Positions 1 to 64,000 of a DNA stretch of 64,000 nucleotides are shown piece by piece. Source of the stretch: Deltaproteobacteria bacterium. Lineage in GTDB: Bacteria > Desulfobacterota > Desulfobulbia > Desulfobulbales > Desulfurivibrionaceae. Both the position numbers and the translations under genes were made by a program. The first letter of the stretch is position 1. Every line of letters begins with the position of its first letter. Where the stretch lies: assembly GCA_013349295.1 (NCBI GenBank), contig DUZW01000007.1, positions 1 to 64,000 of the forward strand. The letters are read 5' to 3'. The notes beneath the pieces were generated by a model, which did not search any database, was not told the DNA's origin, and was given only the letters and a program-made list of their open reading frames with translations.

Positions 1-116
1 CGCCAGCGGTTGCGCAGGGCAATGGCCACGGATTTCTTGGCTGCATCCTGGCCGATGATGTAGCGATCGAGCTCGGCCACGGTTTGTCTGGGAGTCAGGG
101 TAGTTATCGGTTCCAT
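1..116 (-). CDS. hslU: HslU protease ATPase subunit (partial, N-terminus only)
   Basis: Only the first 38 or so codons lie in the window; the rest runs off the left edge. The minus strand from 116 begins [20 protein letters not shown] and continues [19 protein letters not shown], the conserved N-terminus of HslU (ClpY). HslU is the AAA+ unfoldase that feeds substrates into the HslV peptidase in the cytoplasm. It lies 39 bases after the hslV stop, as expected for an hslVU operon. No catalytic motif (Walker A) is reached inside the window. Confidence 0.93.
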
Positions 117-155
117 CGTTAAATTATCCTTATAAGCCGTCTACCGGATTATTTT

Positions 156-695
156 TTATTCGGCAGTCATTTTTTCCACAACAATACTGTCATTGGTATA
201 GATGCAGATGGAGGCGGCAATCCGCATGGCCTCACGACAGATCTCCTCGGCGGAAAGTGCGCTGTGCGCCACCAAAGCCTTGGCTGCGGCCTGGGCATAG
301 GGTCCGCCCGAGCCGATGGCCAGCACCCCGTCGTCCGGTTCAATCACGTCCCCGGTCCCGGAAAGCAGCAGACAATGATGTTTGTCCACCGCTACCAGGA
401 AGGCCTCAAGCTTACGGAGCATCTTATCGGTACGCCAGTCCTTGGCCAGCTCCACCGCCGCCCGCATCAAGTTACCGTTATACTGCTCAAGCTTCTGTTC
501 CAGCCGATCAAACAGGGTAAAGGCATCGGCCGTTGACCCGGCAAAGCCGGTGATGACCTTACCTTCATAGAGGCGACGGACCTTGCGCGCCTCATGCTTC
601 ATGATGGTATTGCCCAGCGATACCTGACCGTCTCCGGCCAGAGCCACCTCTCCCTTGTGCCGGACGGCAATTATTGTGGTCGATCTGATCTTCAA
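156..695 (-). CDS. hslV: HslV ATP-dependent protease peptidase subunit
   Basis: Threonine peptidase of the HslUV (ClpQY) complex. The open frame extends up to 749, but I start it at the TTG at 695: GGAGG lies seven bases upstream, the protein is then 179 aa (family size about 175-180), and translation begins [15 protein letters not shown]. Removal of the short MKIRS propeptide would expose the catalytic Thr of the conserved TTI start. Further family signatures are [11 protein letters not shown], the [13 protein letters not shown] block and [15 protein letters not shown]. Upstream is xerC and downstream hslU, the same order as codV-clpQ-clpY in Firmicutes. Confidence 0.94.
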
Positions 696-870
696 AGCTA
701 TTCCTCCCGATGGAGATAATGTTGATACCCAGCAACCTGTCCCTTGCAACTACCGCTTAAGCCAGGAACACTCCAGCAGCACCACAGATGTGCGAAAGAG
801 GCCTGCGCCGTGTACTGTTGCACATTAGCAGGCCGATGACAAAGCCGATACGGTGCTGCGTGACCGCTCC

Positions 871-1785
871 TCATCTTCTCGCCTTCGGATGGGCCCGGTC
901 ATAGACCTCATTGAGATGATCCATGTTCAGATGGGTATACCGTTGAGTGGTTGACAGGCTGACATGCCCCAATAACTCCTGCACCGTTCGCAGATCCGCC
1001 CCCATTTCGAGGAGATGGGTGGCAAAGGAATGTCGCAGGGCATGGGGCGTAACCCTTGCAGCGATTCCGGCCCGCTGGGCATAGTGCTTCACCAACCGCT
1101 CGATGCTTCGGGTGGTGAGCCGCAGTCCACGGTGGTTCAAAAAAACCGCTTTGTTTTCCGGCGCATCCCCGCGGGCAATCCGTTCACGAACCAACAAAGT
1201 CCGCTGGGGAAGGTATTGCCCCAATGCCTCCAAAGCCGGTCGGCCCACCGGCACCAGACGTTCGCGATTACCCTTGCCGGTAACCCGAAGCATCCCCTCT
1301 TCCGAATCAAGGCGCTCAAGGTCCAGGGCAGCAAGCTCGGCAACCCGCACCCCTGTGGAATAAAGGATTTCCAGCATCGCTCGATCCCGGAAGGCGAAGG
1401 TATCCTCAGGGCCCGGCATCTCCATAAGGGTAAAAACCTCGTCCACCGTAAGAAAAACAGGCATATGTTTTTCCTGTTTCGGGGTGGCAATGGGCGCGAC
1501 AGGGTCATGCGCTATAACCCCCTCACGGAGCAGATGACGGAAAAAGGTGCGCAGGGCGGAAAGTTTCCTGGCCACGGAACTACCTTTGTTTTTGCCGTTT
1601 AGGAGGTAAACAAAGGAACGGACAACACGGGATTCGATCTGACGGACATCTTGCTCATAGCCAACAAACGCCGCAAATTCAGCAAGATCCAGACCATAGC
1701 TCTCAACGGTTTTAAGGGAATACCCCTTTTCCACGGAAAGCCAGCGACCGAATCGGGGGAGAAGATCTTGCAGGGAGTATGACAT
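871..1785 (-). CDS. xerC: Tyrosine recombinase XerC
   Basis: 304-aa site-specific tyrosine recombinase, the size of XerC/XerD proteins that resolve chromosome dimers at dif. The N-terminal SAM-like DNA-binding domain spans about residues 1-90. The catalytic domain shows the full R-K-H-R-H-Y set: Arg in STGVRVAELAALDL, Lys in TGKGNRERLVP, HALRHSFATHLL, LGHVSLSTTQ and the nucleophile Tyr in RYTHLN. It lies upstream of hslVU on the same strand with a 175-base gap, so shared transcription is plausible but unproven. XerC rather than XerD is chosen from the hslVU linkage. Confidence 0.9.
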   Translation of the reverse strand: MSYSLQDLLPRFGRWLSVEKGYSLKTVESYGLDLAEFAAFVGYEQDVRQIESRVVRSFVYLLNGKNKGSSVARKLSALRTFFRHLLREGVIAHDPVAPIATPKQEKHMPVFLTVDEVFTLMEMPGPEDTFAFRDRAMLEILYSTGVRVAELAALDLERLDSEEGMLRVTGKGNRERLVPVGRPALEALGQYLPQRTLLVRERIARGDAPENKAVFLNHRGLRLTTRSIERLVKHYAQRAGIAARVTPHALRHSFATHLLEMGADLRTVQELLGHVSLSTTQRYTHLNMDHLNEVYDRAHPKARR

Positions 1786-1974
1786 GAGGGTCTTTCTTCA
1801 GAAAAAGCGTTTTGAAGCGCAAAGATACAATATACCATGTTGTAATTACTTACCATACTCATGTTTTTTTGGAAAGACATTGCCCATAACCGCAACTTCA
1901 TTTATTTTATAAAATTCCATTCAATCTTGACGACAGACACGGGGCATCTTTTTTGAGGAACCTCGGGAGGGATC

Positions 1975-2223
1975 ATGTCCAAAAAATCTTTCGAAGAAGC
2001 CCTCGATTCACTTGAACAGATCACGAGGGAACTGGAAAACGGTGATCTGAGCCTTGAAAAATCACTGAAAAAATTTGACGAGGGCATCAAACTGGCGGAG
2101 TTATGCAACCACAAACTGGAGGAAGCACAACAAAAAGTAGACCTCCTCCTTAAAAAAGACGGCAAATTCATCACCGTTCCCTTTAATACTTCCGGCACGG
2201 TCCCTGATGAAGACGACGCCTAA
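1975..2223 (+). CDS. xseB: Exodeoxyribonuclease VII small subunit
   Basis: 82-aa protein starting [20 protein letters not shown], with the family pattern [21 protein letters not shown]. XseB forms a helical bundle that assembles with XseA into the ssDNA-degrading exonuclease VII. GGGAGGG lies five bases ahead of the ATG. It is the first gene of an xseB-ispA-dxs cluster, a linkage common in proteobacteria. The catalytic subunit xseA is about 50 kb away in this same window (52435-53784). Confidence 0.95.
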
Positions 2224-2259
2224 TCTCCGTCTCACTTGAAAACCCGGGAATTTTCCAGC

Positions 2260-3150
2260 ATGGAATTCAAAAAATACCTCACGGAACAATGCGCACTTGT
2301 CGAACAGGCCATGGCGCGCTATATGCTGCCCGAAGAGGGGCCTCTTGCCAACCATATCAAAGCCATGCGCTACAGCCTTTTCGCCGGGGGCAAACGAATC
2401 CGTCCCATCCTGGCCCTGGCTGCGGCAGAGGCCGTGCACGCCCCCACCGAGCATCTTTTACCCGTTGCCTGCGCCCTGGAATGCATCCATACCTATTCCT
2501 TGATCCATGACGATCTGCCGGCCATGGACGACGACGACCTCCGGCGCGGCAAACCGACCTGCCACGTGGTGTTCGGCGAAGCGGAAGCCATCCTGGCCGG
2601 GGACGGTTTGCTCAGCTTCGCCTTTGAACTGATGACCCATCCCGATGTCCGGCAGGGCATCTCCCCGGTCGCGCAACTCCAGATGATCAACATCATCGCC
2701 AAGGGCATCGGCCCCGTGGGGATGGTCGGCGGACAATCCTTGGATCTTGCCGCCGAAGGCCAAGCAATCACCTTTGACCACCTGCGGCTGATCCATGGCT
2801 ACAAAACCGGCGCGCTTATTACCGCCTCGGTGCAGGCCGGGGCGATTTTCGGAAAAGCCGACGACAAACAGTTTGCCGCCTTGAGCCGATACGGGGTACA
2901 GATAGGCCTTGCTTTCCAAATAGTTGACGACCTGCTGGATGTTGAAGGAACCACGGAAGATCTCGGCAAGACCGCAGGAGCCGACGCCCAACGGAACAAA
3001 GCAACCTACCCCGCCTTTTTCGGCGTTGCAAAAACAAAGGTCATGGCCAAGGAGGCTGTTGATGAGGCCGTGAACGCCCTGAAAATTTTTGACGCCAAAG
3101 CCGAGCCGCTCCGCGATCTTGCCCGGTATATCTACGAACGGAACAAATAA
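2260..3150 (+). CDS. ispA: Polyprenyl (farnesyl/geranylgeranyl) diphosphate synthase
   Basis: Trans-isoprenyl diphosphate synthase that condenses IPP with allylic diphosphates. The first aspartate-rich motif is [18 protein letters not shown] (residues about 83-100) and the second is VDDLLDVEG (about 222-230). FAGGKRIRP is the IPP-binding Lys/Arg region. The frame is open from a TTG at 2236, but that codon has no ribosome site; the ATG at 2260 gives a 296-aa protein with the usual N-terminus. It follows xseB closely and precedes dxs by 40 bases, so precursor and prenyl synthesis are co-transcribed. Chain length cannot be fixed by eye; FPP is the usual product of this class. Confidence 0.92.
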
Positions 3151-3190
3151 GCGGACACCCACCTGGGTACCACCGGAGGAAAAGGCCACA

Positions 3191-5083
3191 ATGAGCCATA
3201 CCCCTTTACTAGACACCATCAATTCCCCGACTGATCTTAAAAAATTTTCAGTGGAACAACTCGGGACACTGGCAACTGAAATCAGAGAGACGATCATCCA
3301 GACCGTTTCCCAGACCGGCGGCCATCTCGCGCCCTGCCTGGGAGTGGTTGAACTCACCCTGGCCATTCATTATGTTTTCGATACCCCGAAAGACAAGCTT
3401 GTCTGGGATGTTGGCCACCAGGCTTATGCCCACAAACTGATCACCGGTCGCAGGGAGCAATTTCACACCCTGCGCCAGTTCCAAGGCCTCAGCGGCTTTC
3501 CCAAAAGAGCGGAAAGCCCCTTTGACGCCTTTGATACCGGCCACAGCAGCACCTCGATCTCCGCCAGCTTGGGCATTGCCACGGCCAAGGATCTGAAAGG
3601 CGACCCACACAAGAGCATCGCCGTAATCGGCGATGGCTCCATGACCGGCGGCATGGCCTTTGAGGCCCTCAATCAGGCCGGACACCTCCACAAGGATCTC
3701 ATTGTCATCCTCAATGACAACGAGATGTCCATCTCCCCAAATGTAGGGGCGCTTTCCAGTTTTCTAAGCAGAAAACTTACCAGCAAGACAGCGGTGCGGG
3801 TCAAAAAGGAGATGGAACATTTCCTTAAGTCTTTCTCCAATGTGGGCGAAAACATCCTCTCTGTTCTCAAGAAAAGCGAGGAGAGCCTCAAAGGTTTCTT
3901 CACCCCCGGTATGCTCTTTGAGGCCCTCAAGTTTGAATACATCGGCCCCATCCCAGGCCACAAGCTGGAAAATCTTATCGAAGCCCTGCGCAATGTCCGT
4001 GACTTCAGCACCGGCCCCACCCTCATCCATGTGCTGACCACCAAGGGAAAAGGCTACGAACCGGCGGAAAAAAATCCAGGCGGTTTTCACGGGGTTGGCC
4101 CATTTAACATTGAGACCGGCCTGCCCGTCCCCACCCCTCCTGCTCCGCCCAGCTACACCAAGATTTTTGGCCAAACTTTGGTCCAAATCGCCGAACAGGA
4201 CCCCCGGGTGGTCGCCATCACCGCCGCCATGCCTGCGGGCACAGGCTTAAACGATTTTTCCCACCGTTTCCCTGAACGTTTTTTTGATGTGGGCATTGCC
4301 GAACAGCATGCCGTGACCTATGCGGCAGGCATGGCCACGGAAGGATTGCTGCCGGTGGTGGCCATCTACTCCACCTTCTTCCAGCGAGCCCTTGATCAGA
4401 TTATCCACGATGTCTGCCTGCCAAATCTGCCGGTGACTCTAGCCATTGACCGGGGCGGCCTTGTCGGGGACGACGGCCCGACCCACCATGGGGTGTTTGA
4501 CATTTCCTTTCTACGCTTCATTCCCAACCTGGTTATCATGGCCCCCAAGGATGAAAATGAACTGCGACACATGCTCAACACCGCCATTCTGCACCCTGGC
4601 CCCGCGGCAGTCCGTTATCCACGTGGAAACGGGGAAGGTGTTCCCCTTGATAATGTCTTGCAACGCATCCCCTTGGGAACAGGCGAGCTTCTCAGAGAAG
4701 GAGCGGATATCCTTTTACTCCCCATCGGCAACAGGGTTTCCGCTGCCCTGGAGGCGGCAACTGGTCTAAAAAAACTCGGACTGGAGGCGGCGGTGATCAA
4801 CCCGCGCTTTATCAGGCCCCTGGATGATGCGCTGATCTGTGAATGGGCCGGCCGGACCGGCAAGGTGATAACCATTGAGGACAACGTGAAAAAAGGCGGC
4901 TTCGGCAGCGCCATCCTTGAGCTCTTCGCCCAGAAAAATCTCTGGAACGTTCAGACCAAAGTGCTGGGCCTGCCGGATAAGTTCATGGAACACGGCACCC
5001 AGGACCAGCTCCGCCATAAAGGCAACATTGATGTCCCGGCGATCATCGTCGAGGCGCTAGCCCTCTGCGGCAAGCAGAACTAA
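3191..5083 (+). CDS. dxs: 1-deoxy-D-xylulose-5-phosphate synthase
   Basis: 631-aa thiamine-diphosphate enzyme, first step of the MEP/DXP isoprenoid pathway (pyruvate + glyceraldehyde-3-P). I start at ATG 3191 ([13 protein letters not shown]) because GGAGGA lies about ten bases upstream and the length matches the family; the open frame reaches back to 3089, overlapping ispA. Visible motifs are [17 protein letters not shown], the ThDP/Mg site [18 protein letters not shown] with LNDNEMSI, the transketolase block [17 protein letters not shown] and the C-terminal [14 protein letters not shown]. Confidence 0.96.
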
Positions 5084-5176
5084 GCCGTTGCAACAAAAGA
5101 TCCCGCGCCTGGAAAAACCAACCAAGTGTGTTGACGGGCGATAATCAACAGAACAAACGCGTTAGATAACGACCAC

Positions 5177-5932
5177 CTAAGCTTCGTGCCCGAAGAGCCC
5201 TTCCTGTTTCTCTATCACTTTAACAACCTGGGCCAATTGTTTTTTGCTTTCCTCCGGAATACTGATAAATCTGCAGGCCAGACGAATACGTCTTGGCGAG
5301 TAATCCGGATTCGATTCAACCACCATCAGGCGCCTGGCAACGGAATACAACCCAGCCACTTTCAGGGTGGCGCCATCGAGGTTAAACTCCATATTGATCA
5401 TTGCAGGCATAACCCAATTGAACAGGGCAGGGGCATCGAGTTCGCACAGTAGCCCCCCCTCGCTGAAGTTGATGATTTCGGCTGGAAAACTGTTACTCAC
5501 CTGCTCAAGATTGGCGATGGTATCGGGAACGCTGTAACGCCTGGTTTTGCGCATGGCAAAAGGTGTGCATATCCTCGTGATTAGCGCACCAAGGGCGTCG
5601 GGCTCACAGGGAATGGCAAGATATTCCTCTATCCCATACCGCTTGAGTTCTTGGATATAATCCTGCTTCGTGCTGGAGGAAAAAGGAATAAAATGTGTTT
5701 TTTGTCCCTCTGGCAAGGCAAGGCGTTTCCGGGCGAATTCGAGCCATTTTTTATCGGAGGATTCCTTGGAAAAGATCACCAGATGGTAATGACCATCCTC
5801 AATAAGGCCCTGTGCCTCCTCAGCGTCATAAGCCTCCGAGACAACAGCGTCATTTACCGTGGTCTGAATCATGGCCCGAATTATACGCCGCATACTGGCT
5901 GAGCTGTCCATAATAATGATATGTCTCGCCAC
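5177..5932 (-). CDS. PilZ-domain protein with degenerate receiver-like N-terminus
   Basis: 251 aa. Residues 1-120 look like a response-regulator fold (HIIIMDSSASMRRIIRAM at the start, VIFSKESSDKKW in place of the phosphoacceptor strand), but the conserved acidic pocket and phosphorylatable Asp are replaced (DSS, IFSKE). Residues about 130-245 resemble a PilZ c-di-GMP domain: the arginine motif RKTRRYSVPD followed by NFSEGGLLCEL, matching the RxxxR and (D/N)xSxxG pattern. It is probably a c-di-GMP effector that no longer receives phosphate. It is divergently oriented to the AmpG-like gene, with palindromes between them. Confidence 0.7.
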   Translation of the reverse strand: MARHIIIMDSSASMRRIIRAMIQTTVNDAVVSEAYDAEEAQGLIEDGHYHLVIFSKESSDKKWLEFARKRLALPEGQKTHFIPFSSSTKQDYIQELKRYGIEEYLAIPCEPDALGALITRICTPFAMRKTRRYSVPDTIANLEQVSNSFPAEIINFSEGGLLCELDAPALFNWVMPAMINMEFNLDGATLKVAGLYSVARRLMVVESNPDYSPRRIRLACRFISIPEESKKQLAQVVKVIEKQEGLFGHEA

Positions 5933-5976
5933 GATTCACCCCTTGAACCAATTGATATTCATATGAAAACGCACTG

Positions 5977-5997
5977 TATGTGGCACATTGCCACATA
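5977..5997. promoter_or_regulatory. 21-bp palindrome in a divergent intergenic region
   Basis: Perfect inverted repeat with arms TATGTGGCA and TGCCACATA around CAT, followed directly by an AT-only palindrome (ATATATTAATATAT). It lies between the start codons of the PilZ gene (5932, minus) and the AmpG-like gene (6063, plus), about 27 bases upstream of a TATAAT at 6024-6029. Position and symmetry fit a dimeric regulator site; the regulator is unknown. Confidence 0.45.
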
Positions 5998-6062
5998 TAT
6001 TAATATATACAAAAATCAATCCATATAATAGAGAATTTTTTCCTCAACCATAGATCTTACCC

Positions 6063-7583
6063 ATGACAACAACAGAAAAACAAATCTCCGGTCCAAAAAC
6101 CGCCCCACCTCAAATATGGACCTTCACCACATACTTCTGCGAAGGCTTACCCTACTCAATCATTCGTACCGTCTCCACAGTATTCTTCCGGGACAACGGT
6201 GTCAGCCTTGAAGGAATCGGGCTTACTTCCCTTTTCGGCTTGCCCTGGGCTTTGAAATTTTTTTGGGCACCGCATCTTGATCGGTACGGCAGCAAGCGCC
6301 AGTGGCTCCTCATCATGCAGATTTTCCTGGCAGGACTTCTACTGATCGCCGCAGCCCTTGCTCCCCTGCCCCAGGCCACGCCCCTCATCGGCGCAGCCTT
6401 TTTAATCGGCAGTTTCCTGGCCGCCACCCACGACATAGCTATTGACGGCTATTACCTGGAAACACTGGACACCCGCGATCAGGCACGTTTTGTCGGCTAT
6501 CGCGTCATGGCCTATCGTATTGCCATGATGGCCGGCGCCGGCATTATCGCAACCATTGGAGTTACCATGGGATGGCCTGCTGCCTTCGGGGGCTCGGCCA
6601 TTATTCTCGCCCTTTTTTCTGCCTACCATTTAAGGTACTTACCACGCGGCGAAGCAGCCCACCTCCCCCTGTTCATGTTACTGGCAACGGAAAAATGGGG
6701 CCGCCTGCTCAAATTTCCCATTATTGCCGCACTAGCCATGGTCACCTTGCTTTTGCTGGCCAGGACAATCACCAAGCAAGACTTATTGTCGCGTGTCGGA
6801 TTTCTTGCCGATATCGACCCGATCGCCTTGATCAGCATGCTGCTGGTCATTGGCCTCATCATTGTCGGTTTCAAGCGAAAAAAAATCAAAAAATGGCTAA
6901 GGCAACAGGGCAACGCCTTTTTCAGCGAAGCCTTCTTTTCCTTTATGGATCGGGAAAAAATCGGCCCCATCCTGGCATTTATACTCCTGATCAGGACGGG
7001 AGAATACCTGCTCTCCAGCATGGTTGCGCCGTTCATGGTCGATCTGGGCATAAAAAAACATTATGGTTGGATTTCCGGCGGAATCGGCCTGCCATTCTCC
7101 ATCATCGGCGCAATGCTCGGCGGCTGGCTTATCTCGAAATATTCGTTTAAAAAAATGATCTGGCCATTTTTATTTGCCCAAAATTTCACCAATCTGGCCT
7201 ATATGTTTCTGGCGTTGAAACTCAATGATTTCGTCCTGCTCAACACCGGCAATCCAACCCCTGTTGCCATCGGCGGGATCAATCTTTTTGCCGTAGCCTG
7301 CATACATGCCTTTGATCAATTCGCCGGCGGCCTTGGAACCGCAGCACTCATGATTTTCCTCATGCGCTTATGTCAGCCGCGATTCAAGGCCGCCCATTAC
7401 GCCATCGGCACTGGGCTGATGAGCTTCAGCGGCCTGTATGCCGGAGTAGCGAGCGGCTTTCTCGCCGCATGGGCCGGATATGGCTATTTCTTCGGGATCA
7501 GTTTCCTGCTCTCACTTCCAGGCATGATATTGATCTTTTACATTCCACTAAAGGAGTGCCAACAAAAAGAGGCGTTGCAGTAG
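6063..7583 (+). CDS. AmpG-like muropeptide MFS transporter
   Basis: 506-aa polytopic membrane protein of the major facilitator superfamily, PAT/AmpG branch. Family signatures are YFCEGLPYSIIRTV near the N-terminus, LPWALKFFWAPHLDRYGSKR between TM2 and TM3, and ATHDIAIDGYYLETLD. AmpG proteins import anhydro-muropeptides from cell-wall turnover; other PAT members carry different substrates, so the substrate is inferred. A basic cytosolic loop (RKKIKKWLRQQ) splits the two halves. The stop codon lies inside the loop of a strong terminator hairpin. Confidence 0.82.
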   Translation: MTTTEKQISGPKTAPPQIWTFTTYFCEGLPYSIIRTVSTVFFRDNGVSLEGIGLTSLFGLPWALKFFWAPHLDRYGSKRQWLLIMQIFLAGLLLIAAALAPLPQATPLIGAAFLIGSFLAATHDIAIDGYYLETLDTRDQARFVGYRVMAYRIAMMAGAGIIATIGVTMGWPAAFGGSAIILALFSAYHLRYLPRGEAAHLPLFMLLATEKWGRLLKFPIIAALAMVTLLLLARTITKQDLLSRVGFLADIDPIALISMLLVIGLIIVGFKRKKIKKWLRQQGNAFFSEAFFSFMDREKIGPILAFILLIRTGEYLLSSMVAPFMVDLGIKKHYGWISGGIGLPFSIIGAMLGGWLISKYSFKKMIWPFLFAQNFTNLAYMFLALKLNDFVLLNTGNPTPVAIGGINLFAVACIHAFDQFAGGLGTAALMIFLMRLCQPRFKAAHYAIGTGLMSFSGLYAGVASGFLAAWAGYGYFFGISFLLSLPGMILIFYIPLKECQQKEALQ

Positions 7584-7609
7584 AACACACCGCAACGCCT
7601 CTTTTTGTT
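7561..7609. terminator. Bidirectional intrinsic terminator containing the AmpG stop codon
   Basis: Perfect 18-bp inverted repeat: arm 7561-7578 (AACAAAAAGAGGCGTTGC) and arm 7592-7609, with a 13-base loop that contains the TAG stop of the AmpG-like gene. The outer part of the stem gives a T-run on either strand, so it can end transcription of both the plus-strand transporter and the minus-strand skp gene. Confidence 0.9.
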
Positions 7610-7628
7610 AAAAAAACTAAAAAAACTT

Positions 7629-8183
7629 TTATTTTTTCAAACGAACATCAAGCTCCTTCTGAACCTGATCGCTGATATCAAGAGCATCATCGGCATAGAG
7701 CAGCCCAGTCCGGTTGCGCAGCCCTTTCATGGTGTTCTCAAGAATCAGAGAGTAGCCATTTTTCTTGCCGACCTCAGCGATAACATCATGCAGCTGTTTC
7801 AAGATCGGCTCCATATACCGCTTCTCAAGTTGCTGCATCTCAAGTTTCGCATCCTCGGTTTTCATGCCATAATCACGAAGCCGCTTCTGGTATTCACGCT
7901 CTTTCTCAGCGCGAACCTCATCACTCCAAGCAGAACCTTTCTTTTCAATCTCGTTTTTCATGGCGGACAGTGCATCCTCATCAGCCTTGAACTTTGATTG
8001 AAACTTGTCAACCTCCGCCTGCAGAATTTTTTGAGCATCCAGCGCCGCTTTGGAGCTGCCAAGAATTTTCTGGATGCTGATAGTGGCGATCTTCCCACGT
8101 TCCGGGGCCGCAAGGGCGAGCACCGAAGAGGCGCACAAAGCTACACATACAAAAAACAGTCCCTTAAGGAATTTCATCTTCAT
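7629..8183 (-). CDS. skp: Periplasmic chaperone Skp/OmpH family
   Basis: 184 aa. An N-terminal signal peptide (MKMKFLKGLFFVCVALCASS, likely cut after ALA) precedes a long, charged, helical body rich in K/E and Q, typical of the Skp trimer that holds unfolded outer-membrane proteins in the periplasm. The conserved start of the mature part (GKIATISIQKIL) and the C-terminal YSLILENT block fit the OmpH/Skp profile. GGAG lies seven bases ahead of ATG 8183. In many genomes skp follows bamA; here it stands alone between a terminator and pal. Confidence 0.88.
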   Translation of the reverse strand: MKMKFLKGLFFVCVALCASSVLALAAPERGKIATISIQKILGSSKAALDAQKILQAEVDKFQSKFKADEDALSAMKNEIEKKGSAWSDEVRAEKEREYQKRLRDYGMKTEDAKLEMQQLEKRYMEPILKQLHDVIAEVGKKNGYSLILENTMKGLRNRTGLLYADDALDISDQVQKELDVRLKK

Positions 8184-8252
8184 AGATATCTCCGGTGTGT
8201 TATCAGCAGAAAATTTTCAGAAATAAACTCTTAAACCGCAATACTAAAAAAC

Positions 8253-8291
8253 AAAAAAAAAGAGATGGGAACATAAACATGCTCCCATCTC
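8253..8291 (-). terminator. Intrinsic terminator after pal
   Basis: Minus-strand hairpin with a 9-bp stem (GAGATGGGA / TCCCATCTC, 8283-8291 with 8262-8270), followed by a run of nine T residues (8253-8261). It lies about 30 bases downstream of the pal stop and upstream of skp. Confidence 0.85.
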
Positions 8292-8321
8292 AGATTGAGA
8301 CAATCTTCTTAGAAAAGAAGC

Positions 8322-8879
8322 TTACTTGACAATAACAAAGTCGTCACGACGATTCTGCGACCAAGCCATTTCATCATGACCGAGGTTGAGGGGTTTTTCC
8401 TCACCATAGCTGAGGGTATCAATCCGGCCTTCGGCAACGCCCATATTGATAAGATACTTCACAGCGGTAACAGCCCTTCTCTCGCCGAGAGCCATATTGT
8501 ACTCGTTGGTGCCACGCTCATCGGTATTACCTTCCACCCGAACACGGGCTTTTGCTGAACCGATCAGCAAATCGCCATTTTTCTTGATCCGATCCTTCTG
8601 GTCAGCTCTGATATCGGATTTGTCGAAATCAAAATAGATGGGCAGCATCGGGGCGGTGGTCCGTCCTTCCAAAACCGCGCCACTGTCGCCGCCAATCCAT
8701 TTCGAGGCAAGCGACTCTTCCTGCCCCATACCCTTACCGGTATCGGTAACGGTTGCGGCCTTGCCACCAGCCATGTCTTTATCGCTTTGCACCTTTTGCT
8801 TGGCGCAACCACCAGCAAAAAGGGAAAGGGAGACAACAACGCTTGCCATTGCCAAATACTGCAGAATTCCTCTTTTCAT
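8322..8879 (-). CDS. pal: Peptidoglycan-associated lipoprotein Pal (OmpA C-like)
   Basis: Start placed at ATG 8879 (MKRGILQYLAMASVVVSLSL), which has a strong GGAGGAAGGAG ribosome site; the frame stays open to 8957. A lipoprotein signal peptide ends in LFAGGC, giving a lipidated Cys near residue 25. The C-terminal about 110 residues are an OmpA/Pal peptidoglycan-binding domain: IYFDFDKSDIRADQK, VEGNTDERGTNEYNMALGE and ERRAVTAVKYL. Pal tethers the outer membrane to the cell wall, normally with TolB; no tol genes are in the window. It has its own promoter and terminator. Confidence 0.92.
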   Translation of the reverse strand: MKRGILQYLAMASVVVSLSLFAGGCAKQKVQSDKDMAGGKAATVTDTGKGMGQEESLASKWIGGDSGAVLEGRTTAPMLPIYFDFDKSDIRADQKDRIKKNGDLLIGSAKARVRVEGNTDERGTNEYNMALGERRAVTAVKYLINMGVAEGRIDTLSYGEEKPLNLGHDEMAWSQNRRDDFVIVK

Positions 8880-9226
8880 TTTTCTCCTTCCTCCAGATAC
8901 ATCTTGTGACAGTTTTTTATATGGGAACAACTCCTTAATCAAGTACATATAATTCAATAATCGAAAAAATCATACAGAATTCTTTATCAATTTTCAACGT
9001 GTTTTTTTATATGCTTTCGTACTTTTCTGATACGTCAACACAGTAATCATCCCGCCTTTTGCCGCCCCTTAAAAACCAGCCCCACAGGCCTGTCTGCATA
9101 ATTCGCTTGCATGGCCGAGCCAAGACGTTATATCTTAACTCTCATCATAAAACTGAATACAATGTTTTTTTTCTGTTCCTCGAGATAAAAAAATTATCCC
9201 TTATTCCCTTGAGCCCGCATTGACCA
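8880..9226. other. AT-rich divergent intergenic region pal/glgP
   Basis: 347 bases without a gene. It contains the pal promoter. On the glgP side I see only AT-rich sequence and no convincing ribosome site or promoter; no RNA gene or repeat is visible. Confidence 0.5.
8969..8997 (-). promoter_or_regulatory. Sigma70-type promoter for pal
   Basis: On the minus strand TTGAAA (8992-8997) and TATGAT (8969-8974) are separated by exactly 17 bases, about 90 bases upstream of the pal ATG. No competing gene lies between them. Confidence 0.6.
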
Positions 9227-11491
9227 ATGAAATCTTCACATCCAGCCAATCCCAAAAAATCAACAGCGCCCAAGGTTCCGTTTTCACCTGACAGCAAGCA
9301 CCAAATTCGTGACATGCTTGCCACAAACAGATTCGGCACATTTTTCGGTGTTTCCCAAAAGGTTCTCGACTCGGTCTGGCAAGCCCTCACCTCCCCGACC
9401 GGTGAATCCGCCACTTACATCTCCATGGAAATAGGGGCGGATCTTGATGTTTTTCATCCGGTGCGCAACAAACTTCATCAACTCGAAATAACGGAACATC
9501 CGGATGAATCGATCAACCGATTCCTGCAACTATTCTTAAAGGGACCGGTCAAGATCCCCAACTACAGCGGCGGTCTCGGCATCCTTGCCGGAGACACCCT
9601 GAAAAGTTTCGCGGATTGCAAAATTCCGATAGTCGGGATATCCCTGCTGTACCGGAAAGGATATTTTTCCCAGATGGTCGATTCAAAAATCGGGCAGGTG
9701 GCCTGGGCTGCCGACTGGGCCCCGGAAAATACCCCGGGCCTGTATTTGCTGCACGACCCGAAATCCCCCACACAACCTCTCACCATTGAGGTTCCCTTTT
9801 ATGATCTCCAAGGGATACGATCCGTTGCCTGCGCCCATCTATGGCTCAAAATGGAGATAAACGAAGCCCTTGACTATTTTGTGCCGGAAATCCTTCTTGA
9901 TTACCAGACACCGCAGTCCCCCTCCTGGATTCAGGATGCCGCGCAACACCTTTACGACAGCAGTTCGGAAAAAGTAAAAGCAACCCAGCGTAGGCTCTTG
10001 GGTGTCGGCGTTGTCCCGGCCATGGAAGCCTTGGGCATAACCTCCCGCACCATTCATTTAAATGAACAACACGGCGTAGGCGTGGTTCTTTCCCTGATCA
10101 GCCAGCTCCTCCAGAATGAACATGGCCCCCAGTATGAAACAAAGGCAACGGACCAAGATATCCTCACCGCTGCGGCAGAAGTTGCCAAGCGCCTTGTCTT
10201 TACCATTCATACACCGGTTAAGGCCGGCCATGACCGTTTCAATATTTCCGTGTTTGACGATCTGATCAGCCCGTTCTGCAAGCACGCCCTGAATCTTCTG
10301 GCCAGGGAAGAGCACAACAACTACGTCTACAACTTCACCGCCATGGCCATGAAGCTCAACCGGGCCACCAACAGCGTAAGTCGACTCCACAAAGAAGTAA
10401 CCCAGAAGCAATTCCCGCAGTACGCAGACAAAATTACGGCTATCACCAACGGGGTGCACCATCTCACTTGGACAAGCGATGCCAAAGCAGAGCTGTACGA
10501 CACCTTTCCAGAATTGCACAACTGGAGGAGAGATCCCAGCGTTTTTGCCAAGGCTGAAACACTGCTGCGGCACAACAAATTCCGAACCTATTTTGAGCAG
10601 GCCTGGCGGACCGACACAATGATCCTGGTGGATTATGTAAACCGGATGCTCACCACCCATCGCAACCAGCGCCTTGCGACCTGGATTGATCCGCCCAACT
10701 ATCTTTCTTACCTGAGCATGGAGGAAGCCTCCCTGGATCACACGACCTTCACCCTGGGTTTTGCCAGACGCTTCTCCACTTACAAACGGGCGGATTTGAT
10801 CTTTGAAGATCTGGATCGCCTTACCGCAATGATTACGGAAAACAACTGGCCGGTGAATTTTATTTTTGCCGGCAAGGCCCATCCCTCGGATGAGCCCGGT
10901 CAAGATCTCATCCGAAACGTCCTGGCTGTTCAAGAAGAGCTGTACCAAAAAAGTCATGGTCTGGCAAAACTGGTCTTCATTCCGGGCTACGACATGCATG
11001 TCGCCAAAATGATGGTTGCCGGCTCCCATGCCTGGCTAAACAGCCCCAAACGCCCTCTAGAGGCCAGTGGCACCAGCGGGATGAAAGCCGCCATGAATGG
11101 CGTGCCCAACATCAGCATCATGGATGGCTGGTGGGTTGAAGGCTATCACGATGGCCGAACCGGCTGGAAATTCGGTTATGAAGATTCCATTTCCCATGAG
11201 CATTTCAGCGAGCAGCCTTCATCGCTTCTCTACAACGAAGACTCGGCCTCATTCTATACTGTTTTCCCGGAAATGCTGCGGTGGTTTTATGACCCTGCCC
11301 TGCATAATCAGTATATTGATAAGTGCATCGCCAATCTCTCCCTCAACTGCCCCATATTCAACACGCACCGCATGGCGGCGGAATATGTCGCCCGCTACGA
11401 CCTTGATCTTGCTCCGACGGTGAAACGGGAAATGAAAAAATTCCGCAGCCTCTACTGCAGCGACCCCTCTTTCCACGAACAATCAAAATGA
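9227..11491 (+). CDS. glgP: Alpha-glucan (glycogen) phosphorylase
   Basis: 754-aa GT35 phosphorylase of the shorter archaeal/bacterial type. It releases glucose-1-phosphate from storage glucans using pyridoxal phosphate. Signatures are YISMEIGADLDVFHP, NYSGGLGILAGDTLKSFADC (active-site glycine loop), HLNEQHGVGVVLSL and, near the C-terminus, SPKRPLEASGTSGMKAAMNG, whose Lys carries PLP. Most of the protein is in register with this family, with no gap or frameshift. It is monocistronic here, with no other glycogen genes nearby. Confidence 0.92.
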   Translation: MKSSHPANPKKSTAPKVPFSPDSKHQIRDMLATNRFGTFFGVSQKVLDSVWQALTSPTGESATYISMEIGADLDVFHPVRNKLHQLEITEHPDESINRFLQLFLKGPVKIPNYSGGLGILAGDTLKSFADCKIPIVGISLLYRKGYFSQMVDSKIGQVAWAADWAPENTPGLYLLHDPKSPTQPLTIEVPFYDLQGIRSVACAHLWLKMEINEALDYFVPEILLDYQTPQSPSWIQDAAQHLYDSSSEKVKATQRRLLGVGVVPAMEALGITSRTIHLNEQHGVGVVLSLISQLLQNEHGPQYETKATDQDILTAAAEVAKRLVFTIHTPVKAGHDRFNISVFDDLISPFCKHALNLLAREEHNNYVYNFTAMAMKLNRATNSVSRLHKEVTQKQFPQYADKITAITNGVHHLTWTSDAKAELYDTFPELHNWRRDPSVFAKAETLLRHNKFRTYFEQAWRTDTMILVDYVNRMLTTHRNQRLATWIDPPNYLSYLSMEEASLDHTTFTLGFARRFSTYKRADLIFEDLDRLTAMITENNWPVNFIFAGKAHPSDEPGQDLIRNVLAVQEELYQKSHGLAKLVFIPGYDMHVAKMMVAGSHAWLNSPKRPLEASGTSGMKAAMNGVPNISIMDGWWVEGYHDGRTGWKFGYEDSISHEHFSEQPSSLLYNEDSASFYTVFPEMLRWFYDPALHNQYIDKCIANLSLNCPIFNTHRMAAEYVARYDLDLAPTVKREMKKFRSLYCSDPSFHEQSK

Positions 11492-11816
11492 GACTGGATT
11501 AGCGCAGCCTGCACTCCTTGAGCGTAAAAACTACGACGACTCCGTTCTATGGTTTTTGCTGCTCCAGACACCCCTACAGGCACTTCATGCTGTTACCGGT
11601 GGCACTTGGCAAATCGCCAGACCTCTCAAAGTAATGCGCATGGCCTTCATGATTATGCCCGTCAAATTTAGCCACCGCGTTCCGTGCACGTGATGGCTTT
11701 GACGATATTGACCGGCACAACCAAATTGCACTTACGCGCAACGCACCAAAAAGAAGGGGCCATGGTTTATTGCAAACCATGGCCCCAATTTTAACTGTAC
11801 TTTCGAAAAGGATTAT
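11492..11816. other. Intergenic region between convergent genes
   Basis: 325 bases between the glgP stop and the foldase stop. The right end holds a terminator for the minus-strand foldase. The rest holds only a short minus-strand frame (11574-11780) with a His-rich stretch that I could not support as a gene. Confidence 0.5.
11748..11786 (-). terminator. Intrinsic terminator after the foldase gene
   Basis: Perfect 13-bp stem GGGGCCATGGTTT / AAACCATGGCCCC (11756-11768 and 11774-11786) with a 5-base loop, followed on the minus strand by TTCTTTTT. It ends the long mqn operon that finishes at 11817. Confidence 0.88.
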
Positions 11817-12818
11817 TTATTTTTTGGTTTGGGCCGTCAAGATCTTGATGGTCGCCTTGTCTTTGGCTTGGGCGATAAAAGCCTCGATATTGCCGGTGAC
11901 CTTTTCCTGCGTGAGATAGGCGGTGATTTTGGCCTTTGCTTCATCAAAGCTCACCGTCTTGGCTGGCTTTTTCTCGTCAAGCTTGATCAAGTGATAGCCG
12001 AATTCCGTTTCCACAACGTCACTGGTATCGCCGGGCATCATCTTGAAAACTGCCTGTTCGAAAGGCTTCACCATCTGGCCTCTGGGAAAAAATCCCAGAT
12101 CCCCGCCCCGCTCCTTGCTGGGACAGTCTGAAAACTGCTTGGCCAATTCTCCAAAATCAGAGCCATCCTTCAGCTGTTTTTTGATCTGAACAAGTTTTGC
12201 CCGCTTACGATCCTTATCTGCCTTGGGATCTGTTTCTTTTGCCGCAATAAGAATATGATGAGCATGGGCCATTTCCGGCTGCGCAAATTTATCCTGATTA
12301 TTGTTGTAGAAATCCTTGGCGTCCTGCTCGGTCACCTGGGCCTTGCCCTTGAACTTGGTATCGATGAATTTCTGAATAACCAGATTTTTACCTATCTGCT
12401 TGCGCAGCTCAGCCTCGGTGATGCCTGCTTCGCCAAGAGCCTTGGCAAAGGCCTTGTCATCGGCAAAACCCTTTTTGTATCCTTTCAATTCGTTGTCAAT
12501 ATCAGTGTTGCTTACGGTAATTCCGGCTTTTTTGCTTTCCTGACTCAACAATTCAAGCTTGATCATCTTCTCGAGAACCGATTCACGAAGCGTGGCCATC
12601 TCGGCTTCGCTGGGTTTGCGACCCTGTGCCTGGAAACGACCCAGAATCCCATTTATCTCACCCTGCACCGCCGCTGCAATAATAGGCTGACCGTTTACAA
12701 GAGCCGCGACTTCCTCTGCCTTCTTTTCCGGCTTGGACCAGACGCTGGCGGCAAAGACAACGGTGGCTCCAAGGGCCAACGAGACAAGAAGGGCTTTATG
12801 AATTTTTCCAAATTGCAT
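11817..12818 (-). CDS. Periplasmic SurA/PrsA-type peptidyl-prolyl isomerase
   Basis: 333 aa from ATG 12818 (AAAGGAA ribosome site; the frame extends to 12857). A signal peptide (MQFGKIHKALLVSLALGATV) is followed by a SurA-like N-terminal helical chaperone domain (residues about 35-190) and one parvulin rotamase domain (about 190-290). The rotamase domain shows AHHILIAAKE, FGELAKQFSDCPSKERGGDL, GFFPRGQMVKPFEQAVF and EFGYHLIKLDE. It assists outer-membrane or secreted protein folding. It is the last gene of the mqn operon, 31 bases after the UbiA-like gene; that link may be only transcriptional. Confidence 0.88.
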   Translation of the reverse strand: MQFGKIHKALLVSLALGATVVFAASVWSKPEKKAEEVAALVNGQPIIAAAVQGEINGILGRFQAQGRKPSEAEMATLRESVLEKMIKLELLSQESKKAGITVSNTDIDNELKGYKKGFADDKAFAKALGEAGITEAELRKQIGKNLVIQKFIDTKFKGKAQVTEQDAKDFYNNNQDKFAQPEMAHAHHILIAAKETDPKADKDRKRAKLVQIKKQLKDGSDFGELAKQFSDCPSKERGGDLGFFPRGQMVKPFEQAVFKMMPGDTSDVVETEFGYHLIKLDEKKPAKTVSFDEAKAKITAYLTQEKVTGNIEAFIAQAKDKATIKILTAQTKK

Positions 12819-12849
12819 GAGAGTTCCTTTAATTATGGTTTTTTTCCGG

Positions 12850-13701
12850 TCAAACAACTAACGAAAGCCAGGTTGCGATAAACAAGGTAAGACTGATAAG
12901 CCCGTTCATGGTAAAAAAAGACAGCTGAATACGAGACAGATCCTTCGGATTAACGACGACATGCTGATAAAAAAGGGCTCCAGCCGTAAGAGCAATTCCC
13001 AGGTAATAATAAAAATTCAGACCAGACACTATACCCGTGAGAACAAACAAAAGAAAGGCCAGACCATGAAAAAAAACCGCAAGTCTGAAGGCTTTTTCTC
13101 GGCCGAACCGTGAAGGCAGGGAAAAAAGTCCTGCCGCCTTGTCAAAATCGGCATCAAGACAGGCGTATACCGTATCAAACCCTGCGACCCAGAAAAGTAC
13201 TCCCAGTGAAAGGACAACAGGGAAATCAAAAAGGTTCCCTTTTACTGCAACCCAGCCGCCCAAGGGAGAAAAAGCCAGGGCAAGACCGAGAACCACATGA
13301 CAGAGCCAGGTAAAACGCTTGGTCAGGGAATAGAGAAAGGTAAGCCCCAGTGCAAAGGGGGACAACAAGAGGGTAAGAGGGTTGAGGTGATAGCAGGCAA
13401 CAAAATAAAGTAGAGCAAAAAGAAAAACCATCCCCCAGGCTTCCACCAGCCGCACCGTACCGGCGGGAATAGCCCGATCCGCGGTGCGGGGATTGGCGGC
13501 GTCAAACTTCCGATCGGCGATGCGGTTAAAGCCCATGGCCGCAGTCCGGGCTCCGACCATGGCCAGAATGATCCAGCCAAAGGTGGCACCATCGGGAACC
13601 CCACGCTTTGCCAGAAACGCCCCGATCAGGGCAAAGGGCATGGCAAAAACAGTATGCCCGAACTTGATCATCTCAAGCAAGTCCTTCACCTTCCGCAACA
13701 T
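12850..13701 (-). CDS. mqnP: UbiA-family prenyltransferase of menaquinone synthesis
   Basis: 283-aa multi-pass membrane prenyltransferase. Start at ATG 13701, with AGAGGTG upstream; the frame extends to 13725. The two aspartate-rich UbiA motifs are present: NRIADRKFDAANPRTADRAI (NxxxDxxxD) and CLDADFDKAAGLFSLP (DxxxD). Next to mqn genes, it most likely attaches the polyprenyl tail to the 6-naphthoate product of the futalosine route (the MqnP role) rather than to 4-hydroxybenzoate. No other ubiquinone gene is present. It lies 40 bases after the ubiX-like stop. Confidence 0.85.
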   Translation of the reverse strand: MLRKVKDLLEMIKFGHTVFAMPFALIGAFLAKRGVPDGATFGWIILAMVGARTAAMGFNRIADRKFDAANPRTADRAIPAGTVRLVEAWGMVFLFALLYFVACYHLNPLTLLLSPFALGLTFLYSLTKRFTWLCHVVLGLALAFSPLGGWVAVKGNLFDFPVVLSLGVLFWVAGFDTVYACLDADFDKAAGLFSLPSRFGREKAFRLAVFFHGLAFLLFVLTGIVSGLNFYYYLGIALTAGALFYQHVVVNPKDLSRIQLSFFTMNGLISLTLFIATWLSLVV

Positions 13702-13741
13702 CACCGCACCTCTCTGGCAACGCACCGATTACGCCCGATCA

Positions 13742-14320
13742 TCACGCCTTTTCCTCCGGAACAATACCCTCCCATCTGGGCAGGTCCTCAACCTCAATCC
13801 CGAGAAGTCCCGCCACCCGGCCCGCATACAGACGGGCCATCTCTTCGATGCTCCGCGGTCGATGATACAGGGCCGGCATGGGCGGACAGATGATAGCCCC
13901 AGCCTCATGCGCTTTGAGCATGTTCAGCAAGTGGGTCTTATTCAACGGTGTTTCCCGAACCGCCAGCACCAAGGGACGCCGCTCCTTGAGCATGACATCC
14001 GCGGCCCGGTGGATGAGATTACCGCAGACACCGTTGGCAATGGCGGCAAGGCTCCCCATGGTGCAAGGCAAAACCGCCATACCTGAAAAGTCGCTGGAGC
14101 CGCTGGACATGGGCGCGGCGAAATCGCGGACATCATGCCAGCGTGCGACATAATGATCAAGATCCGTCCGGGACATTCCGAGTTCCAACCCCAAAACCTG
14201 TTCGCCGGACCCGGAGATAAGCCCATGCACCTCAACCTCGCGGGAGTGGCAGATTTTGAGAAACTCCAGGGCGTAAACCGTTCCGGTAGCTCCGGTTATG
14301 GCCAAGACAATTTTTTTCAT
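13742..14320 (-). CDS. ubiX: UbiX-family flavin prenyltransferase
   Basis: 192 aa from ATG 14320 (MKKIVLAITGATGTVYALEF); the frame opens at 14335. The flavin-binding start GATG, LPCTMGSLAAIANGVCGNLI and the RPLVLAVRETPLN block are UbiX/Pad1 hallmarks. UbiX makes prenylated FMN for UbiD-type decarboxylases. In the futalosine pathway the matching decarboxylase would act on the prenylated naphthoate; no ubiD gene is inside this window. It lies inside the mqn operon. Confidence 0.88.
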   Translation of the reverse strand: MKKIVLAITGATGTVYALEFLKICHSREVEVHGLISGSGEQVLGLELGMSRTDLDHYVARWHDVRDFAAPMSSGSSDFSGMAVLPCTMGSLAAIANGVCGNLIHRAADVMLKERRPLVLAVRETPLNKTHLLNMLKAHEAGAIICPPMPALYHRPRSIEEMARLYAGRVAGLLGIEVEDLPRWEGIVPEEKA

Positions 14321-14423
14321 TTGATGGCCCCGCAAAAAGACGCGCCGCCATCGGTTTTCACGGCATGACTCGTTAATGCTATGTGCGGACCTGTTGCTTT
14401 CTTCTTTTTTTGCAAGGGCATCT

Positions 14424-15131
14424 TCATTTCACTCCCACATAGACCGTCACCACCCCAAAGGTCAACGGTCGATGGTAGGTTGTGGCAAACCCGGCCTCTC
14501 GCATCATACCCAGCAATTCTTCCGGCGCATAAAATTCCGCGATGGAACTGGCCAGATACTCATAGGCCTCCGTGTCGCCGGAAACAAGACCGGCAATCTT
14601 CGGCAACACCCGATTGAGATAAAAATTATAGAGCGGCTTGACCACCGGATTTTGCGGCCTGGAAAACTCCAGGATCAGCAGCTTCCCCCCCGGTTTAAGA
14701 ACACGATGCATTTCATTCAATCCCTGCTGGGTTCTCGCCAGATTCCGAACCCCGAAAGCAACGGTGACTCCCCAGACCGTACCGGTTTTTACGGGAATCT
14801 GCTCCCCGTCGCCGCAAACCGGCCCAATCCGCCCTTTCCGGTCATCGGCAGGAAGATGCTGCATTCCAGCCCGCAGCATGTCTTCACAAAAATCCACGGA
14901 CAACACTTGACGCTGTCTGGCCTGTCGGGTCAACTCGAGAGACAGGGGCAGGGTTCCGGCACAAAGATCCAGCACCACGCCCTCCGGAAACTCCCTCAAT
15001 TCCCGGGTGGTAACCCAGCGCCAGTAGCGGTCGATCTGAAAGCTCAACACCGAATTGAGAAAATCATATTTTCCGCTGATCGAGGAGAACTTTTCCTGAA
15101 CAAATTTCTTTTTTTCGTCTGGATTTTTCAT
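14424..15131 (-). CDS. ubiE: Demethylmenaquinone methyltransferase
   Basis: 235 aa from ATG 15131 (MKNPDEKKKFVQEKFSSISG), four bases after the mqnA stop; the frame continues upstream within mqnA. SAM-dependent class I methyltransferase of the UbiE/MenG family: KYDFLNSVLSF near the N-terminus, VLDLCAGTLPLSLEL (SAM motif I), VAFGVRNLARTQQGLNEMHR and VLKPGGKLLILEFSRP. It catalyses the last step of menaquinone synthesis, C-methylation of the ring. Confidence 0.93.
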   Translation of the reverse strand: MKNPDEKKKFVQEKFSSISGKYDFLNSVLSFQIDRYWRWVTTRELREFPEGVVLDLCAGTLPLSLELTRQARQRQVLSVDFCEDMLRAGMQHLPADDRKGRIGPVCGDGEQIPVKTGTVWGVTVAFGVRNLARTQQGLNEMHRVLKPGGKLLILEFSRPQNPVVKPLYNFYLNRVLPKIAGLVSGDTEAYEYLASSIAEFYAPEELLGMMREAGFATTYHRPLTFGVVTVYVGVK

Positions 15132-15135
15132 ATGC

Positions 15136-15975
15136 TTAATATATTCCGCAGACCTTAAGGGGAAGCGCCGTGGCAGGAACCTCGCCACGGAAAACAAGAT
15201 ACTCGAAAAAACGCCTCAGCGCCTCCTGCTTTTCACTGCCCAGATCATATTCAATACCCTTGAGATATCGGTAACAGGCATCTTCGTTCATGGGAACCCG
15301 CCCGGCCACAGTGGCGCTTATCTCCCGCAGCCGTTTCTTTCCCTCACGCAAACAACGGTGCAGTTCCTGATGGATGGCCAGGACGGTATCCGGAGCTGTC
15401 CGACAAAAATCCTCCCGCACGGCCCAGACCGCGAAGACAAAGGGCAGACCGGTACGGGCCTGCCACACCTCACCAAGATCGAGACGGTGGGGATAACTAT
15501 CTCCCGCAGCCAGACGCAAGGCCTCATCACCTATTGCCAGCACCGCGCTGGGTTTATCCATCCCTGCATCATTTTCCCTGGCCAAACCTGAACGATATCG
15601 GGGGCGAAGCTGATAAAACTCCTCCAAGATAATCTTTATCAAGCTCACCGACGTCTGGGACTGGGAACTGAGCTGGACAAGCCTATCATTCAATTGAGCG
15701 ACAGGGCATTCCGAAAAGAGAAAAACACTGCCCACCGGCCCGGTGGCCGAGATGGACAGATCGCTCAGAATCCTATACTCCCCCGAATGCAAAGCGTATT
15801 CCTGGGAGGAGACAAAACCGAGATCAAGCTCGTTTTTATGAAGCATACGGTTGAGCACCGAGGGCGGCGCCTCGGTAACCTGCCAGTCCGCGCGTTGCAC
15901 GGTTTGGCGCCATACCTCGTACAGGGGTGCGGTGTTGATGTAATTCACCATCCCGATTCTGGCCGTGATTTTCAT
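15136..15975 (-). CDS. mqnA: Chorismate dehydratase MqnA
   Basis: First enzyme of the futalosine menaquinone route: converts chorismate to 3-enolpyruvylbenzoate. A tandem ATG occurs at 15978 and 15975; I take the inner one, seven bases after GGAG, giving 279 aa starting MKITARIGMVNYINTAPLYE. Periplasmic-binding-protein fold signatures include LGFVSSQEYALHSGEYRIL, IGDEALRLAAG and LPFVFAVWAVRED. The start overlaps the mqnX stop region, so translation is probably coupled. Confidence 0.93.
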   Translation of the reverse strand: MKITARIGMVNYINTAPLYEVWRQTVQRADWQVTEAPPSVLNRMLHKNELDLGFVSSQEYALHSGEYRILSDLSISATGPVGSVFLFSECPVAQLNDRLVQLSSQSQTSVSLIKIILEEFYQLRPRYRSGLARENDAGMDKPSAVLAIGDEALRLAAGDSYPHRLDLGEVWQARTGLPFVFAVWAVREDFCRTAPDTVLAIHQELHRCLREGKKRLREISATVAGRVPMNEDACYRYLKGIEYDLGSEKQEALRRFFEYLVFRGEVPATALPLKVCGIY

Positions 15976-15979
15976 CATC

Positions 15980-17188
15980 TCACTCCAGCCACTCCAAGTG
16001 AATATCCGTGCCCGCCGAAGTAAGAAACTCAAAGAGTTCAGCCTCGTCCTTCGCCTGGCAGCGCACCGCCAGCAGGGAAGAGGAAACACCGGGAGCGATG
16101 GTGCCGTATTTTCCTTCGATTCCAAAAAGACGCGCGCCATTAAGCGAGGCCATGGCAAAGACCGCCTCGGGCCGGATATTCGGATGGTCTTCCCGCAACA
16201 ACTGCATTTCCCGCCAGAGGCTCAAGTGTGGGTTACTGGCCAGACTGTCCGTACCCAGCACCAGAGGGATGCCTTGCGCGAGCATTTTTTCCACCGGAGC
16301 CGCACCCACCCCCATGAACCGGTTACTGCCGGGGCAAAGGCAAACCGCACTCCCGCATGCGGCAAGAAGAGAAATCTCCTCATCGTCCAGATGCACACCA
16401 TGGACACAGAGGGTCTGTTCATCCAGCACCCCCAGGGAATCCAGATACCGGACCGCAGACACGCCGGGCACAATGAAGGCCTCAACCTCCACACCCCGCT
16501 CCACAAGAAAATCCCGGAACGGCCCGCTACCGGTGCGCAAAAATTCGATCTCCTGGGCAGACTCGGCTACATGCATGGAGAACAGACTCTTGGTGGCACG
16601 TGCCCTTTCCTTCAAGGCTCTGATCAGCGCAGGCCCAGTCGAATACGGAGCATGGGGTGTACAGCGAATATCGCCGCCGATCCCAGCCAAGGTCGCCAGG
16701 GCCGACTCCTCGCTTTTCCCGCACAGTCCGAGCAGCTCAAGAAAAAAGAGCACCTCGGTCTTGAAGCCCTCCCCCAACAATCGGCTTTCCGACATGTTGC
16801 CTATATCGGCCACGGTACGGCATCCCCCACCATAGAGACGGGCCAGGGCCATGAGCGCGGCATCATGCACGGTATCCTGATCGTGGTTTTCAGCACGGGC
16901 GGCGAGCAGACCCCTGATCCAACCGGTCATATCCCCGGGTGTTGGAGAATCCCCGGCCAAACCCGCCAGATAGGAAAGTTCGAGATGGGCATGGCAGTTC
17001 ACCAGCGATGGAACGATGACATGGCCTTCATAGTTTTCCAAACGGGCGTCAACGTCTTTCAATTCGGCATACGACCCCACCGCCGAAACCAAACCGTCTT
17101 CGGTGAGCACAGCGCCGTCGACGATGACCGGGCCATTGCCCGGGACCACAAATGGCGCCCGGTAGAGATAACGAGGGTATTCCTGCAT
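15980..17188 (-). CDS. mqnX: Aminodeoxyfutalosine deaminase-type amidohydrolase MqnX
   Basis: 402-aa metal-dependent amidohydrolase. The metal and active-site motifs are VNCHAHLELSYL (HxH), SMHVAESAQEIEFL, CVHGVHLDDEE and LVLGTDSLASNP. In this operon it most likely deaminates 6-amino-6-deoxyfutalosine (MqnE product) to futalosine, which the separate MqnB then cleaves. It begins two bases after the mqnC stop. The ATZ/TRZ family includes other deaminases, so context carries part of the assignment. Confidence 0.87.
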   Translation of the reverse strand: MQEYPRYLYRAPFVVPGNGPVIVDGAVLTEDGLVSAVGSYAELKDVDARLENYEGHVIVPSLVNCHAHLELSYLAGLAGDSPTPGDMTGWIRGLLAARAENHDQDTVHDAALMALARLYGGGCRTVADIGNMSESRLLGEGFKTEVLFFLELLGLCGKSEESALATLAGIGGDIRCTPHAPYSTGPALIRALKERARATKSLFSMHVAESAQEIEFLRTGSGPFRDFLVERGVEVEAFIVPGVSAVRYLDSLGVLDEQTLCVHGVHLDDEEISLLAACGSAVCLCPGSNRFMGVGAAPVEKMLAQGIPLVLGTDSLASNPHLSLWREMQLLREDHPNIRPEAVFAMASLNGARLFGIEGKYGTIAPGVSSSLLAVRCQAKDEAELFEFLTSAGTDIHLEWLE

Positions 17189-17190
17189 TC

Positions 17191-18246
17191 TTACACCAGG
17201 GTGTAGTCCATTTTGCGCTGCCTGGGAACACAGCCGGCGCCCTGAACCAATGCGCGGATCTCCTGCTCGGAGAGACGAAAGCCCACCCCGGCCGCAGCCA
17301 CCACGTTCTCCTCGATCATGGTGCTGCCGAAATCATTGGCCCCGAAAAAGAGCGAGAGCTGGGCAACCTTAGGCCCCTGGGTTACCCAGGAGGCCTGAAT
17401 ATTGTCGATATTATCGAGGAAGATCCGCGAGAGGGCCAGCATCCTCAGATAACCAAAGGCGGTGGTCTTGGGGAGATGGGAAAGCGCGGTATTGTCCGGC
17501 TGAAAGGGCCAGGGGATAAAGGCAGTGAAACCGCCGGTTTTATCCTGTAAGGCCCGGACCCTGGCAAGATGCTCGATACGCTCCGCCATGGTTTCAAGAT
17601 GCCCGAACATCATGGTCGCGGTGGTACGCATCCCAAGACCGTGCGCCTCTTCCATCACTCCGAGCCAGGCATCGGTGGAGCATTTGCGCGGCGCGGTTTC
17701 CTGCCGCACCCGATCGCAAAGGATCTCGGCTCCGCCGCCGGGGATGGAATCAAGCCCGGCCCGTTGCAAACGGATCAGAACCTCCCGCACCGGCAAGCCG
17801 GACAAGGTGGCAAAATGACAGACCTCGGGCGGGGAAAAGCCGTGAACATGGATGGTGTAGCCCTTGATAAAACGGAGCATCTCCTCGTAGAACTCCAAGG
17901 GCTTATCCGGATGGAGTCCACCTTGTAAAAGAATCTGGGTCCCACCCAACTCCTTGGTTTCCTCTATCTTTTCGCCAAGCTCGGCAAAGGAAAGCACCGA
18001 TCCCTCCGGATCTTCCGGAGCCTTGAAAAAAGCGCAGAACTTACAGGCTGAGACGCAGATATCGGTATAGTTGATATTGCGGTCGATGACATAGGTGACC
18101 ACCGGTTCCGGGTGTTTGCGCCTGCGGATGGCGTTGGCCAGAAAGCCCAGCTGGTAGAGATCGGCTTTTTCCGCAAGCATCAGGCCCTGGTCAACCGGAA
18201 GCCGCTCGCCGGCCAGCACCTTTTCCGTAATCCGTTGCATGTCCAT
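17191..18246 (-). CDS. mqnC: Cyclic dehypoxanthinylfutalosine synthase MqnC
   Basis: 351-aa radical SAM enzyme. The cluster motif CVSACKFC (CxxxCxxC) follows the family block TYVIDRNINYTDI. GGTQILLQGGLHPD, GLDSIPGGGAEIL and FIPWPFQPDNTAL are strongly MqnC-like. It cyclizes dehypoxanthinylfutalosine. The related enzyme upstream (mqnE) is clearly distinct in these same blocks. It starts five bases after the mqnE stop. Confidence 0.94.
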   Translation of the reverse strand: MDMQRITEKVLAGERLPVDQGLMLAEKADLYQLGFLANAIRRRKHPEPVVTYVIDRNINYTDICVSACKFCAFFKAPEDPEGSVLSFAELGEKIEETKELGGTQILLQGGLHPDKPLEFYEEMLRFIKGYTIHVHGFSPPEVCHFATLSGLPVREVLIRLQRAGLDSIPGGGAEILCDRVRQETAPRKCSTDAWLGVMEEAHGLGMRTTATMMFGHLETMAERIEHLARVRALQDKTGGFTAFIPWPFQPDNTALSHLPKTTAFGYLRMLALSRIFLDNIDNIQASWVTQGPKVAQLSLFFGANDFGSTMIEENVVAAAGVGFRLSEQEIRALVQGAGCVPRQRKMDYTLV

Positions 18247-18251
18247 GATGC

Positions 18252-19346
18252 TTAATACTCCTTGATCACGTTATACAGGGTGTCCCGTTCCACCGGTTGC
18301 CGCCCTGCATCCCGGATCAACCGGATCAACTCGGTGTCGGCCATGGTTCCACCGGTTTCACCGCCGGCCATGTGGGTGATCAATTCCTCCTTCACCGTGC
18401 CGTCCACATCGTCCGCCCCGAAGGAGAGGGCTATCTGGGCCAGTTTTGGGCCGATCATCACCCAGTAGGCCTTGATGTGCGGAAAGTTGTCGAGAAAACA
18501 ACGGGCCACCGCGATATTTTTCAGGTCGTCAAGGCCGCTGGTCTTGGCCAGCTCGTGCATCTCGGTGTTCTTCGGGTGGAAGGCAAGGGGGATGAAGGTG
18601 AGAAAACCGCCGGTTTCATCTTGGGCCGTGCGGAGCATCTCCAAGTGTTCCACCCGCTCCTCAATGGTCTCGATATGACCGTAAAGCATGGTGGCGTTGC
18701 TCTTGAGCCCGAGCCGATGAGCTGCCTTGGCAACCTCGAGCCAGCCCTCGCCGGAAAGCTTCTTTTCGCAGGTCCGCAGCCTGATCCTCGGGCTGAACAC
18801 CTCGGCCCCGCCGCCTGGAATCGAGCCGAGTCCGGCTGCAATCAGTTCCTCGAGGGTCTCGGTCACGGATTTTCCGACAAGGGTAGCCAGATGGGCAATC
18901 TCCACGCAGGTAAAGGCCTGGATATGAATCTCCGGCCGTACCGCTTTAATCCCGCGCAGCATGTCCAGATAATACTGAAAGGGCAAATCCGGGTGAATCC
19001 CCCCCACCACATGCACCTCGGTGATGGGCTCGGACAGCCGCTCCCGCACCTTGGCCTTAACCTGATCCACCGTCATCTCATAGGCCTGCGACGATTCCTT
19101 GTCCTTGCCGAATGCACAGAACTTGCAGAGGTTGGTGCAGATATTGGAATAATTTACGTGCTGGTTATAGATAAAATAGGCGCGGTCGCCGTTGATCCGC
19201 TCCCGCACGAGGTTGGCCATGTAGCCGACCGCCAGGATATCGTTGCTTTTATACAGCCGGACCCCGTCCGCAGCGCTGAGCCGCTTCCCGACCTTGACCT
19301 TCTCCAAAATATCTCCAAGCCCTGCCGCAACCACCATCTGTTCCAT
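18252..19346 (-). CDS. mqnE: Aminofutalosine synthase MqnE
   Basis: 364-aa radical SAM enzyme that joins 3-enolpyruvylbenzoate with SAM-derived adenosyl to give aminofutalosine. The cluster motif is CTNLCKFC after YFIYNQHVNYSNI. Other MqnE marks are EVHVVGGIHPDLPFQYYLDM, GLGSIPGGGAEVFSPRIR and FIPLAFHPKNTEM. Its ATG lies three bases after the tetR stop, and its AGGAGA ribosome site is inside the tetR coding end, so the regulator and pathway genes are translated from one message. Confidence 0.94.
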   Translation of the reverse strand: MEQMVVAAGLGDILEKVKVGKRLSAADGVRLYKSNDILAVGYMANLVRERINGDRAYFIYNQHVNYSNICTNLCKFCAFGKDKESSQAYEMTVDQVKAKVRERLSEPITEVHVVGGIHPDLPFQYYLDMLRGIKAVRPEIHIQAFTCVEIAHLATLVGKSVTETLEELIAAGLGSIPGGGAEVFSPRIRLRTCEKKLSGEGWLEVAKAAHRLGLKSNATMLYGHIETIEERVEHLEMLRTAQDETGGFLTFIPLAFHPKNTEMHELAKTSGLDDLKNIAVARCFLDNFPHIKAYWVMIGPKLAQIALSFGADDVDGTVKEELITHMAGGETGGTMADTELIRLIRDAGRQPVERDTLYNVIKEY

Positions 19347-19349
19347 TAC

Positions 19350-20036
19350 TCAATCTCCTGCGCTGTTGCACTGCTTCCTGTCAGGTTGCAATCCGGTACG
19401 CAGCACCGCAACCATACTGTCAATCTCATCATGAAGCCGACCGACCGGCATCCCGGCCAGCGCCAGACCCCCATCAAGATACGGCTGGGCATATCCTTGC
19501 AGAAACCGATCCAGCATCGCATCCAGAATAAACACCACCTTGTGCGCCGGGATATCGCGGCGCAACACGCCCTGCCCCATGGCCCGATCCGCAAGCGGCC
19601 CGAAATACTCCAGGGAAAAGAGACGAACCCTGGCCACCAGTTCCTCCCGACGCGGGACATCACGTTCGAAGAGCACCTTGAGATAGACCTGAAAATATTC
19701 CGGGTGGTGGTCGATGAAGTCTATCCCTGCCAATAATACCTGCTTGGCCACGGCAAAAAAATCATCCTGACCATTGCCTGCGACCGATGCCTTGACATAC
19801 CGTTTCACCTGCTGGGTGAAATGGTCAAACACATGCAGGAACAGGGCTTCCTTGTTGTCGAAATACTGGTAGAGCGAGCCTTTGGATATCCCCAGTCGTT
19901 TGACGATACTGTTAAGACTTGCCCGCTGGTAACCCTGTGCGGCAAATTCGGTAACCGCCGCACGCACGATGCTTTCGCGCTTTTCCGGCGGCAGGTTCTC
20001 GAAGGTTTGTTTTGGCTGAACAAGAAGGGTATCCAT
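19350..20036 (-). CDS. TetR-family transcriptional regulator heading the mqn operon
   Basis: 228 aa. The N-terminal TetR HTH (residues about 18-66) reads RESIVRAAVTEFAAQGYQRA then SLNSIVKRLGISKGSLYQYF and DNKEALF. The C-terminal ligand domain is not recognisable by eye. A 26-bp palindrome covers the start codon, so autorepression is likely and would extend to mqnE onward. It also faces the fadD island, 486 bases away, so it could control both. TetR regulators of fatty-acid genes are common, but the ligand is unknown here. Confidence 0.88.
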   Translation of the reverse strand: MDTLLVQPKQTFENLPPEKRESIVRAAVTEFAAQGYQRASLNSIVKRLGISKGSLYQYFDNKEALFLHVFDHFTQQVKRYVKASVAGNGQDDFFAVAKQVLLAGIDFIDHHPEYFQVYLKVLFERDVPRREELVARVRLFSLEYFGPLADRAMGQGVLRRDIPAHKVVFILDAMLDRFLQGYAQPYLDGGLALAGMPVGRLHDEIDSMVAVLRTGLQPDRKQCNSAGD

Positions 20037-20060
20037 AATATGACCAGGCGGTCACATTAT
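20035..20060. promoter_or_regulatory. 26-bp palindromic operator at the tetR start codon
   Basis: Symmetric sequence: ATAAT-A-TGACC-AGGC-GGTCA-C-ATTAT. Both 5-base blocks on each side pair perfectly around an AGGC centre. The left edge includes the first two bases of the tetR start codon (20036 and 20035). It is the expected form and position of an autoregulatory TetR dimer site. Confidence 0.72.
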
Positions 20061-20065
20061 GAAAA

Positions 20066-20094
20066 ATCAAAAATATCTGCAAGATATTTTTGAT
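20066..20094. repeat. AT-rich 29-bp inverted repeat beside the tetR operator
   Basis: Perfect 13-bp arms (ATCAAAAATATCT and AGATATTTTTGAT) around GCA, five bases beyond the operator. It could be a second protein site or a hairpin in the tetR promoter region. Confidence 0.6.
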
Positions 20095-20277
20095 GATTTC
20101 CAGGATCATATCGGAATAATCCACGAAAACGCCCCCCAGAGAAGGTTGTCAAAAAAAAAATCGTTGACCACCTGGGATTATCCCGGTCAAACGCGCCTGG
20201 GATGACACTCCGGCATTGGATTTCGGGAAATTCTTTCCGGCGGAGTAAACCCGCCGGGACTTCAATGTCGTATGTGC

Positions 20278-20306
20278 TTGACAGTGATTGCCGCCTTTCG
20301 ATAAAA
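20278..20306 (+). promoter_or_regulatory. Candidate promoter for the fadD lipid operon
   Basis: TTGACA at 20278-20283, then ATAAAA at 20301-20306 with 17-base spacing, about 217 bases upstream of the fadD ATG. The -10 is weak. Confidence 0.4.
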
Positions 20307-20522
20307 AGAATGTAGGGGCTACAAATTAAGGGGCGTCTTGGATTCTTTCCAGCTTTTTCACCCCACCCGAATTACCGATTCTTCATCATCGCCCGCAGAC
20401 CACATTATTACCCGGACCAAGACCGGCTCCCTTTCGAGCAACGCCGATGAGCAGCAAGACCCAAGCGAATCGCCACCCTTTATATACGATTTAAAAAATA
20501 CCGACCGGAAAGGGGGGCCACC

Positions 20523-22202
20523 ATGGAACCAGTCTGGCTGAAGCATTATCCCCAAGGCATTCCGGCCGAGGTCGACACTTTTCGCTTTACCTCTCTTAGG
20601 GAGATGTTTGCGCAGAGTTGCGGGCGGTTCCGCGAGCATCCCGCCTTCACCAACATGGGCGTGGCCATGACCTATGGCGACCTCGACCGGTTTTCCCGTG
20701 ATTTCAGCGCCTACCTTCAGCAGGTTCTCGGTCTGCGCAAAGGCGAGCGCGTGGCCATTATGCTGCCCAACCTGCTGCAATATCCGGTGGCGCTGTTCGG
20801 TGCGCTACGCGCGGGCCTGATTGTAGTCAACGTCAATCCGCTCTACACCCCGCGCGAATTACAATACCAATTAGCCGACTCCGGGGCGGTGGCCATAGTG
20901 GTACTGGAAAATTTCGCCCATACGCTGCAGGAAGTCATCGGCGCAACTGCGGTGCGCCATGTTATCACTACTCAGGTGGGGGATATGTTCCCGCCGATGC
21001 GGGCGCAGCTTGTCAACTTCGTCATCAAATGGATCAAACGCATGGTGGTGCACTGGGACCTGCCCGGGGCAATTGCCTTCAACACCGCGCTGAAACTTGG
21101 CGCAGCCCATGCGCTCGTCGATGTGGAGCTTGGCCATACGGATATCGCCTTCCTGCAATATACGGGCGGAACAACCGGGTTGGCCAAGGGCGCGATCCTG
21201 ACGCACGGCAACATGGTGGCCAACGTGGAGCAAACCTCGGCCTGGATCGGCGCGACACTGAAGGAAGGCGAAGAAGTGATCGTCACGCCGCTGCCGCTCT
21301 ACCATATCTTCGCCCTCACCGCCAATCTGCTCACCTTTGTCAAATGGGGAGCAAACAACATTCTGATCACCAATCCCCGCGACATCCCCCGCTTCGTGCA
21401 GGAACTCAAAAAAAACCGCTTCACCGCCATAACCGGCGTCAACACCTTGTTCAATCTTCTCCTGCACGAGCCGGGTTTCAAGTCTGTAAAAAAGGCCAAC
21501 GCCGGCGCCCTGAAAGTTTCGGTGGCGGGCGGCATGAGCGTGCAGCGCTCGGTGGCTGAAGGCTGGCAGCAGATGATGAGACTGCCGCTCATCGAGGGTT
21601 ATGGTTTGACCGAGGCCTCCCCCATCGTCTGTGTGAATCCGCTGGACGCCAAGACATTCAGCGGCAAAATCGGCATCCCGATTCCCTCCACCCGGGTGGA
21701 GATCAGAAACGAGGAAGGGTGCGAGCTCCCCCTGAACGAGATGGGAGAAATCTGCGTGCAAGGGCCGCAAGTAATGCGGGGCTACTGGAACATGCCGGAA
21801 GAAACCGCCCGTGTTCTCAGCGCCGATGGCTGGCTGCGCACCGGGGACATCGGCATGATGGACGAACGCGGCTATATCCAATTCATCGACCGCCACAAGG
21901 ACATTATCGTGGTCTCCGGCTTCAAGGTCTACCCCGCCGAGGTCGAGGAGGTGGCGATGATGCATCCCGGGGTAAAGGAGGTCGGCGCCGTGGGCGCCCC
22001 TGATGAGAAAAGCGGCGAGGTGGTCAAGGTATATGTGGTAAAAAAGGATACAGCCCTCACCGCCGAATCGCTGATTGCACACTGCAAAGCGAATCTGACC
22101 GCATACAAGGTGCCGAAGCATGTGGAGTTTCGGGAAAAACTTCCCAAGTCACCCATCGGCAAGATTCTGCGCAGGAAGCTGAAAGAGGAGCAGGTGACAT
22201 GA
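20523..22202 (+). CDS. fadD: Long-chain fatty acid-CoA ligase (FadD type)
   Basis: 559-aa AMP-forming acyl-CoA synthetase, close in order and wording to gammaproteobacterial FadD: MLPNLLQYPVALFGALRAG, VVNVNPLYTPRELQYQL, the P-loop YTGGTTGLAKGAILTH, NILITNPRDIPRFVQEL, EGYGLTEASPIVCVNP, TGDIGMMDERGYIQFIDRHK and the catalytic-Lys end SPIGKILRRKLKEE. It activates free fatty acids in the cytoplasm. Codon use looks richer in GCG/CGC than the flanks, as for the next genes, suggesting an acquired block. Its stop overlaps the next small ORF by ATGA. Confidence 0.93.
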   Translation: MEPVWLKHYPQGIPAEVDTFRFTSLREMFAQSCGRFREHPAFTNMGVAMTYGDLDRFSRDFSAYLQQVLGLRKGERVAIMLPNLLQYPVALFGALRAGLIVVNVNPLYTPRELQYQLADSGAVAIVVLENFAHTLQEVIGATAVRHVITTQVGDMFPPMRAQLVNFVIKWIKRMVVHWDLPGAIAFNTALKLGAAHALVDVELGHTDIAFLQYTGGTTGLAKGAILTHGNMVANVEQTSAWIGATLKEGEEVIVTPLPLYHIFALTANLLTFVKWGANNILITNPRDIPRFVQELKKNRFTAITGVNTLFNLLLHEPGFKSVKKANAGALKVSVAGGMSVQRSVAEGWQQMMRLPLIEGYGLTEASPIVCVNPLDAKTFSGKIGIPIPSTRVEIRNEEGCELPLNEMGEICVQGPQVMRGYWNMPEETARVLSADGWLRTGDIGMMDERGYIQFIDRHKDIIVVSGFKVYPAEVEEVAMMHPGVKEVGAVGAPDEKSGEVVKVYVVKKDTALTAESLIAHCKANLTAYKVPKHVEFREKLPKSPIGKILRRKLKEEQVT

Positions 22203-22306
22203 TCGCCCTGGCGCTCTTAATCTTTCAGGCACATCTGCCCCAAGCCACGCATGCAGACATCTCCCGCCTCGACCCGGTGCCTGCCCAACGCCAGGAGGGG
22301 AAATGA
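22199..22306 (+). CDS. 35-codon ORF coupled to both neighbours
   Basis: It starts MIALALLIFQAHLPQATHA and ends ADISRLDPVPAQRQEGK. Its ATG overlaps the fadD stop (ATGA at 22199-22202) and its TGA overlaps the start of the next gene (ATGA at 22303-22306). A GAGGAG ribosome site lies about eight bases ahead. The first 19 residues look like a short signal peptide with a cleavable ATHA end. I do not recognise it. It may be a real secreted or membrane micropeptide, or mainly a device for translational coupling. Confidence 0.55.
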   Translation: MIALALLIFQAHLPQATHADISRLDPVPAQRQEGK

Positions 22307-23085
22307 ACGGATTGCCCCACTCAACCCCGCGCGCCAAGGCGCTCATGCTCTGGTTGCCGGCTGCGGCTTTAGCCGGCCTGGCATGCGCGCTGCCGCGAAT
22401 CCCCCAACCACAGCACTATCATGAATTCGCCGACCAACGCACCATCTTCTGGGTGCCGAATTTCCTCAATACCTCCTCCAATATCTTGTTTGTACTGGCG
22501 GGACTGGCTGGCCTGCGCTTCCTGCACAGCGAGACAGGACGAGATAGTTTCCTTAAGCCGCGCGAGGCGCTGCCTTACGCGCTGTTCTTTTTCGCCGTTA
22601 TCCTGACCGGCTTCGCCTCCGGCTATTATCATCTTGCCCCCGACAACGATCGGCTGATGTGGGATCGGGCGGCGATTACCCTGGCACTCGTCTCCTGGTT
22701 CGATGCAATCCTGTGCGAACGCGTCACTCTTACCACCGGGCTGCGCCTGCTCCCGCTGATGTTTACCGCCGGACTGGGCAGTGTTGCCTACTGGGGCTTA
22801 AGCGAACTGCACGGCCGGGGCGACCTGCGCGCCTATGGCCTGATCCAGTGTTATCCGATACTGCTGATCCCGCTGCTGCTCAGGCTGTATCCACCGCGTT
22901 ACACCGGCGACAAGGACATCCTGACCGTAATCGGCCTCTACCTGATAGCCTTGCTGTGCGATTTCAACGATCGTCGAATTGCTACGCTGATCGAGATGAT
23001 CAGCGGACACACGACAAAACATCTCCTCGCCGCGTTGTCGGCATATTGGGTGGTGATCCGATTAAAACAGCGCCGGATCCTCTAA
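22303..23085 (+). CDS. Ceramidase-like CREST-superfamily membrane hydrolase
   Basis: 260 aa with about seven hydrophobic segments. The alkaline-ceramidase (PF05875-type) metal site is complete: Ser106 and His110 in SGYYH, Asp121 in WDR, and His236/His240 in SGHTTKHLL. The S-x3-H-x10-D and HxxxH spacings equal those of human ACER3 as I recall it. NFLNTSSNILFVLAGLAG is the usual family N-terminal helix. It would cleave an amide-linked acyl chain from a lipid inside the membrane; the true substrate is unknown, since ceramide synthesis genes are not seen here. It is coupled to the upstream small ORF. Confidence 0.8.
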   Translation: MNGLPHSTPRAKALMLWLPAAALAGLACALPRIPQPQHYHEFADQRTIFWVPNFLNTSSNILFVLAGLAGLRFLHSETGRDSFLKPREALPYALFFFAVILTGFASGYYHLAPDNDRLMWDRAAITLALVSWFDAILCERVTLTTGLRLLPLMFTAGLGSVAYWGLSELHGRGDLRAYGLIQCYPILLIPLLLRLYPPRYTGDKDILTVIGLYLIALLCDFNDRRIATLIEMISGHTTKHLLAALSAYWVVIRLKQRRIL

Positions 23086-23096
23086 ATAAAGAGAGA

Positions 23097-24416
23097 ATGA
23101 TGTCATCATATTCCAAGAGCGTGCTGCGTTCCGATGTCAGTCCACATGAGCTGTGGGCCTGGGCGATGTACGACTTTGCCAATTCCGGCTACACCACGGT
23201 GGTTATCACCGCACTGTTCAATGCCTATTTCGTCACGGTGGTTGCGGGCGACGCGCCCTGGGCCACCCTGGCCTGGACCTCCGCCCTGTCCGTCTCCTAT
23301 GCTCTGATCGTGGTAAGCGCTCCGCTGCTCGGCGCCTGGGCCGACCTGTATGCGGCAAAAAAACGGCTGCTGGCAATCACTACCGCAGGCTGCGTGCTGT
23401 TCACCGCGCTGCTCTATTTTTCCCAGCCTCAAACGCTGTGGCTTGCCATCGTATGCGTGATCGCGTCCAACTTCTTTTTCGGCAGCGGCGAGAATCTGAT
23501 CGCGGCGTTTCTCCCGGAAATCTCCCGATCCAGCGCCTTGGGCAGGGTGTCCGGCTGGGGCTGGAGCCTCGGTTACCTCGGCGGCTTGACCACCCTCGGC
23601 CTTTGTCTGATGTATATTGCTTGGGCCGAAGCGCAAGGCCAGAGCCCGAACCGGTTTGTGCCGGTAACAATGCTCATCACCGCCGGCGTATTTGCCCTGG
23701 CCAGCATTCCGACCTTTCTGCTGCTGCGCGAACGCACTGTGCCGCAGCCTGGCCAAGGAATCCGGTTCCGGGATGCGTGGCAAGAGGTATGGCGAATCTG
23801 GGGCCACCTGCAGCAATTCACCGATCTGCGCCGCTTCCTGCTCTGCAGCCTGTTTTATCAGTCCGGAATACAGGCAGTGATCACCCTGACCGGCATCTAT
23901 GCTGTAGAAGCGATGCAATTCACCACCCAACGGATTTTACTGCTGGTCCTTGCAGTCAATATCACGGCAGCGCTCGGCGCCTTCTTCTTCGGGCATCTGC
24001 AGGACCGCATCGGCCATGTCCGCGCCATCGCCTTGACGCTGGCGGGGTGGATCGTGGCCATCATACTGGCTTGGGCGGCACGCGAGCCTCCGTTGTTCTG
24101 GGCAGCGGCGAATCTTGCCGGCCTGTGCCTGGGTGCCTCGCAATCCGCCGGACGCGCTTTTGTGGGCCTATTGACTCCACCCTCCCGCCTGGCTGAGTTC
24201 TTCGGCTTCTGGGGGCTGGCGGTGAAGCTCGCCGCCATTGCCGGACCGCTCACCTACGGCATCACCACCTGGCTGACCGGCGGCGATCATCGACTCGCGC
24301 TGCTGCTCACCGGCTGCTACTTCGTCATCGGACTTATCCTACTATTGAACATACAGGAAGTACGCGGCAGGCAAACAGCGCTACATGCCGATCATCAGGC
24401 AGGCAAGACACCTTGA
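23097..24416 (+). CDS. UMF1-family MFS transporter
   Basis: 439 aa from the first of two adjacent ATGs, 11 bases after the ceramidase-like stop. About 12 membrane helices. ELWAWAMYDFANSGYTTVVI, the loop LLGAWADLYAAKKRLL and FFFGSGENLIAAFLPEIS match the Atg22/UMF1 branch of the major facilitator superfamily, and QSAGRAFVGLLTPPSRLAEF in the second half is also typical. The substrate is not known for most members; between a lipid hydrolase and an acyltransferase it may move a lysolipid or lipid product across the inner membrane (inference). Confidence 0.82.
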   Translation: MMSSYSKSVLRSDVSPHELWAWAMYDFANSGYTTVVITALFNAYFVTVVAGDAPWATLAWTSALSVSYALIVVSAPLLGAWADLYAAKKRLLAITTAGCVLFTALLYFSQPQTLWLAIVCVIASNFFFGSGENLIAAFLPEISRSSALGRVSGWGWSLGYLGGLTTLGLCLMYIAWAEAQGQSPNRFVPVTMLITAGVFALASIPTFLLLRERTVPQPGQGIRFRDAWQEVWRIWGHLQQFTDLRRFLLCSLFYQSGIQAVITLTGIYAVEAMQFTTQRILLLVLAVNITAALGAFFFGHLQDRIGHVRAIALTLAGWIVAIILAWAAREPPLFWAAANLAGLCLGASQSAGRAFVGLLTPPSRLAEFFGFWGLAVKLAAIAGPLTYGITTWLTGGDHRLALLLTGCYFVIGLILLLNIQEVRGRQTALHADHQAGKTP

Positions 24417-24435
24417 CCAGGGAGAAGAAGAATAC

Positions 24436-27261
24436 ATGAACCCACCTCCCTCACAACCATCCCCCGACTTTTCCAGCGATGGAGAGCAGCTCCTCTCCAT
24501 CGTGCGCAAGCTTGCCCGTGAACTGAAACCAAACGCAAACACCATGGAGCACCTGGGGCTGAATCATGGGCTGGAGCGCGATTTCGGTTTGGACAGCCTG
24601 ACGCGAGTGGAACTGCTTGTCCGCATCGAGCGCGACATGGGGGTCAGACTGGCCGAGACGGCGTTGGCCGAGGCTGAAACGCCCGGCGATCTGCTGCGTC
24701 TGATGAGAGGCACACTTCTTGGCGAAACACCTGCCCGACCCCATATCTCACCGCAAACTCCAAGCGAAATTCATCATCCTCCGGAAACCATCGCCACACT
24801 GACCGAGATGCTCGACTGGCATGTCGCGCAACACGGCGAGCGGACGCACATCACTTTGTATGTCGAAGAGGAGCGCACGGAGGAGATCACCTATCGCATG
24901 CTGCAAGCAGAGGCCCGGACACTGGCGGCCGGATTGCTCGCTCAAGGGGTTACTGCCGGAGAGAGAATCGCCATCATGCTGCCCACCGGACGGGACTTTT
25001 TCTCCGTTTTCTATGGCACGATCTATGCCGGTTGCGTGCCGGTACCGCTCTACCCGCCGGCTCGTCCGTCGCAGCTCGAGGATCACATGCGGCGCATCGC
25101 CGGGATCGTCGTCAATGCCGAAGCCGCCATGCTCATCACCGATGAGCGGGCCAAGCCGCTCGGCCACCTGCTCCGTGCACAATGCCCCGCGCTGCGCTCC
25201 GTTAAGACCGTCGCGGAACTAGCCTGCCCCGGCGGCACGCCACCACCCTTGCCAAGGCCAAACGCGCAGGACATCGCCTTCCTGCAATACACCTCCGGCA
25301 GTACCGGCAACCCAAAAGGTGTGGTGCTGACTCACGCTAATCTGCTCGCCAACTTGCGCGCGATGGAACAAGCCTCCGGCATTACCTCGACGGACATCTT
25401 TGTCTCCTGGCTGCCCCTTTACCACGACATGGGCCTGATCGGCGCCTGCATGGGCAGCCTCAGCTTCGGCTTTCGACTGGTGCTGATGTCACCCCTCGCC
25501 TTCCTCGCCAGGCCCAGCCGCTGGCTGTGGACCATCCACCGACATCGCGCCACTGTCTCGGCGGCGCCCAATTTTGCCTATGAACTATGCGCCAACAAGC
25601 TCAAAGATCGCGATCTCGACGGCCTTGATCTGAGCTGTTGGCGACTGGCTTACAACGGGGCCGAGTCGGTCAGTCCCGAGACGCTGACTCATTTTGCCAC
25701 GCGTTTTGCTCCCAAAGGTTTTCGCCCCGAAGCAATGACCCCGGTCTATGGCCTGGCGGAATCCTCCCTCGGACTGGCCTTTCCACCGCTTAAACGCGGA
25801 CCGCTCGTTGACCGAATTGATCGCGATGCACTTTTTGCTACCGGCATCGCCCGTATTGCGACGGCGGAGGATTCCTCCCCGCACCGCATCGTTTCTTGCG
25901 GCCTGCCCCTGTCCGGCCACTCCATCCGCATTGTCGACGCCAACGGCAGGGAAATGCCGGAACGCACCCAAGGACGCGTACAGTTTCAGGGGCCATCCGC
26001 AACCCGCGGCTATTTCCGCAACCCCGAGGCCACCCATCGCCTGTTCGACGGGGCATGGCTTAACACCGGAGATCTGGGCTATCTCGCAGCAGGAGAGCTC
26101 TACCTCACCGGACGCGAGAAAGATATCATCATTCGCGGCGGTCATAACATTCATCCCCAGGAACTGGAAGAAGCTGTAAACCAGGTGCCCGGCATCCGCA
26201 AAGGCGGGGTGGCGGTGTTCCCGGCCACTGACTCGCATACCGGCTCGGAACGGCTGGTGGTGCTTGCCGAGACGCGCGCGCACAGCATGATTGAGGAACG
26301 CAGTCGCATACGGGACGCAATCAACCATCTCACCATTGATTTGCTGGGACTACCCGCCGATGACATCGTGCTGGCGCCACCGCGCACCGTTCTCAAAACT
26401 TCCAGCGGCAAAATTCGCCGCGCTGCCTGTCGGGAACGCTACGAACGCGGTGAGTTGAGCAGAACCCAGCAACCACCATGGCTGCAATTAACGCGCCTGA
26501 CTTGCTCGGGCACTGCGGCACATGTCCGGCATTGGCTGAAACGCGGCATCGGATGGGTCTGGAGCGCTTGGGCCTGGGCGGTTTTTGCCGTCATCACCCC
26601 CTTCGCCTGGCTCCTGATCATACTTGCCCCAACGTTAAAGCTGCGCCGGCTCATGGCCAAGGCAAGCGCCCGTCTTTCCCTGGCCATGACAGGGCTGATG
26701 CCACGGGTGGAGGGCTTGCAGCACCTTGCCGAAAACACCCCGGTGATCGTGGTCTGCAATCACGCCAGTTATTTGGATGCCCTGATCCTCACGGCCATGC
26801 TACCTGCCAGATTCACCTACGTGACCAAACAGGAGCTGCTAGGTAAACCGTTTGCCGGCATCCCGCTGCGCCGGCTCGACAGCGCATTTGTTGAGCGTTT
26901 TGACAGCGCACGCGGCGTGGAGGACACATGCGGACTGGAGGAGCGGGCACGCATCGGCGCATCCCTGTTGTTTTTCGCGGAAGGTACCTTCCGAACCCTA
27001 CCGGGACTGCTGTCGTTCCGCATGGGGGCATTTATTGTCGCCGCACGCTGTAGTCTTCCGGTAGTACCTGTAACCCTGATCGGCACCCGCACTCTGCTGC
27101 GCGACGAAACATGGCGCCCGCATTACTGCAAACTCCAAATGCTGATCGACAAACCGGTATCGCCGGAAGGGGATAACGACTGGCAAAAGGCATTAAAACT
27201 TCGGGACACGGTGCGCGGTCGGATTCTGGAGCGACTGGAGGAACCGGATTCAACCTGTTGA
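24436..27261 (+). CDS. ACP - fatty acyl-AMP ligase - PlsC acyltransferase fusion
   Basis: 941 aa, start at ATG 24436 after GGGAGAAG. Residues 15-92 are an acyl carrier protein with the phosphopantetheine serine at 54 (FGLDSLTRVEL). Residues about 120-675 are a FAAL-type adenylating domain: YTSGSTGNPKGVVLTH (285-300), LPLYHDMGLIGACMG (326-340), YGLAESSLG, NTGDLGYL and SSGKIRR with catalytic Lys659. A hydrophobic anchor (about 703-732) leads to a PlsC/AGPAT domain (about 745-940) with HX4D at His776-Asp781 (NHASYLDAL) and FAEGTFR at 847-853. It can plausibly activate an acyl group, load it on its own ACP and transfer it to a lysolipid. Confidence 0.88.
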   Translation: MNPPPSQPSPDFSSDGEQLLSIVRKLARELKPNANTMEHLGLNHGLERDFGLDSLTRVELLVRIERDMGVRLAETALAEAETPGDLLRLMRGTLLGETPARPHISPQTPSEIHHPPETIATLTEMLDWHVAQHGERTHITLYVEEERTEEITYRMLQAEARTLAAGLLAQGVTAGERIAIMLPTGRDFFSVFYGTIYAGCVPVPLYPPARPSQLEDHMRRIAGIVVNAEAAMLITDERAKPLGHLLRAQCPALRSVKTVAELACPGGTPPPLPRPNAQDIAFLQYTSGSTGNPKGVVLTHANLLANLRAMEQASGITSTDIFVSWLPLYHDMGLIGACMGSLSFGFRLVLMSPLAFLARPSRWLWTIHRHRATVSAAPNFAYELCANKLKDRDLDGLDLSCWRLAYNGAESVSPETLTHFATRFAPKGFRPEAMTPVYGLAESSLGLAFPPLKRGPLVDRIDRDALFATGIARIATAEDSSPHRIVSCGLPLSGHSIRIVDANGREMPERTQGRVQFQGPSATRGYFRNPEATHRLFDGAWLNTGDLGYLAAGELYLTGREKDIIIRGGHNIHPQELEEAVNQVPGIRKGGVAVFPATDSHTGSERLVVLAETRAHSMIEERSRIRDAINHLTIDLLGLPADDIVLAPPRTVLKTSSGKIRRAACRERYERGELSRTQQPPWLQLTRLTCSGTAAHVRHWLKRGIGWVWSAWAWAVFAVITPFAWLLIILAPTLKLRRLMAKASARLSLAMTGLMPRVEGLQHLAENTPVIVVCNHASYLDALILTAMLPARFTYVTKQELLGKPFAGIPLRRLDSAFVERFDSARGVEDTCGLEERARIGASLLFFAEGTFRTLPGLLSFRMGAFIVAARCSLPVVPVTLIGTRTLLRDETWRPHYCKLQMLIDKPVSPEGDNDWQKALKLRDTVRGRILERLEEPDSTC

Positions 27262-27380
27262 AACTGAAACAGAAAAAACAGTCTGGGATTATCTGCTGAA
27301 AAGCACAATGAGGTTTAAGATCGCGGAGAAATAAACAGGATATCAGCTGAAAAAAACAGGCAAAACTTCCCCGACGGCTC

Positions 27381-28379
27381 CTACAACTCACTCCTGTTAA
27401 CCCATTGCAGGATGGTGTTGATTCCCTCCGCCGTCGAAACCTTGGGGAAATATCCAAGATCGCGGTTGGCGTTCTCGATGGAGAACCAATGGGATTTCGC
27501 CAGTTGCACGGCAAGAAAGCGCGTCATGCAGGGCTCCCGTTTGATCCGTGCAAGGGCAAAAGCCTTTTCCATGAACATCCCACTCAGGTAAGCCTTGTGA
27601 AAAGGGATGCTCTCCTCGACAATGGGAATATCAAGCCGTCTGAAAAACTTATTGAGCCAATTCCAAAGATTGACCGGCTCTCCCTGGGAGATAAAATACG
27701 GTTTTCCCGCTCCCGAGGCCGGGCCATGCAAGTTTTTCGCCGCCAGGACGAAGGCATCCGCCGCATTATCGATATAGGTAACATCAACGAGATTGTGACC
27801 GTCCCCGACACGTTTCAACTGTCGGCATCTGGCATGACCTAAAAGGCGGGGGATAAAATTGGCGTCTCCAGGCCCCCAGACAAGATGAGGACGCAAGGCC
27901 ATGGTTTTCAGGGAGGCGGAGTTGGCCTCGAGGACCATTTTTTCGGCAATGGCCTTACTCCGGACATAGTCAGAGAGGTAATTCCGGGCGTAGGGAGTGC
28001 GCTCGTTCACCCCGCACAGGTCGTCTTTCTGGTAAACAACCCCTGGCGTACTGCCATAGACGAGGGCCGCAATGTGATTTGCGCGACAGGCGTCCAAGAC
28101 ATTCTGGGTTCCAACGACATTGGTCCGGTAATACTCCTTTTTGTCTCCCCAGATGCCGTTCTTGGAGGCAAGATGGATTACGGTGTCGTAACCGGCCAGG
28201 GAATTTTTCAGGAAATCCGCATCCCCGATATCACCTGAAAAAACCCGTACCCCTAAGGGGTCTGCTTCGAGAAAAGAACTTCGAGCGACAACGGCTGTCT
28301 CAATACCCTCAGCCACAAGGCGTTGAACCAGCGCCCTGCCGACAAAACCACTTCCGCCAAGCACCACAATACGCTGCAT
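27381..28379 (-). CDS. Extended SDR, OleD-like (3-beta-HSD family) dehydrogenase
   Basis: 332 aa. The NAD(P)-binding GGSGFVGRAL is at residues 8-17. The catalytic Tyr and Lys are in SDYVRSKAIAEK. ALRPHLVWGPGDANFIPRLL and DVTYIDNAADAFVLAAKNL with GKPYFISQGEPVNLWNWLN closely resemble OleD, the 2-alkyl-3-ketoalkanoate reductase of head-to-head olefin synthesis. No oleA, oleB or oleC gene is in the window. It faces the end of the lipid island. Bacterial ceramide synthesis also uses an epimerase-like SDR, so a sphingoid-lipid role is an alternative. I am sure of the family, not the substrate. Confidence 0.72.
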   Translation of the reverse strand: MQRIVVLGGSGFVGRALVQRLVAEGIETAVVARSSFLEADPLGVRVFSGDIGDADFLKNSLAGYDTVIHLASKNGIWGDKKEYYRTNVVGTQNVLDACRANHIAALVYGSTPGVVYQKDDLCGVNERTPYARNYLSDYVRSKAIAEKMVLEANSASLKTMALRPHLVWGPGDANFIPRLLGHARCRQLKRVGDGHNLVDVTYIDNAADAFVLAAKNLHGPASGAGKPYFISQGEPVNLWNWLNKFFRRLDIPIVEESIPFHKAYLSGMFMEKAFALARIKREPCMTRFLAVQLAKSHWFSIENANRDLGYFPKVSTAEGINTILQWVNRSEL

Positions 28380-28624
28380 CCACCCTCACCTTTTCGCAGA
28401 GATGAAAACTTCCTCTACACGGCTCCCCAACCACCCCTCATGCAACACTTATGTTGTTATACCCATTAACGGTAAAGTGCAAATAAAATTCAGCGGATCG
28501 CTCAACAAATGTATGACAACCTGCTGTTTTTTATTTCTTTTCCAGGCGAATAACCTCGTTCCAGAATCAACAAAAGCACCTCGCCTCAATCGCTTTTTAT
28601 TACTATTGACCCAAACACCTCAAT

Positions 28625-30052
28625 TCACCGACCGTACAGATCCTCAAATCTTTCAATGTCGTCCTCTCCCAGATAACTGCCGGTCTGAATCTCGATAATC
28701 TCAAGGAGAATGGTGCCGGGATTTTCCAAGCGGTGTTTAGTCCCAAGCGGGATATAGGTGGATTGATTTTCAGATAAAATGATGGCCTGATCGCCATTGA
28801 TGATATGGGCCGTGCCTTTTACCACCACCCAGTGCTCAGCCCTGTGAAAATGCCGTTGCAACGAGAGGGTCGCGCCGGGATTCACCATAATCCGTTTCAC
28901 CTGAAAACGTTCCCCGCAATCCACACGCTCATAAGACCCCCAAGGGCGGAAGACCTTCGTGTGCAGCCGAACCTCCTCCCGCTTTTCCAACTGCAGGCGA
29001 TTGACAATGGTTTTCACCTCCTGAGTCCGATCCTTTGCTGCGACCAGCAGCGCGTCCTTGGTCTCGACAATGATATGATTGCTGAGTCCGATTGCTGCGA
29101 CAAGCCTGTCACCGGCATGAATATAAGAACCAGTCACATCCTCGGCCAGGACATTGCCGATAAAGATATTGCCTTGCTCATCCTGTTTACCGATCTCCCA
29201 CAGGGATTCCCAAGAACCGACATCACTCCAGGAACAATCCAGGGGCACGACCACCGTATCCCGGACCCGCTCCATCACAGCATAATCAACGGAGTTGGAT
29301 GGGCTTGCCGAAAAGGCCACCGAATCAAGTCGGGTAAAATCCAGGTCATGGGTACGGGCGGCATAGGCCCGCGCCACGCAATCGGCCATGACCGGCTCAA
29401 ATTCATTGAGGGTAGCCATAAAGCCCGCAGCCGGAAAAAGAAACATACCGCTGTTCCAGAGATAGCCTTCCTTGATATACTGTCTGGCTTTTTCCAGGGA
29501 GGGCTTTTCCACAAAGCAGTCCACGGCGAAGACCGAAGAATCCTCTCCGCCGAGCACCTCACCCTTTTTAATGTAGCCATATCCAGTGTGCGGGCTCTGC
29601 GGAACAATGCCAAAGGTGACAGGATGCCCATGCACGGCGCAGGAAGCTCCCCTGGCCACGGCCTCGGCGAAATTACCCTCGTTGCCGATCACATGGTCTG
29701 CAGGCAGGACAAGAAGAACCGCATCGTCATCCTGCCGGATTGCCTCAAGGGCGGCGACGGCAACTGCCGGGGCCGTATCCCGCCCCACAGGTTCGATGAT
29801 AATCGTCGCGGGATCACCGATGGCGCGAACCTGTTCTGCAACCAAAAAACGGTGTTCTTCAGTACAAATAATTATTGGCGCGGAAACCCCCTTCAACCCC
29901 TGGACCCGCAGCAAGGTATTCTGAAGCATGGTCTTGTCGTTGATCAGGGGAAGGAGCTGCTTGGGATGGCACTCCCTGGATAAAGGCCACAATCGGGTGC
30001 CGGATCCTCCGGCCAGAATAACCGGAATAATTACCGCGTGTTCTTTCTTCAT
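28625..30052 (-). CDS. manC: Mannose-1-phosphate guanylyltransferase / mannose-6-phosphate isomerase
   Basis: 475 aa from ATG 30052; the frame extends to 30091. The N-terminal nucleotidyltransferase has PVILAGGSGTRLWPLSRE and HPKQLLPL. The C-terminal type II phosphomannose isomerase cupin has RPWGSYERVDCGERFQVKRI, LSLQRHFHRAEHWVVVKGTA and YIPLGTKHRLENPG. It makes GDP-mannose for capsule, LPS or exopolysaccharide and belongs to the bifunctional AlgA/ManC group. No polysaccharide operon is adjacent. Confidence 0.93.
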   Translation of the reverse strand: MKKEHAVIIPVILAGGSGTRLWPLSRECHPKQLLPLINDKTMLQNTLLRVQGLKGVSAPIIICTEEHRFLVAEQVRAIGDPATIIIEPVGRDTAPAVAVAALEAIRQDDDAVLLVLPADHVIGNEGNFAEAVARGASCAVHGHPVTFGIVPQSPHTGYGYIKKGEVLGGEDSSVFAVDCFVEKPSLEKARQYIKEGYLWNSGMFLFPAAGFMATLNEFEPVMADCVARAYAARTHDLDFTRLDSVAFSASPSNSVDYAVMERVRDTVVVPLDCSWSDVGSWESLWEIGKQDEQGNIFIGNVLAEDVTGSYIHAGDRLVAAIGLSNHIIVETKDALLVAAKDRTQEVKTIVNRLQLEKREEVRLHTKVFRPWGSYERVDCGERFQVKRIMVNPGATLSLQRHFHRAEHWVVVKGTAHIINGDQAIILSENQSTYIPLGTKHRLENPGTILLEIIEIQTGSYLGEDDIERFEDLYGR

Positions 30053-30547
30053 GAACTTGTTTTCCCCTTCAGGGCCTGATTGTTTACACAAAGATTTTCT
30101 CTTGAATTTTTACTATGTTACACTACTCCCTGTCAAGGAAGCATGACATACGCATGGGTATTCTCCCTTGGCCACGAGCGGGTTGAAAAACGAAGGGAGT
30201 TAACCTACGACAGGATAGCAACAGGCGAGAAACACACGGGAACAAGCAGAACCACTACGCAACGTGGTGTTCCGCGCCGCCAATAAAAGAACCGGGGAAT
30301 CATTAAATCGAAACGTTTACAACTGGTCATTCGCATGCATAAATGGAGCTGCCTGCTCTTCATCGGCTAAAAAAAATCAACGGACAGATTTGAATTCGGC
30401 GTAATCAGCAGCTGAACACAAGTATCTTTTCAACACTGAAATTATGCGATATGCTCTTTTGGTGTCCACCACTTCCGACCGACCCCACGGCTCTCCATCC
30501 CTCATGGTTTGCTCTGCATCTAAATTTTACATTAAAAGCAAACACAA
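30053..30547. other. Intergenic region manC / DUF294 gene
   Basis: 495 bases between divergent genes. A TTGACA occurs on the minus strand (plus positions 30131-30136) about 80 bases upstream of manC, but its -10 is poor. No ORF with a ribosome site, RNA gene, riboswitch fold or repeat was recognised. Confidence 0.45.
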
Positions 30548-32482
30548 ATGACAACCTTCAGAGAAAACGATGTCCATGCAGTCGCGCCTGAAGTGGCGAT
30601 CTCGTTTTTAAAGGGGATCATGCCTTTTAATACCTTAAATGCGAACACGCTGAAATCTCTTGCACGGCATTGCCGGATTGATTTTTTCCCCAAGGGAACC
30701 AGGATTCTTACCGCGGACACCACCGAACTGACCCATCTTTTCCTAATCCAGCAAGGCGGGGTCAAAGCCTTTCTGGAAGACGACAACGGCGAGGTGACCC
30801 TGAAGGACTTTCGAGGAGAAGGCGCCTACATCGGTGCCCTGGCTATCATCCGCGGAACCCCTGCCAATCTTAATATTGAGACCGTGGAGGACACTTTTTG
30901 TTTCCTCCTGCCCCGAGAGATATTTCTCGACCTCATTGAAAAACAAGCATCCTTTGCCCACTATTACCTGAAGAGTTTTTCCGAAAAAATCGTCACCACC
31001 GCCTATAACGAGCTGCGTCATCACAAGGTGGCGCGACGCAGCAATGAAGATCTCTACCTTTTTTCCATCAAGGTTGGCGATTTGGTAAAAGACTTACGCA
31101 AGGTGGTGGCCAGTGCCACCATTCAGGAGGCAGCCGCCCATATGTCCGAGCATCGGGTAGGCTGCCTGTTGGTCCATGACACAGCCGATGCGGAAAAAAT
31201 TGTCGGCATAATCACCGACCGGGATCTCAGGAGAAAGGTGGTGGCTGCCGGGCTGGATTATCAACAACCGGTGCAGACCATCATGAGTGGGCCGGTGCAG
31301 ACCGTACTGTCACAATCTCTCTGTTTTGATGTCTTGTTAAAGATGATGGCCACCGGTGTCCATCATCTGGCGGTGGAGCGTGCCGGACGGATCATCGGGG
31401 TTATTACCTCCCATGACATCATGCTCCTGCAGGGCCACTCACCCTATTATCTGCTCAAGGAGATCCGAGCCCAACAACAGATTCCCGGCTTGTATCCCTT
31501 GGCACAAAAGATTCCGGAGGTGATTCGAGGGCTGATTTCCGAAGGGGCCAAGGCCGGAAATATAACCCAGATGATTGCCATCCTCAACGATCATATCCTG
31601 GAACGGATGTTAACCTTGCTGGAACAAGAAATGGGGATGCCGCCTCTTCCCTACTGCTGGCTGCTTTTGGGCAGTGAAGGTCGCCGTGAGCAGACCTTCA
31701 AAACCGATCAGGATAATGCCATCATTTATGCTGATCCCGCGGATGAGGCCCAGAAACACAAAGCCGAGACGTACTTCAAAGCCTTTGCCGACAAGGCTAT
31801 TGACCATCTGGTAAACTGTGGCTATCCTCTCTGCCCCGGTGAGGTGATGGCCATTAATCCGCGTTGGTGCCAACCTCTTTCGGTTTGGAAACACTATTTT
31901 GAACGCTGGATTGCCGAGCCTGACCCGCAGGAATTGCGTTATGCCACGATCTTTTTTGATTTTCGCCCAGGCTTTGGTGAGTCCGCACTCGCGGAGGACC
32001 TCCGAACCCACTTAAACCGGCAGATAGCTGGCCGAGATCTTTTTCTGTTCCATCTGGCCCGCCAGTGTATGGAAACCCGTATCCCCCTTTCTTTTTTCAA
32101 GAATTTCATTGTTGAAAAAGACGGGGAACATAAAAACCGACTGGATATTAAACGCCAGGGACTAAGCCCTTTTGTTTATTTTGCCCGGGTACTGGCTCTG
32201 AAATACGGGGTGAAGGAGACCAATACCCTGGCCCGCCTCAAAGCACTGATGGATGGCGAATGGATCCAAAGGGAGTTATGGTCTGCGGCCAGCGAGGCCT
32301 ATGAACTCCAAATGCAACAACGTCTGGTACATCAATTAAGACAGATTGAGGCCGGGGTTCTTCCCGACAATTATATCGATCCGGCTGATCTCTCCGATCT
32401 GGAACGCAGGATGCTCAAGGACGCCTTCACGGTTATTGAAAGACTGTATGGCGTACTGGGGCAGATGTATCCGGTGACATGA
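30548..32482 (+). CDS. cNMP-binding / CBS / DUF294 putative nucleotidyltransferase
   Basis: 644 aa. Order: cyclic-nucleotide-binding fold (about 20-140: FFPKGTRILTADTTELTHLF and FRGEGAYIGALAI), a CBS pair (about 175-300: HRVGCLLVHD, GIITDRDLRRKVV, GVITSHDIMLLQGH), a DUF294 nucleotidyltransferase-like core (about 365-480: LLLGSEGRREQTFKTDQDNA, the GS...DxD signature) and a DUF294 C-terminal helical domain. This type is related to GlnD-like signal transducers. It overlaps the following exonuclease by ATGA and precedes a DUF4212/symporter pair, a linkage also known in Vibrio, where it is thought to regulate acetate-type uptake. Confidence 0.85.
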   Translation: MTTFRENDVHAVAPEVAISFLKGIMPFNTLNANTLKSLARHCRIDFFPKGTRILTADTTELTHLFLIQQGGVKAFLEDDNGEVTLKDFRGEGAYIGALAIIRGTPANLNIETVEDTFCFLLPREIFLDLIEKQASFAHYYLKSFSEKIVTTAYNELRHHKVARRSNEDLYLFSIKVGDLVKDLRKVVASATIQEAAAHMSEHRVGCLLVHDTADAEKIVGIITDRDLRRKVVAAGLDYQQPVQTIMSGPVQTVLSQSLCFDVLLKMMATGVHHLAVERAGRIIGVITSHDIMLLQGHSPYYLLKEIRAQQQIPGLYPLAQKIPEVIRGLISEGAKAGNITQMIAILNDHILERMLTLLEQEMGMPPLPYCWLLLGSEGRREQTFKTDQDNAIIYADPADEAQKHKAETYFKAFADKAIDHLVNCGYPLCPGEVMAINPRWCQPLSVWKHYFERWIAEPDPQELRYATIFFDFRPGFGESALAEDLRTHLNRQIAGRDLFLFHLARQCMETRIPLSFFKNFIVEKDGEHKNRLDIKRQGLSPFVYFARVLALKYGVKETNTLARLKALMDGEWIQRELWSAASEAYELQMQQRLVHQLRQIEAGVLPDNYIDPADLSDLERRMLKDAFTVIERLYGVLGQMYPVT

Positions 32483-33180
32483 TGGTGAATCTGCTGAAAC
32501 CTGGCTCCTGGTTTGCCTCTCCTCACCCTCTCATTATCAAAAACAGGGAGACCTTTTCCCGATTTGACCAATCCCGCCCCCTTGCCGAGTATTCCTTTGT
32601 GGTTTGTGACACCGAACTGACCGGTTTCGATCAAAAAAAGGATGAAATTATCTCCATTGGCGCTGTTATGATCCGAAATTTACAGATCGATCTCGGCACC
32701 ACCTTTCATCGATATATCAGACCAATAAATATCGAGCATACTAAAGCCACCTTAGTCCACAGAATTACGCCGCAACAATTAGCGGCAGCACCGCCCTTGG
32801 AAGAAGTGCTTCCAGCCTTTATTGAATTTGCGAAAAACAGCCTCTTGGTGGGACATTGCGTGACGCTTGACATGGGTTTTTTAAACAGGGCCGCCCGCAA
32901 GATTCTGGGCGGAACCCTATCCAATCCAGGAATTGACACCATCCGCATGGCTCAGGGGTATCGGCGGGTGCTGTCGGGACATTTTCACGGAGAGGAGGAC
33001 GGATCACGCAGTTATTCCCTGGAAGATCTGACCAAGGAATATCACCTCCCCACGTTCAAGTCACATGATGCCTTTGAGGATGCGATGCAGACGGCCTATC
33101 TTTTTCTCTTTCTCCTCAAGAAATTCAGAAAAGGCGGTCTGTTGACCCTAAAGGATATCTATCGAGCAGGAAGGGTTTGA
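32479..33180 (+). CDS. DnaQ-like DEDDh 3'-5' exonuclease
   Basis: 233 aa. The exonuclease motifs are ExoI VVCDTELTGFD (D and E), ExoII VGHCVTLDMGFLN and ExoIII HDAFEDAMQT (His and Asp). It resembles the proofreading epsilon subunit but is encoded separately from a polymerase and coupled by ATGA to the DUF294 gene. The natural substrate is unknown; in this neighbourhood it recurs with symporters, so a role in nucleotide signal turnover is possible but not shown. Confidence 0.85.
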   Translation: MMVNLLKPGSWFASPHPLIIKNRETFSRFDQSRPLAEYSFVVCDTELTGFDQKKDEIISIGAVMIRNLQIDLGTTFHRYIRPINIEHTKATLVHRITPQQLAAAPPLEEVLPAFIEFAKNSLLVGHCVTLDMGFLNRAARKILGGTLSNPGIDTIRMAQGYRRVLSGHFHGEEDGSRSYSLEDLTKEYHLPTFKSHDAFEDAMQTAYLFLFLLKKFRKGGLLTLKDIYRAGRV

Positions 33181-33586
33181 AACTTGCGCTATCGATCAAC
33201 CACCACCTGAAAAAACCCTCTGAGATTAAGTTAACAATCTTAACTAACACAGATTATTTCCGTTATTTTTTCCGCAAATGGCGCTGCCCCTGCTGCTTAA
33301 TTTCACAATCAACCACCACACCCAACCCAGTTACCAGCAACGAAAAATTCTCTTTCCAGGCCAACAGAGCTTCCGCGCATACATTGATCCAACACAATCC
33401 ATAGGATAGTGCTTACCCGGCAAAGACAAGTTTATTTAAAGCAAGTCTACCTCAAGCCATCGTGATCACAATTAAAAATCCCGTTGACACCATCAACAAT
33501 ATCGGTATATATACCCACTCTACATATCAAGCCGTAAAACGGCTTGCATAACAAAAGAGAAACCTTTAAGCGAAGAGGAGAAAAAG
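33181..33586. other. Intergenic region before the DUF4212-symporter pair
   Basis: 406 bases. It contains a symmetric GTGATCAC (33462-33469), a good promoter and a short leader hairpin (AAGCCGT / ACGGCTT, 33529-33545). Nothing else is recognised. Confidence 0.5.
33484..33511 (+). promoter_or_regulatory. Sigma70-type promoter for DUF4212-symporter
   Basis: TTGACA (33484-33489) and TATATA (33506-33511), 16-base spacing, about 75 bases upstream of the DUF4212 ATG. A GTGATCAC palindrome lies 14 bases upstream of the -35 and could bind a CRP/FNR-type protein. Confidence 0.6.
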
Positions 33587-33838
33587 ATGAATAATGCCCA
33601 GAAGTACTGGCAGGCAAATATCCGGCTCGTGATCGGTTGTCTGCTTGTCTGGTTTTTTGTTTCGTTCGGGTGCGGTATCTTGTTTGTCAATCAATTGAAC
33701 GCCTTCCATCTGGGCGGCTATCAACTTGGATTCTGGTTTGCTCAGCAGGGATCGATCTATATCTTTGTAGCATTGATCTTTTTCTACGCCTGGCGCATGA
33801 ATCAGCTTGACCGTAAATTCAACGTCGAAGAGGCATAA
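33587..33838 (+). CDS. DUF4212 putative symporter small subunit
   Basis: 83-aa membrane protein with two helices (LVIGCLLVWFFVSFGCGI and GSIYIFVALIFFYAW) joined by FHLGGYQLGFWFAQQ. This is the DUF4212 family, always paired with VC_2705-type sodium/solute symporters as here (12 bases between genes). AGAGGAG lies ahead of the ATG. Confidence 0.9.
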   Translation: MNNAQKYWQANIRLVIGCLLVWFFVSFGCGILFVNQLNAFHLGGYQLGFWFAQQGSIYIFVALIFFYAWRMNQLDRKFNVEEA

Positions 33839-33850
33839 GGAGACCTGAGC

Positions 33851-35725
33851 ATGACGGATTTAATGATTACCACCTACATCGTGGTCGGGGCGACCTTTGC
33901 CCTCTACCTTTATATTGCCCTCGTCACCCGTGCAAAAAACACCGGCGAGTTCTATGTTGCCGGCAAGGGAATTCATCCGGTACTCAACGGTATGGCCACC
34001 GGCGCCGACTGGATGTCCGCAGCCTCCTTTATCTCCATGGCCGGAATGCTTGCCATGGGCGGCTATGACGCCTCCGCTTACCTGATGGGCTGGACAGGTG
34101 GATACTGTCTGCTGGCCATGCTCCTCGCCCCATATCTTCGCAAATACGGCAAGTTTACGGTTCCTGAATTTATCGGCGACCGATTTTATTCCCAGACGGC
34201 CCGCCTGGTCGCCATCGTCTGCCTGATCATCGCCTCGCTGACCTATGTTATCGGCCAGATGAAAGGTATCGGTGTTGCCTTTTCCCGGTTCATGGAAATC
34301 CCCTTTGAAACCGGATTGTTCATCGGTATGGGTATCGTCTTTGTCTATGCGGTTCTCGGCGGGATGAAGGGCGTTACCTACACCCAGATCGCCCAGTACG
34401 TAGTTCTGATCTTCGCCTACACCGTTCCTGCAGTATTCATCTCCCTTCAACTCACCGGCAATCCTATTCCCCAGTTAGGCTTGGGATCGACCCTGAGTAG
34501 CGGAGATGGCATATATCTTCTTGATAAACTGGACAAGATAGTGGTCGATCTCGGATTCAACGCCTATACCGCTCAAAAGGGAAGTACCCTGAACATTTTC
34601 CTCCTGACCATGTCCCTGATGATCGGGACCGCCGGCCTGCCCCATGTTATTACCCGCTTCTTCACGGTACCCAAGGTTAAGGACGCCCGTTCTTCCGCCG
34701 GTTGGGCCCTGGTCTTTATCGCCATCCTCTACACCACCGCTCCGTCGGTTGGGGCCATGGCCCGTCTGAACCTGACAAATACCATTCAGACCGGAGAAGT
34801 TGGTTCACCTGAAGGGAACCTGTCGTTTGATGCCCGTCCGCAATGGATGCATAACTGGGAAAAAACCGGCCTTCTCGGCTTCGATGACAAAAACGGTGAC
34901 GGCAAAATCCAGTATTACAGCGACAATGGTCTGAGTGCTGCGGAAGCCGATCTGGCCACTGCCAGGAAAGAAGGCGGCAACGTGGCCGCCGCTCAAGCCA
35001 AGGTGGATGAAGCCTCAGCGAAACACGCAGAGAGCAAGTTCGCCTCTTTTGGCTGGAAAGGAAACGAGGTAACCAAGGTTGACAACGACATCATGGTGCT
35101 CGCCAACCCCGAGATCGCCAAGCTTCCCAACTGGGTCATCGCCTTGGTGGCGGCCGGTGGTATCGCCGCAGCCCTCTCCACCGCCGCGGGTCTGCTCCTT
35201 GCCATTTCTTCCTCCATCTCTCATGACCTCCTGAAGGGCATGATCGCCAAAGGCATCAATGACAAGACTGAGCTACTGGCAGGTCGTATTGCCATGGCCT
35301 TCGCCATCATCGTTGCAGGCTATCTCGGCCTCAATCCGCCGGGATTTGCCGCTCAAGTTGTGGCCTTGGCCTTTGGGCTCGCCGCTTCGTCAATCTTCCC
35401 TGCCATCATGATGGGGATCTTTGTCAAGCGAATGAACAGTGCTGGTGCCATCTGCGGCATGCTTGCCGGGCTTGGCTCCACCCTGCTCTATATTTTCTGG
35501 TACAAAGGGTTCATGTTCATCCCTTCGACCGCCATGGCCCCGGATAATGCGGCAAACTGGCTGCTTGGCATTTCCCCCGGCTCTTTTGGCGCAGTGGGCG
35601 CCCTGCTCAACTTCGTCGTTGCCTTCACTGTTTCAAGCTTTACCAAGGCCCCACCCGAACATATTCAGCATCTTGTCGAAGACATTCGGGTTCCGATGGG
35701 TGCAGGTGCTGCCCAGAATCACTGA
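33851..35725 (+). CDS. VC_2705-family Na+/solute symporter
   Basis: 624 aa, SSS superfamily, about 13-14 membrane helices. FYVAGKGIHPVLNGMATGAD, WMSAASFISMAGMLA, YTVPAVFISLQL and GTAGLPHVITRFFTVPKVKD fit acetate/monocarboxylate-type carriers (ActP relatives). A soluble insertion at about residues 315-405 holds a charged segment and DDKNGDGKIQYY (about 345-356), which resembles an EF-hand calcium loop. The pair with DUF4212 fits a two-subunit carrier. The substrate is inferred to be a small carboxylate. Confidence 0.88.
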   Translation: MTDLMITTYIVVGATFALYLYIALVTRAKNTGEFYVAGKGIHPVLNGMATGADWMSAASFISMAGMLAMGGYDASAYLMGWTGGYCLLAMLLAPYLRKYGKFTVPEFIGDRFYSQTARLVAIVCLIIASLTYVIGQMKGIGVAFSRFMEIPFETGLFIGMGIVFVYAVLGGMKGVTYTQIAQYVVLIFAYTVPAVFISLQLTGNPIPQLGLGSTLSSGDGIYLLDKLDKIVVDLGFNAYTAQKGSTLNIFLLTMSLMIGTAGLPHVITRFFTVPKVKDARSSAGWALVFIAILYTTAPSVGAMARLNLTNTIQTGEVGSPEGNLSFDARPQWMHNWEKTGLLGFDDKNGDGKIQYYSDNGLSAAEADLATARKEGGNVAAAQAKVDEASAKHAESKFASFGWKGNEVTKVDNDIMVLANPEIAKLPNWVIALVAAGGIAAALSTAAGLLLAISSSISHDLLKGMIAKGINDKTELLAGRIAMAFAIIVAGYLGLNPPGFAAQVVALAFGLAASSIFPAIMMGIFVKRMNSAGAICGMLAGLGSTLLYIFWYKGFMFIPSTAMAPDNAANWLLGISPGSFGAVGALLNFVVAFTVSSFTKAPPEHIQHLVEDIRVPMGAGAAQNH

Positions 35726-35762
35726 TTTTCAACGAGTCAATACCTGCCGCAGACAGGCAAAA

Positions 35763-35795
35763 GGCATCCGTACCAAGTACGGATGCCTTTTTTTT
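35763..35795 (+). terminator. Intrinsic terminator after the symporter
   Basis: 11-bp perfect stem GGCATCCGTAC / GTACGGATGCC (35763-35773, 35777-35787), loop CAA, followed by eight T residues. Confidence 0.95.
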
Positions 35796-36010
35796 ACCCT
35801 CCCAAAAAGGAAAAAGAATAGCGGCAGCAGCTGATATCATACCGAAAAATCTACGACTCTGCCGGTTGGCCCGCACAGTTTGGATAAAAATGCGCAGGTC
35901 ATTTCATTTAGCCCTACGCATTTTTGTTATTTCAGGGCGAAAATTTTCTGTTAAGATAGCCCCCATTGTACATCCTCAGAAAACCACCTCAAGCCTTGAG
36001 CAGATTACCC

Positions 36011-37387
36011 ATGGCCGAGATAGCCGAGATACTTGTCGTTGACGATGAACCCAGCATGCGGGAGTTTCTCACAATTCTCCTGGATAAAAACGGCTACACA
36101 ACCCGTGCCGCCGCAAGCGGAGCCGAAGCTCTCACCCTTTTAAAACACCACCATTTTGATCTGATCATCTCGGACATCCGCATGCCGGATTTAAGCGGCC
36201 TCGCCCTCCTTGAGAATATCAAACAGCAGGATCTCTCTATCCCCGTCGTGCTGATCACCGCCTACGCCTCGCCGGAAGATGCGGTGCTTGCCATGAAAAA
36301 CGGCGCCTACGACTACATTACCAAACCGTTCAAGGTGGATGACATTCTCTCGGTTATCAAGGCATCCTTGGTGAGTCGGCAGGAAAAGCCCCCGGCCAAG
36401 GACCGGGATTCTTTTGCAGGCATCATCGGCAACAGCCCGGAGATGCTCAAGATTTACGACCTCATCCAGCGCATCGGCCCAACCCAGGCCAATGTCCTCA
36501 TCTATGGCGAATCAGGAACCGGCAAGGAACTCGTGGCTCAAGCCATTCACCAGCATAGCAAAGTCGCGGCAAACGCCTTTGTCCCCATCACCTGCAGCGC
36601 CATCCCGGAAAACCTCATCGAATCCGAACTGTTCGGCCATGCCAAGGGCTCGTTCACCGGGGCAATTGCCAACAAGACCGGGCTTTTTGAGCTGGCAAAC
36701 AATGGCAGCGCCTTTCTGGATGAAATCGGTGAACTCTCCCCGCTTATCCAGACCAAACTCCTGCGGGTTTTGCAGGAACGTGAATTCAAAAAAGTCGGCG
36801 GAACGGAGACCATCAAGGTCAAGGTCCGGATCATTTCAGCCACCAACAAAAACCTGGAAGAGGAAGTTCTGGCCGGTCGCTTCCGGGAGGATCTTTTTTA
36901 CCGTTTGGCCGTTGTCCCCATCCGCATGCCGCCCCTTCGTGAACGCAAAGGGGATGTGCCTCTTCTGGTCGACCATTTCCTAAAAAAATACTGCGCCCTG
37001 TTCGATAAGGAGGTGCAACAAATCTCCTCCTATGCCCTGAAGGTCCTGATGGACTATGATTTCCCCGGCAATGTCCGTGAGTTGGAAAATATCGTCGAGC
37101 GTGGAGTCGCCCTTGAATCCTCCAATATTATTTTACCGGAAAGCCTCACCCTGTCAGGACATCGCCCCAGCCGCATCCTTGACACTGATCAGGCAGGCGG
37201 AGATGTCACCGCGTCAACGGATGAAGTCGCCTTTGACCTCGGGCTTGAACAGTACATCACCGATATTGAAAAAAGATTGATCAGAACCGCCCTGAACAGG
37301 ACAAATAATTCCAGAATGAAAGCAGCGGATCTTCTAAAAATGAGCTTCCGTTCCTTCCGCTACAAGGCAAAAAAATATAACATTTGA
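36011..37387 (+). CDS. NtrC/PilR-type sigma-54 response regulator
   Basis: 458 aa from ATG 36011; the frame opens at 35966. Receiver: VVDDEPSMREF with phosphoacceptor Asp55 in LIISDIRMPD, and YITKPF. AAA+ domain: Walker A GESGTGKELVAQAIH, the sigma-54 contact loop as GSFTGA, GSAFLDEIGEL (Walker B) and FREDLFYRLAVVPIRMPPLR. The C-terminal Fis-type HTH is NNSRMKAADLLKMSFRSFRY. It is followed by its probable kinase (77 bases). PilR-like domain sizes suggest type IV pilus control, but no pil genes are nearby. Confidence 0.9.
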   Translation: MAEIAEILVVDDEPSMREFLTILLDKNGYTTRAAASGAEALTLLKHHHFDLIISDIRMPDLSGLALLENIKQQDLSIPVVLITAYASPEDAVLAMKNGAYDYITKPFKVDDILSVIKASLVSRQEKPPAKDRDSFAGIIGNSPEMLKIYDLIQRIGPTQANVLIYGESGTGKELVAQAIHQHSKVAANAFVPITCSAIPENLIESELFGHAKGSFTGAIANKTGLFELANNGSAFLDEIGELSPLIQTKLLRVLQEREFKKVGGTETIKVKVRIISATNKNLEEEVLAGRFREDLFYRLAVVPIRMPPLRERKGDVPLLVDHFLKKYCALFDKEVQQISSYALKVLMDYDFPGNVRELENIVERGVALESSNIILPESLTLSGHRPSRILDTDQAGGDVTASTDEVAFDLGLEQYITDIEKRLIRTALNRTNNSRMKAADLLKMSFRSFRYKAKKYNI

Positions 37388-37464
37388 AGCCTGTCTTCAA
37401 GAAACACTCCCAAGAACGTTTGGAACCATATCCTTTTCCTTGAGTTCCATCCCCAAAAGGTCCC

Positions 37465-39141
37465 ATGATACTTTCCACCTTCTGCCCGCATACCGCCTCG
37501 CATGCCGCCAATGAACATCTCAAGAAACAGATTCACTGGCTGCTGTTTTTCAGAGTACTTTTCCTCTCATTAATGCTGGGGATCAGTGTCCTTCTCCAGG
37601 CAAAGACACCTTCCATCTTTCTCCCACCTCTGCACTATCTTGCCTATTTCATTGCAGGACTCTATCTTTTCACCATCCTCTCAGCCCTGATTGTCGGGAT
37701 GATTCAATGCTATTCCCGCTTCGGCTACCTACAGATCACCCTTGACATCCTTCTGGTGACTCTCCTGGTTTTCTATACCGGCGGCAGTCAATCTGTTTTC
37801 ACGGTGGTATATTTTTTCCCCATCGTCATGGGAGCCTTCATGCTCTTTCGTCCGGGAAGCCTGCTGTTTGCCACTCTGAGCACCCTGCTGTTTGGCTCCC
37901 TGCTCTTCGTCGAGTATGGCGGGCATGCATCTCGATTTGGCCTGACCTACCCAAGCCAGCTGGCCAATTTCCAAATGCTTCTCCATTATTTCAGTATTCA
38001 CAGCCTCACCTTTTTCCTGGTTGCCATCCTGAGCGCCATGCTCTCGACCCGACTTCAGAAAACAGAAGCGGAACTCTTCCAGACCGTGAGTGACTATGAC
38101 CGCCTTTCCTTTCTGTACAAACAGATCTTTGATGATATCAATACCGGCATTATCACAGTTGACGAAGATACCCGGATAACATCCTTCAACCGGGCGGCTG
38201 GACTCATAACAGGCTACCGACCCGACGAAATCATCGGTCTGGAACTTCCCCGCGCATTTCCCGGGCTGGAATCTGCTCTGCTCCATGAGGAGGAGCGGCG
38301 GCACATGGCCGATATCCCCCGCAAAAACGGAGAAACTATCCCTGTGGGTTATTCCTGTTCCAGACTCAACGCCCCGGACGATAACGAAAACGGCTACGTC
38401 TATACCCTGCAGGATCTCAGTCAGATAAAAAAGATGGAGGCCCAGGTACAGCAGGCCGAAAAAATGGCAACCATCGGAGAAATGGCCGCAGGGATTGCCC
38501 ATGAACTCAGGAATCCCCTGGCCGCCATCTCAGGGGCCGTGCAGCTGTTGGACAGGGAAACAGAAAGCTCCATCAACAAACGGCTGTTTGGTATCATCAT
38601 GCGGGAATCAGACAGGCTCGATGCAACAATCCATGAATTTCTTCTCTTTTCCAAACCGGTCAATCCGGAAAAAAAATGGTTTCCCCTGCGAGCTCTTGCC
38701 TGGGAAGCCATGGAGACCCTTGGCCAGGACCCGGGCTGGAACCCCACCCTGACCCTTGATCTCGAAATCCCGCCCGATCTTGAGTGCTGGGCCGACCCAC
38801 AGCTGGTCAGACAGGTGATTCTCAACCTGATTACAAACAGCGCCAATGCCTGCCGTAATATTGAAAAGGGAAGGATATTGCTCCGGGCCGATAAAACCAC
38901 CACCGGGGAGAATGAAAAACGTGAAGAAGCCATTAGCATGGAGATCATTGATAACGGCCACGGCGTACAAGCAAATATCCGGGAAAAAATATTCGAGCCT
39001 TTTTTCACAACCAGAGAAACAGGGACAGGACTGGGATTGGCCATTGTCCGTCAGATAGTGCACAGCCATGGCGGCGGGATTTCCCTGCGCGACTGCCATC
39101 CCCATGGCACAATTTTTTCCGTCAAACTGCCTCTGCCTTGA
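37465..39141 (+). CDS. PilS-like membrane sensor histidine kinase
   Basis: 558 aa. About six N-terminal membrane helices (residues 25-195) without a large periplasmic sensor, a PAS domain (about 215-325: GIITVDEDTRITSFNRAAG), the HisKA phosphoacceptor His346 in AAGIAHELRNPLAAISGA and a HATPase with NLITNSANACRN (N box), IIDNGHGV and GTGLGLAIV. It is probably the cognate kinase of the regulator just upstream; kinase and regulator are in the reverse of the usual pilS-pilR order. Membrane-embedded sensing is inferred. Confidence 0.88.
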   Translation: MILSTFCPHTASHAANEHLKKQIHWLLFFRVLFLSLMLGISVLLQAKTPSIFLPPLHYLAYFIAGLYLFTILSALIVGMIQCYSRFGYLQITLDILLVTLLVFYTGGSQSVFTVVYFFPIVMGAFMLFRPGSLLFATLSTLLFGSLLFVEYGGHASRFGLTYPSQLANFQMLLHYFSIHSLTFFLVAILSAMLSTRLQKTEAELFQTVSDYDRLSFLYKQIFDDINTGIITVDEDTRITSFNRAAGLITGYRPDEIIGLELPRAFPGLESALLHEEERRHMADIPRKNGETIPVGYSCSRLNAPDDNENGYVYTLQDLSQIKKMEAQVQQAEKMATIGEMAAGIAHELRNPLAAISGAVQLLDRETESSINKRLFGIIMRESDRLDATIHEFLLFSKPVNPEKKWFPLRALAWEAMETLGQDPGWNPTLTLDLEIPPDLECWADPQLVRQVILNLITNSANACRNIEKGRILLRADKTTTGENEKREEAISMEIIDNGHGVQANIREKIFEPFFTTRETGTGLGLAIVRQIVHSHGGGISLRDCHPHGTIFSVKLPLP

Positions 39142-39144
39142 AGA

Positions 39145-39225
39145 GAAAGCGAGAAATGGATAATGTAAAATTAAGTGAAAAACATCCTTGGTTGGTTAAT
39201 TTTTCATTATCCGTTTTCACCTTTC
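39145..39225. repeat. Imperfect 81-bp inverted repeat between convergent genes
   Basis: The left arm contains GAAATGGATAATGTAAAATTA (39153-39173) and the right arm TAATTTTTCATTATCCGTTTTC (39197-39218), with an outer GAAAG / CTTTC pair. It starts just after the kinase stop and ends just before the cytochrome b stop. It looks like a small palindromic element or a stem that separates two transcripts. Confidence 0.5.
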
Positions 39226-39226
39226 A

Positions 39227-40066
39227 CTATCTGAACGCGGCAATTATGGAAAACAGCAGATAAACGCTGAGCCAGCAGAGAATAAACAACAACGATCTCC
39301 GCCTTCCGGGAGTATCTGAATTTACACAGACCAGGGCGACAAGCAGGGTAGAAGGAAAAAACACCCCGGCCCACACGGGCTGGATATAGCGCAGCAGCTC
39401 CTGCAAGCCGAGCAGAAACCATGGCCCTTGGATGTGAAACAACCCGAGACGAGTCGGCTCCATGGGCGCTACAAGAAAAAGACTGGCCACCACCGTGCCG
39501 AAAAGCAGCAGGCTATGTTGGGTAAAACCTACCCGGTAGCGGCGCAGATGATCCCAGCAACATACCCCCCAGACAAGCCCGAGGCCGATGAGATGGTTGA
39601 CGTAGACCCGCTTCATCGCCTCGGCCTCGATGGAAAAAAGCAAGGTGTTCAGCATCGTTCCCAGATAGGGAATGGACAGGGTGATATTTTCGGCAATGAC
39701 ACCTGCAGCCTCTCCGGTTGCATCAGCCCGCAGAACATAGCCGGTAAAGAGCAATAACAACGCGGCAGGCACAGAACCGATCAGCAGGAGCCACTTGCCG
39801 AAACGCAGCTGCTGATCGGTTTTTGCCAGGATAACCGCAGCCAAATGGCACAGGGAAAAGAGAAAAAACAACTGACTGGAATAAAAATGACAGGAGCGAA
39901 AGAATTGACCGAACGGCGTCAGCAGATCAAGGGAACTGGCGGAAAAAAAAGGAGTGGCCGGGTCGTACTGGAGGGCCACCACCATCCCGGATAAAACAGA
40001 AAGATAGAGCGAAACCAGGCTCTTGCCCCCCCATTTTGTCTCAACAATAAACGTACGGATGTTCAT
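39227..40066 (-). CDS. Diheme cytochrome b (b6-type with C-terminal extension)
   Basis: 279 aa from ATG 40066, overlapping the Rieske gene end region; the frame starts at 40084. The b-heme His pairs are in CHFYSSQLFFLFSLCH (HX13H) and NHLIGLGLVWGVCCWDH (HX14H). The C-terminal part GLFHIQGPWFLLGLQELLR resembles subunit IV of b6f. With the Rieske protein it forms a two-gene quinol-oxidizing module in the inner membrane, matching the menaquinone genes in this window. No cytochrome c1 or c gene is adjacent. Confidence 0.82.
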   Translation of the reverse strand: MNIRTFIVETKWGGKSLVSLYLSVLSGMVVALQYDPATPFFSASSLDLLTPFGQFFRSCHFYSSQLFFLFSLCHLAAVILAKTDQQLRFGKWLLLIGSVPAALLLLFTGYVLRADATGEAAGVIAENITLSIPYLGTMLNTLLFSIEAEAMKRVYVNHLIGLGLVWGVCCWDHLRRYRVGFTQHSLLLFGTVVASLFLVAPMEPTRLGLFHIQGPWFLLGLQELLRYIQPVWAGVFFPSTLLVALVCVNSDTPGRRRSLLFILCWLSVYLLFSIIAAFR

Positions 40067-40070
40067 AGCC

Positions 40071-40508
40071 TTACAGGGTAACAAGATACCCTTTTCCGTC
40101 CTTGTCCTCCCTCACAGTCGCCACCTGAAAACGGGGAAGATTTTTTTTGGCGGGACCGCTGATCCGGACCCCTTCCTTGCTGAATCGACTATGATGACAA
40201 GGACAGAGGAGAATTTCTTCCTTTTCCTGGTAATTGAGCCGACAGCCCAAATGGGTGCATTTCCTCGACACGGCCCACGGGCCGCTTTGCCCGACAAAAA
40301 GGATAAAATCATGCTCCAGAACAAACCCGCCCACCGGCAAGACCTTATGTACTTTCACGATTCGTGGCTGTTTGGGAGTACGATAGCCAAGAAAACGAAA
40401 AACAGGATACAAGAGCAAGGCGCCGGCCCCCCAGCTCAACCAGGACCAAGAACCAGCCAGGAATATCCGCCGGGTAAAAAGCTCCCCTTTTCCCGCCTTC
40501 TCAGTCAT
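40071..40508 (-). CDS. Rieske iron-sulfur protein
   Basis: 145 aa from ATG 40508; a longer frame to 40559 lacks a clear ribosome site. An N-terminal twin-arginine-like anchor (LFTRRIFLAGSWSWLSWGAG) is followed by a soluble Rieske domain. Cluster ligands are in CTHLGCRLNY and CPCHHSRFSKEG (CxH and CxxH boxes). It transfers electrons from quinol via a [2Fe-2S] centre and overlaps the following cytochrome b gene region. Confidence 0.88.
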   Translation of the reverse strand: MTEKAGKGELFTRRIFLAGSWSWLSWGAGALLLYPVFRFLGYRTPKQPRIVKVHKVLPVGGFVLEHDFILFVGQSGPWAVSRKCTHLGCRLNYQEKEEILLCPCHHSRFSKEGVRISGPAKKNLPRFQVATVREDKDGKGYLVTL

Positions 40509-40586
40509 GACAGGAAATGACCCTGTGGAACTTGGCAAAAGAAGAACAGACTGAGACATCGGCCAGGACAGTCACCCATCCGCTCA

Positions 40587-41111
40587 TCATGGTTGCAAAT
40601 ACCGCGCCCGCAGTTTCTCGCAGACATGATCCGGCACCAAACCGCTTACATCCCCGCCATGTCTTGCCGCATCCTTAATAATACTGGAACTAATAAAGAT
40701 CCAACGGAAGCCGGTCATCAGAAAAACCGTTTCTACCTCCCGTTCAATCCTCCGGTTCATCAAGGCCAATTGGAACTCATAATCAAAATCAGACACGGCC
40801 CGCAAGCCGCGGATAATAGCTTTTGCCCCGCGTTTGTAGGCAAAATCCACGAGAAGCCCGGAGACATCCACCACCTCGATCCGGGTTTCATTGCCGGGGA
40901 AACAATCTTCAATCATCTTCCGTCGTTCGTCCAGGGAAAAAAGCGGCTGCTTGCCAGGATTACATGCAACAGCGATGATTACCCGGTCAAACAGATTCAG
41001 CCCCCGGTGAATAATATCGAGATGGCCATTGGTTATGGGATCAAAGGTGCCGGGATACACGGCGACAGATTCGGATGTGGCTTCAGAGACAAACGGCTCA
41101 TAGTCAGTCAT
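40587..41111 (-). CDS. coaD: Phosphopantetheine adenylyltransferase
   Basis: 174 aa from ATG 41111; the frame extends to 41234 inside rsmD. YPGTFDPITNGHLDIIHRGL has the nucleotidyltransferase TxGH motif; LFSLDERRKMIED, RGLRAVSDFDYEFQLALMN and FISSSIIKDAA are CoaD marks. It makes dephospho-CoA, the penultimate step of coenzyme A synthesis, linking to panC/panD about 10 kb away. It overlaps rsmD by eight bases, a linkage common in bacteria. Confidence 0.95.
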   Translation of the reverse strand: MTDYEPFVSEATSESVAVYPGTFDPITNGHLDIIHRGLNLFDRVIIAVACNPGKQPLFSLDERRKMIEDCFPGNETRIEVVDVSGLLVDFAYKRGAKAIIRGLRAVSDFDYEFQLALMNRRIEREVETVFLMTGFRWIFISSSIIKDAARHGGDVSGLVPDHVCEKLRARYLQP

Positions 41112-41688
41112 TGCTCTCTGCCTCCAGATGGTGGTAAAGCCAGAAACCTGCCTCTCCGTAACGGCGGCGGTCAAAACAAGTAAGCGGCCCCAAGGTTTGA
41201 GGGTATTGCGCTTCAGCTGCGTCTTCGAGAACAACTACCGCCTTGGCGGCAAGAAAAGTTCCGGCCGCCAAACACTCAAGCCCGCGCAGGGCAAGGGTAC
41301 TCCCATAAGGAGGGTCAAGAAAAACCAGATCAAATCCATGGGCCGGCTGCTTTGCGGCCAAAAAAGCAAGGCCCTTGGCCAGATCTCGCTGCAACACCAT
41401 GGCACGGTCAGTAAAGCCGCAGAGCGCTACATTCCGCTCAATAAGCTCGATGACGGAACGCTGGGCATCGACAAAAACCGCCAGTATAGCCCCCCGGCTC
41501 AAGGCTTCCAGGCCCAAGGCGCCGGTACCGGCAAACAGGTCCAAAACCCGGGCGCCTGCAACCTTGGCAGCCAAAATGCTGAAAATCGCTTCCCTTGCCC
41601 TATCGGAGGTAGGCCGAATCAGATCGCCAAAACGCGGGCCCGGCGCAAGCAGCTTGCGCCCTCGAGCGCTGCCGCTGATAATCCGCAC
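41104..41688 (-). CDS. rsmD: 16S rRNA (guanine966-N2)-methyltransferase RsmD
   Basis: 194 aa. MRIISGSARGRKLLAPG at the start, RPTSDRAREAIFSIL, SAM motif VLDLFAGTGALGLEALSRG and catalytic DLVFLDPPYGS (N6/N2-methylase DPPY). It modifies G966 of 16S rRNA during small-subunit assembly. It lies between asd and coaD in a tight minus-strand run. Confidence 0.94.
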   Translation of the reverse strand: MRIISGSARGRKLLAPGPRFGDLIRPTSDRAREAIFSILAAKVAGARVLDLFAGTGALGLEALSRGAILAVFVDAQRSVIELIERNVALCGFTDRAMVLQRDLAKGLAFLAAKQPAHGFDLVFLDPPYGSTLALRGLECLAAGTFLAAKAVVVLEDAAEAQYPQTLGPLTCFDRRRYGEAGFWLYHHLEAESND

Positions 41689-41690
41689 AA

Positions 41691-42719
41691 TTACAGGTAA
41701 TCCCGAATGAGAACCTCGGCGATCTGCACGGCGTTGAGCGCAGCTCCCTTGAGGATATTGTCGGAGACCACCCAGAGGTTGATCCCGTTGGCAATGGACT
41801 CATCCTCACGAATCCGGCCAACCAGAGTCTCGAACTTACCCGCGCAGTCAATGGCCATTGGATACCGGCTCAGGGTCGGCTCATCAACCAACTGCACCCC
41901 GGGAGCATTTTTCAAAAGAGCCTTGACCTCGGCCGCGGTGATCTTCTTCTCGGTTTCGATATTGACCGATTCGGAATGGCCGTAAAAAACAGGAACGCGC
42001 ACCGTGGTGGCAGTGACACCGATGGTCTGGTCTTCAAAGATCTTACGGGTTTCGTTGACCATCTTCATCTCTTCCTTGGTGTAGCCGTTATCAAGGAAGC
42101 TGTCGATCTGGGGCAGACAGTTGAAGGCGATCTGGTGCGGATATACGCTATGCTCCAGGGGCTTGCCCGCCGCATAATCAAGAACCTGCTGCTTGAGTTC
42201 ATCTATGGCCTTTGCCCCGGTGCCGGAAACCGCCTGATAGGTGGATACCACGATGCGTTTGATCCGGACCTTGTCGTGAATGGGTTTCAGGGCCACCAGC
42301 ATCTGGATGGTGGAACAGTTGGGATTGGCAATGATGCCCCGTTTTTTATACTGAGCAATGGCATGGGAATTCACCTCGGGCACCACCAAGGGGATTTCCG
42401 GATCCATGCGGTAGGCGCTGGAGTTGTCGACAACCACGGCGCCCGCCGCCGCTGCAGCCGGAGCAAAATCGAAGGAGCGGGTAGCCCCTGCGGAAAAGAG
42501 AGCGATATCGATCCCGGCAAAGGCATCCTTGCTCAACAGCTGAACAGGAATCTCCTTGCCCTTAAAGGTAAGAGTTTTCCCCACGGAGCGCTCCGAAGCG
42601 AGCAAACGCAGTTCATCCAGAGGAAAGTCCCTTCGCGCCAAAACATCAAGCATGGCACCGCCAACAGCGCCGGTTGCGCCGGCAACAGCAACATTGAATT
42701 TCTTTTTTGCAGCAGTCAT
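41691..42719 (-). CDS. asd: Aspartate-semialdehyde dehydrogenase
   Basis: 342 aa. NAD(P)-binding VAGATGAVGGAMLDVL, active-site Cys in NPNCSTIQMLVAL, VSTYQAVSGTGAKAIDEL and the catalytic His region VPVFYGHSESVNIETEK. It makes aspartate semialdehyde for lysine, threonine and methionine, and is the probable source for the DUF39-type homocysteine route encoded elsewhere in the window. Two bases separate its stop from the rsmD start. Confidence 0.95.
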   Translation of the reverse strand: MTAAKKKFNVAVAGATGAVGGAMLDVLARRDFPLDELRLLASERSVGKTLTFKGKEIPVQLLSKDAFAGIDIALFSAGATRSFDFAPAAAAAGAVVVDNSSAYRMDPEIPLVVPEVNSHAIAQYKKRGIIANPNCSTIQMLVALKPIHDKVRIKRIVVSTYQAVSGTGAKAIDELKQQVLDYAAGKPLEHSVYPHQIAFNCLPQIDSFLDNGYTKEEMKMVNETRKIFEDQTIGVTATTVRVPVFYGHSESVNIETEKKITAAEVKALLKNAPGVQLVDEPTLSRYPMAIDCAGKFETLVGRIREDESIANGINLWVVSDNILKGAALNAVQIAEVLIRDYL

Positions 42720-42905
42720 TGTCCCAGTCCCTTACAGACAGCAGCCGGGGATCACCCGGCAATTGTATAAAAAATCTGTAATTGTTTCGCAGCACTGCAT
42801 GTACAGCACTGGGAAACAGTTACGTTTCTTGGTTTACTTTCATTCTCGGCAGCAAGCATGACAAGTACAAACATCAGCAGGTTTCCAAAGCAGCCACTTG
42901 ATGTC

Positions 42906-44438
42906 TCAGCCTCCCTGCCGCATGGTTTCCCTCTTCAAAAACACCAACCGATTCAAGCCGTTGAGATATGCCTTGGCTGCCGCGGTAATGATATCAGGGT
43001 CAGCTCCCTGACCCACAACAACCTTCCCTTCATCTTCAATCCGAACCATAACCTCGCCTTGGGCATCGGTACCGCCGGTGATTGAACTTACCGAAAAATA
43101 CTGGAGCTTGCTCTTGGTTTGAGTCAATTCGGCAATGGCCCGGAAGCAGGCATCAATGGGGCCGATGCCGATGCAGGCCATCTCCTGCTCCTTCCCGTCG
43201 ATAAGCAACCGCACCGCAGCAGTTGGCAAACTCTTGTTGCCGCTCATCGCCCCCAGATGTACCAAGGAGAAGGTTTCTGTAATTCGCAGCACCTCGTCCA
43301 TGAGAATGGCTTCGAGATCCTCGTCAAACATCTCCTTCTTAACGTCGGCCACCTCCTTGAACCGGGCAAAAACCCGCTCCAACTCATCGTCCTTGAGGCT
43401 ATACCCCATTGCCGCGATCCTATCCTTCAGGGCATGGCGACCGGAATGCTTGCCCAGCACTATGTTGCCGGTGGAGATTCCGATATCAACAGGATTCATG
43501 ATCTCGTAGGTGGTCCGCTCCTTGAGCACCCCGTCCTGATGTATCCCGGATTCGTGGGCAAAGGCATTGGCCCCGACAATGGCCTTGTTGGGCTGCACCG
43601 GCATTCCGGTGATGGTGGTGACCAACCGACTCGTGGGATAGATGTGCTCGGTTACGATATCGGTATGCACCTGCATCTGGTCGGCGCGGGTACGAATAAC
43701 CATGACCAGCTCTTCCATGGCCGTATTGCCGGCCCTTTCCCCAAGACCATTGATGGTTGACTCCACCTGCCGCGCCCCATGATTAATGGCAGCAAGGGAA
43801 TTGGCCACAGCCAAGCCGAGATCATTGTGGCAATGGACACTGAGCACAGCCTTATGAATATTTGGGATATTCTCGATGAGATAACTGATCTTACGGCCGA
43901 ACTCATCGGGCAGTGCATAACCGGTTGTATCGGGAAAATTCAAGGTCGTGGCTCCGGCGTCGATTACCGCGGCAAAGACCTTGCAGACAAAATCAAGATC
44001 ACTGCGCGAAGCATCTTCTGCGGAAAACTCCACATTGCTCGTGTATTTCGCGGCGTGACGAACCGATGCCACAGCCAGTTCCAGCACCTGATCCCGGTTC
44101 ATCTTCAGCTTATGCTTAAGATGAATGTCCGAGGTTGCCAAAAAAGTGTGGATTCTTGGATTTTCTCCAGCCTTGAGGGCCTCCCAGGCCCGGTCAATAT
44201 CCTTGACGTTACAACGGGCGAGGCCGGCGATCTGCGCACCACGGATATTTTCCGCGATATTTCGCACACACTCGAAATCACCAGGGGAAGCCACGGGAAA
44301 ACCGGCTTCAATCACGTCCACCTTCAACTTGACCAGTTGCTGGGCCAGCCGAAATTTTTCCTGCATATTCATGCTTGCACCGGGCGATTGCTCACCATCA
44401 CGCAAGGTGGTATCAAAAATAACTATTTTATCAGACAT
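42906..44438 (-). CDS. leuA: 2-isopropylmalate synthase
   Basis: 510 aa. The TIM-barrel catalytic motif DTTLRDGEQSPGASMN begins at about residue 9, SVHCHNDLGLAVANSL supplies metal ligands, and GERAGNTAMEELVM fits LeuA1. The C-terminal regulatory LeuA dimer domain (about 385-510, with GTDAQGEVMVRIEDEGK) indicates leucine feedback. It commits 2-ketoisovalerate to leucine and belongs to the ilv-leu run; ilvC and leuBCD are not in the window. Confidence 0.95.
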   Translation of the reverse strand: MSDKIVIFDTTLRDGEQSPGASMNMQEKFRLAQQLVKLKVDVIEAGFPVASPGDFECVRNIAENIRGAQIAGLARCNVKDIDRAWEALKAGENPRIHTFLATSDIHLKHKLKMNRDQVLELAVASVRHAAKYTSNVEFSAEDASRSDLDFVCKVFAAVIDAGATTLNFPDTTGYALPDEFGRKISYLIENIPNIHKAVLSVHCHNDLGLAVANSLAAINHGARQVESTINGLGERAGNTAMEELVMVIRTRADQMQVHTDIVTEHIYPTSRLVTTITGMPVQPNKAIVGANAFAHESGIHQDGVLKERTTYEIMNPVDIGISTGNIVLGKHSGRHALKDRIAAMGYSLKDDELERVFARFKEVADVKKEMFDEDLEAILMDEVLRITETFSLVHLGAMSGNKSLPTAAVRLLIDGKEQEMACIGIGPIDACFRAIAELTQTKSKLQYFSVSSITGGTDAQGEVMVRIEDEGKVVVGQGADPDIITAAAKAYLNGLNRLVFLKRETMRQGG

Positions 44439-44496
44439 CGCAGCACCATTCCTCTCAGTCCCGACAACACAAACGAAATGCTGTCCGAAACCAAGT

Positions 44497-45270
44497 TTAT
44501 ACCGAATTTCTTTCTTCTTTCACGGCAGGTTTCCTGCCCTTGACCACCAAACGGTACCCCGCCGCCAGCGGTCCGGATAGAACGTAACCGGCCCCCATAA
44601 CAAAAAGAGTAACCTGCGGTTCGGTGGCAAGGACCATGATGAGCACAACCATCCCGACCAGAACCTTGAATTTTTGAGCCCGGTCAGTTTCCACATGCTT
44701 GAAACTCTGATATTTCACGGAACTGACCATGAGATAGGAAAGACCGTAAACGGTTCCCAGCACGATAAAATTTCGCAAGGTTCCGCTGATATCAAAAAAA
44801 CTGCAGAACATAACCGAAGCGGCGATCATGCCACCGGCTGCGGGACACGGCAAGCCGGTGAATTCGTTATTGGTCGAAGTGGTATCCTGGGAATTGAACC
44901 TGGCCAGCCGCAAAGCCGTGGTCGCTACATAGAGAAAAGCCGCCAGCCAGCCATAACGTCCATAAGGTCGAAGCACCCACTCATAGGCCAACACCCCGGG
45001 GGCCACACCAAAGGCCACCAGATCGCACAGGGAATCGTACTCCATGCCAAACTTACTGGTAGTGCCGGTAAGACGGGCAACCCTGCCATCAAGGCCGTCG
45101 AAAACACCGGAAATAATTATTGCCACGGCTGCATGAAAAAACTGTCCGTTAATTGCCGCAACTATGGCGTAAAATCCGCTAAAAAGACTTGCCGTGGTAA
45201 TGATGCTCGGCAACATGCAGATTTTACCCTTTGAGGAAATAACATCTTCGGCTTTATGATGCCTGTTCAT
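44497..45270 (-). CDS. pssA: CDP-diacylglycerol-serine O-phosphatidyltransferase
   Basis: 257 aa from ATG 45270, with GGAGGAGC just upstream. The CDP-alcohol phosphotransferase motif DGLDGRVARLTGTTSKFG (DGxxARxxxxxxxxG) plus YDSLCDLVAFGVAP (DxxxD). About eight membrane helices; PS-synthase type II. It makes phosphatidylserine, which the adjacent psd turns into phosphatidylethanolamine. Confidence 0.94.
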   Translation of the reverse strand: MNRHHKAEDVISSKGKICMLPSIITTASLFSGFYAIVAAINGQFFHAAVAIIISGVFDGLDGRVARLTGTTSKFGMEYDSLCDLVAFGVAPGVLAYEWVLRPYGRYGWLAAFLYVATTALRLARFNSQDTTSTNNEFTGLPCPAAGGMIAASVMFCSFFDISGTLRNFIVLGTVYGLSYLMVSSVKYQSFKHVETDRAQKFKVLVGMVVLIMVLATEPQVTLFVMGAGYVLSGPLAAGYRLVVKGRKPAVKEERNSV

Positions 45271-45365
45271 GTGCTCCTCCATTCTATATTGTTCGCAAAC
45301 ATCGCAATGTTCGCCCTCCTATCCTAAATAGAATATTGAAAAAAGAATTTTCTGCATAGGAGTTA

Positions 45366-46010
45366 TCAAGGAAGGTAGCCTAGAACCGTCTCACCGGCCC
45401 TCACTTTCTGGCCGACCGAGATTTCCAACTGAATCTGCTGCGGAAGATACAGATCAACCCTTGAACCAAAACGAATCAGACCAAAGCGCTCTCCGCGCAT
45501 CAACCTGTCACCCTTTCCAGCCCAACAGACAATGCGCCGGGCAATAAGGCCGGCCACCTGGACAACCGCGATTTTACGGTTGCCCCTTGTTTCCAGGGTA
45601 AGGGCGCAAGCCTCGTTTTCCAAGGCTCCGCGTTCGGTATTGGCCGAAAAAAACATGCCCGGAAAATACTGTACTTTGGTAATGGTTCCCGGACATGGAG
45701 ACCTATTCACATGCACATTAAAGACATTCATGAAGATGCTGACCTTGTAGACATGCTCCTTCACGAACTTGTCGTCAAAAACCTTCTCAATGAGGATAAC
45801 CTTGCCATCAGCCGGAGAAACCAGCACATCCTCATCCTCAGGGGAAATCCGTTCCGGGTCCCGAAAAAAGTACAGGACAAAGGCCGTGGTGAACAAGGCC
45901 AGCAACGCGCTGAAATCATAACCCAAAACGGCAAGAACCAGAGTTGTCAATGCCGCAAAGCCGATGAACGGATATCCTTCAAGGGCCACAGGGACTTGTG
46001 GTTTTTTCAT
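45366..46010 (-). CDS. psd: Phosphatidylserine decarboxylase (short form)
   Basis: 214-aa archaeal/short-type proenzyme. Two N-terminal membrane helices are followed by VSPADGKVILIEKV, NVFNVHVNRSP and the self-cleavage site RFGSRVDLYLP, where Ser becomes the pyruvoyl group. It makes phosphatidylethanolamine with pssA 95 bases downstream. Both are embedded between ilvH and leuA. Confidence 0.95.
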   Translation of the reverse strand: MKKPQVPVALEGYPFIGFAALTTLVLAVLGYDFSALLALFTTAFVLYFFRDPERISPEDEDVLVSPADGKVILIEKVFDDKFVKEHVYKVSIFMNVFNVHVNRSPCPGTITKVQYFPGMFFSANTERGALENEACALTLETRGNRKIAVVQVAGLIARRIVCWAGKGDRLMRGERFGLIRFGSRVDLYLPQQIQLEISVGQKVRAGETVLGYLP

Positions 46011-46138
46011 GCGTTTCCTGTCTCACGGCAAAATGGTTTTCTTGAGGGCCGTTTCGTTTCGGCCCATATAAAAATGAACTGACAAACCGCGGTTACAGTC
46101 TGCCAGTTCATCTGCGAACCCTATCTGTACGGGAAAAA

Positions 46139-46621
46139 TTACGACTTGGGAGCCCGGGTCATGGCAATGGTCCCGGAACGGACAATCTCCTGTATCCCAA
46201 TGGGACGCAGAATATCAATCACCGCCTGAAGCTTGCTCGCCTTGCCGGTAAGTTCCACAACATAGCTCTTTGGCCCGACGTCAATCACCTTTCCCCGAAA
46301 GATATCAACAATCCGCAAAACCTCGGCCCTGGTGTGCGCCTCGGCCTTTACCCGGATCAGGGCCATCTCCCGTTCAACATTATCATGCTCGCACATATCG
46401 GTGACTTTGATAACATCAATGAGCTTGTGGAGCTGCTTGGTAATCTGCTCAATGATTGTATCCTCGCCGGAGGTCACCAGGGTCAGACAGGAAACATCCG
46501 GCTCAAGAGTCTGAGCCACGGACAGGCTTTCGATGTTAAAACCCCGGCCACTGAAAAGGCCCGTGACTCGGGACAGAACTCCGGGTTTATTTTGCAAGAG
46601 TACGGAAATGGTATGTTTCAT
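46139..46621 (-). CDS. ilvH: Acetolactate synthase small (regulatory) subunit
   Basis: 160 aa. The N-terminal ACT domain HTISVLLQNKPGVLSRVTGL and FNIESLSVAQT is followed by the C-terminal domain REMALIRVKA and GIQEIVRSGTIAMTR. It gives valine feedback control to IlvB, encoded 116 bases upstream. Confidence 0.95.
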   Translation of the reverse strand: MKHTISVLLQNKPGVLSRVTGLFSGRGFNIESLSVAQTLEPDVSCLTLVTSGEDTIIEQITKQLHKLIDVIKVTDMCEHDNVEREMALIRVKAEAHTRAEVLRIVDIFRGKVIDVGPKSYVVELTGKASKLQAVIDILRPIGIQEIVRSGTIAMTRAPKS

Positions 46622-46737
46622 CGCGCTATCCTTTTTAAGCCGTTGTAAGCAAAGAAGATGACCAACCGATTAACCAAAACGGCATATGAAGCCGTAACGA
46701 AATGGCCATAATGATCAAGTTGTCTCGTGACGGCTCC

Positions 46738-48438
46738 CTAAACCAGCAGCATCTCTGTTGTGGCCTTACCAGCAGGAACCATGGGGTAGACACCTTCTTC
46801 CCTGGCAATGACAAAGTCCATAAACACTGTATTATTGATCTTCAAGGCCTCCCGGATAACCGGCTCTACCTCGCTGGGCTTGGTCGCCCGTAATCCCACC
46901 GCGCCATAGGCCTCAGCCACCTTGACAAAATCCGGGGCAACTTCCATGACGGTCGAGGAGTACTGTTTATTGTAAAACAGCTCCTGCCACTGGCGGACCA
47001 TGCCCAGATACCCATTGTTCAAAATGGCCACCTTGACCGGCAATTTTTCCTGCCTGCACGTGGCCAGTTCCTGGATGTTCATCTGGATGGAACCATCGCC
47101 GGCAATGTCGATGACAACCTTGTCCGGTGCGGCCATTTGGGCGCCGATGGCAGCAGGGAAGCCATAGCCCATGACACCGAGCCCCCCTGAGGTGGCAAAC
47201 TGACGGGGCTTGTTAAAATGATAGAACTGGGCGGTCCACATCTGATGCTGGCCGACCTCGGTGGTGATGATTGCATCACCGCCGGTCAATTCATTGAGCT
47301 TCTGAATAACAAACTGGGGCTTGATGATATCGGTTTCTTCCACATAACCAAGGGGATGCTTGTTTTTCCACTCTCGGATCTGCTCATGCCAAGGACGATT
47401 CTTTTCCATGCAATCGTCGGCATTGAAATCCTTACTCCGTCCGAACCAAGCATTAATAGCGTCCAATGCATGCTTACAGTCAGCCACGATGGGGATATCC
47501 ACCCGGACGTTCTTGCTGATGGAGGAAGGATCAATATCAATATGAATGATTTCGGCGTGGGGGGCAAAGGCGTCAACCCGACCGGTAACACGATCATCAA
47601 AACGAGCGCCCACCGCAATCAACAGATCACAGTTGGCCACGGCCATGTTGGCAAAATAGGTTCCGTGCATGCCCAGCATGCCCATGGACAAATGATCCGT
47701 TCCCGGGAAACCGCCAAGTCCCATGAGGGTCATGGTAACGGGAATATCGAGCCTTCTGGCCAGTTCGGTCAGTTCCTCATTGGAATCGGAAAGAATAACC
47801 CCTCCACCAGCGTAGATCACAGGTTTTTTGGCCTTAAGCATTGCCTTGCAGGCCTTCTCGATCTGACCGGGATGCGGCTCATAGGTGGGTTTGTAAGTCC
47901 GCATACTGATCGGTTTCAGCTCTGGATAGCCTATCCGGGTGGCCAGAACATCCTTGGGCAGGTCAACCAGGACGGGACCGGGACGACCGGTCTTGGCAAG
48001 ATGGAAAGCCTCCCGAATAATAGGCACCAACTCCTCGGCGTTTTTCACCAGATAATTATGTTTGGTGATCGGACGGGTAATCCCGACAATGTCAACCTCC
48101 TGAAAGGCATCGTTGCCGATCAGCTTGGTCGGCACCTGCCCGGTAAAAACGACCAGGGGGATCGAGTCCATATAGGCCGAGGCAATGCCGGTCACCGCAT
48201 TAGTGGCGCCAGGCCCCGAGGTAACCAGGGCAACCCCTACTTCTCCCTTGATCCGCCCGTAAGCATCGGCGGCATGGACTGCGGCCTGCTCATGCCGGGT
48301 CAACACGTGATGGATTTTATCATTTTTCATCAACTCATCATAGACATCGATGAGTGCCCCGCCGGGATAACCGAAGATAACCTCGACTCCATGTTCTTCC
48401 AGACACTTGAGGAATGCCTGTGCTCCTGTGAGTTTCAT
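46738..48438 (-). CDS. ilvB: Acetolactate synthase large (catalytic) subunit
   Basis: 566-aa thiamine-diphosphate/FAD enzyme for branched-chain amino acids. EVIFGYPGGALIDVYDEL, RHEQAAVHAADAYGR (activating Glu), FQEVDIVGITRPITKHNYLV and GDGSIQMNIQELAT (ThDP-Mg site) are present. First gene of the ilvB-ilvH-psd-pssA-leuA-asd run, behind a strong promoter that carries an internal palindrome. Confidence 0.96.
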   Translation of the reverse strand: MKLTGAQAFLKCLEEHGVEVIFGYPGGALIDVYDELMKNDKIHHVLTRHEQAAVHAADAYGRIKGEVGVALVTSGPGATNAVTGIASAYMDSIPLVVFTGQVPTKLIGNDAFQEVDIVGITRPITKHNYLVKNAEELVPIIREAFHLAKTGRPGPVLVDLPKDVLATRIGYPELKPISMRTYKPTYEPHPGQIEKACKAMLKAKKPVIYAGGGVILSDSNEELTELARRLDIPVTMTLMGLGGFPGTDHLSMGMLGMHGTYFANMAVANCDLLIAVGARFDDRVTGRVDAFAPHAEIIHIDIDPSSISKNVRVDIPIVADCKHALDAINAWFGRSKDFNADDCMEKNRPWHEQIREWKNKHPLGYVEETDIIKPQFVIQKLNELTGGDAIITTEVGQHQMWTAQFYHFNKPRQFATSGGLGVMGYGFPAAIGAQMAAPDKVVIDIAGDGSIQMNIQELATCRQEKLPVKVAILNNGYLGMVRQWQELFYNKQYSSTVMEVAPDFVKVAEAYGAVGLRATKPSEVEPVIREALKINNTVFMDFVIAREEGVYPMVPAGKATTEMLLV

Positions 48439-48556
48439 GCTCTATTCCTTACCTTTGAATTCAACACGTCTTCCGACTGAAGATCGGATTGCATACCATA
48501 AATATGCCGCGCAAAGCAGCGCACCGGCAAAAACCTTACAAAACAGGGAATTTTGA

Positions 48557-48584
48557 AATATATTCTGAATATATTTCTTGTCAA
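48557..48584 (-). promoter_or_regulatory. ilvB promoter with internal palindrome
   Basis: Minus-strand TTGACA (48579-48584) and TATATT (48557-48562), 16-base spacing. A 23-bp palindrome with arms GAAATATATTC and GAATATATTTC (48555-48577, one central base) fills the spacer and covers the -10, as expected for a repressor site. It is about 120 bases upstream of the ilvB ATG. Confidence 0.65.
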
Positions 48585-48661
48585 GCACGTTTCTGGCTTA
48601 AGACCGAAAGAACACAACAAAAGCGGAAATCGCCCCGTTCGGTTATCGGTAGCCCCAGACG

Positions 48662-49528
48662 TTATAATTCCATGCTGATTAACGGCAGAGCGGCAGAATG
48701 CCGCGGTAACCCACCGTACAGTCGGCCTCGCGCCAAAAATTCCCGTACAGCGGCAACCCCCTCCTCTCCCAGATCAACAGAAAATGGATTCACATAAAGC
48801 CCTATATGATCCTTGATAACCTTGTCGTCAAGCTCCTGGGCGTGACGACGGATATATGACATACCCGCCTCCGGAGCGGCAAAGGCGGAAGAAACACTTG
48901 CGCGGATACACCGGTCAATGGCCTGAATTTTCTCCTTGCCCAATGATCGTTTTGCCGCGATGCCGCCAAGCGGAATGGGAAAGCCTGTCGCCTGCTCCCA
49001 CCAGGCACCAAGGTCTTGAAGCATCAGCAGGCCATGTTCCCGAAAGGTGAAACGGCTCTCGTGGATGATCACTCCGGCATCGACTTCACCTGCCACAATA
49101 GCCGGCATAATCTCGTCAAAACGCATCACTTTGGTCATCAAGGCAACAGGGGAATACATCTGGAGCAATAGGGCCGCCGTAGTGTACCTGCCGGGGATGG
49201 CGATGGTCAGACGTGGAAGCGCAGTAGCGGAAAAATTTTCCCGTGCGACCAGCAGTGGGCCACAGCCACGGCCAAGAGCGCTTCCAGCCATGAGCAAAAC
49301 ATAACGATCAAGGACATGCCCCAAGGCGTGAAACGAAAGCTTGGTTACATCAAGCCGCCCGGCAAGAGCCCACTCATTGAGGGTTTCGACATCGGCAAGC
49401 ACCGCATCTTCAAAGTTGGGAGCGCCGCAGCAAGTCACCCCATGTACCAGGGCATGAAAAATGAAAGTATCATTTGGACAGGGAGAGAAGCCCAGACTGA
49501 GCCTGTTTTTTTCTGGAAGAAGTGGCAC
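48662..49528 (-). CDS. mqnD: 1,4-dihydroxy-6-naphthoate synthase MqnD
   Basis: 288 aa, GTG start at 49528, 16 bases after the mqnB stop. LSLGFSPCPNDTFIFHAL is the MqnD signature; LTIAIPGRYTTAALLLQM, FDEIMPAIVAGEVDAGVII and LGGIAAKRSLG follow. It opens cyclic dehypoxanthinylfutalosine to 1,4-dihydroxy-6-naphthoate, the last futalosine-specific step. A ribosome site is weak, so coupling to mqnB is likely. Confidence 0.93.
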   Translation of the reverse strand: MPLLPEKNRLSLGFSPCPNDTFIFHALVHGVTCCGAPNFEDAVLADVETLNEWALAGRLDVTKLSFHALGHVLDRYVLLMAGSALGRGCGPLLVARENFSATALPRLTIAIPGRYTTAALLLQMYSPVALMTKVMRFDEIMPAIVAGEVDAGVIIHESRFTFREHGLLMLQDLGAWWEQATGFPIPLGGIAAKRSLGKEKIQAIDRCIRASVSSAFAAPEAGMSYIRRHAQELDDKVIKDHIGLYVNPFSVDLGEEGVAAVREFLARGRLYGGLPRHSAALPLISMEL

Positions 49529-49544
49529 GGATTTTCTGCCTGAT

Positions 49545-50198
49545 TCAGATGAGCACTATATGATCGACAAGCAGGGAAACGGCTTGTCCGCATTTTCGTA
49601 TGGCGTCGGCAAGCTGCCAGTTAGCAGTGTTGCGGTCTTCCACCATGTTGCTGACGCAGCGTACCTCAAGACAGGGCACACCGAATTCCTCGCAGACCCT
49701 AGCCACTGCCCCGCCCTCCATATTTTCGCAGAGACCGTCATGGGCCGCGCGCAACAGGGCGCCACGCCTTGCCGTGGCAGTAACCCCGTTGACTGTAACA
49801 AATACACCTTTTTTACAGCGATAATCCTGTTTCTCGAGAATTTCCCAGGCCTGGGCAAGATACCCGGGCTCCAGGGAAAAACCGGCCTTCTGTGCCAATT
49901 GCCCGGCAAACGGCTCAATGCTTTCTTGATGGCAGATACCGAAATCCCCCATAATCTCGCTCTCGGCCAGACAGATATCAAGCAGACCAGCCCCGGAACC
50001 GGCATAAGCCCCGGCCACTCCGAAATTGAGAACTAGGGAGATATCTCCCTTCCCCTCGCACAGCCGCCGGGTAAGCCGAACCGCTGTTTCAAGCGGCCCC
50101 ACACCCGCGACAAAAAGCTCATGGGAATGGCCGGTGTTTTTCCCGGCCAGGGGCAAGGCTTCCATCTCTGTGGCGGCAACCAAAAGAATCATGGACAT
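49545..50198 (-). CDS. mqnB: Futalosine hydrolase MqnB
   Basis: 217 aa, nucleoside phosphorylase/MTA-nucleosidase fold. VAATEMEALPLAGKN, VAGVGPLETAVRLTRRL, LNFGVAGAYAGSGAGLLDI and CENMEGGAVARVCEEF are typical of MqnB. It removes hypoxanthine from futalosine. Its presence agrees with mqnX at the other locus, since only the deaminated intermediate is a substrate. It lies in a panC-panD-mqnB-mqnD run. Confidence 0.88.
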   Translation of the reverse strand: MSMILLVAATEMEALPLAGKNTGHSHELFVAGVGPLETAVRLTRRLCEGKGDISLVLNFGVAGAYAGSGAGLLDICLAESEIMGDFGICHQESIEPFAGQLAQKAGFSLEPGYLAQAWEILEKQDYRCKKGVFVTVNGVTATARRGALLRAAHDGLCENMEGGAVARVCEEFGVPCLEVRCVSNMVEDRNTANWQLADAIRKCGQAVSLLVDHIVLI

Positions 50199-50270
50199 CT
50201 ATCAAGAAAAAATGCAAACCAGCCACAAGCGCTCAGGCAGATCGCGCCTGAATAGCTCCCCGGCAGGAAA

Positions 50271-50660
50271 CTATCCACGATACGGATGTTGCGCCTCCTC
50301 GACATGCATCACCTTCTTGATCATATTACCTTTATCAAGAACCACGATCCTTGGCTTGTATCCGGCCAACTCCTCCGGAGCATACAAGGCATAACTGACA
50401 ATGATAATCAGGTCGCCGGGCAGCCCCCTCCGGGCAGCCGCACCGTTCAAGCCAATCATTCCGGTACCGGCCTTACCTTCGATCACATAGGTATCAAACC
50501 GCTCGCCATTATTGATATTATAGATGTTCACCCGTTCGAAAGGGTACAGCCCAACGGCGTCCATCAAATCCTTATCCACCGAGAGGCTGCCCTCATAGTT
50601 GAGATCAGCCTCAATCACCGTGGCGCGGTGAATCTTTGATTTTAACATGTATTGCAACAT
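50271..50660 (-). CDS. panD: Aspartate 1-decarboxylase proenzyme
   Basis: 129 aa from ATG 50660 (MLQYMLKSKIHRATVIEADL); the frame opens at 50684. The self-cleavage Gly24-Ser25 in NYEGSLSVDKDLMD gives the pyruvoyl group. NGAAARRGLPGDLIIIVSY is the second signature. It makes beta-alanine for pantothenate, partner of panC whose stop lies ten bases upstream. Confidence 0.96.
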   Translation of the reverse strand: MLQYMLKSKIHRATVIEADLNYEGSLSVDKDLMDAVGLYPFERVNIYNINNGERFDTYVIEGKAGTGMIGLNGAAARRGLPGDLIIIVSYALYAPEELAGYKPRIVVLDKGNMIKKVMHVEEAQHPYRG

Positions 50661-50670
50661 TATCGTTCTC

Positions 50671-51519
50671 TCAGTGTTCTTCAAAAAGGTTATCGTTGTC
50701 GATCAAGCGGGTTGCCCCGACCTTTATGGCCATGGCCAAGACCGCGCCTTTTCGCAACACGGCTTGCGGCCGCAAAGTCGCCTGATCAACAAAGCTTACG
50801 TACTCAATGGTTACCGACTCCTGCAGCAAAAGCCACTCCACCTCTTGCAACAGAACCTCCGCCTCGACAAGCCCTTCGCGCACCCGTCTTCTCGCGTGCG
50901 CAATGGCCCGAAAAAGGCACAGTGCAGACTGCCGCTCCGAGGCGGACAGATAGGTGTTCCGCGAGCTCATGGCCAAGCCGTCCGCTTCCCGGACAATGGG
51001 GTGACCGACAATCTCCACGTCCCAGTCAAGATCCGCCACCATTCTCGTGATCACCGCCAGCTGCTGAAAATCCTTTCTCCCAAAAACAGCACAGTACGGC
51101 TTGATGATATGGAAAAGCTTGGCGACCACGGTGGTCACCCCGGCAAAATGACCCGGTCGACTCGCCCCGCAAAGACCGTCCGTCAGACCGGAAACAATCA
51201 CCCTGGTGCATGCCTCCGACGGATACATGTCCCGGGCCTCAGGGGCAAAAAGGACATCCACACCCTCGGTTTCCGCAAGCTGACTATCTCTGGAAAAATC
51301 GCGGGGATACCTGCCCAGGTCTTCGTTGGCCCCAAACTGAATCGGATTCACAAACAGGCTCACCACCGTGCGGTCGGCCTTCTCCCTGGCCTTGCGCATC
51401 AAAGACAGATGCCCCTCATGAAAAAATCCCATGGTGGGCACCAAGCCGATTGTCTGGCCGGCGGCAAGAACCTTATTTGCCCAGCCGCTCATCTCGACAG
51501 GTGTGCGAATTATCTCCAT
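50671..51519 (-). CDS. panC: Pantothenate synthetase
   Basis: 282 aa. VPTMGFFHEGHLSLMRKARE has the HxGH nucleotide motif, and VSLFVNPIQFGANEDLGRYP, FGRKDFQQLAVITRMVADLD and MSSRNTYLSASER (KMSKS-like) complete the family. It ligates pantoate and beta-alanine; panB is not in the window. Confidence 0.96.
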   Translation of the reverse strand: MEIIRTPVEMSGWANKVLAAGQTIGLVPTMGFFHEGHLSLMRKAREKADRTVVSLFVNPIQFGANEDLGRYPRDFSRDSQLAETEGVDVLFAPEARDMYPSEACTRVIVSGLTDGLCGASRPGHFAGVTTVVAKLFHIIKPYCAVFGRKDFQQLAVITRMVADLDWDVEIVGHPIVREADGLAMSSRNTYLSASERQSALCLFRAIAHARRRVREGLVEAEVLLQEVEWLLLQESVTIEYVSFVDQATLRPQAVLRKGAVLAMAIKVGATRLIDNDNLFEEH

Positions 51520-51573
51520 AAGCTAAACGATACCGACCCTGATTTTCGCGAAAGCAACCGTTAATCTCCAAAC

Positions 51574-52248
51574 TTAAAGCCGGTCAAGCTTAGCCTGGGC
51601 CATTTCCTTGACCACCGGAGAAACACCTTCTTCGACGACCACCTTGCCATACACCTCTTTTGCCTTGGGCAGATCTTTCTGCAACGCATAAATCCTGGCC
51701 ATGGCCAGGTTAGCCTCTCCGGTAAAGCCCTTGATCTCGGCCAAACGCTGATAGGCGGCAAGCGCCTCAGGCAATCCATTTTTATTTTCATAGGCCTGGG
51801 CCAGATTCAGCTGCACCAAGGGGTACACCGGACTCGACTTGGCAAGATCATCACGAACCCCCAGATACACCTTGATCGCCTCATCATACTGCTGCGCATC
51901 AAAGGCCATATGCCCCATCTCGATCTTTGCCCACATCGCTGCACCGGTCCTGCCATACTCGTCAAGAACCTTTTGCAAAAGCACCTTGCGCTGTTCCGGT
52001 GCCCCCTGCCCAATCGCCTCGGACAACAGGGCGGCGGCCCGGTCATTTTGCCTGGCCAGATAATAACTGAGAGACGACCAACCAACAATTGCCAACACGC
52101 AGCACAACAGGCCGACTATTAAATTCCGCCTGTTGTTGCGAATAAAACGGATTGCCTTGGGAGGCAGGTTAAGCTCTTCGAGCAATCCATGTTTCTGTAA
52201 CGGCTTGTTCAATATCTCTTGTTGGAAATAGGTATTTTGCTCAGACAT
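51574..52248 (-). CDS. Membrane-anchored TPR protein (YfgM-like)
   Basis: 224 aa. A cytosolic N-terminus, one membrane helix (about residues 43-66) and a periplasmic-side TPR array (residues about 70-215) with repeats such as AKIEMGHMAFDAQQYDEAIK, QLNLAQAYENKNGLPEALA and ANLAMARIYALQKDLPKAKE. It resembles YfgM/TPR_21 proteins linked with secretion and folding. The exact partner is unknown. It starts the run leading to panC. Confidence 0.78.
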   Translation of the reverse strand: MSEQNTYFQQEILNKPLQKHGLLEELNLPPKAIRFIRNNRRNLIVGLLCCVLAIVGWSSLSYYLARQNDRAAALLSEAIGQGAPEQRKVLLQKVLDEYGRTGAAMWAKIEMGHMAFDAQQYDEAIKVYLGVRDDLAKSSPVYPLVQLNLAQAYENKNGLPEALAAYQRLAEIKGFTGEANLAMARIYALQKDLPKAKEVYGKVVVEEGVSPVVKEMAQAKLDRL

Positions 52249-52434
52249 GCCTCAACCCCTCGCTGTTACACTGCTCACGTTTTCCCCTGAAACAACAAAA
52301 ATTGCTGCCAATATACCTTTTCCGCCCAAAAAAAGCATCCGTCATTTTACCCTGCTTCTCCCAACGCTTTTCATATATCCAAGCGGCACTCATAAACAAA
52401 ATACTTGTACCTGCCATGTCGGCCATGCTAGGAA

Positions 52435-53784
52435 ATGACCATGCATTCTACCATAACCAGAGATCAGATTCAAACCGTCAGCGAACTTACCCGGTCAATC
52501 CGGGGGGTGCTTGAGGTCTCCTTTCCCTTTGTCACTGTAGCCGGGGAGATCTCCAATCTGCGCTGCCCTTACTCGGGGCATCTCTATTTCACCCTCAAGG
52601 ATGAAAGTGCCCAGATAAAAGCAGTGCTTTTCAAGCCCCAACAGCGCTATCTCGCCTGCACCCCGACGGATGGCCTGGAGGTGGTTTGCCGAGGCCGCAT
52701 CTCATTGTATGAAGCCCGCGGCGAATACCAGCTCATTGTGGATTTTTTGACGACAAAGGGCTCCGGAACATTGCAGCTTGCCTTCGATCTTCTCAAGCGC
52801 AAACTTGCAGACGAAGGACTTTTTGATGGGGAGCGAAAACGGTCACTGCCTCTGCTGCCCGAGAAAATAGCTCTTATCACCTCGCCAAGCGGAGCGGCGG
52901 TGCATGATTTTATCACCATGGCCGAAAAAAGATGCGCCGCAATCCCGATTGAAATTTTCCCGGTTCGAGTCCAGGGGGCCGGGTCCTTGGAAGACATCAT
53001 CGAGGCCATAACCCTCTGTAACCAAAGAGGGGAAAACGATGTGATCGTTCTCTGCCGTGGAGGCGGCTCCCTGGAAGACCTGTGGACCTTTAACGAAGAA
53101 AAGCTCGCCCGGGCCATTGCCGGTTCGCGCGTCCCCATAGTTTCGGCAATTGGCCACGAAGTTGATTTCACCATCGCCGATCTGGTCGCGGACTTCCGGG
53201 CTCCCACCCCCACCGGTGCCGCCGAAGCGCTTATCCCCAGCCGCGCCCAACTCCATGCCCAACTGCACAACCTCACCACCCGACTGACAAAAACGGTTCA
53301 AGACAGGCTAACCTTTTTCCGCCGCGCCATCGAGGACCACCGAAAAATCCTGGGCGACCCCACCTCGCTTCTTGACCAGTTCCGCCTGACAACCGACCAT
53401 GCCTTGACCTCCTTGCACTTCGCCTTTTCCACCAGTATCCATCAGCGCCAACTCGCCCTTGCCAGACTCAGCCAGATCCTTGCCAGCCATAACCCACATA
53501 AGCACCTGGAATATCAGAACCAATGGGTCCATGAGCTGCGCCGACGTTTGACCCAAGCCATGCTTCGCCAACAGGAGCGCAAACGGGCAGCACTGGGCAA
53601 AAACGCCGGGCTGCTGCATGCCATAAGTCCGCTGGCGGTTCTTGGCAGAGGCTACAGTATTGTGCAACGAAAAAATGGGAATATCGTTCGAAACAGCGCA
53701 GAGGTCCAAATTGGGGAAACCATCAACCTCACCCTTGCCCAAGGCGGGATCGACTGCGAGGTAAAAAAAACATGGCCAGGGTGA
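52435..53784 (+). CDS. xseA: Exodeoxyribonuclease VII large subunit
   Basis: 449 aa. The N-terminal OB-fold (residues 10-105: VTVAGEISNLRCPYSGHLYF, TLKDESAQIKAVLF) precedes the catalytic domain with LPEKIALITSPSGAAVHDFI, VIVLCRGGGSLEDLWTFNEE and SAIGHEVDFTIADLVADFRA, and a coiled C-terminal region. Partner of XseB encoded at 1975-2223. It degrades single-stranded DNA to short oligonucleotides. Confidence 0.96.
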   Translation: MTMHSTITRDQIQTVSELTRSIRGVLEVSFPFVTVAGEISNLRCPYSGHLYFTLKDESAQIKAVLFKPQQRYLACTPTDGLEVVCRGRISLYEARGEYQLIVDFLTTKGSGTLQLAFDLLKRKLADEGLFDGERKRSLPLLPEKIALITSPSGAAVHDFITMAEKRCAAIPIEIFPVRVQGAGSLEDIIEAITLCNQRGENDVIVLCRGGGSLEDLWTFNEEKLARAIAGSRVPIVSAIGHEVDFTIADLVADFRAPTPTGAAEALIPSRAQLHAQLHNLTTRLTKTVQDRLTFFRRAIEDHRKILGDPTSLLDQFRLTTDHALTSLHFAFSTSIHQRQLALARLSQILASHNPHKHLEYQNQWVHELRRRLTQAMLRQQERKRAALGKNAGLLHAISPLAVLGRGYSIVQRKNGNIVRNSAEVQIGETINLTLAQGGIDCEVKKTWPG

Positions 53785-53828
53785 TCGTAACCAAGGCGAG
53801 AAGAACGCCACCGACATGTAGACAAAAC

Positions 53829-53860
53829 AAAAAAGGGTTTCCGGAATTAACCGGAAACCC
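53829..53860 (-). terminator. Intrinsic terminator after tRNA-Pro
   Basis: 10-bp stem GGGTTTCCGG / CCGGAAACCC (53835-53860, six-base AATTAA loop), followed on the minus strand by six T residues. Confidence 0.88.
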
Positions 53861-53870
53861 TTACTATTAC

Positions 53871-53947
53871 TGGTCGGGATGAGAGGATTCGAACCTCCGA
53901 CCCCGTGCTCCCGAAGCACGTGCTCTACCAGGCTGAGCCACATCCCG
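53871..53947 (-). tRNA. tRNA-Pro (anticodon CGG)
   Basis: 77-nt tRNA read on the minus strand, with an encoded CCA end (53871-53873). Acceptor CGGGATG / CATCCCG, D-arm GCTC AGCCTGGTA GAGC, anticodon stem CGTGC / GCACG with loop TTCGGGA (anticodon CGG), T-arm GGAGG TTCGAAT CCTCT. Sequence and fold closely match E. coli tRNA-Pro(CGG), which reads CCG codons. It has its own terminator. Confidence 0.96.
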
Positions 53948-54037
53948 ACATTATGATCATTTCTCTTTCATTCACCAGGCTGGTCCCTGACTTAAAATTG
54001 TGGACCATATGTACCCAGAGTTTTTTGAGGCGTCAAC

Positions 54038-54078
54038 AAAAAAGAAGGCAGGAGCTCCCAGCTTATGGAGCACCTGCC
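54038..54078 (-). terminator. Intrinsic terminator after HU
   Basis: Minus-strand stem of 12 positions with one mismatch (GGCAGGTGCTCC / GGAGCTCCTGCC, 54047-54058 and 54067-54078), then TTCTTTTTT. It lies about 40 bases after the HU stop. Confidence 0.85.
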
Positions 54079-54116
54079 TTGCCTGTTAACAGATACAGCG
54101 GATGAAGAGATGCAGC

Positions 54117-54389
54117 TTACTTTACTGCTTCAGCAAGCTTACTGCCGGGCTTAAAGCGTGCGACTTTGCGCGCCTTGATGGTGATGGCCTTCCCGGTCTG
54201 AGGATTGCGACCCTGACGAGCCGCCCTCTTGGTCACGGAAAAGGTACCAAAACCAACCAAAGTTACCTTGTCACCTTTTTTCAAAGCTGCGGTAACTGCT
54301 TCCAGCATACCACCAAGGGTTTTCTCAGCTGCAGCCTTGCTGATACCGCCGGCTTTTGCCATGTTCTCGACTAATTCACTTTTGTTCAT
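54117..54389 (-). CDS. hup: DNA-binding protein HU
   Basis: 90 aa from ATG 54389 (MNKSELVENMAKAGGISKAA), with a GGAGGAAGGAG ribosome site; the frame opens at 54449. GDKVTLVGFGTFSVTKRAAR and QGRNPQTGKAITIKARKVAR hold the DNA-bending arm with the conserved RNP. Abundant nucleoid protein; it has its own terminator. Confidence 0.96.
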   Translation of the reverse strand: MNKSELVENMAKAGGISKAAAEKTLGGMLEAVTAALKKGDKVTLVGFGTFSVTKRAARQGRNPQTGKAITIKARKVARFKPGSKLAEAVK

Positions 54390-54600
54390 TCCTCTCCTTC
54401 CTCCTCGTGAATTTAGAGATTCTCTGCCTTCTACAAGCACCGTAATCAAGTTGCCTAAGGGGCGATTTAAACAGATGTGTGGTGATTGTCAAACAAAAAA
54501 AAGCGTCTGTCAAACAAAAAATGTGATAAAATAAGAAAAAAAAGACCTATGCTGCATCTGTTCCCTGCCGACTTCGGAAAGAAAATCACCCCGCCAAATC

Positions 54601-55386
54601 CTATCTTCCTTGTGGATCAATCGTAACCGTACGCAAACCCAAGCACGAAAATTCGTGCTTAATACTCGGAAATACGTTTTTTTTTCGAATTTCACACAAA
54701 TCTTGTTTCAGCACTGCAATGGTAGCATTTCCCTGGGAAAGCCGTACCCGCACCCCCATAAAGCCTTTTTTTTGCAGCAGGGCCTCACACTGGGCCACCA
54801 GCAAAATTTTTTCTCTGGTGATGGGTTCCCGTTGCGCTATTCTTGTAGCCAAGCAGGAGGATGCATGCGCATCCCAGGTTGACAGGGAAAATTCCCGACT
54901 GAGCAAGCGAATCTCTTTTTTTGTAAAACCGAGATCAGCCAGGGGGGTTTGCACATTCAGCTCGGCAACAGCCATTAAACCTGGCCGATCTTGCCCGAGG
55001 TCGTCGCGATTGGTGCCATCGAACAACAATGCCCCCTCAAGAACAGGCATTTCAGCCAAAAATGTTTGATAGATTTTTTTTTTGCAGTGATAACAGCGCT
55101 CGGCTCCATTGGCAACGAACTCCGACCAAACCAACGGATTGATCGCAATGGGATGAAAAAAGCAGCCCCGCTCCTTAACAGCAAGCTCAACGCGCTCCAC
55201 TTCCGAGGACGGCAGGAGTTCGGACCTGGCATGAAAGGCATGAACCGACGAGGGGCCCAAAGTAGTGCAGGCGGCATACAAGAGAAAGGAACTGTCCACC
55301 CCGCCGGAAAAGGCGATAGCAACCTTCTTGTATTGTGAAATTATCTCCTGCAGCTGCCGATATTTTGCCGACAAAGAATTTTCCAC
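54601..55386 (-). CDS. larE: LarE-type sulfur transferase (three-Cys form)
   Basis: 261 aa. The PP-loop SGGVDSS is at 27-33. Cys98 and Cys101 (ERCYHCKK) plus Cys178 (SSCLATRI) form the pattern of LarE proteins that bind a [4Fe-4S] cluster and recycle sulfur, rather than the single sacrificial Cys176 type. LarE adds thiocarboxylates to the nickel-pincer cofactor. LarB and LarC are not here; it lies 11 bases after the DUF39 homocysteine gene, so a more general sulfur insertion role is possible. Confidence 0.82.
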   Translation of the reverse strand: MENSLSAKYRQLQEIISQYKKVAIAFSGGVDSSFLLYAACTTLGPSSVHAFHARSELLPSSEVERVELAVKERGCFFHPIAINPLVWSEFVANGAERCYHCKKKIYQTFLAEMPVLEGALLFDGTNRDDLGQDRPGLMAVAELNVQTPLADLGFTKKEIRLLSREFSLSTWDAHASSCLATRIAQREPITREKILLVAQCEALLQKKGFMGVRVRLSQGNATIAVLKQDLCEIRKKNVFPSIKHEFSCLGLRTVTIDPQGR

Positions 55387-55397
55387 CCGGGTTGCAC

Positions 55398-56567
55398 TTA
55401 CTCAGCAGGCAAAGTCTGGATGGGCTTTTCAAGAAAAAACTTTCTACTTGTTATCCAACCCTTAAGGGTCTCGGCAATTTCTCGCGCCCGAACCACACTG
55501 GAGAGAGGCGCCGTGGGTACCATCTTGCCATTCACCTCAATCTGACCGCTCTTCAATTGCGCATAGCTGACTTCCCCATAGTTGCGCGCCACGCCATGTG
55601 AATAGTCATAGGAATAATCAACAATCTGGGTAAAGATCTCCTCATCGGAAACCCCGGTAAAAGAGGCCATTTCCTCATTCAAGATGGGAATCGGCACCCC
55701 GATTCCCACGGCCAGGGAGCTGCCGTAGCCCTGCATGCTCACGCCCTTGAGCCAGCGGGCAGACATCTGTTTCAAATCACCCTGCACCATCATGGTGCCG
55801 GCTGCTCTTCTGGTTGTGCCGTTTTCCGACCGCAGGGCTTTCGGGTTGTGCTGACTGCCATGCCAGGTCACATAACCGATTCCACCGCCCAGAAAAATCC
55901 TCGTCCCCAAGCCGATTGTCTTATAAAATGGATCGTTCAACAGGGGACTCAACTCGCCGGCACTGCAAAAAGTCGCGTTTCGAGCCTGGGGCTTCAGGGT
56001 GCCCATGTAACAATATACGGTTCGATCGGAAAGATTAATGGCACAATTGTAATTCTGATAACAATTACGGGGATTCACCAGGAGCACATACGGCAAATCG
56101 GCAAGCGTCACCTCTTTTTCCAAATTTTTATTCGGATAGCAGTCTGTTCCATATCCCACGGCCTTAAGCAGCACCTTTTTTCCGGCTACCAGATCTTCAA
56201 GCACATGCCCGCCGCCATAAAGAAATTCACCGGGGAAGACCTTATTCAGGGGATCATCCTCCGGCGGCTCCGTCGCGCCGATATAGACATCCACCGCGGC
56301 AAGCCCGGCATAGGCCGGCACATTGTTCAACCACACCTTGAGTGCCTTGGTGGTGGGATTGGAGTGACCGAAATTGATAAACGCTCCAGAAGAACACATG
56401 GGAGAAAATGTGCCGGTGGTTACCACATCCACCTTTCTGGCAGCTTCAACCGGACCATGCTTTTTCACAATACCGACCATCTCTTCGGCGGTGACCACCA
56501 CAGCCTGCCCCGCCTTGATCTTGGCATTGATTTCTTCATATGTCTTCTGAACCTTAAACTCGCTCAT
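55398..56567 (-). CDS. Homocysteine biosynthesis protein (COG1900/DUF39)
   Basis: 389 aa. This family (MA1821 in Methanosarcina) converts aspartate semialdehyde to homocysteine with sulfide-derived sulfur in methanogens and many sulfate reducers. The two cysteines reported as important correspond in position to Cys58 (FSPMCSSGAF) and Cys143 (GYGTDCYPNK). GIGYVTWHGSQHNPKALR and MQGYGSSLAVGIGVPIPILN are family blocks. MA1821 carries C-terminal CBS domains; here they are absent and a separate CBS-ACT gene lies upstream. It is in one run with larE. Confidence 0.87.
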   Translation of the reverse strand: MSEFKVQKTYEEINAKIKAGQAVVVTAEEMVGIVKKHGPVEAARKVDVVTTGTFSPMCSSGAFINFGHSNPTTKALKVWLNNVPAYAGLAAVDVYIGATEPPEDDPLNKVFPGEFLYGGGHVLEDLVAGKKVLLKAVGYGTDCYPNKNLEKEVTLADLPYVLLVNPRNCYQNYNCAINLSDRTVYCYMGTLKPQARNATFCSAGELSPLLNDPFYKTIGLGTRIFLGGGIGYVTWHGSQHNPKALRSENGTTRRAAGTMMVQGDLKQMSARWLKGVSMQGYGSSLAVGIGVPIPILNEEMASFTGVSDEEIFTQIVDYSYDYSHGVARNYGEVSYAQLKSGQIEVNGKMVPTAPLSSVVRAREIAETLKGWITSRKFFLEKPIQTLPAE

Positions 56568-56610
56568 GTAAACAGCTCCTTCTCAGGGATAATCCTACGA
56601 TGGGCGGACA

Positions 56611-57210
56611 TTAATCCTCCACCGAGACAACTTTGTGGCCGGCTTCTTCAAGGGCGTCGATCGCTTTGTCCAACTCCCCTTTTTCCAGCCTGAAACAATA
56701 CAATTTTCGCCGGGAGGAATGGCTTTCGGTTGCCACGCTGATTATCTCACATCCGTGTTCTTTAATAATTCTGGTGACATCTTCGACCCCGCCGACTTTG
56801 CCGACCAGAACATCCAGCCGCGACGAGGCCCGCAACAATCCCATCATATTGATAAAGGCCGACAGCAAATCAATGGCGGTGATGATTCCCACCAGTTTTT
56901 TCTTGTCAAGAACCGGCAAGCCGCCGATTTTGTAATCATGAATGAGGCGGGCAGCCTTTTCTATACTGGCATTGATATTAACGGTAATGGGGTTAAGCAC
57001 CATCACCTCGTGCACATGGATATCCTTCTCTTGCGAAGGAAAAGAATACTGACGCAAATCGCTTTCCGTAATAAAGCCGACCAACTGCCCGTCTTCCACC
57101 ACAGGCAGATGCCGGATGGAATGTTTTTTCATCAACGCCCCGGCCTCTTGCAGCAAGGCATCTTTACCAACGAGGACCAGGTCTTTTTGCATGCAGTTTT
57201 TTACTTTCAT
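56611..57210 (-). CDS. CBS-pair / ACT regulatory protein
   Basis: 199 aa. Two CBS motifs: MKKHSIRHLPVVEDGQLVGF (about 28-47, ending ITESDLRQ) and GGLPVLDKKKLVGIITAIDL (about 95-115). The C-terminal ACT-like domain covers about 130-199 (RLDVLVGKVGGVEDVTRII and HGCEIISVATES). CBS pairs bind adenosyl ligands and ACT domains bind amino acids. Positioned 43 bases before the DUF39 gene, it may act as the trans version of the CBS domains fused in MA1821, sensing SAM or methionine (inference). Confidence 0.85.
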   Translation of the reverse strand: MKVKNCMQKDLVLVGKDALLQEAGALMKKHSIRHLPVVEDGQLVGFITESDLRQYSFPSQEKDIHVHEVMVLNPITVNINASIEKAARLIHDYKIGGLPVLDKKKLVGIITAIDLLSAFINMMGLLRASSRLDVLVGKVGGVEDVTRIIKEHGCEIISVATESHSSRRKLYCFRLEKGELDKAIDALEEAGHKVVSVED

Positions 57211-57545
57211 GATCCTGCCCGAGAAGCGACTGCGCGTTTTTTCTCACTCTGACTGAGACAATATCTGCCTTAGCATAACAGCAAAGCCAACTATACAACA
57301 TTTTGACATTTATACATTATCCACAATGAGAAGCAAGCAGTTAATCCCCTTCCTTGGCGACTTTCCTTGAGGAAAATGCGCGGCAAGATAAACGAACTTT
57401 TCCCTTTTATTTTTCACAGGATATGATTATGAAAGTCACTGTGCCAAAGGGAAATTCCTTGAAATCACAAAACCATCGCCCCAAAATGGGATTTGTACTA
57501 AATCGGTCGCAAAAACACACCACCCAATAACCCACCAATCTCACT
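57211..57545. other. Divergent intergenic region CBS-ACT / pheA
   Basis: 335 bases. One possible small plus-strand ORF at 57423-57530 (starts MIMKVTVPKGNSLKSQ, 35 aa) has an AGGA ribosome site but no Phe run, so it is not an obvious pheA leader peptide. No terminator or promoter is convincing. Confidence 0.4.
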
Positions 57546-58631
57546 ATGAAAAACAAGAAAGACCTCACCCTAGCCGATGTCCGGCAACAGATCGATGCCA
57601 TAGACAGCCAGTTTTTAGAGCTTCTCAAAAAACGGTTGCTCTGCGCCAAAAAAATCGGCGAGCTCAAGGACCAGAATAATAAGGCCAAATGGGATCCGCT
57701 GCGGGAACGTCAAATCTTTGAGCGGTTGCTTGCCGAAAACAACGGCGCCTTTCCAGAACAGCCGCTCATGAGCATCTTCCATGAGATCATCACCACCTGC
57801 CGGCTCTCGCAAAAAAAGGTTGCCGTAGCCTATCTTGGTCCTGAAGCTACCTTTTCGCATCTGGCAGGGATAAAATACTTCGGCCACTCCGCCAAGTATC
57901 TCCCCCTGGAAACCATTGAGGACATCTTTGACGAGATTGAGCGCGGCAGAACGCAATACGGCATTGTCCCGGTGGAAAACTCCATCGAAGGCGCGGTCAC
58001 CTCGACCTTGGACTCCTTTATTAAGTACAATGTCAAGATCTGCGGCGAATTGAATCTGGGGATCATCCACAACCTGGTCAACAAATCAGGCAACATGGAC
58101 GACATCAAGCTGGTGGTTTCCCACCCCCAGCCCATTGCCCAATGTCGGCAATGGTTGAAAAAACATCTTCCCAACGTCACAATCCAGGACGTCTTCAGCA
58201 CCAGCGTCGCCGCAAAAATGGCTGCGGAAGACCCAAGCGTGGCTGCCATTGCCAGCTCACTGGCCATCACCACCTACCAGTTGCAGTCCGTAGTCAAGGG
58301 AATCGAGGATTACCGGGGCAACACCACCCGTTTCCTGCTCATCGGCAAGGAATCGCCCTCCAGAAGCGGCAAGGACAAAACCTCTCTGCTGGTCAGCCTT
58401 CTTGACCGCCCCGGCGCCCTGAACGACGCCTTGAGCATCCTGGCGCAACGCTCCATCAACCTGACCCGGATCGAATCGAGACCGGTCAAGGACGAACCGG
58501 GCCGCTACCTTTTTTTCATCGACATGCTTGGCCATCTGGAGGATGAGATTGTCAGGGATGGCTGTGAAAAACTGAAAGAAATCTGCTCGTATTTCGAATG
58601 GTTGGGGTCTTACCCGCGGGTTGGAGAATAA
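57546..58631 (+). CDS. pheA: Chorismate mutase / prephenate dehydratase
   Basis: 361 aa, P-protein. Chorismate mutase about residues 8-90 (LADVRQQIDAIDSQFLELLK, KIGELK), prephenate dehydratase about 95-275 (VAYLGPEATFSHLAGIKYFG, YGIVPVENSIEGAVTSTLD, CRQWLKKHLP, NTTRFLLIG) and a C-terminal ACT domain with ALNDALSILAQRSINLTRIE then SRP, the phenylalanine-sensing site. It makes phenylpyruvate and competes with mqnA for chorismate. Confidence 0.95.
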   Translation: MKNKKDLTLADVRQQIDAIDSQFLELLKKRLLCAKKIGELKDQNNKAKWDPLRERQIFERLLAENNGAFPEQPLMSIFHEIITTCRLSQKKVAVAYLGPEATFSHLAGIKYFGHSAKYLPLETIEDIFDEIERGRTQYGIVPVENSIEGAVTSTLDSFIKYNVKICGELNLGIIHNLVNKSGNMDDIKLVVSHPQPIAQCRQWLKKHLPNVTIQDVFSTSVAAKMAAEDPSVAAIASSLAITTYQLQSVVKGIEDYRGNTTRFLLIGKESPSRSGKDKTSLLVSLLDRPGALNDALSILAQRSINLTRIESRPVKDEPGRYLFFIDMLGHLEDEIVRDGCEKLKEICSYFEWLGSYPRVGE

Positions 58632-58728
58632 CGCGGATTCGAGGTCAAAGATATACGGTTCAAGGTGAAAGGTTCGCGTCTCGATTCCCTGCATCTTGAA
58701 CTTTTGCCCCTGCAACCTGGCCCCTTTT

Positions 58729-59805
58729 TTATCCACCTATCCGCGACATCTGCCCGTGGCAATTCCCCACGCCATCCGGCGAAATGTCATGCCCTTTGGG
58801 CTTATTGAGGATAGCCGCTACGATCAGCCCCCTGATCTCGTCATCGGTTGCGCCGTTACGCAGCCTGACCTTGAGATCGGTTTCCCGGTCGGATAAAAGA
58901 CATGACCGCAGTCTCCCTTCCGAAGTAAGCCGCAAGCGGTTACACTGATCGCAGAAGTGATGACTGATGGGACTGATAAAACCGACACTGCCGACAGCCT
59001 CGGCAAACCGGTAAATACGGGCAGGCCCGTCCATCCGCTGCGCCGGTACCGGCTCAAGCGCCCCCAACGGCTTGACAAGTTCCATGATCCCCTGGGAACT
59101 GATGTATTTTCCTTTGTCCCAGAAAGCAGAAGTGCCAATGGGCATGAACTCGATAAAACGAATCTGTAGTGGCTCCGCCAGGGTCATCCTGGCAAAGTCG
59201 ATGAATTCGTCGTCGTTTACCCCCCTCAGGGCAACGACATTCAGTTTTATCGGGGAAAAACCCAACTCCCTGGCCTTGCTGATTCCGGCCCAAACCCGAG
59301 CAAAAGCGTCAATCCCGGTAATCTGACGAAAACGCTCCGGACGCAGGGTGTCGAGGCTGATATTCAATTTGCTGATACCGGCCTTTTGCAAGGCTTCCGC
59401 ATGATCGGCCAACAAGACGCCGTTGGTGGTAAGACGGATATCGGTAAGTCCCGGAATTTCAGCCAACGCCTTGATAAAGGAGAGCACATCCCGCCGCACC
59501 AAGGGTTCACCTCCGGTCAGCCGAACCTTTTCAATGCCCAGAGAAACGGCAAGACGCACTACCCGGAGAATCTCTTCGTAGCGCAGCAACTCCTCGTTTG
59601 CCAACTTGACCCGCCCTACCTGAGGGGTGCAGTACTGACAGCGAAGATTGCAGTGGTCGGTGAGGGATATACGCAGATAACTGATGGAACGGGCAAACAT
59701 GTCCGTCAAGCGCTCTCCCCGGGGCTGATCGAAAAGACCGGATTCAGACGGGGAGCCAAGATTTGCCTGCGGCTTCACAGCATATTGTCCAGGGTCGGTT
59801 GTCAT
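58729..59805 (-). CDS. moaA: GTP 3',8-cyclase MoaA
   Basis: 358 aa from ATG 59805; the frame opens at 59883. The radical SAM cluster CxxxCxxC is in DHCNLRCQYC. The second cluster is in FCDQCNRLRLTSEGRLRSC, and the C-terminal GG tail (SRIGG) enters the active site. VRLTGGEPLVRRDVL and LNISLDTLRPERFRQITG are MoaA marks. First step of molybdopterin cofactor synthesis; no other moa gene is adjacent. Confidence 0.94.
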   Translation of the reverse strand: MTTDPGQYAVKPQANLGSPSESGLFDQPRGERLTDMFARSISYLRISLTDHCNLRCQYCTPQVGRVKLANEELLRYEEILRVVRLAVSLGIEKVRLTGGEPLVRRDVLSFIKALAEIPGLTDIRLTTNGVLLADHAEALQKAGISKLNISLDTLRPERFRQITGIDAFARVWAGISKARELGFSPIKLNVVALRGVNDDEFIDFARMTLAEPLQIRFIEFMPIGTSAFWDKGKYISSQGIMELVKPLGALEPVPAQRMDGPARIYRFAEAVGSVGFISPISHHFCDQCNRLRLTSEGRLRSCLLSDRETDLKVRLRNGATDDEIRGLIVAAILNKPKGHDISPDGVGNCHGQMSRIGG

Positions 59806-60040
59806 GCTCGTCACGGATAGTATATTAAGGTGTTCCAAAATAAGGGTGGGAAAAACTCCTGGGACAATGCCACTGCCTTGCATATCCGGACGAAATCGTC
59901 CTCGCCGCCCGTATCAATCTTTGATTTTTTCCAGCTTTCCTGCTACATATTATAATTGGTAAGACTACGATGCCCTGGAGCATTCGTCAATCGTCATCTT
60001 TCAACCCCACCCTTAAAATTCAATCTGGAATAAACCGCCC

Positions 60041-61108
60041 ATGCTCATCCTCGGCATTGAAAGCTCCTGCGATGAAACAGCTGCGGCGGTTCTGCGCGAC
60101 GGCAACACCCTGCTCAGCAATGTCATTAATTCTCAGATTGCCGTACACAGCCCTTACGGCGGCGTGGTTCCGGAACTTGCCTCCCGTAAACATCTGGAAA
60201 ATATTTATCCGGTGGTGGAGACGGCTCTCAGCCAAGCAGGCGTGACCTTGGACGACATTGACGGCCTGGCCGTCACCCAGGGTCCGGGCCTTGTCGGCTC
60301 GCTGCTCATCGGCCTTTCCTTCGCCAAAGCCATTTCCGCAGTGAAAGGCATCCCCTATGTTGGAGTCGACCACATAGTCGGCCATCTCCTCTCACCTTTT
60401 CTGGAAAAAGAGCAACCGGAATTCCCCTATATCGCCCTGGTTGCTTCAGGTGGACATTCCAGCATTTTCCTGGTTCAGGACCACACCACCATCCAGCCCT
60501 TGGGCAGAACCCGGGATGATGCGGCAGGCGAAGCCTTTGACAAGGTGGGCAAGATTCTTGATCTTGAATATCCGGGAGGTCCGGTCATCAGCCGTTTGGC
60601 CGAGCAAGGAAACCCTGCGGCGATCCCCTTTCCCCGCGCCTGGCTTACCCCGGACAGCCTCGACTTCAGCTTCAGCGGCCTAAAAACCGCGGTTGCCAAT
60701 TATGTTCATCAACGCCGGCAAAAAAACGAGTCGTTCAATATCCCTGATATCTGCGCGTCCTTCCAGGAAGCCGTGGTGGAGGTCCTTTGCAAAAAAGTGC
60801 TCAAGGCCGCGAAAATGCATGGCATCTCCACCATTGCCCTTGCCGGGGGAGTGGCGGCCAATATAAGGTTGCGCACTTCCCTTCAGAACCTTGGCGCTGA
60901 ACAGGGAGTCAAGATTTTCATGCCTTCCTTGGAACTCTGTACGGATAATGCCGCGATGATCGCCCTGGCAGGCTTTTATCAATTTTCTGAAAAAGCCACG
61001 ACCTCTTTTGACACCGATGCCTATTCCCGGTCGCCGTTCCTGCATCCGGGAGCTGTTTTCGGCGGCAGCCCTCCGGTTCCCCCCCCACCAAGCCGCATGG
61101 AACCATGA
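60041..61108 (+). CDS. tsaD: tRNA N6-threonylcarbamoyladenosine transferase TsaD
   Basis: 355 aa, ASKHA fold. LILGIESSCDETAAAVL at the N-terminus, the metal HxxxH in VGVDHIVGHLLSPF, GVVPELASRKHLENIYPVVE and LALAGGVAANIRLRT-type block. It installs t6A37 in tRNAs reading ANN codons. Its TGA overlaps the next gene's ATG. Confidence 0.96.
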   Translation: MLILGIESSCDETAAAVLRDGNTLLSNVINSQIAVHSPYGGVVPELASRKHLENIYPVVETALSQAGVTLDDIDGLAVTQGPGLVGSLLIGLSFAKAISAVKGIPYVGVDHIVGHLLSPFLEKEQPEFPYIALVASGGHSSIFLVQDHTTIQPLGRTRDDAAGEAFDKVGKILDLEYPGGPVISRLAEQGNPAAIPFPRAWLTPDSLDFSFSGLKTAVANYVHQRRQKNESFNIPDICASFQEAVVEVLCKKVLKAAKMHGISTIALAGGVAANIRLRTSLQNLGAEQGVKIFMPSLELCTDNAAMIALAGFYQFSEKATTSFDTDAYSRSPFLHPGAVFGGSPPVPPPPSRMEP

Positions 61109-61605
61109 AGCCCCACCGCGCCGCAAGATACTATTACCTGAAATTTCTCCGGCTACAGGGAGACCCGCATTCCGTGGCCCTGGGTGTAGCCATTGGTCTC
61201 TTTATCGGCATTACCCCGACCATTCCCATGCACAGCGCACTCATCATCATCATTTCCTGGCCCCTGCGGGGCAATATCCTTGCTGCCTTTATCGCCGCTA
61301 CGGCGATCAGCAACCCCCTTACCTGGCTGCCGCAATATTATTTTTCCTGGCGCCTGGGAACCTGGCTACTTCCCGGGCATCTCTCCTGGAATCGAATACA
61401 GGCCCTGCTGAGCCTTTTTGCCTCTGACGCAGGGTTCGAACAAAGTCTTGCTCTTTTCAAACAACTGGGCCTTGAGGCTGTTGCGGTAATGCTTCTGGGC
61501 GGAGTCCTGCTGGCAATCCCGTTTGCCTGCGCCGGATATTTTCTTTCTTTTAAATTTTTCAGCACTCTCCGCAAAAAGAGACTGGAAAAACATATTCTGA
61601 GATGA
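61105..61605 (+). CDS. DUF2062 membrane protein
   Basis: 166 aa. GDPHSVALGVAIGLFIGITP and TAISNPLTWLPQYYFSWRLG are DUF2062 signatures; three to four helices. The function is unknown; it recurs next to glycosyltransferases and tRNA genes. ATGA overlaps with tsaD and with rsmA show strict translational coupling of the three. Confidence 0.88.
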   Translation: MKPHRAARYYYLKFLRLQGDPHSVALGVAIGLFIGITPTIPMHSALIIIISWPLRGNILAAFIAATAISNPLTWLPQYYFSWRLGTWLLPGHLSWNRIQALLSLFASDAGFEQSLALFKQLGLEAVAVMLLGGVLLAIPFACAGYFLSFKFFSTLRKKRLEKHILR

Positions 61606-62483
61606 CCCCCATGAGCAGCAACGATCTCCCCATTAAAAAAATCCTGACAGAGCACCAGCTGGCCCCCAGCAAAAAACTGGGGCAGAATTTTCTGGTCCAC
61701 CGGCAAACAGCCGAACGCATTGTCGAACTATCAGGCGTTACTTCGGACGATTCTGTCGTGGAACTTGGGGTGGGCCTGGGCTCCTTGACCATGCCTCTGG
61801 CCGAACGGGTCAAGCAGGTGATCGGCCTGGAGCTTGATGCCGGCATCGTTGCCTACCACCAAGAGCATCAGGATCTGCCCAGCAACGTCACCCTCATTCA
61901 CCAGGATCTTCTCAAAGCCGACTTTGCCGAACTTGCGGTGCAGACCAATGGCCCACTGAAAATCCTGGCCAATCTCCCCTACTCCATCTCCAACATGCTT
62001 CTTTTTAAACTCATCGAGAACCACGAATCCCTTGATTTTGCCGTGCTTATGCTACAAAAAGAGGTTGGGCAACGCCTCACCGCCCCGGTGGGGACGAAAG
62101 AATACGGGGTACTCTCCGTGCTTCTCGCCGACTGCGCCTCGGTGAAAACCATCATGCAGGTAGGGCCGGGTCAGTTTCATCCGCGCCCCAAGGTTGATTC
62201 CGTGGTGGTGAGGATCACTTTCCGCCCTGTTCCGCCAAGGGTGGCCGAGCTCCCGCCCCACGACCGAAAACTGCTTCGACGCATTGTTAATGCCGCCTTT
62301 GGCCAAAGGCGAAAAACTCTGCGTAATTCCCTGAGCGCCGGGATGATCAAGGGATTATCACGGGAACAGATATCCGCACTGCTCAGCCAATCAGGCATCA
62401 ATCCGGAAACCCGGGCTGAACGGCTGACCATTGAAGATTTTGTCCGTCTGACCAACGCCATTGCCGACTGCCCCTCACACTGA
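61602..62483 (+). CDS. rsmA: 16S rRNA dimethyladenosine transferase RsmA/KsgA
   Basis: 293 aa. KKLGQNFLVHRQTAERIVEL, SAM motif VVELGVGLGSLTMPLAE, catalytic NLPYSISNMLLFKL and PRPKVDSVVVRITF. It dimethylates two adjacent adenines of helix 45. Coupled to DUF2062 by ATGA. Confidence 0.95.
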   Translation: MTPMSSNDLPIKKILTEHQLAPSKKLGQNFLVHRQTAERIVELSGVTSDDSVVELGVGLGSLTMPLAERVKQVIGLELDAGIVAYHQEHQDLPSNVTLIHQDLLKADFAELAVQTNGPLKILANLPYSISNMLLFKLIENHESLDFAVLMLQKEVGQRLTAPVGTKEYGVLSVLLADCASVKTIMQVGPGQFHPRPKVDSVVVRITFRPVPPRVAELPPHDRKLLRRIVNAAFGQRRKTLRNSLSAGMIKGLSREQISALLSQSGINPETRAERLTIEDFVRLTNAIADCPSH

Positions 62484-62489
62484 TCCGCC

Positions 62490-63653
62490 ATGCGCGATTT
62501 TGTTTTTCACAACCCGACCAAGATCATCTTCGGCCGAAACGTCCTTCTGCAGACAGGCGGGCAAACCGCATCCTTTGGCAGCAAAGCCTTGCTTGTCTCC
62601 GGCAGAGAGAGCCTGAAAAAACAGGGCATTTACCAGGCTGCCCACCATTCTCTGCGCCAGGCTGGAATCGAAGTCGTTGAGCATGCAGGCGTCCAGCCGA
62701 ACCCAATTGTAAGCCATGTCCAACAAGGCATTGCCCTTGCACAAAAAAACGGGGTTGGGATTATTGTCGCCGTGGGGGGGGGAAGCGTCATTGACAGCGC
62801 CAAGGCCATTGCCGCCGGAGCCTTGGCAGGTCACGATGTTTGGGGGTTCTTCAAAGGAAAAAAAAGCATCAAGGCAGCCCTGCCGGTTATCGCCGTGCCC
62901 ACGGTTTCCGGCTCAGGCTCTGAAACAAACAACGGCATGGTCCTCACCAACGAGGCAACCCGACAGAAGATCGGAATCGGGAACCGATATCTTTTCCCAA
63001 AAATAGCCATTCTGGACCCCACCGTTACCTTCAGCGTGCCGCAGTCCACAACCACCTTCGGGGCAGTGGACGCCTTCACCCATCTGCTTGAGTTTTACCT
63101 GAGCCGGGAAGAGTCCTTTTCCCCTTTACAGGATCATTACAGCGCCGGTCTCATGCAAACCCTGATGGGTGCCTGCGAGGGCGCCTTGGCCAACCCCCGG
63201 GATTACCAGAGCCGGGCCGAACTCATGTGGGCAAGTGCTCTGGCCTTAAACGGAATCAGCGCAGCAGGACTGGGCCGGGTCGGATTTCCCTTCCACCTGA
63301 TCGAACACTCCCTCAGCGCCCTGCACAATATTCCCCACGGCGCCGGGCTCGCGGCAATTCTCCCCGGAGCCATGGCCTTTGTCGCCAGGAAAAATCCGAC
63401 CCGGCAGGCCCTTTTTGCCACGCAGATTTTTGGGCTGAGAGACGCAGATCAGCAACTCCTCGCCCAGGAAGGAATCCGTCTCTTTAGCGAATGGCTGAAG
63501 AAAATATCCGCCCCTACCTCGCTCTCCGACCTGAACCTCTCGCAGAAGGATATCCCTGCCCTTGCCGCCAACACCCAGGCACAGGCAAACTTATGGCGAC
63601 TGCGCGAGTATCCACCGGAGATTATCGAGGCAATTCTTTGGGAGTGCCTGTAA
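62490..63653 (+). CDS. Iron-containing (group III) alcohol dehydrogenase
   Basis: 387 aa, BDH/YqhD branch. NAD(P) motif VAVGGGSVIDSAKAIAAG, TVSGSGSETNNGMVL, metal ligands in FGAVDAFTHLLEFY (Asp, His), FPFHLIEHSLS and HNIPHGAGLAAIL. It reduces aldehydes or oxidizes alcohols; the substrate cannot be read from sequence. It starts six bases after the rsmA stop. The end overlaps the convergent DUF3108 gene by 32 bases. Confidence 0.88.
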   Translation: MRDFVFHNPTKIIFGRNVLLQTGGQTASFGSKALLVSGRESLKKQGIYQAAHHSLRQAGIEVVEHAGVQPNPIVSHVQQGIALAQKNGVGIIVAVGGGSVIDSAKAIAAGALAGHDVWGFFKGKKSIKAALPVIAVPTVSGSGSETNNGMVLTNEATRQKIGIGNRYLFPKIAILDPTVTFSVPQSTTTFGAVDAFTHLLEFYLSREESFSPLQDHYSAGLMQTLMGACEGALANPRDYQSRAELMWASALALNGISAAGLGRVGFPFHLIEHSLSALHNIPHGAGLAAILPGAMAFVARKNPTRQALFATQIFGLRDADQQLLAQEGIRLFSEWLKKISAPTSLSDLNLSQKDIPALAANTQAQANLWRLREYPPEIIEAILWECL

Positions 63654-64000
63654 TGGTCGAATCTCCGGCAGGTCCGGTGTATCCGACCAGATCCGCAGTC
63701 AAGGAGCCGATGACAATCTTCGCCTGAATCTTTATGGGGACTCTCCATGCATCATCGGTGAGCCAGACGAGAGGATCCCCAACCTTTTCATACTGCCCCT
63801 TGAATTTCAAATGCGGCTGAACCTTGATGGTGTTTTTCTTTCCCAGCACACATTCACTTTCTTCCCTTCCCTCCACGGTAACAACCACTTCATGCCGCTT
63901 TTTATCGGCAAAGGTAGGGACAACCATCGGGGCCGCACCGGTAAAGGGCAAGGCCCGCATGAGAAAAAATGAGGAAAACTCGTTCTGCATCGGCCCTTCG
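63622..64000 (-). CDS. DUF3108 protein (C-terminal part, runs off the window)
   Basis: The frame is open to the window edge (EGPMQNEFSSFFLMRALPFT at the edge), so the N-terminus is missing. The visible part has the DUF3108 end block VWLTDDAWRVPIKIQAKIVI then GSLTADL, a beta-rich, outer-membrane or periplasmic-associated family. The function is unknown. Its last 32 bases overlap the alcohol dehydrogenase end on the other strand. Confidence 0.8.
   Translation of the reverse strand, partial: EGPMQNEFSSFFLMRALPFTGAAPMVVPTFADKKRHEVVVTVEGREESECVLGKKNTIKVQPHLKFKGQYEKVGDPLVWLTDDAWRVPIKIQAKIVIGSLTADLVGYTGPAGDSTITGTPKELPR

Follow-up and report, generated by a model that had tools for sequence, protein, structure and literature searches.

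The closest described counterpart of the locus considered here is LplT-Aas, the lysophospholipid remodelling complex of E. coli (PMC11416262). Regarding the other protein families represented, the alkaline ceramidases and Per1 have a C-in topology and Per1 has PLA2 activity (PMC3146951), ACER3 mutated at any of the five signature residues is inactive or almost inactive (PMC9436119), and the substrates of the UMF1 family are listed as unknown (PMC3924187). In the window, i.e., the whole stretch of 64,000 nucleotides that was analyzed, FadD is encoded together with a ceramidase-like hydrolase (CER), a carrier of the UMF1 family, and a fusion of ACP, FAAL, and PlsC domains (Table 1). The operon is likely a new version of lysolipid or acyl-chain recycling. 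The best supported reading is that it would work like LplT-Aas, and we give somewhat better than even chances to its being a deacylation-reacylation module, for remodelling or repair of a membrane glycerolipid, built from non-orthologous parts. The earlier note had proposed a new system; its novelty is tempered because fusions of the same combination, FAAL plus lysophospholipid acyltransferase, had already been noted and counted as a recruitment of FAALs to PKS/NRPS-independent functions (PMC8460268). The relevant passage of that paper gives the fusion no specific function, whereas here it has a genomic context.

Table 1. Positions in the window of the genes of the block, of the inserted segment, and of the adjoining TetR gene.
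Feature	Position	Strand	Remarks
TetR gene	19350-20036	-	Island neighbor
Inserted segment with the four-gene operon	20092..27394		Approximate bounds, from island-free relatives
FadD, long-chain acyl-CoA synthetase	20523..22202	+	PF00501 305 bits, PF13193 66 bits
35-codon ORF	22199..22306	+	Overlaps both neighbors by ATGA
CER, CREST-superfamily (ceramidase-like) integral membrane hydrolase	22303..23085	+	PF05875 26.3 bits (Pfam gathering score 32.5); 8 predicted TM helices
UMF1 / Atg22-like MFS carrier	23097 (or 23100)..24416	+	PF11700 128.1 bits (cut-off 24.1)
ACP-FAAL-PlsC fusion, 941 aa	24436..27261	+	All above cut-off: PF00550 (PP-binding) 34.6, PF00501 (AMP-binding) 235.7, PF01553 (Acyltransferase) 75.3 bits

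The block had been described as tightly packed on one strand, with intact domain motifs and active residues, and a re-reading of the sequence bears out both points. The two ATGA overlaps are followed by gaps of 11-14 bases (CER-UMF1) and 19 bases (UMF1-fusion), the best start of the fusion being ATG 24436, 19 bases past the UMF1 stop (24416) and with an RBS-like GGGAGAAG; the start listed for it, ATG 24385, would overlap UMF1. The CREST residues S106, H110, D121, H236, and H240, the serine of the ACP DSL motif, the AMP P-loop, and the PlsC motif NHASYLD are all present. FadD scores 815 bits with the PRK08974 FadD model, under its cut-off of 884. There are indeed four large genes, but "four-enzyme island" was a loose wording because one of them encodes a carrier, which leaves three enzymes. 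The GC-richer block of the earlier note is borne out in part: the island genes are richer in GC (58-61%) than the window (53%) and than the flanking OleD (54%) and TetR (55%) genes, but neighboring MqnC/MqnE also reach 58%. An Rfam scan of 19300-28500 gave no match.

CER shares with the CREST superfamily (ACER3, Per1/PGAP3, AdipoR, SIDT1/2) the modeled fold, the five signature residues, and the predicted C-in topology, and differs from it by an extra N-terminal helix and a PF05875 score below the cut-off. The signature (three His, one Asp, one Ser) is invariant in 51/51 homologues. In the AlphaFold model (pLDDT 94), the seven-helix CREST fold is predicted, and ACER3 (6g7o) is the top match both by Foldseek (TM 0.58) and in VIA (Z 17.3, 210 residues, rmsd 3.5), with SIDT1/2, SID-1, and the adiponectin receptors near it. 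The assignment nevertheless rests mainly on the five residues, since unrelated GPCRs reach Z 14-16 in VIA. At the sequence level, the CER profile reaches SID-1-type proteins (E ~0.001). Lysine and arginine amount to 20.2 per 100 aa on the predicted inner loops vs 6.5 on the outer ones, and in 50 of 51 sequences the positive-inside rule predicts eight helices, a C-in orientation, and an active site facing the periplasm. This predicted topology would agree with that of the alkaline ceramidases and Per1, and with the need for a carrier to move the product inward. A search of viral contigs found no relative of CER.

With regard to the fusion, its ligase profile matches solved structures of FAALs with up to 424 bits and those of other adenylating ligases with at most 152, so that by profile comparison the domain is to be placed among the FAALs, even though its score with the PRK09192 FAAL model (468 bits) is below the cut-off of 600. 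The PlsC domain has the HX4D motif as NHASYLD, with N775, H776, and D781 invariant, as are the catalytic motifs of the fusion in general. An EGTR motif with its arginine is typical of lysophosphatidate acyltransferases, i.e., PlsC proper. This arginine is absent from 13/13 aligned proteins, which have EGTF, EGTL, or EGAF instead, and its absence suggests that the fused PlsC domain may use an acceptor other than lysophosphatidate.

The carrier is a clear match to the UMF1 family (TC 2.A.1.24, Atg22-like, PF11700), from which it differs in being tied here to lysolipid genes. Its model (pLDDT 91) has the general MFS fold, and the fold search was uninformative because MFS proteins matched in general, the lipid carriers Spns1, Spns2, and MFSD2A appearing among many others without being singled out. 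In the literature, Atg22 and lysophospholipid were found mentioned together just incidentally.

As in LplT-Aas, an MFS carrier adjoins a PlsC domain and an AMP-forming fatty acid activator working through ACP. Unlike in LplT-Aas, the carrier is of another MFS family, the ligase is of the FAAL rather than the Aas type, the domain order is ACP-FAAL-PlsC and not PlsC-Aas, and the operon adds a hydrolase and FadD. The earlier note had likewise said that domain order and families depart from LplT-Aas. In the profile searches, LplT (NF008397) is absent from the seven NCBIfam matches of UMF1 up to E 1, and the fusion scores 148.6 bits against the 1221 of NF006386, far less than with the FAAL models. 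By sequence, neither the carrier nor the ligase is thus a member of the LplT-Aas families.

We infer the whole of the following cycle, including its catalytic steps, the transport step and its direction, the substrate, the role of FadD, and the single transcript. With its active site on the periplasmic side of the inner membrane, CER, as a Zn-type CREST hydrolase, would cut off an acyl chain, yielding a free fatty acid and a lyso-lipid. The latter (or the acid) would be carried by UMF1 to the cytoplasmic leaflet. A fatty acid would be adenylated by the FAAL domain and loaded onto the ACP of the fusion; the PlsC domain of the same protein would pass the chain to the lyso-lipid, and FadD would channel surplus acid to CoA. 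The linkage evidence does not discriminate between lipid classes. A more specific proposal, that of a mobile cycle in which the CREST hydrolase is a periplasmic-face phospholipase or amidase, UMF1 a lysolipid flippase, and the fusion a re-acylase, together an independent counterpart of LplT-Aas, is tentative and credited with clearly less than even chances. If the cycle is true, a function would be at hand for bacterial UMF1/Atg22-like carriers, which would gain their first substrate, as well as for bacterial ceramidase-like CREST proteins and the common ACP-FAAL-PlsC fusions. There would also be a second route of lysolipid repair where LplT-Aas is absent, and UMF1 plus the fusion should substitute for lplT-aas in E. 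coli.

The genomic associations of the parts bear on the lysolipid reading in both directions. In 10 of the 25 other fusion-bearing genomes of the order, no more than 2.1 kb separate UMF1 from ACP-FAAL-PlsC, the carrier gene being upstream of the fusion in six and downstream in four, and the two genes co-occur in the order (Fisher p 7e-5, ignoring kinship). LplT was not detected in 17 members of the genus and is inversely associated with UMF1 (3/13, p 0.015, ignoring kinship). This adjacency, the lack of detectable LplT in the genus, and the position of CER genes behind LplT-PlsC-Aas-type fusions (see below) speak for the reading; against it are the losses of CER and UMF1 in two relatives (G008/G009) and the Gammaproteobacteria, where CER mostly stands alone and UMF1 is beside FAAL-PlsC at one and nearby at one of 40 loci. 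Mutual exclusion of LplT and FAAL-PlsC, also considered, is not seen in the order, four genomes of which share both.

The fusion belongs to a widespread family, found in 66/369 genomes sampled from one class, and commonly occurs with neither CER nor UMF1. This, together with the usual role of FAALs in feeding biosynthetic lines (PMC11837247) and another acyl-CoA ligase often found behind the fusion, would suit a different scheme, in which fusion and FadD assemble a dedicated membrane or storage lipid de novo from free fatty acids, with export by UMF1, trimming or tailoring by CER, and no lysolipid salvage. Such a scheme is considered unlikely, in that the island is devoid of synthase, amine-forming, or sugar-transfer genes and CER is also found next to LplT-PlsC-Aas-type fusions, which are known to re-acylate lysolipids. 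Regarding the ligase mentioned, a protein of ~570-630 aa is encoded directly behind ACP-FAAL-PlsC in many genomes (L051-L054, L155, L159, L160); the one scanned, from L054, has FadD11 as its best NCBIfam match, and UMF1 is next to it, a second version of a ligase-carrier-fusion set.

CER is rare in the phylum, being found in four further genomes of 395 besides G033, G090, and G094 of the order, i.e., seven loci outside the genus, or eight when counting a second, distant copy carried by G008 within the genus. Three of the seven (G033, G094, and G138) are directly behind LplT-PlsC-Aas-type fusions. In G033, CER overlaps by 4 bases an upstream PlsC-ACP-Aas fusion with an N-terminal MFS part, this fused LplT-Aas form (NF006386) having an internal ACP domain; in G094, CER is directly downstream of the same fusion type, the contig end truncating that fusion; and in G138, the fusion upstream of CER reaches 1273 bits vs the cut-off of 1221 for NF006386 (acyl-[ACP]-phospholipid O-acyltransferase). 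An AMP-ligase is encoded just upstream of CER in G288. CER occurs in 42/369 genomes of the class of Methylotenera, where most neighbors in the 40 CER neighborhoods examined besides that of Methylotenera (L031) are unrelated to lysolipid genes. CER is nevertheless found there just before LplT-PlsC in G708 (full CER) and G591 (shortened CER), with LplT-PlsC ~5 kb away in G577 and G698, and in G681 an Aas-LplT pair is ~2 kb from the CER operon. A different stable neighborhood, directly downstream of radA, is found in Nitrosospira and Nitrosomonas (L033-L037, L039, L113; also G807).

The four-gene set is part of a 7.3-kb insertion. Nine genomes of the same genus have the empty site, with a TetR-OleD spacing of ~110-215 bases, and the similarity of the window to this site ends at 20091 and restarts at 27395. 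The island is found between TetR and OleD in the window, G001, and G008, whereas the same gene set is at other positions in G004, G015, and G016, and a further site is used in G009. Gene order is conserved in G000, G001, G004, G015, G016, Methylotenera (L031), and another betaproteobacterium (L032), so that the arrangement recurs, more than expected by chance, in four other genomes of the genus and in two betaproteobacteria. Identity to the betaproteobacterial sets is 60-78%, with 78% for FadD, 62% for CER, 76% for UMF1, and 72% for the fusion in Methylotenera. In the trees, the copies of the genus cluster with those of Methylotenera and the other betaproteobacterium (support 98/97 for UMF1 and 100/100 for the fusion), and the remaining copies sampled from the order fall outside this cluster. 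The UMF1 and fusion trees and the Methylotenera identities indicate horizontal transfer of the operon, in either direction. Inspection of the island ends revealed no terminal repeats or transposase.

By the earlier note's own criterion, scattered and unlinked homologues would refute its proposal; the close set, kept in two distant lineages, does not go that way. CER is usually solitary in the Gammaproteobacteria. This last fact, the differing insertion sites within one genus, and the gene losses in G008 and G009 could point to a chance-assembled or selfish mobile cassette, whose four genes would have separate lipid roles and travel together without a joint pathway. This is deemed very improbable, given the overlapping reading frames and the fact that CER and Aas-type fusions, as well as UMF1 and FAAL-PlsC, have come together again independently, far above chance adjacency in binomial figures that assume a 0.4% chance and ignore kinship. 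The parts of the set are nonetheless separable: CER and UMF1 are absent at the G008 site and only fragments of CER are left in G009, FadD and FAAL-PlsC remaining in both. An obligate four-part system is unsupported in view of these sister losses, the mostly solitary CER, and the rarity of UMF1 by FAAL-PlsC in Gammaproteobacteria. The G008 FadD (L045 8225-9894) is broken into two frames, which fits island decay or a sequencing error.

The 35-codon ORF of the earlier note exists, with its ATGA overlaps, but has no counterpart in sister loci, where fadD and CER are separated by a few bases (G001) or overlap (G004/G015/G016). A functional peptide is rejected on the grounds of this lack of conservation. 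In both betaproteobacterial loci, a gene for a 402-417-aa alpha/beta-hydrolase lipoprotein (lipobox) sits between fadD and CER, and the ORF, which occupies its position, is on that positional ground probably the scar of such a deleted gene. In register with the 3' end of the hydrolase gene, 21/28 bases match, but similarity to the gene overall is weak, the score being equaled by 25/500 shuffles for L031 (3' end) and 344/500 for L032, with p 0.03 or 0.22 in the peptide test. Only the 3' end is left of the gene that precedes CER in G653. The lipoprotein hydrolase, the second hydrolase downstream in L031, the FadD in the operon, and the mobility between lineages might be taken to indicate a scavenging kit, in which CER (with the betaproteobacterial hydrolase) would digest exogenous lipids, UMF1 import the products, and FadD/FAAL-PlsC use them for growth or membrane. 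We regard this as improbable, CER being an integral membrane enzyme and a search of 97 relatives, island carriers among them, having found no counterpart of the lipoprotein hydrolase. A hydrolase-CER pair recurs in two distant genomes, whose CER genes (L048 6132-6827, L139 7764-8516) adjoin a similar small alpha/beta hydrolase (LLHGLARS...NYPSR).

Regarding the flanks, the OleD-like 2-alkyl-3-oxoalkanoate reductase gene (window 27381-28379; ~354 bits, below the cut-off of 580) is regarded as outside the island because it is conserved in 13/17 members of the genus. Control of the island by the neighboring TetR is not favored, as the TetR palindrome also occurs in island-free genomes. This palindrome (TGACC-AGGC-GGTCA, window 20040-20062) lies just upstream of TetR and is conserved in each of the nine island-free relatives compared; it is a possible operator for TetR and for mqnE/mqnC behind it.

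Follow-up and report, generated by a model that had tools for sequence, protein, structure and literature searches.

The locus considered here raises the question of what a bacterium does with one protein in which an acyl carrier protein (ACP), an acyl-activating ligase and a lipid acyltransferase are joined, and to which acceptor an acyl group activated there is passed. The window, that is the whole stretch of DNA analysed, comprises 64,000 nucleotides. The open frame extends from 24385 to a stop ending at 27261, and the ATG at 24436, preceded by a purine-rich stretch, yields a chain of 941 residues (Table 1). Pfam profiles, all above their curated cut-offs, place PF00550 (PP-binding) at residues 39-89, PF00501 (AMP-binding) at 127-527 and PF01553 (Acyltransferase) at 757-881, the order that a sequence-only reading had given for a single chain. 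The whole-chain model, built from 81 sequences (mean pLDDT 89.4), shows, in order, an ACP-type bundle of helices (12-92), the entire ligase (about 115-675), helices 681-730 and 734-752 and the transferase. The catalytic residues named in that reading are numbered exactly: Ser54, the modifiable serine of the ACP domain, Lys659, His776 and Asp781, together with Glu849 and Gly850, do not vary in any of the 81 distinct full-length rows of the alignment.

Table 1. Positions in the window of the fusion gene, its domains and the neighbouring genes
Feature	Position	Strand	Basis
TetR-type regulator, divergent from FadD	19350..20036	-	PF00440
FadD-type long-chain acyl-CoA ligase, first gene of co-directional run	20523..22202	+	815 bits to PRK08974, cut-off 884 not reached
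CREST/ceramidase-like membrane protein, 260 aa; SxxxH (S106, H110), D121, HxxxH (H236, H240)	22303..23085	+	PF05875, motifs
ATG22/UMF1-type MFS transporter, 439 aa	23097..24416	+	PF11700, 2.4e-36 on longer frame
Fusion gene ACP - FAAL - PlsC, 941 aa	24436..27261	+	frame, Pfam, alignment
ACP domain, helices aa 12-92; Ser54 (24595-24597), expected phosphopantetheine site	24469..24711	+	PF00550, model, alignment
FAAL domain (predicted), aa 115-675; catalytic Lys659 (26410-26412)	24778..26460	+	PF00501, best solved relative EcFAAL 3pbk, alignment
Helix pair, aa 681-730/734-752, which probably seats the PlsC part on the membrane	26476..26691	+	models, hydropathy, 5kym alignment
PlsC acyltransferase core, aa 757-881; His776 (26761-26763), Asp781 (26776-26778), Glu849-Gly850	26704..27078	+	PF01553, alignment

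The fusion is widespread. A scan of genome contigs gave at least 592 candidate stretches, of which at least 580 are relatives. The 98 loci examined comprise the 80 best of these, 17 stretches found in genomes related to the window's and the window itself. The protein is full length in 83 of these and partial in 15, where the contig ends, the frame is broken or one end matches weakly; removal of the partial and of 2 duplicate loci leaves the 81 alignment rows. The 98 loci were chosen by likeness to the whole fusion protein, and a phylum sample of 395 genomes gives a less biased count: 31 genomes match the fusion at 1e-100; in 16 the match spans the whole protein in a single frame, and in 15 it is confined to the ligase. 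Among plasmids, at least 80% of the fusion is covered in 9 of 181 matching records, and in the window's own genus it is present in 8 of 17 genomes (1 partial and 1 broken). An artefact of assembly or a frameshift joining two genes, which like the absence of the fusion from relatives would have spoken against the sequence-only reading, has a negligible probability. Broken reading frames do occur in the copies of two relatives (L113 and L024), with none in the window; misassembly is excluded because the great majority of the candidate stretches are relatives and 16 genomes of the phylum sample hold a full-length copy in one frame. Chance is likewise ruled out by the conservation among relatives.

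The ligase resembles FAALs rather than CoA-ligases. Its best solved relative is EcFAAL (3pbk, 332 bits, TM-score 0.92 by target length), and a Legionella FAAL is also among the nearest solved structures (Z 49.8). In EcFAAL, CoA rejection and the alternative pocket involve W224, M231, F279, P226, P107, T83 and a short helix, T252-R258 (PMC8460268). Mapped through the 3pbk alignment, in which chain numbers are one lower than in that paper, these elements correspond to W325, M332, F380, P327, P208, T184 and P353-R359 of the fusion. W325, P327, M332 and F380 occur in 81/81 rows, P208 in 80/81 and T184 in 75/81. The ANL fold also contains the FAAL-specific insertion, with about 27 residues more than FadD: between YGLAE and the CG motif that follows, all 81 fusion rows have 47-59 residues, as would be expected of the insertion, against about 24 in the neighbouring FadD. 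By these features the ligase is expected to be a FAAL and not a CoA-ligase. From the CoA-rejection residues and the insertion, its predicted acceptor is holo-ACP and not CoA.

Which ACP is loaded may be approached by counting carriers. The assembly of the window's genome (2.9 Mb, 88% complete) has PF00550 in two places, an 83-aa ACP frame and the fusion, and PF01553 in two, a 302-aa frame and the fusion; searches with these two families revealed neither an Aas nor a carrier of PKS or NRPS type in it. Because the genome holds only these two carrier domains and the ligase has FAAL features, loading of the protein's own ACP, as proposed in the sequence-only reading, is likely and is the best reading of the sequences. 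Of 11 other fusion genomes tested, G008 and G446 have only two carriers and 9 have more, and the argument from the lack of a further carrier holds for G000, G008 and G446 only. The ACP domain might also be loaded otherwise, or the PlsC part fed from free ACP. The usual role of FAALs, loading of polyketide synthases (PMC8460268), would have the ligase serve a polyketide or peptide synthase distinct from the fusion, with an incidental PlsC part. This is very improbable: no PKS or NRPS carrier is seen in the window's genome (at 88% completeness), G008 or G446, and the PlsC catalytic residues are invariant in every row. Hand-over to a polyketide synthase is thus unsupported in the window's genome, which has no further carrier, and the contrast drawn earlier with PKS-linked FAALs holds.

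Since whole-chain fold searches returned ligase-type chains, the PlsC part was folded alone (pLDDT 95.6). This model aligns from domain residue 26 on with the solved LPA acyltransferase PlsC of Thermotoga maritima (5kym; Z 25.0, 227 aligned, rmsd 2.6), including part of the N-terminal helices. The matches that follow are a complex I assembly intermediate chain (Z 15.3), GPATs (Z 14-15), PatA (10-12) and LpxM (9). The NHX4D and EG motifs are complete, with N775, H776, D781, E849 and G850 invariant. The helix pair 681-752 in front of the core resembles the N-terminal helices of the Thermotoga enzyme and need not cross the membrane. The membrane hairpin proposed for this region is correct only in part: a single strongly hydrophobic stretch lies within the long helix 681-730, where the best 19-residue hydropathy windows begin (710-718), whereas the second helix, 734-752, is more polar.

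The closeness of the modelled domain to PlsC favours, though it does not prove, a lysoglycerophospholipid acceptor. One form of this would be a second LPA acyltransferase of de novo phospholipid synthesis, which acylates lysophosphatidic acid with exogenous or special fatty acids while the MFS and CREST proteins encoded nearby serve other ends. We regard it as possible but on the improbable side. Among solved structures the Thermotoga PlsC is the closest by a wide margin, TIGR00530 AGP_acyltrn is the NCBIfam model that matches the domain best (77.2 bits, below the cut-off of 102.95) and the FadD gene of the co-directional run suggests that free fatty acids are used; however, another PF01553 protein is present for the standard step, and the repeated linkage to an MFS gene (below) is left unexplained. 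The next NCBIfam matches, lyso-ornithine lipid acyltransferases at 50 and 48 bits, point instead to an acceptor other than a glycerophospholipid, for example a lyso-aminolipid, a glycolipid or diacylglycerol, and aminolipid acyltransferases do belong to the LPLAT family (PMC11631085). Such an acceptor is rather unlikely, as these scores lie far under the curated cut-offs of 300 and the fold is closer to PlsC than to PatA or LpxM.

Two known systems combine similar activities. Aas of Escherichia coli contains a ligase and a PlsC-type transferase in one chain, uses an acyl-ACP donor and is partnered by the MFS protein LplT (PMC11416262). The fusion shares the two types of domain in one chain and, as proposed here, the acyl-ACP donor and the MFS partner, which in its case belongs to PF11700. 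Unlike the fusion, with its ACP, FAAL-type ligase and transferase, Aas has the transferase first, the synthetase second and no ACP domain, a contrast that the sequence-only reading had drawn correctly. ElbD of Myxococcus xanthus, compared by architecture only, likewise unites acyl activation, ACP and an AGPAT-like transferase, and its ACP and ACS activities have been demonstrated (PMC9131029). Its order is FAR-ACS-ACP-AT, with the reductase first and the ACP between ligase and transferase; the fusion has an N-terminal ACP and no reductase. By domain order and content, the fusion is thus neither an Aas nor an ElbD. An ElbD-like function in ether lipid synthesis would find some encouragement in the shared domains and in the report of ElbD-like proteins without FAR (PMC9131029, PMC9426513). 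It is nevertheless quite improbable: the reductase is missing, the ACP precedes the ligase, no elb-operon family recurs among 74 upstream and 76 downstream neighbouring frames, and an SDR lies downstream in only 3 of 76 scanned places. EcFAAL has the same ligase fold and CoA-rejection residues, and differs in being a 583-residue ligase alone that was assayed with a separate ACP (PMC8460268). The Thermotoga PlsC shares the transferase fold and N-terminal helices; its 241 residues make up a transferase alone, with neither ligase nor ACP. In its conclusions, PMC8460268 devotes one sentence to FAAL-like domains fused with lysophospholipid acyltransferases; these are probably of the same kind as the present protein, and that sentence gives neither ACP, neighbours nor function.

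The genes around the fusion were compared in 74 of 88 upstream and 76 of 90 downstream frames, short or doubtful frames and duplicates being left out. ATG22-type MFS proteins are immediate neighbours in 11 of 74 upstream and 3 of 76 downstream cases, and no other family stood out in these frames as part of a wider conserved operon. When counted with the MFS profile, the transporter is next to the fusion in 20 and absent beside it in 56 of the 76 determinable loci, the remaining 22 of the 98 loci having too little flank. Three loci seem to duplicate contigs already counted, L106 that of L095, L115 that of L083 and L111 that of L058, which leaves 18 of 73 distinct loci. The transporter gene can be upstream on the same strand, divergent (L052), downstream on the same strand (L063, L088) or downstream on the opposite strand (L083). 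On the tree this state changes at least 9 times, and the linkage must therefore have arisen or been lost several times. In the phylum sample, ATG22 MFS proteins are found in 10 of 16 fusion genomes compared with 85 of 379 others (Fisher p 9e-4, uncorrected for kinship), and the other 6 fusion genomes have none at the cut-off used. Among 58 relatives the figures are 16 of 18 with the fusion and 13 of 40 without it (p 1e-4, again uncorrected for kinship and to a large extent reflecting the linked cassette). In Aromatoleum diolicum, a culturable carrier of the fusion, the genome gave no MFS match. In NCBIfam, which presumably includes an LplT model, the window's transporter has 5 weak matches, none of them named LplT.

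Seen from the transporter, the association is looser. Of 60 loci around ATG22 MFS genes, only 2 (L136 and L175) have a PlsC match, which indicates that this transporter is not dedicated to such enzymes; 55 contain none of the three domains when searched with profiles built from this family. L136 comes from a genome (G057) without the window-type fusion and encodes, at 6752-9478 (-), a 909-aa frame with AMP-binding (22-418), PP-binding (608-660) and Acyltransferase (720-849) domains, that is, the domain order of ElbD without the reductase. Its ATG22 MFS gene (5379-6713, -) lies about 90 bases away on the same strand, if the first Met is the start. That two differently built carrier-bearing transferases stand beside an ATG22 MFS gene supports a shared function, by one case. 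Two further observations concern these loci. Genome G443, chosen for its MFS gene, contains a second fusion of 947 aa (L175:6411-9251, -), tail to tail with the MFS gene and a few bases apart. In L166, from the same family as three genomes with both MFS and fusion, a lone ACP-like frame of 154 codons (6713-7174, +) follows an ATG22 MFS gene and is perhaps a remnant.

In the window, the fusion is the last of four genes on one strand, with gaps of 100, 11 and 19 bases between FadD, CREST, MFS and fusion. This order is kept in L100, L101, L103 and L104 of the same genus, in a Desulfoarculaceae MAG (L021) and, with an MFS fragment, in a Polaromonas MAG (L022). L024 has CREST, MFS and fusion; in L102 (genome G008) FadD directly adjoins the fusion, and homologues of MFS and CREST are elsewhere in the genome. 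No CREST match was found in L113. Among the 98 loci, the nearest relatives of the fusion outside the genus are the Desulfoarculaceae MAG and betaproteobacterial copies (66-71%), and other full-length copies from the window's order reach about 45-50%. The window, Aromatoleum, Polaromonas and Rhodocyclaceae copies form a branch with support 98, and G+C is 0.61 in the MFS and fusion genes against 0.53 in the window. Horizontal transfer of the cassette is likely. The divergent TetR-type protein is possibly its regulator.

CREST proteins are defined by the motifs SxxxH, a conserved Asp and HxxxH (PMC3146951). The cassette includes one in only 8 of the 98 fusion loci; PF05875 matches all 8 members (the window's copy at 26.3 bits, below the cut-off of 32.5), and the five motif residues are invariant in 8/8. 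Of 58 relatives, 7 have a CREST homologue; all 7 also carry the fusion, and in G008 and G033 the two are unlinked. This association is uncorrected for kinship and in large part reflects the linked cassette itself. A PDB profile search with the CREST alignment returned only two chance-level matches. A role in sphingolipid metabolism, suggested by the 'ceramidase' name of this neighbour, was rejected: none of the best 8 of 11 PF00155 places in the genome attained the threshold of a serine palmitoyltransferase model. In the same scan L179 was above the BioF cut-off, while L181 was BioF/Kbl-like and below all cut-offs. The L181 frame (682-2571, +) has 630 codons, with the BioF/Kbl-type domain at 271-624.

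From the observed domains, residues and linkage, we infer the following chemical steps, acceptor, MFS substrate and CREST activity. The FAAL domain would convert free fatty acid and ATP to acyl-AMP, as its family and conserved residues suggest, and the acyl group would then pass to phosphopantetheine on Ser54 of its own ACP. The PlsC domain, at the inner membrane face, would then use this acyl-ACP to acylate a lysolipid; the closeness to the LPA acyltransferase PlsC makes a lysoglycerophospholipid the most likely acceptor. The ATG22-type MFS protein may be the flippase partner that supplies this lysolipid, its lipid substrate being a guess, and the CREST protein may be a membrane hydrolase that frees the fatty acid or makes the lysolipid. 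By analogy, the proposed mechanism follows the Aas-LplT pair, except that the enzyme brings its own carrier. Fusion, transporter and CREST protein together would resemble a toolkit for repairing membrane lipids. As a whole, this self-loading lysolipid acyltransferase with an MFS flippase and a CREST hydrolase is judged about equally likely to be right or wrong. Whether the four genes constitute a portable Lands-type cycle of deacylation and reacylation, in which CREST releases acyl chains of membrane lipids, MFS flips the resulting lysolipid inwards and FAAL-PlsC reacylates it with a selected free fatty acid, independently of CoA and of the shared ACP, is a more tentative and rather doubtful extension.

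If correct, the proposed mechanism would allow a single protein, in many phyla, to carry free fatty acid through to membrane lipid without recourse to CoA or the shared ACP pool. It would also give a function to FAAL-acyltransferase fusions, so far in print without one. For bacterial ATG22-type MFS proteins, the recurrence of the transporter suggests a role that can be tested, and through the cassette a bacterial CREST protein would be linked to lipid turnover. Searches of the open-licence literature listed no functional study of the fusion, no biochemistry for its family and no lipid role for bacterial ATG22 proteins. New here are the cassette ending in the fusion and the ATG22 MFS as its only recurrent neighbour; fusions of FAAL with lysophospholipid acyltransferases are already in print.

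Promoter and terminator scans gave little above shuffled sequence, and the only Rfam match was the tRNA. The flanks of the cassette contain genes of other kinds. Menaquinone (futalosine) genes precede it at 15136-19346 (-), encoding a VitK2_biosynth protein, an amidohydrolase, MqnC and MqnE. After the fusion, 27381-28379 (-) encodes an SDR like the 2-alkyl-3-oxoalkanoate reductase OleD (below cut-off), which also follows the fusion in L100 and L102. Further downstream, at 30548-33180 (+), a cNMP-CBS-DUF294 protein is followed by an exonuclease-like frame.
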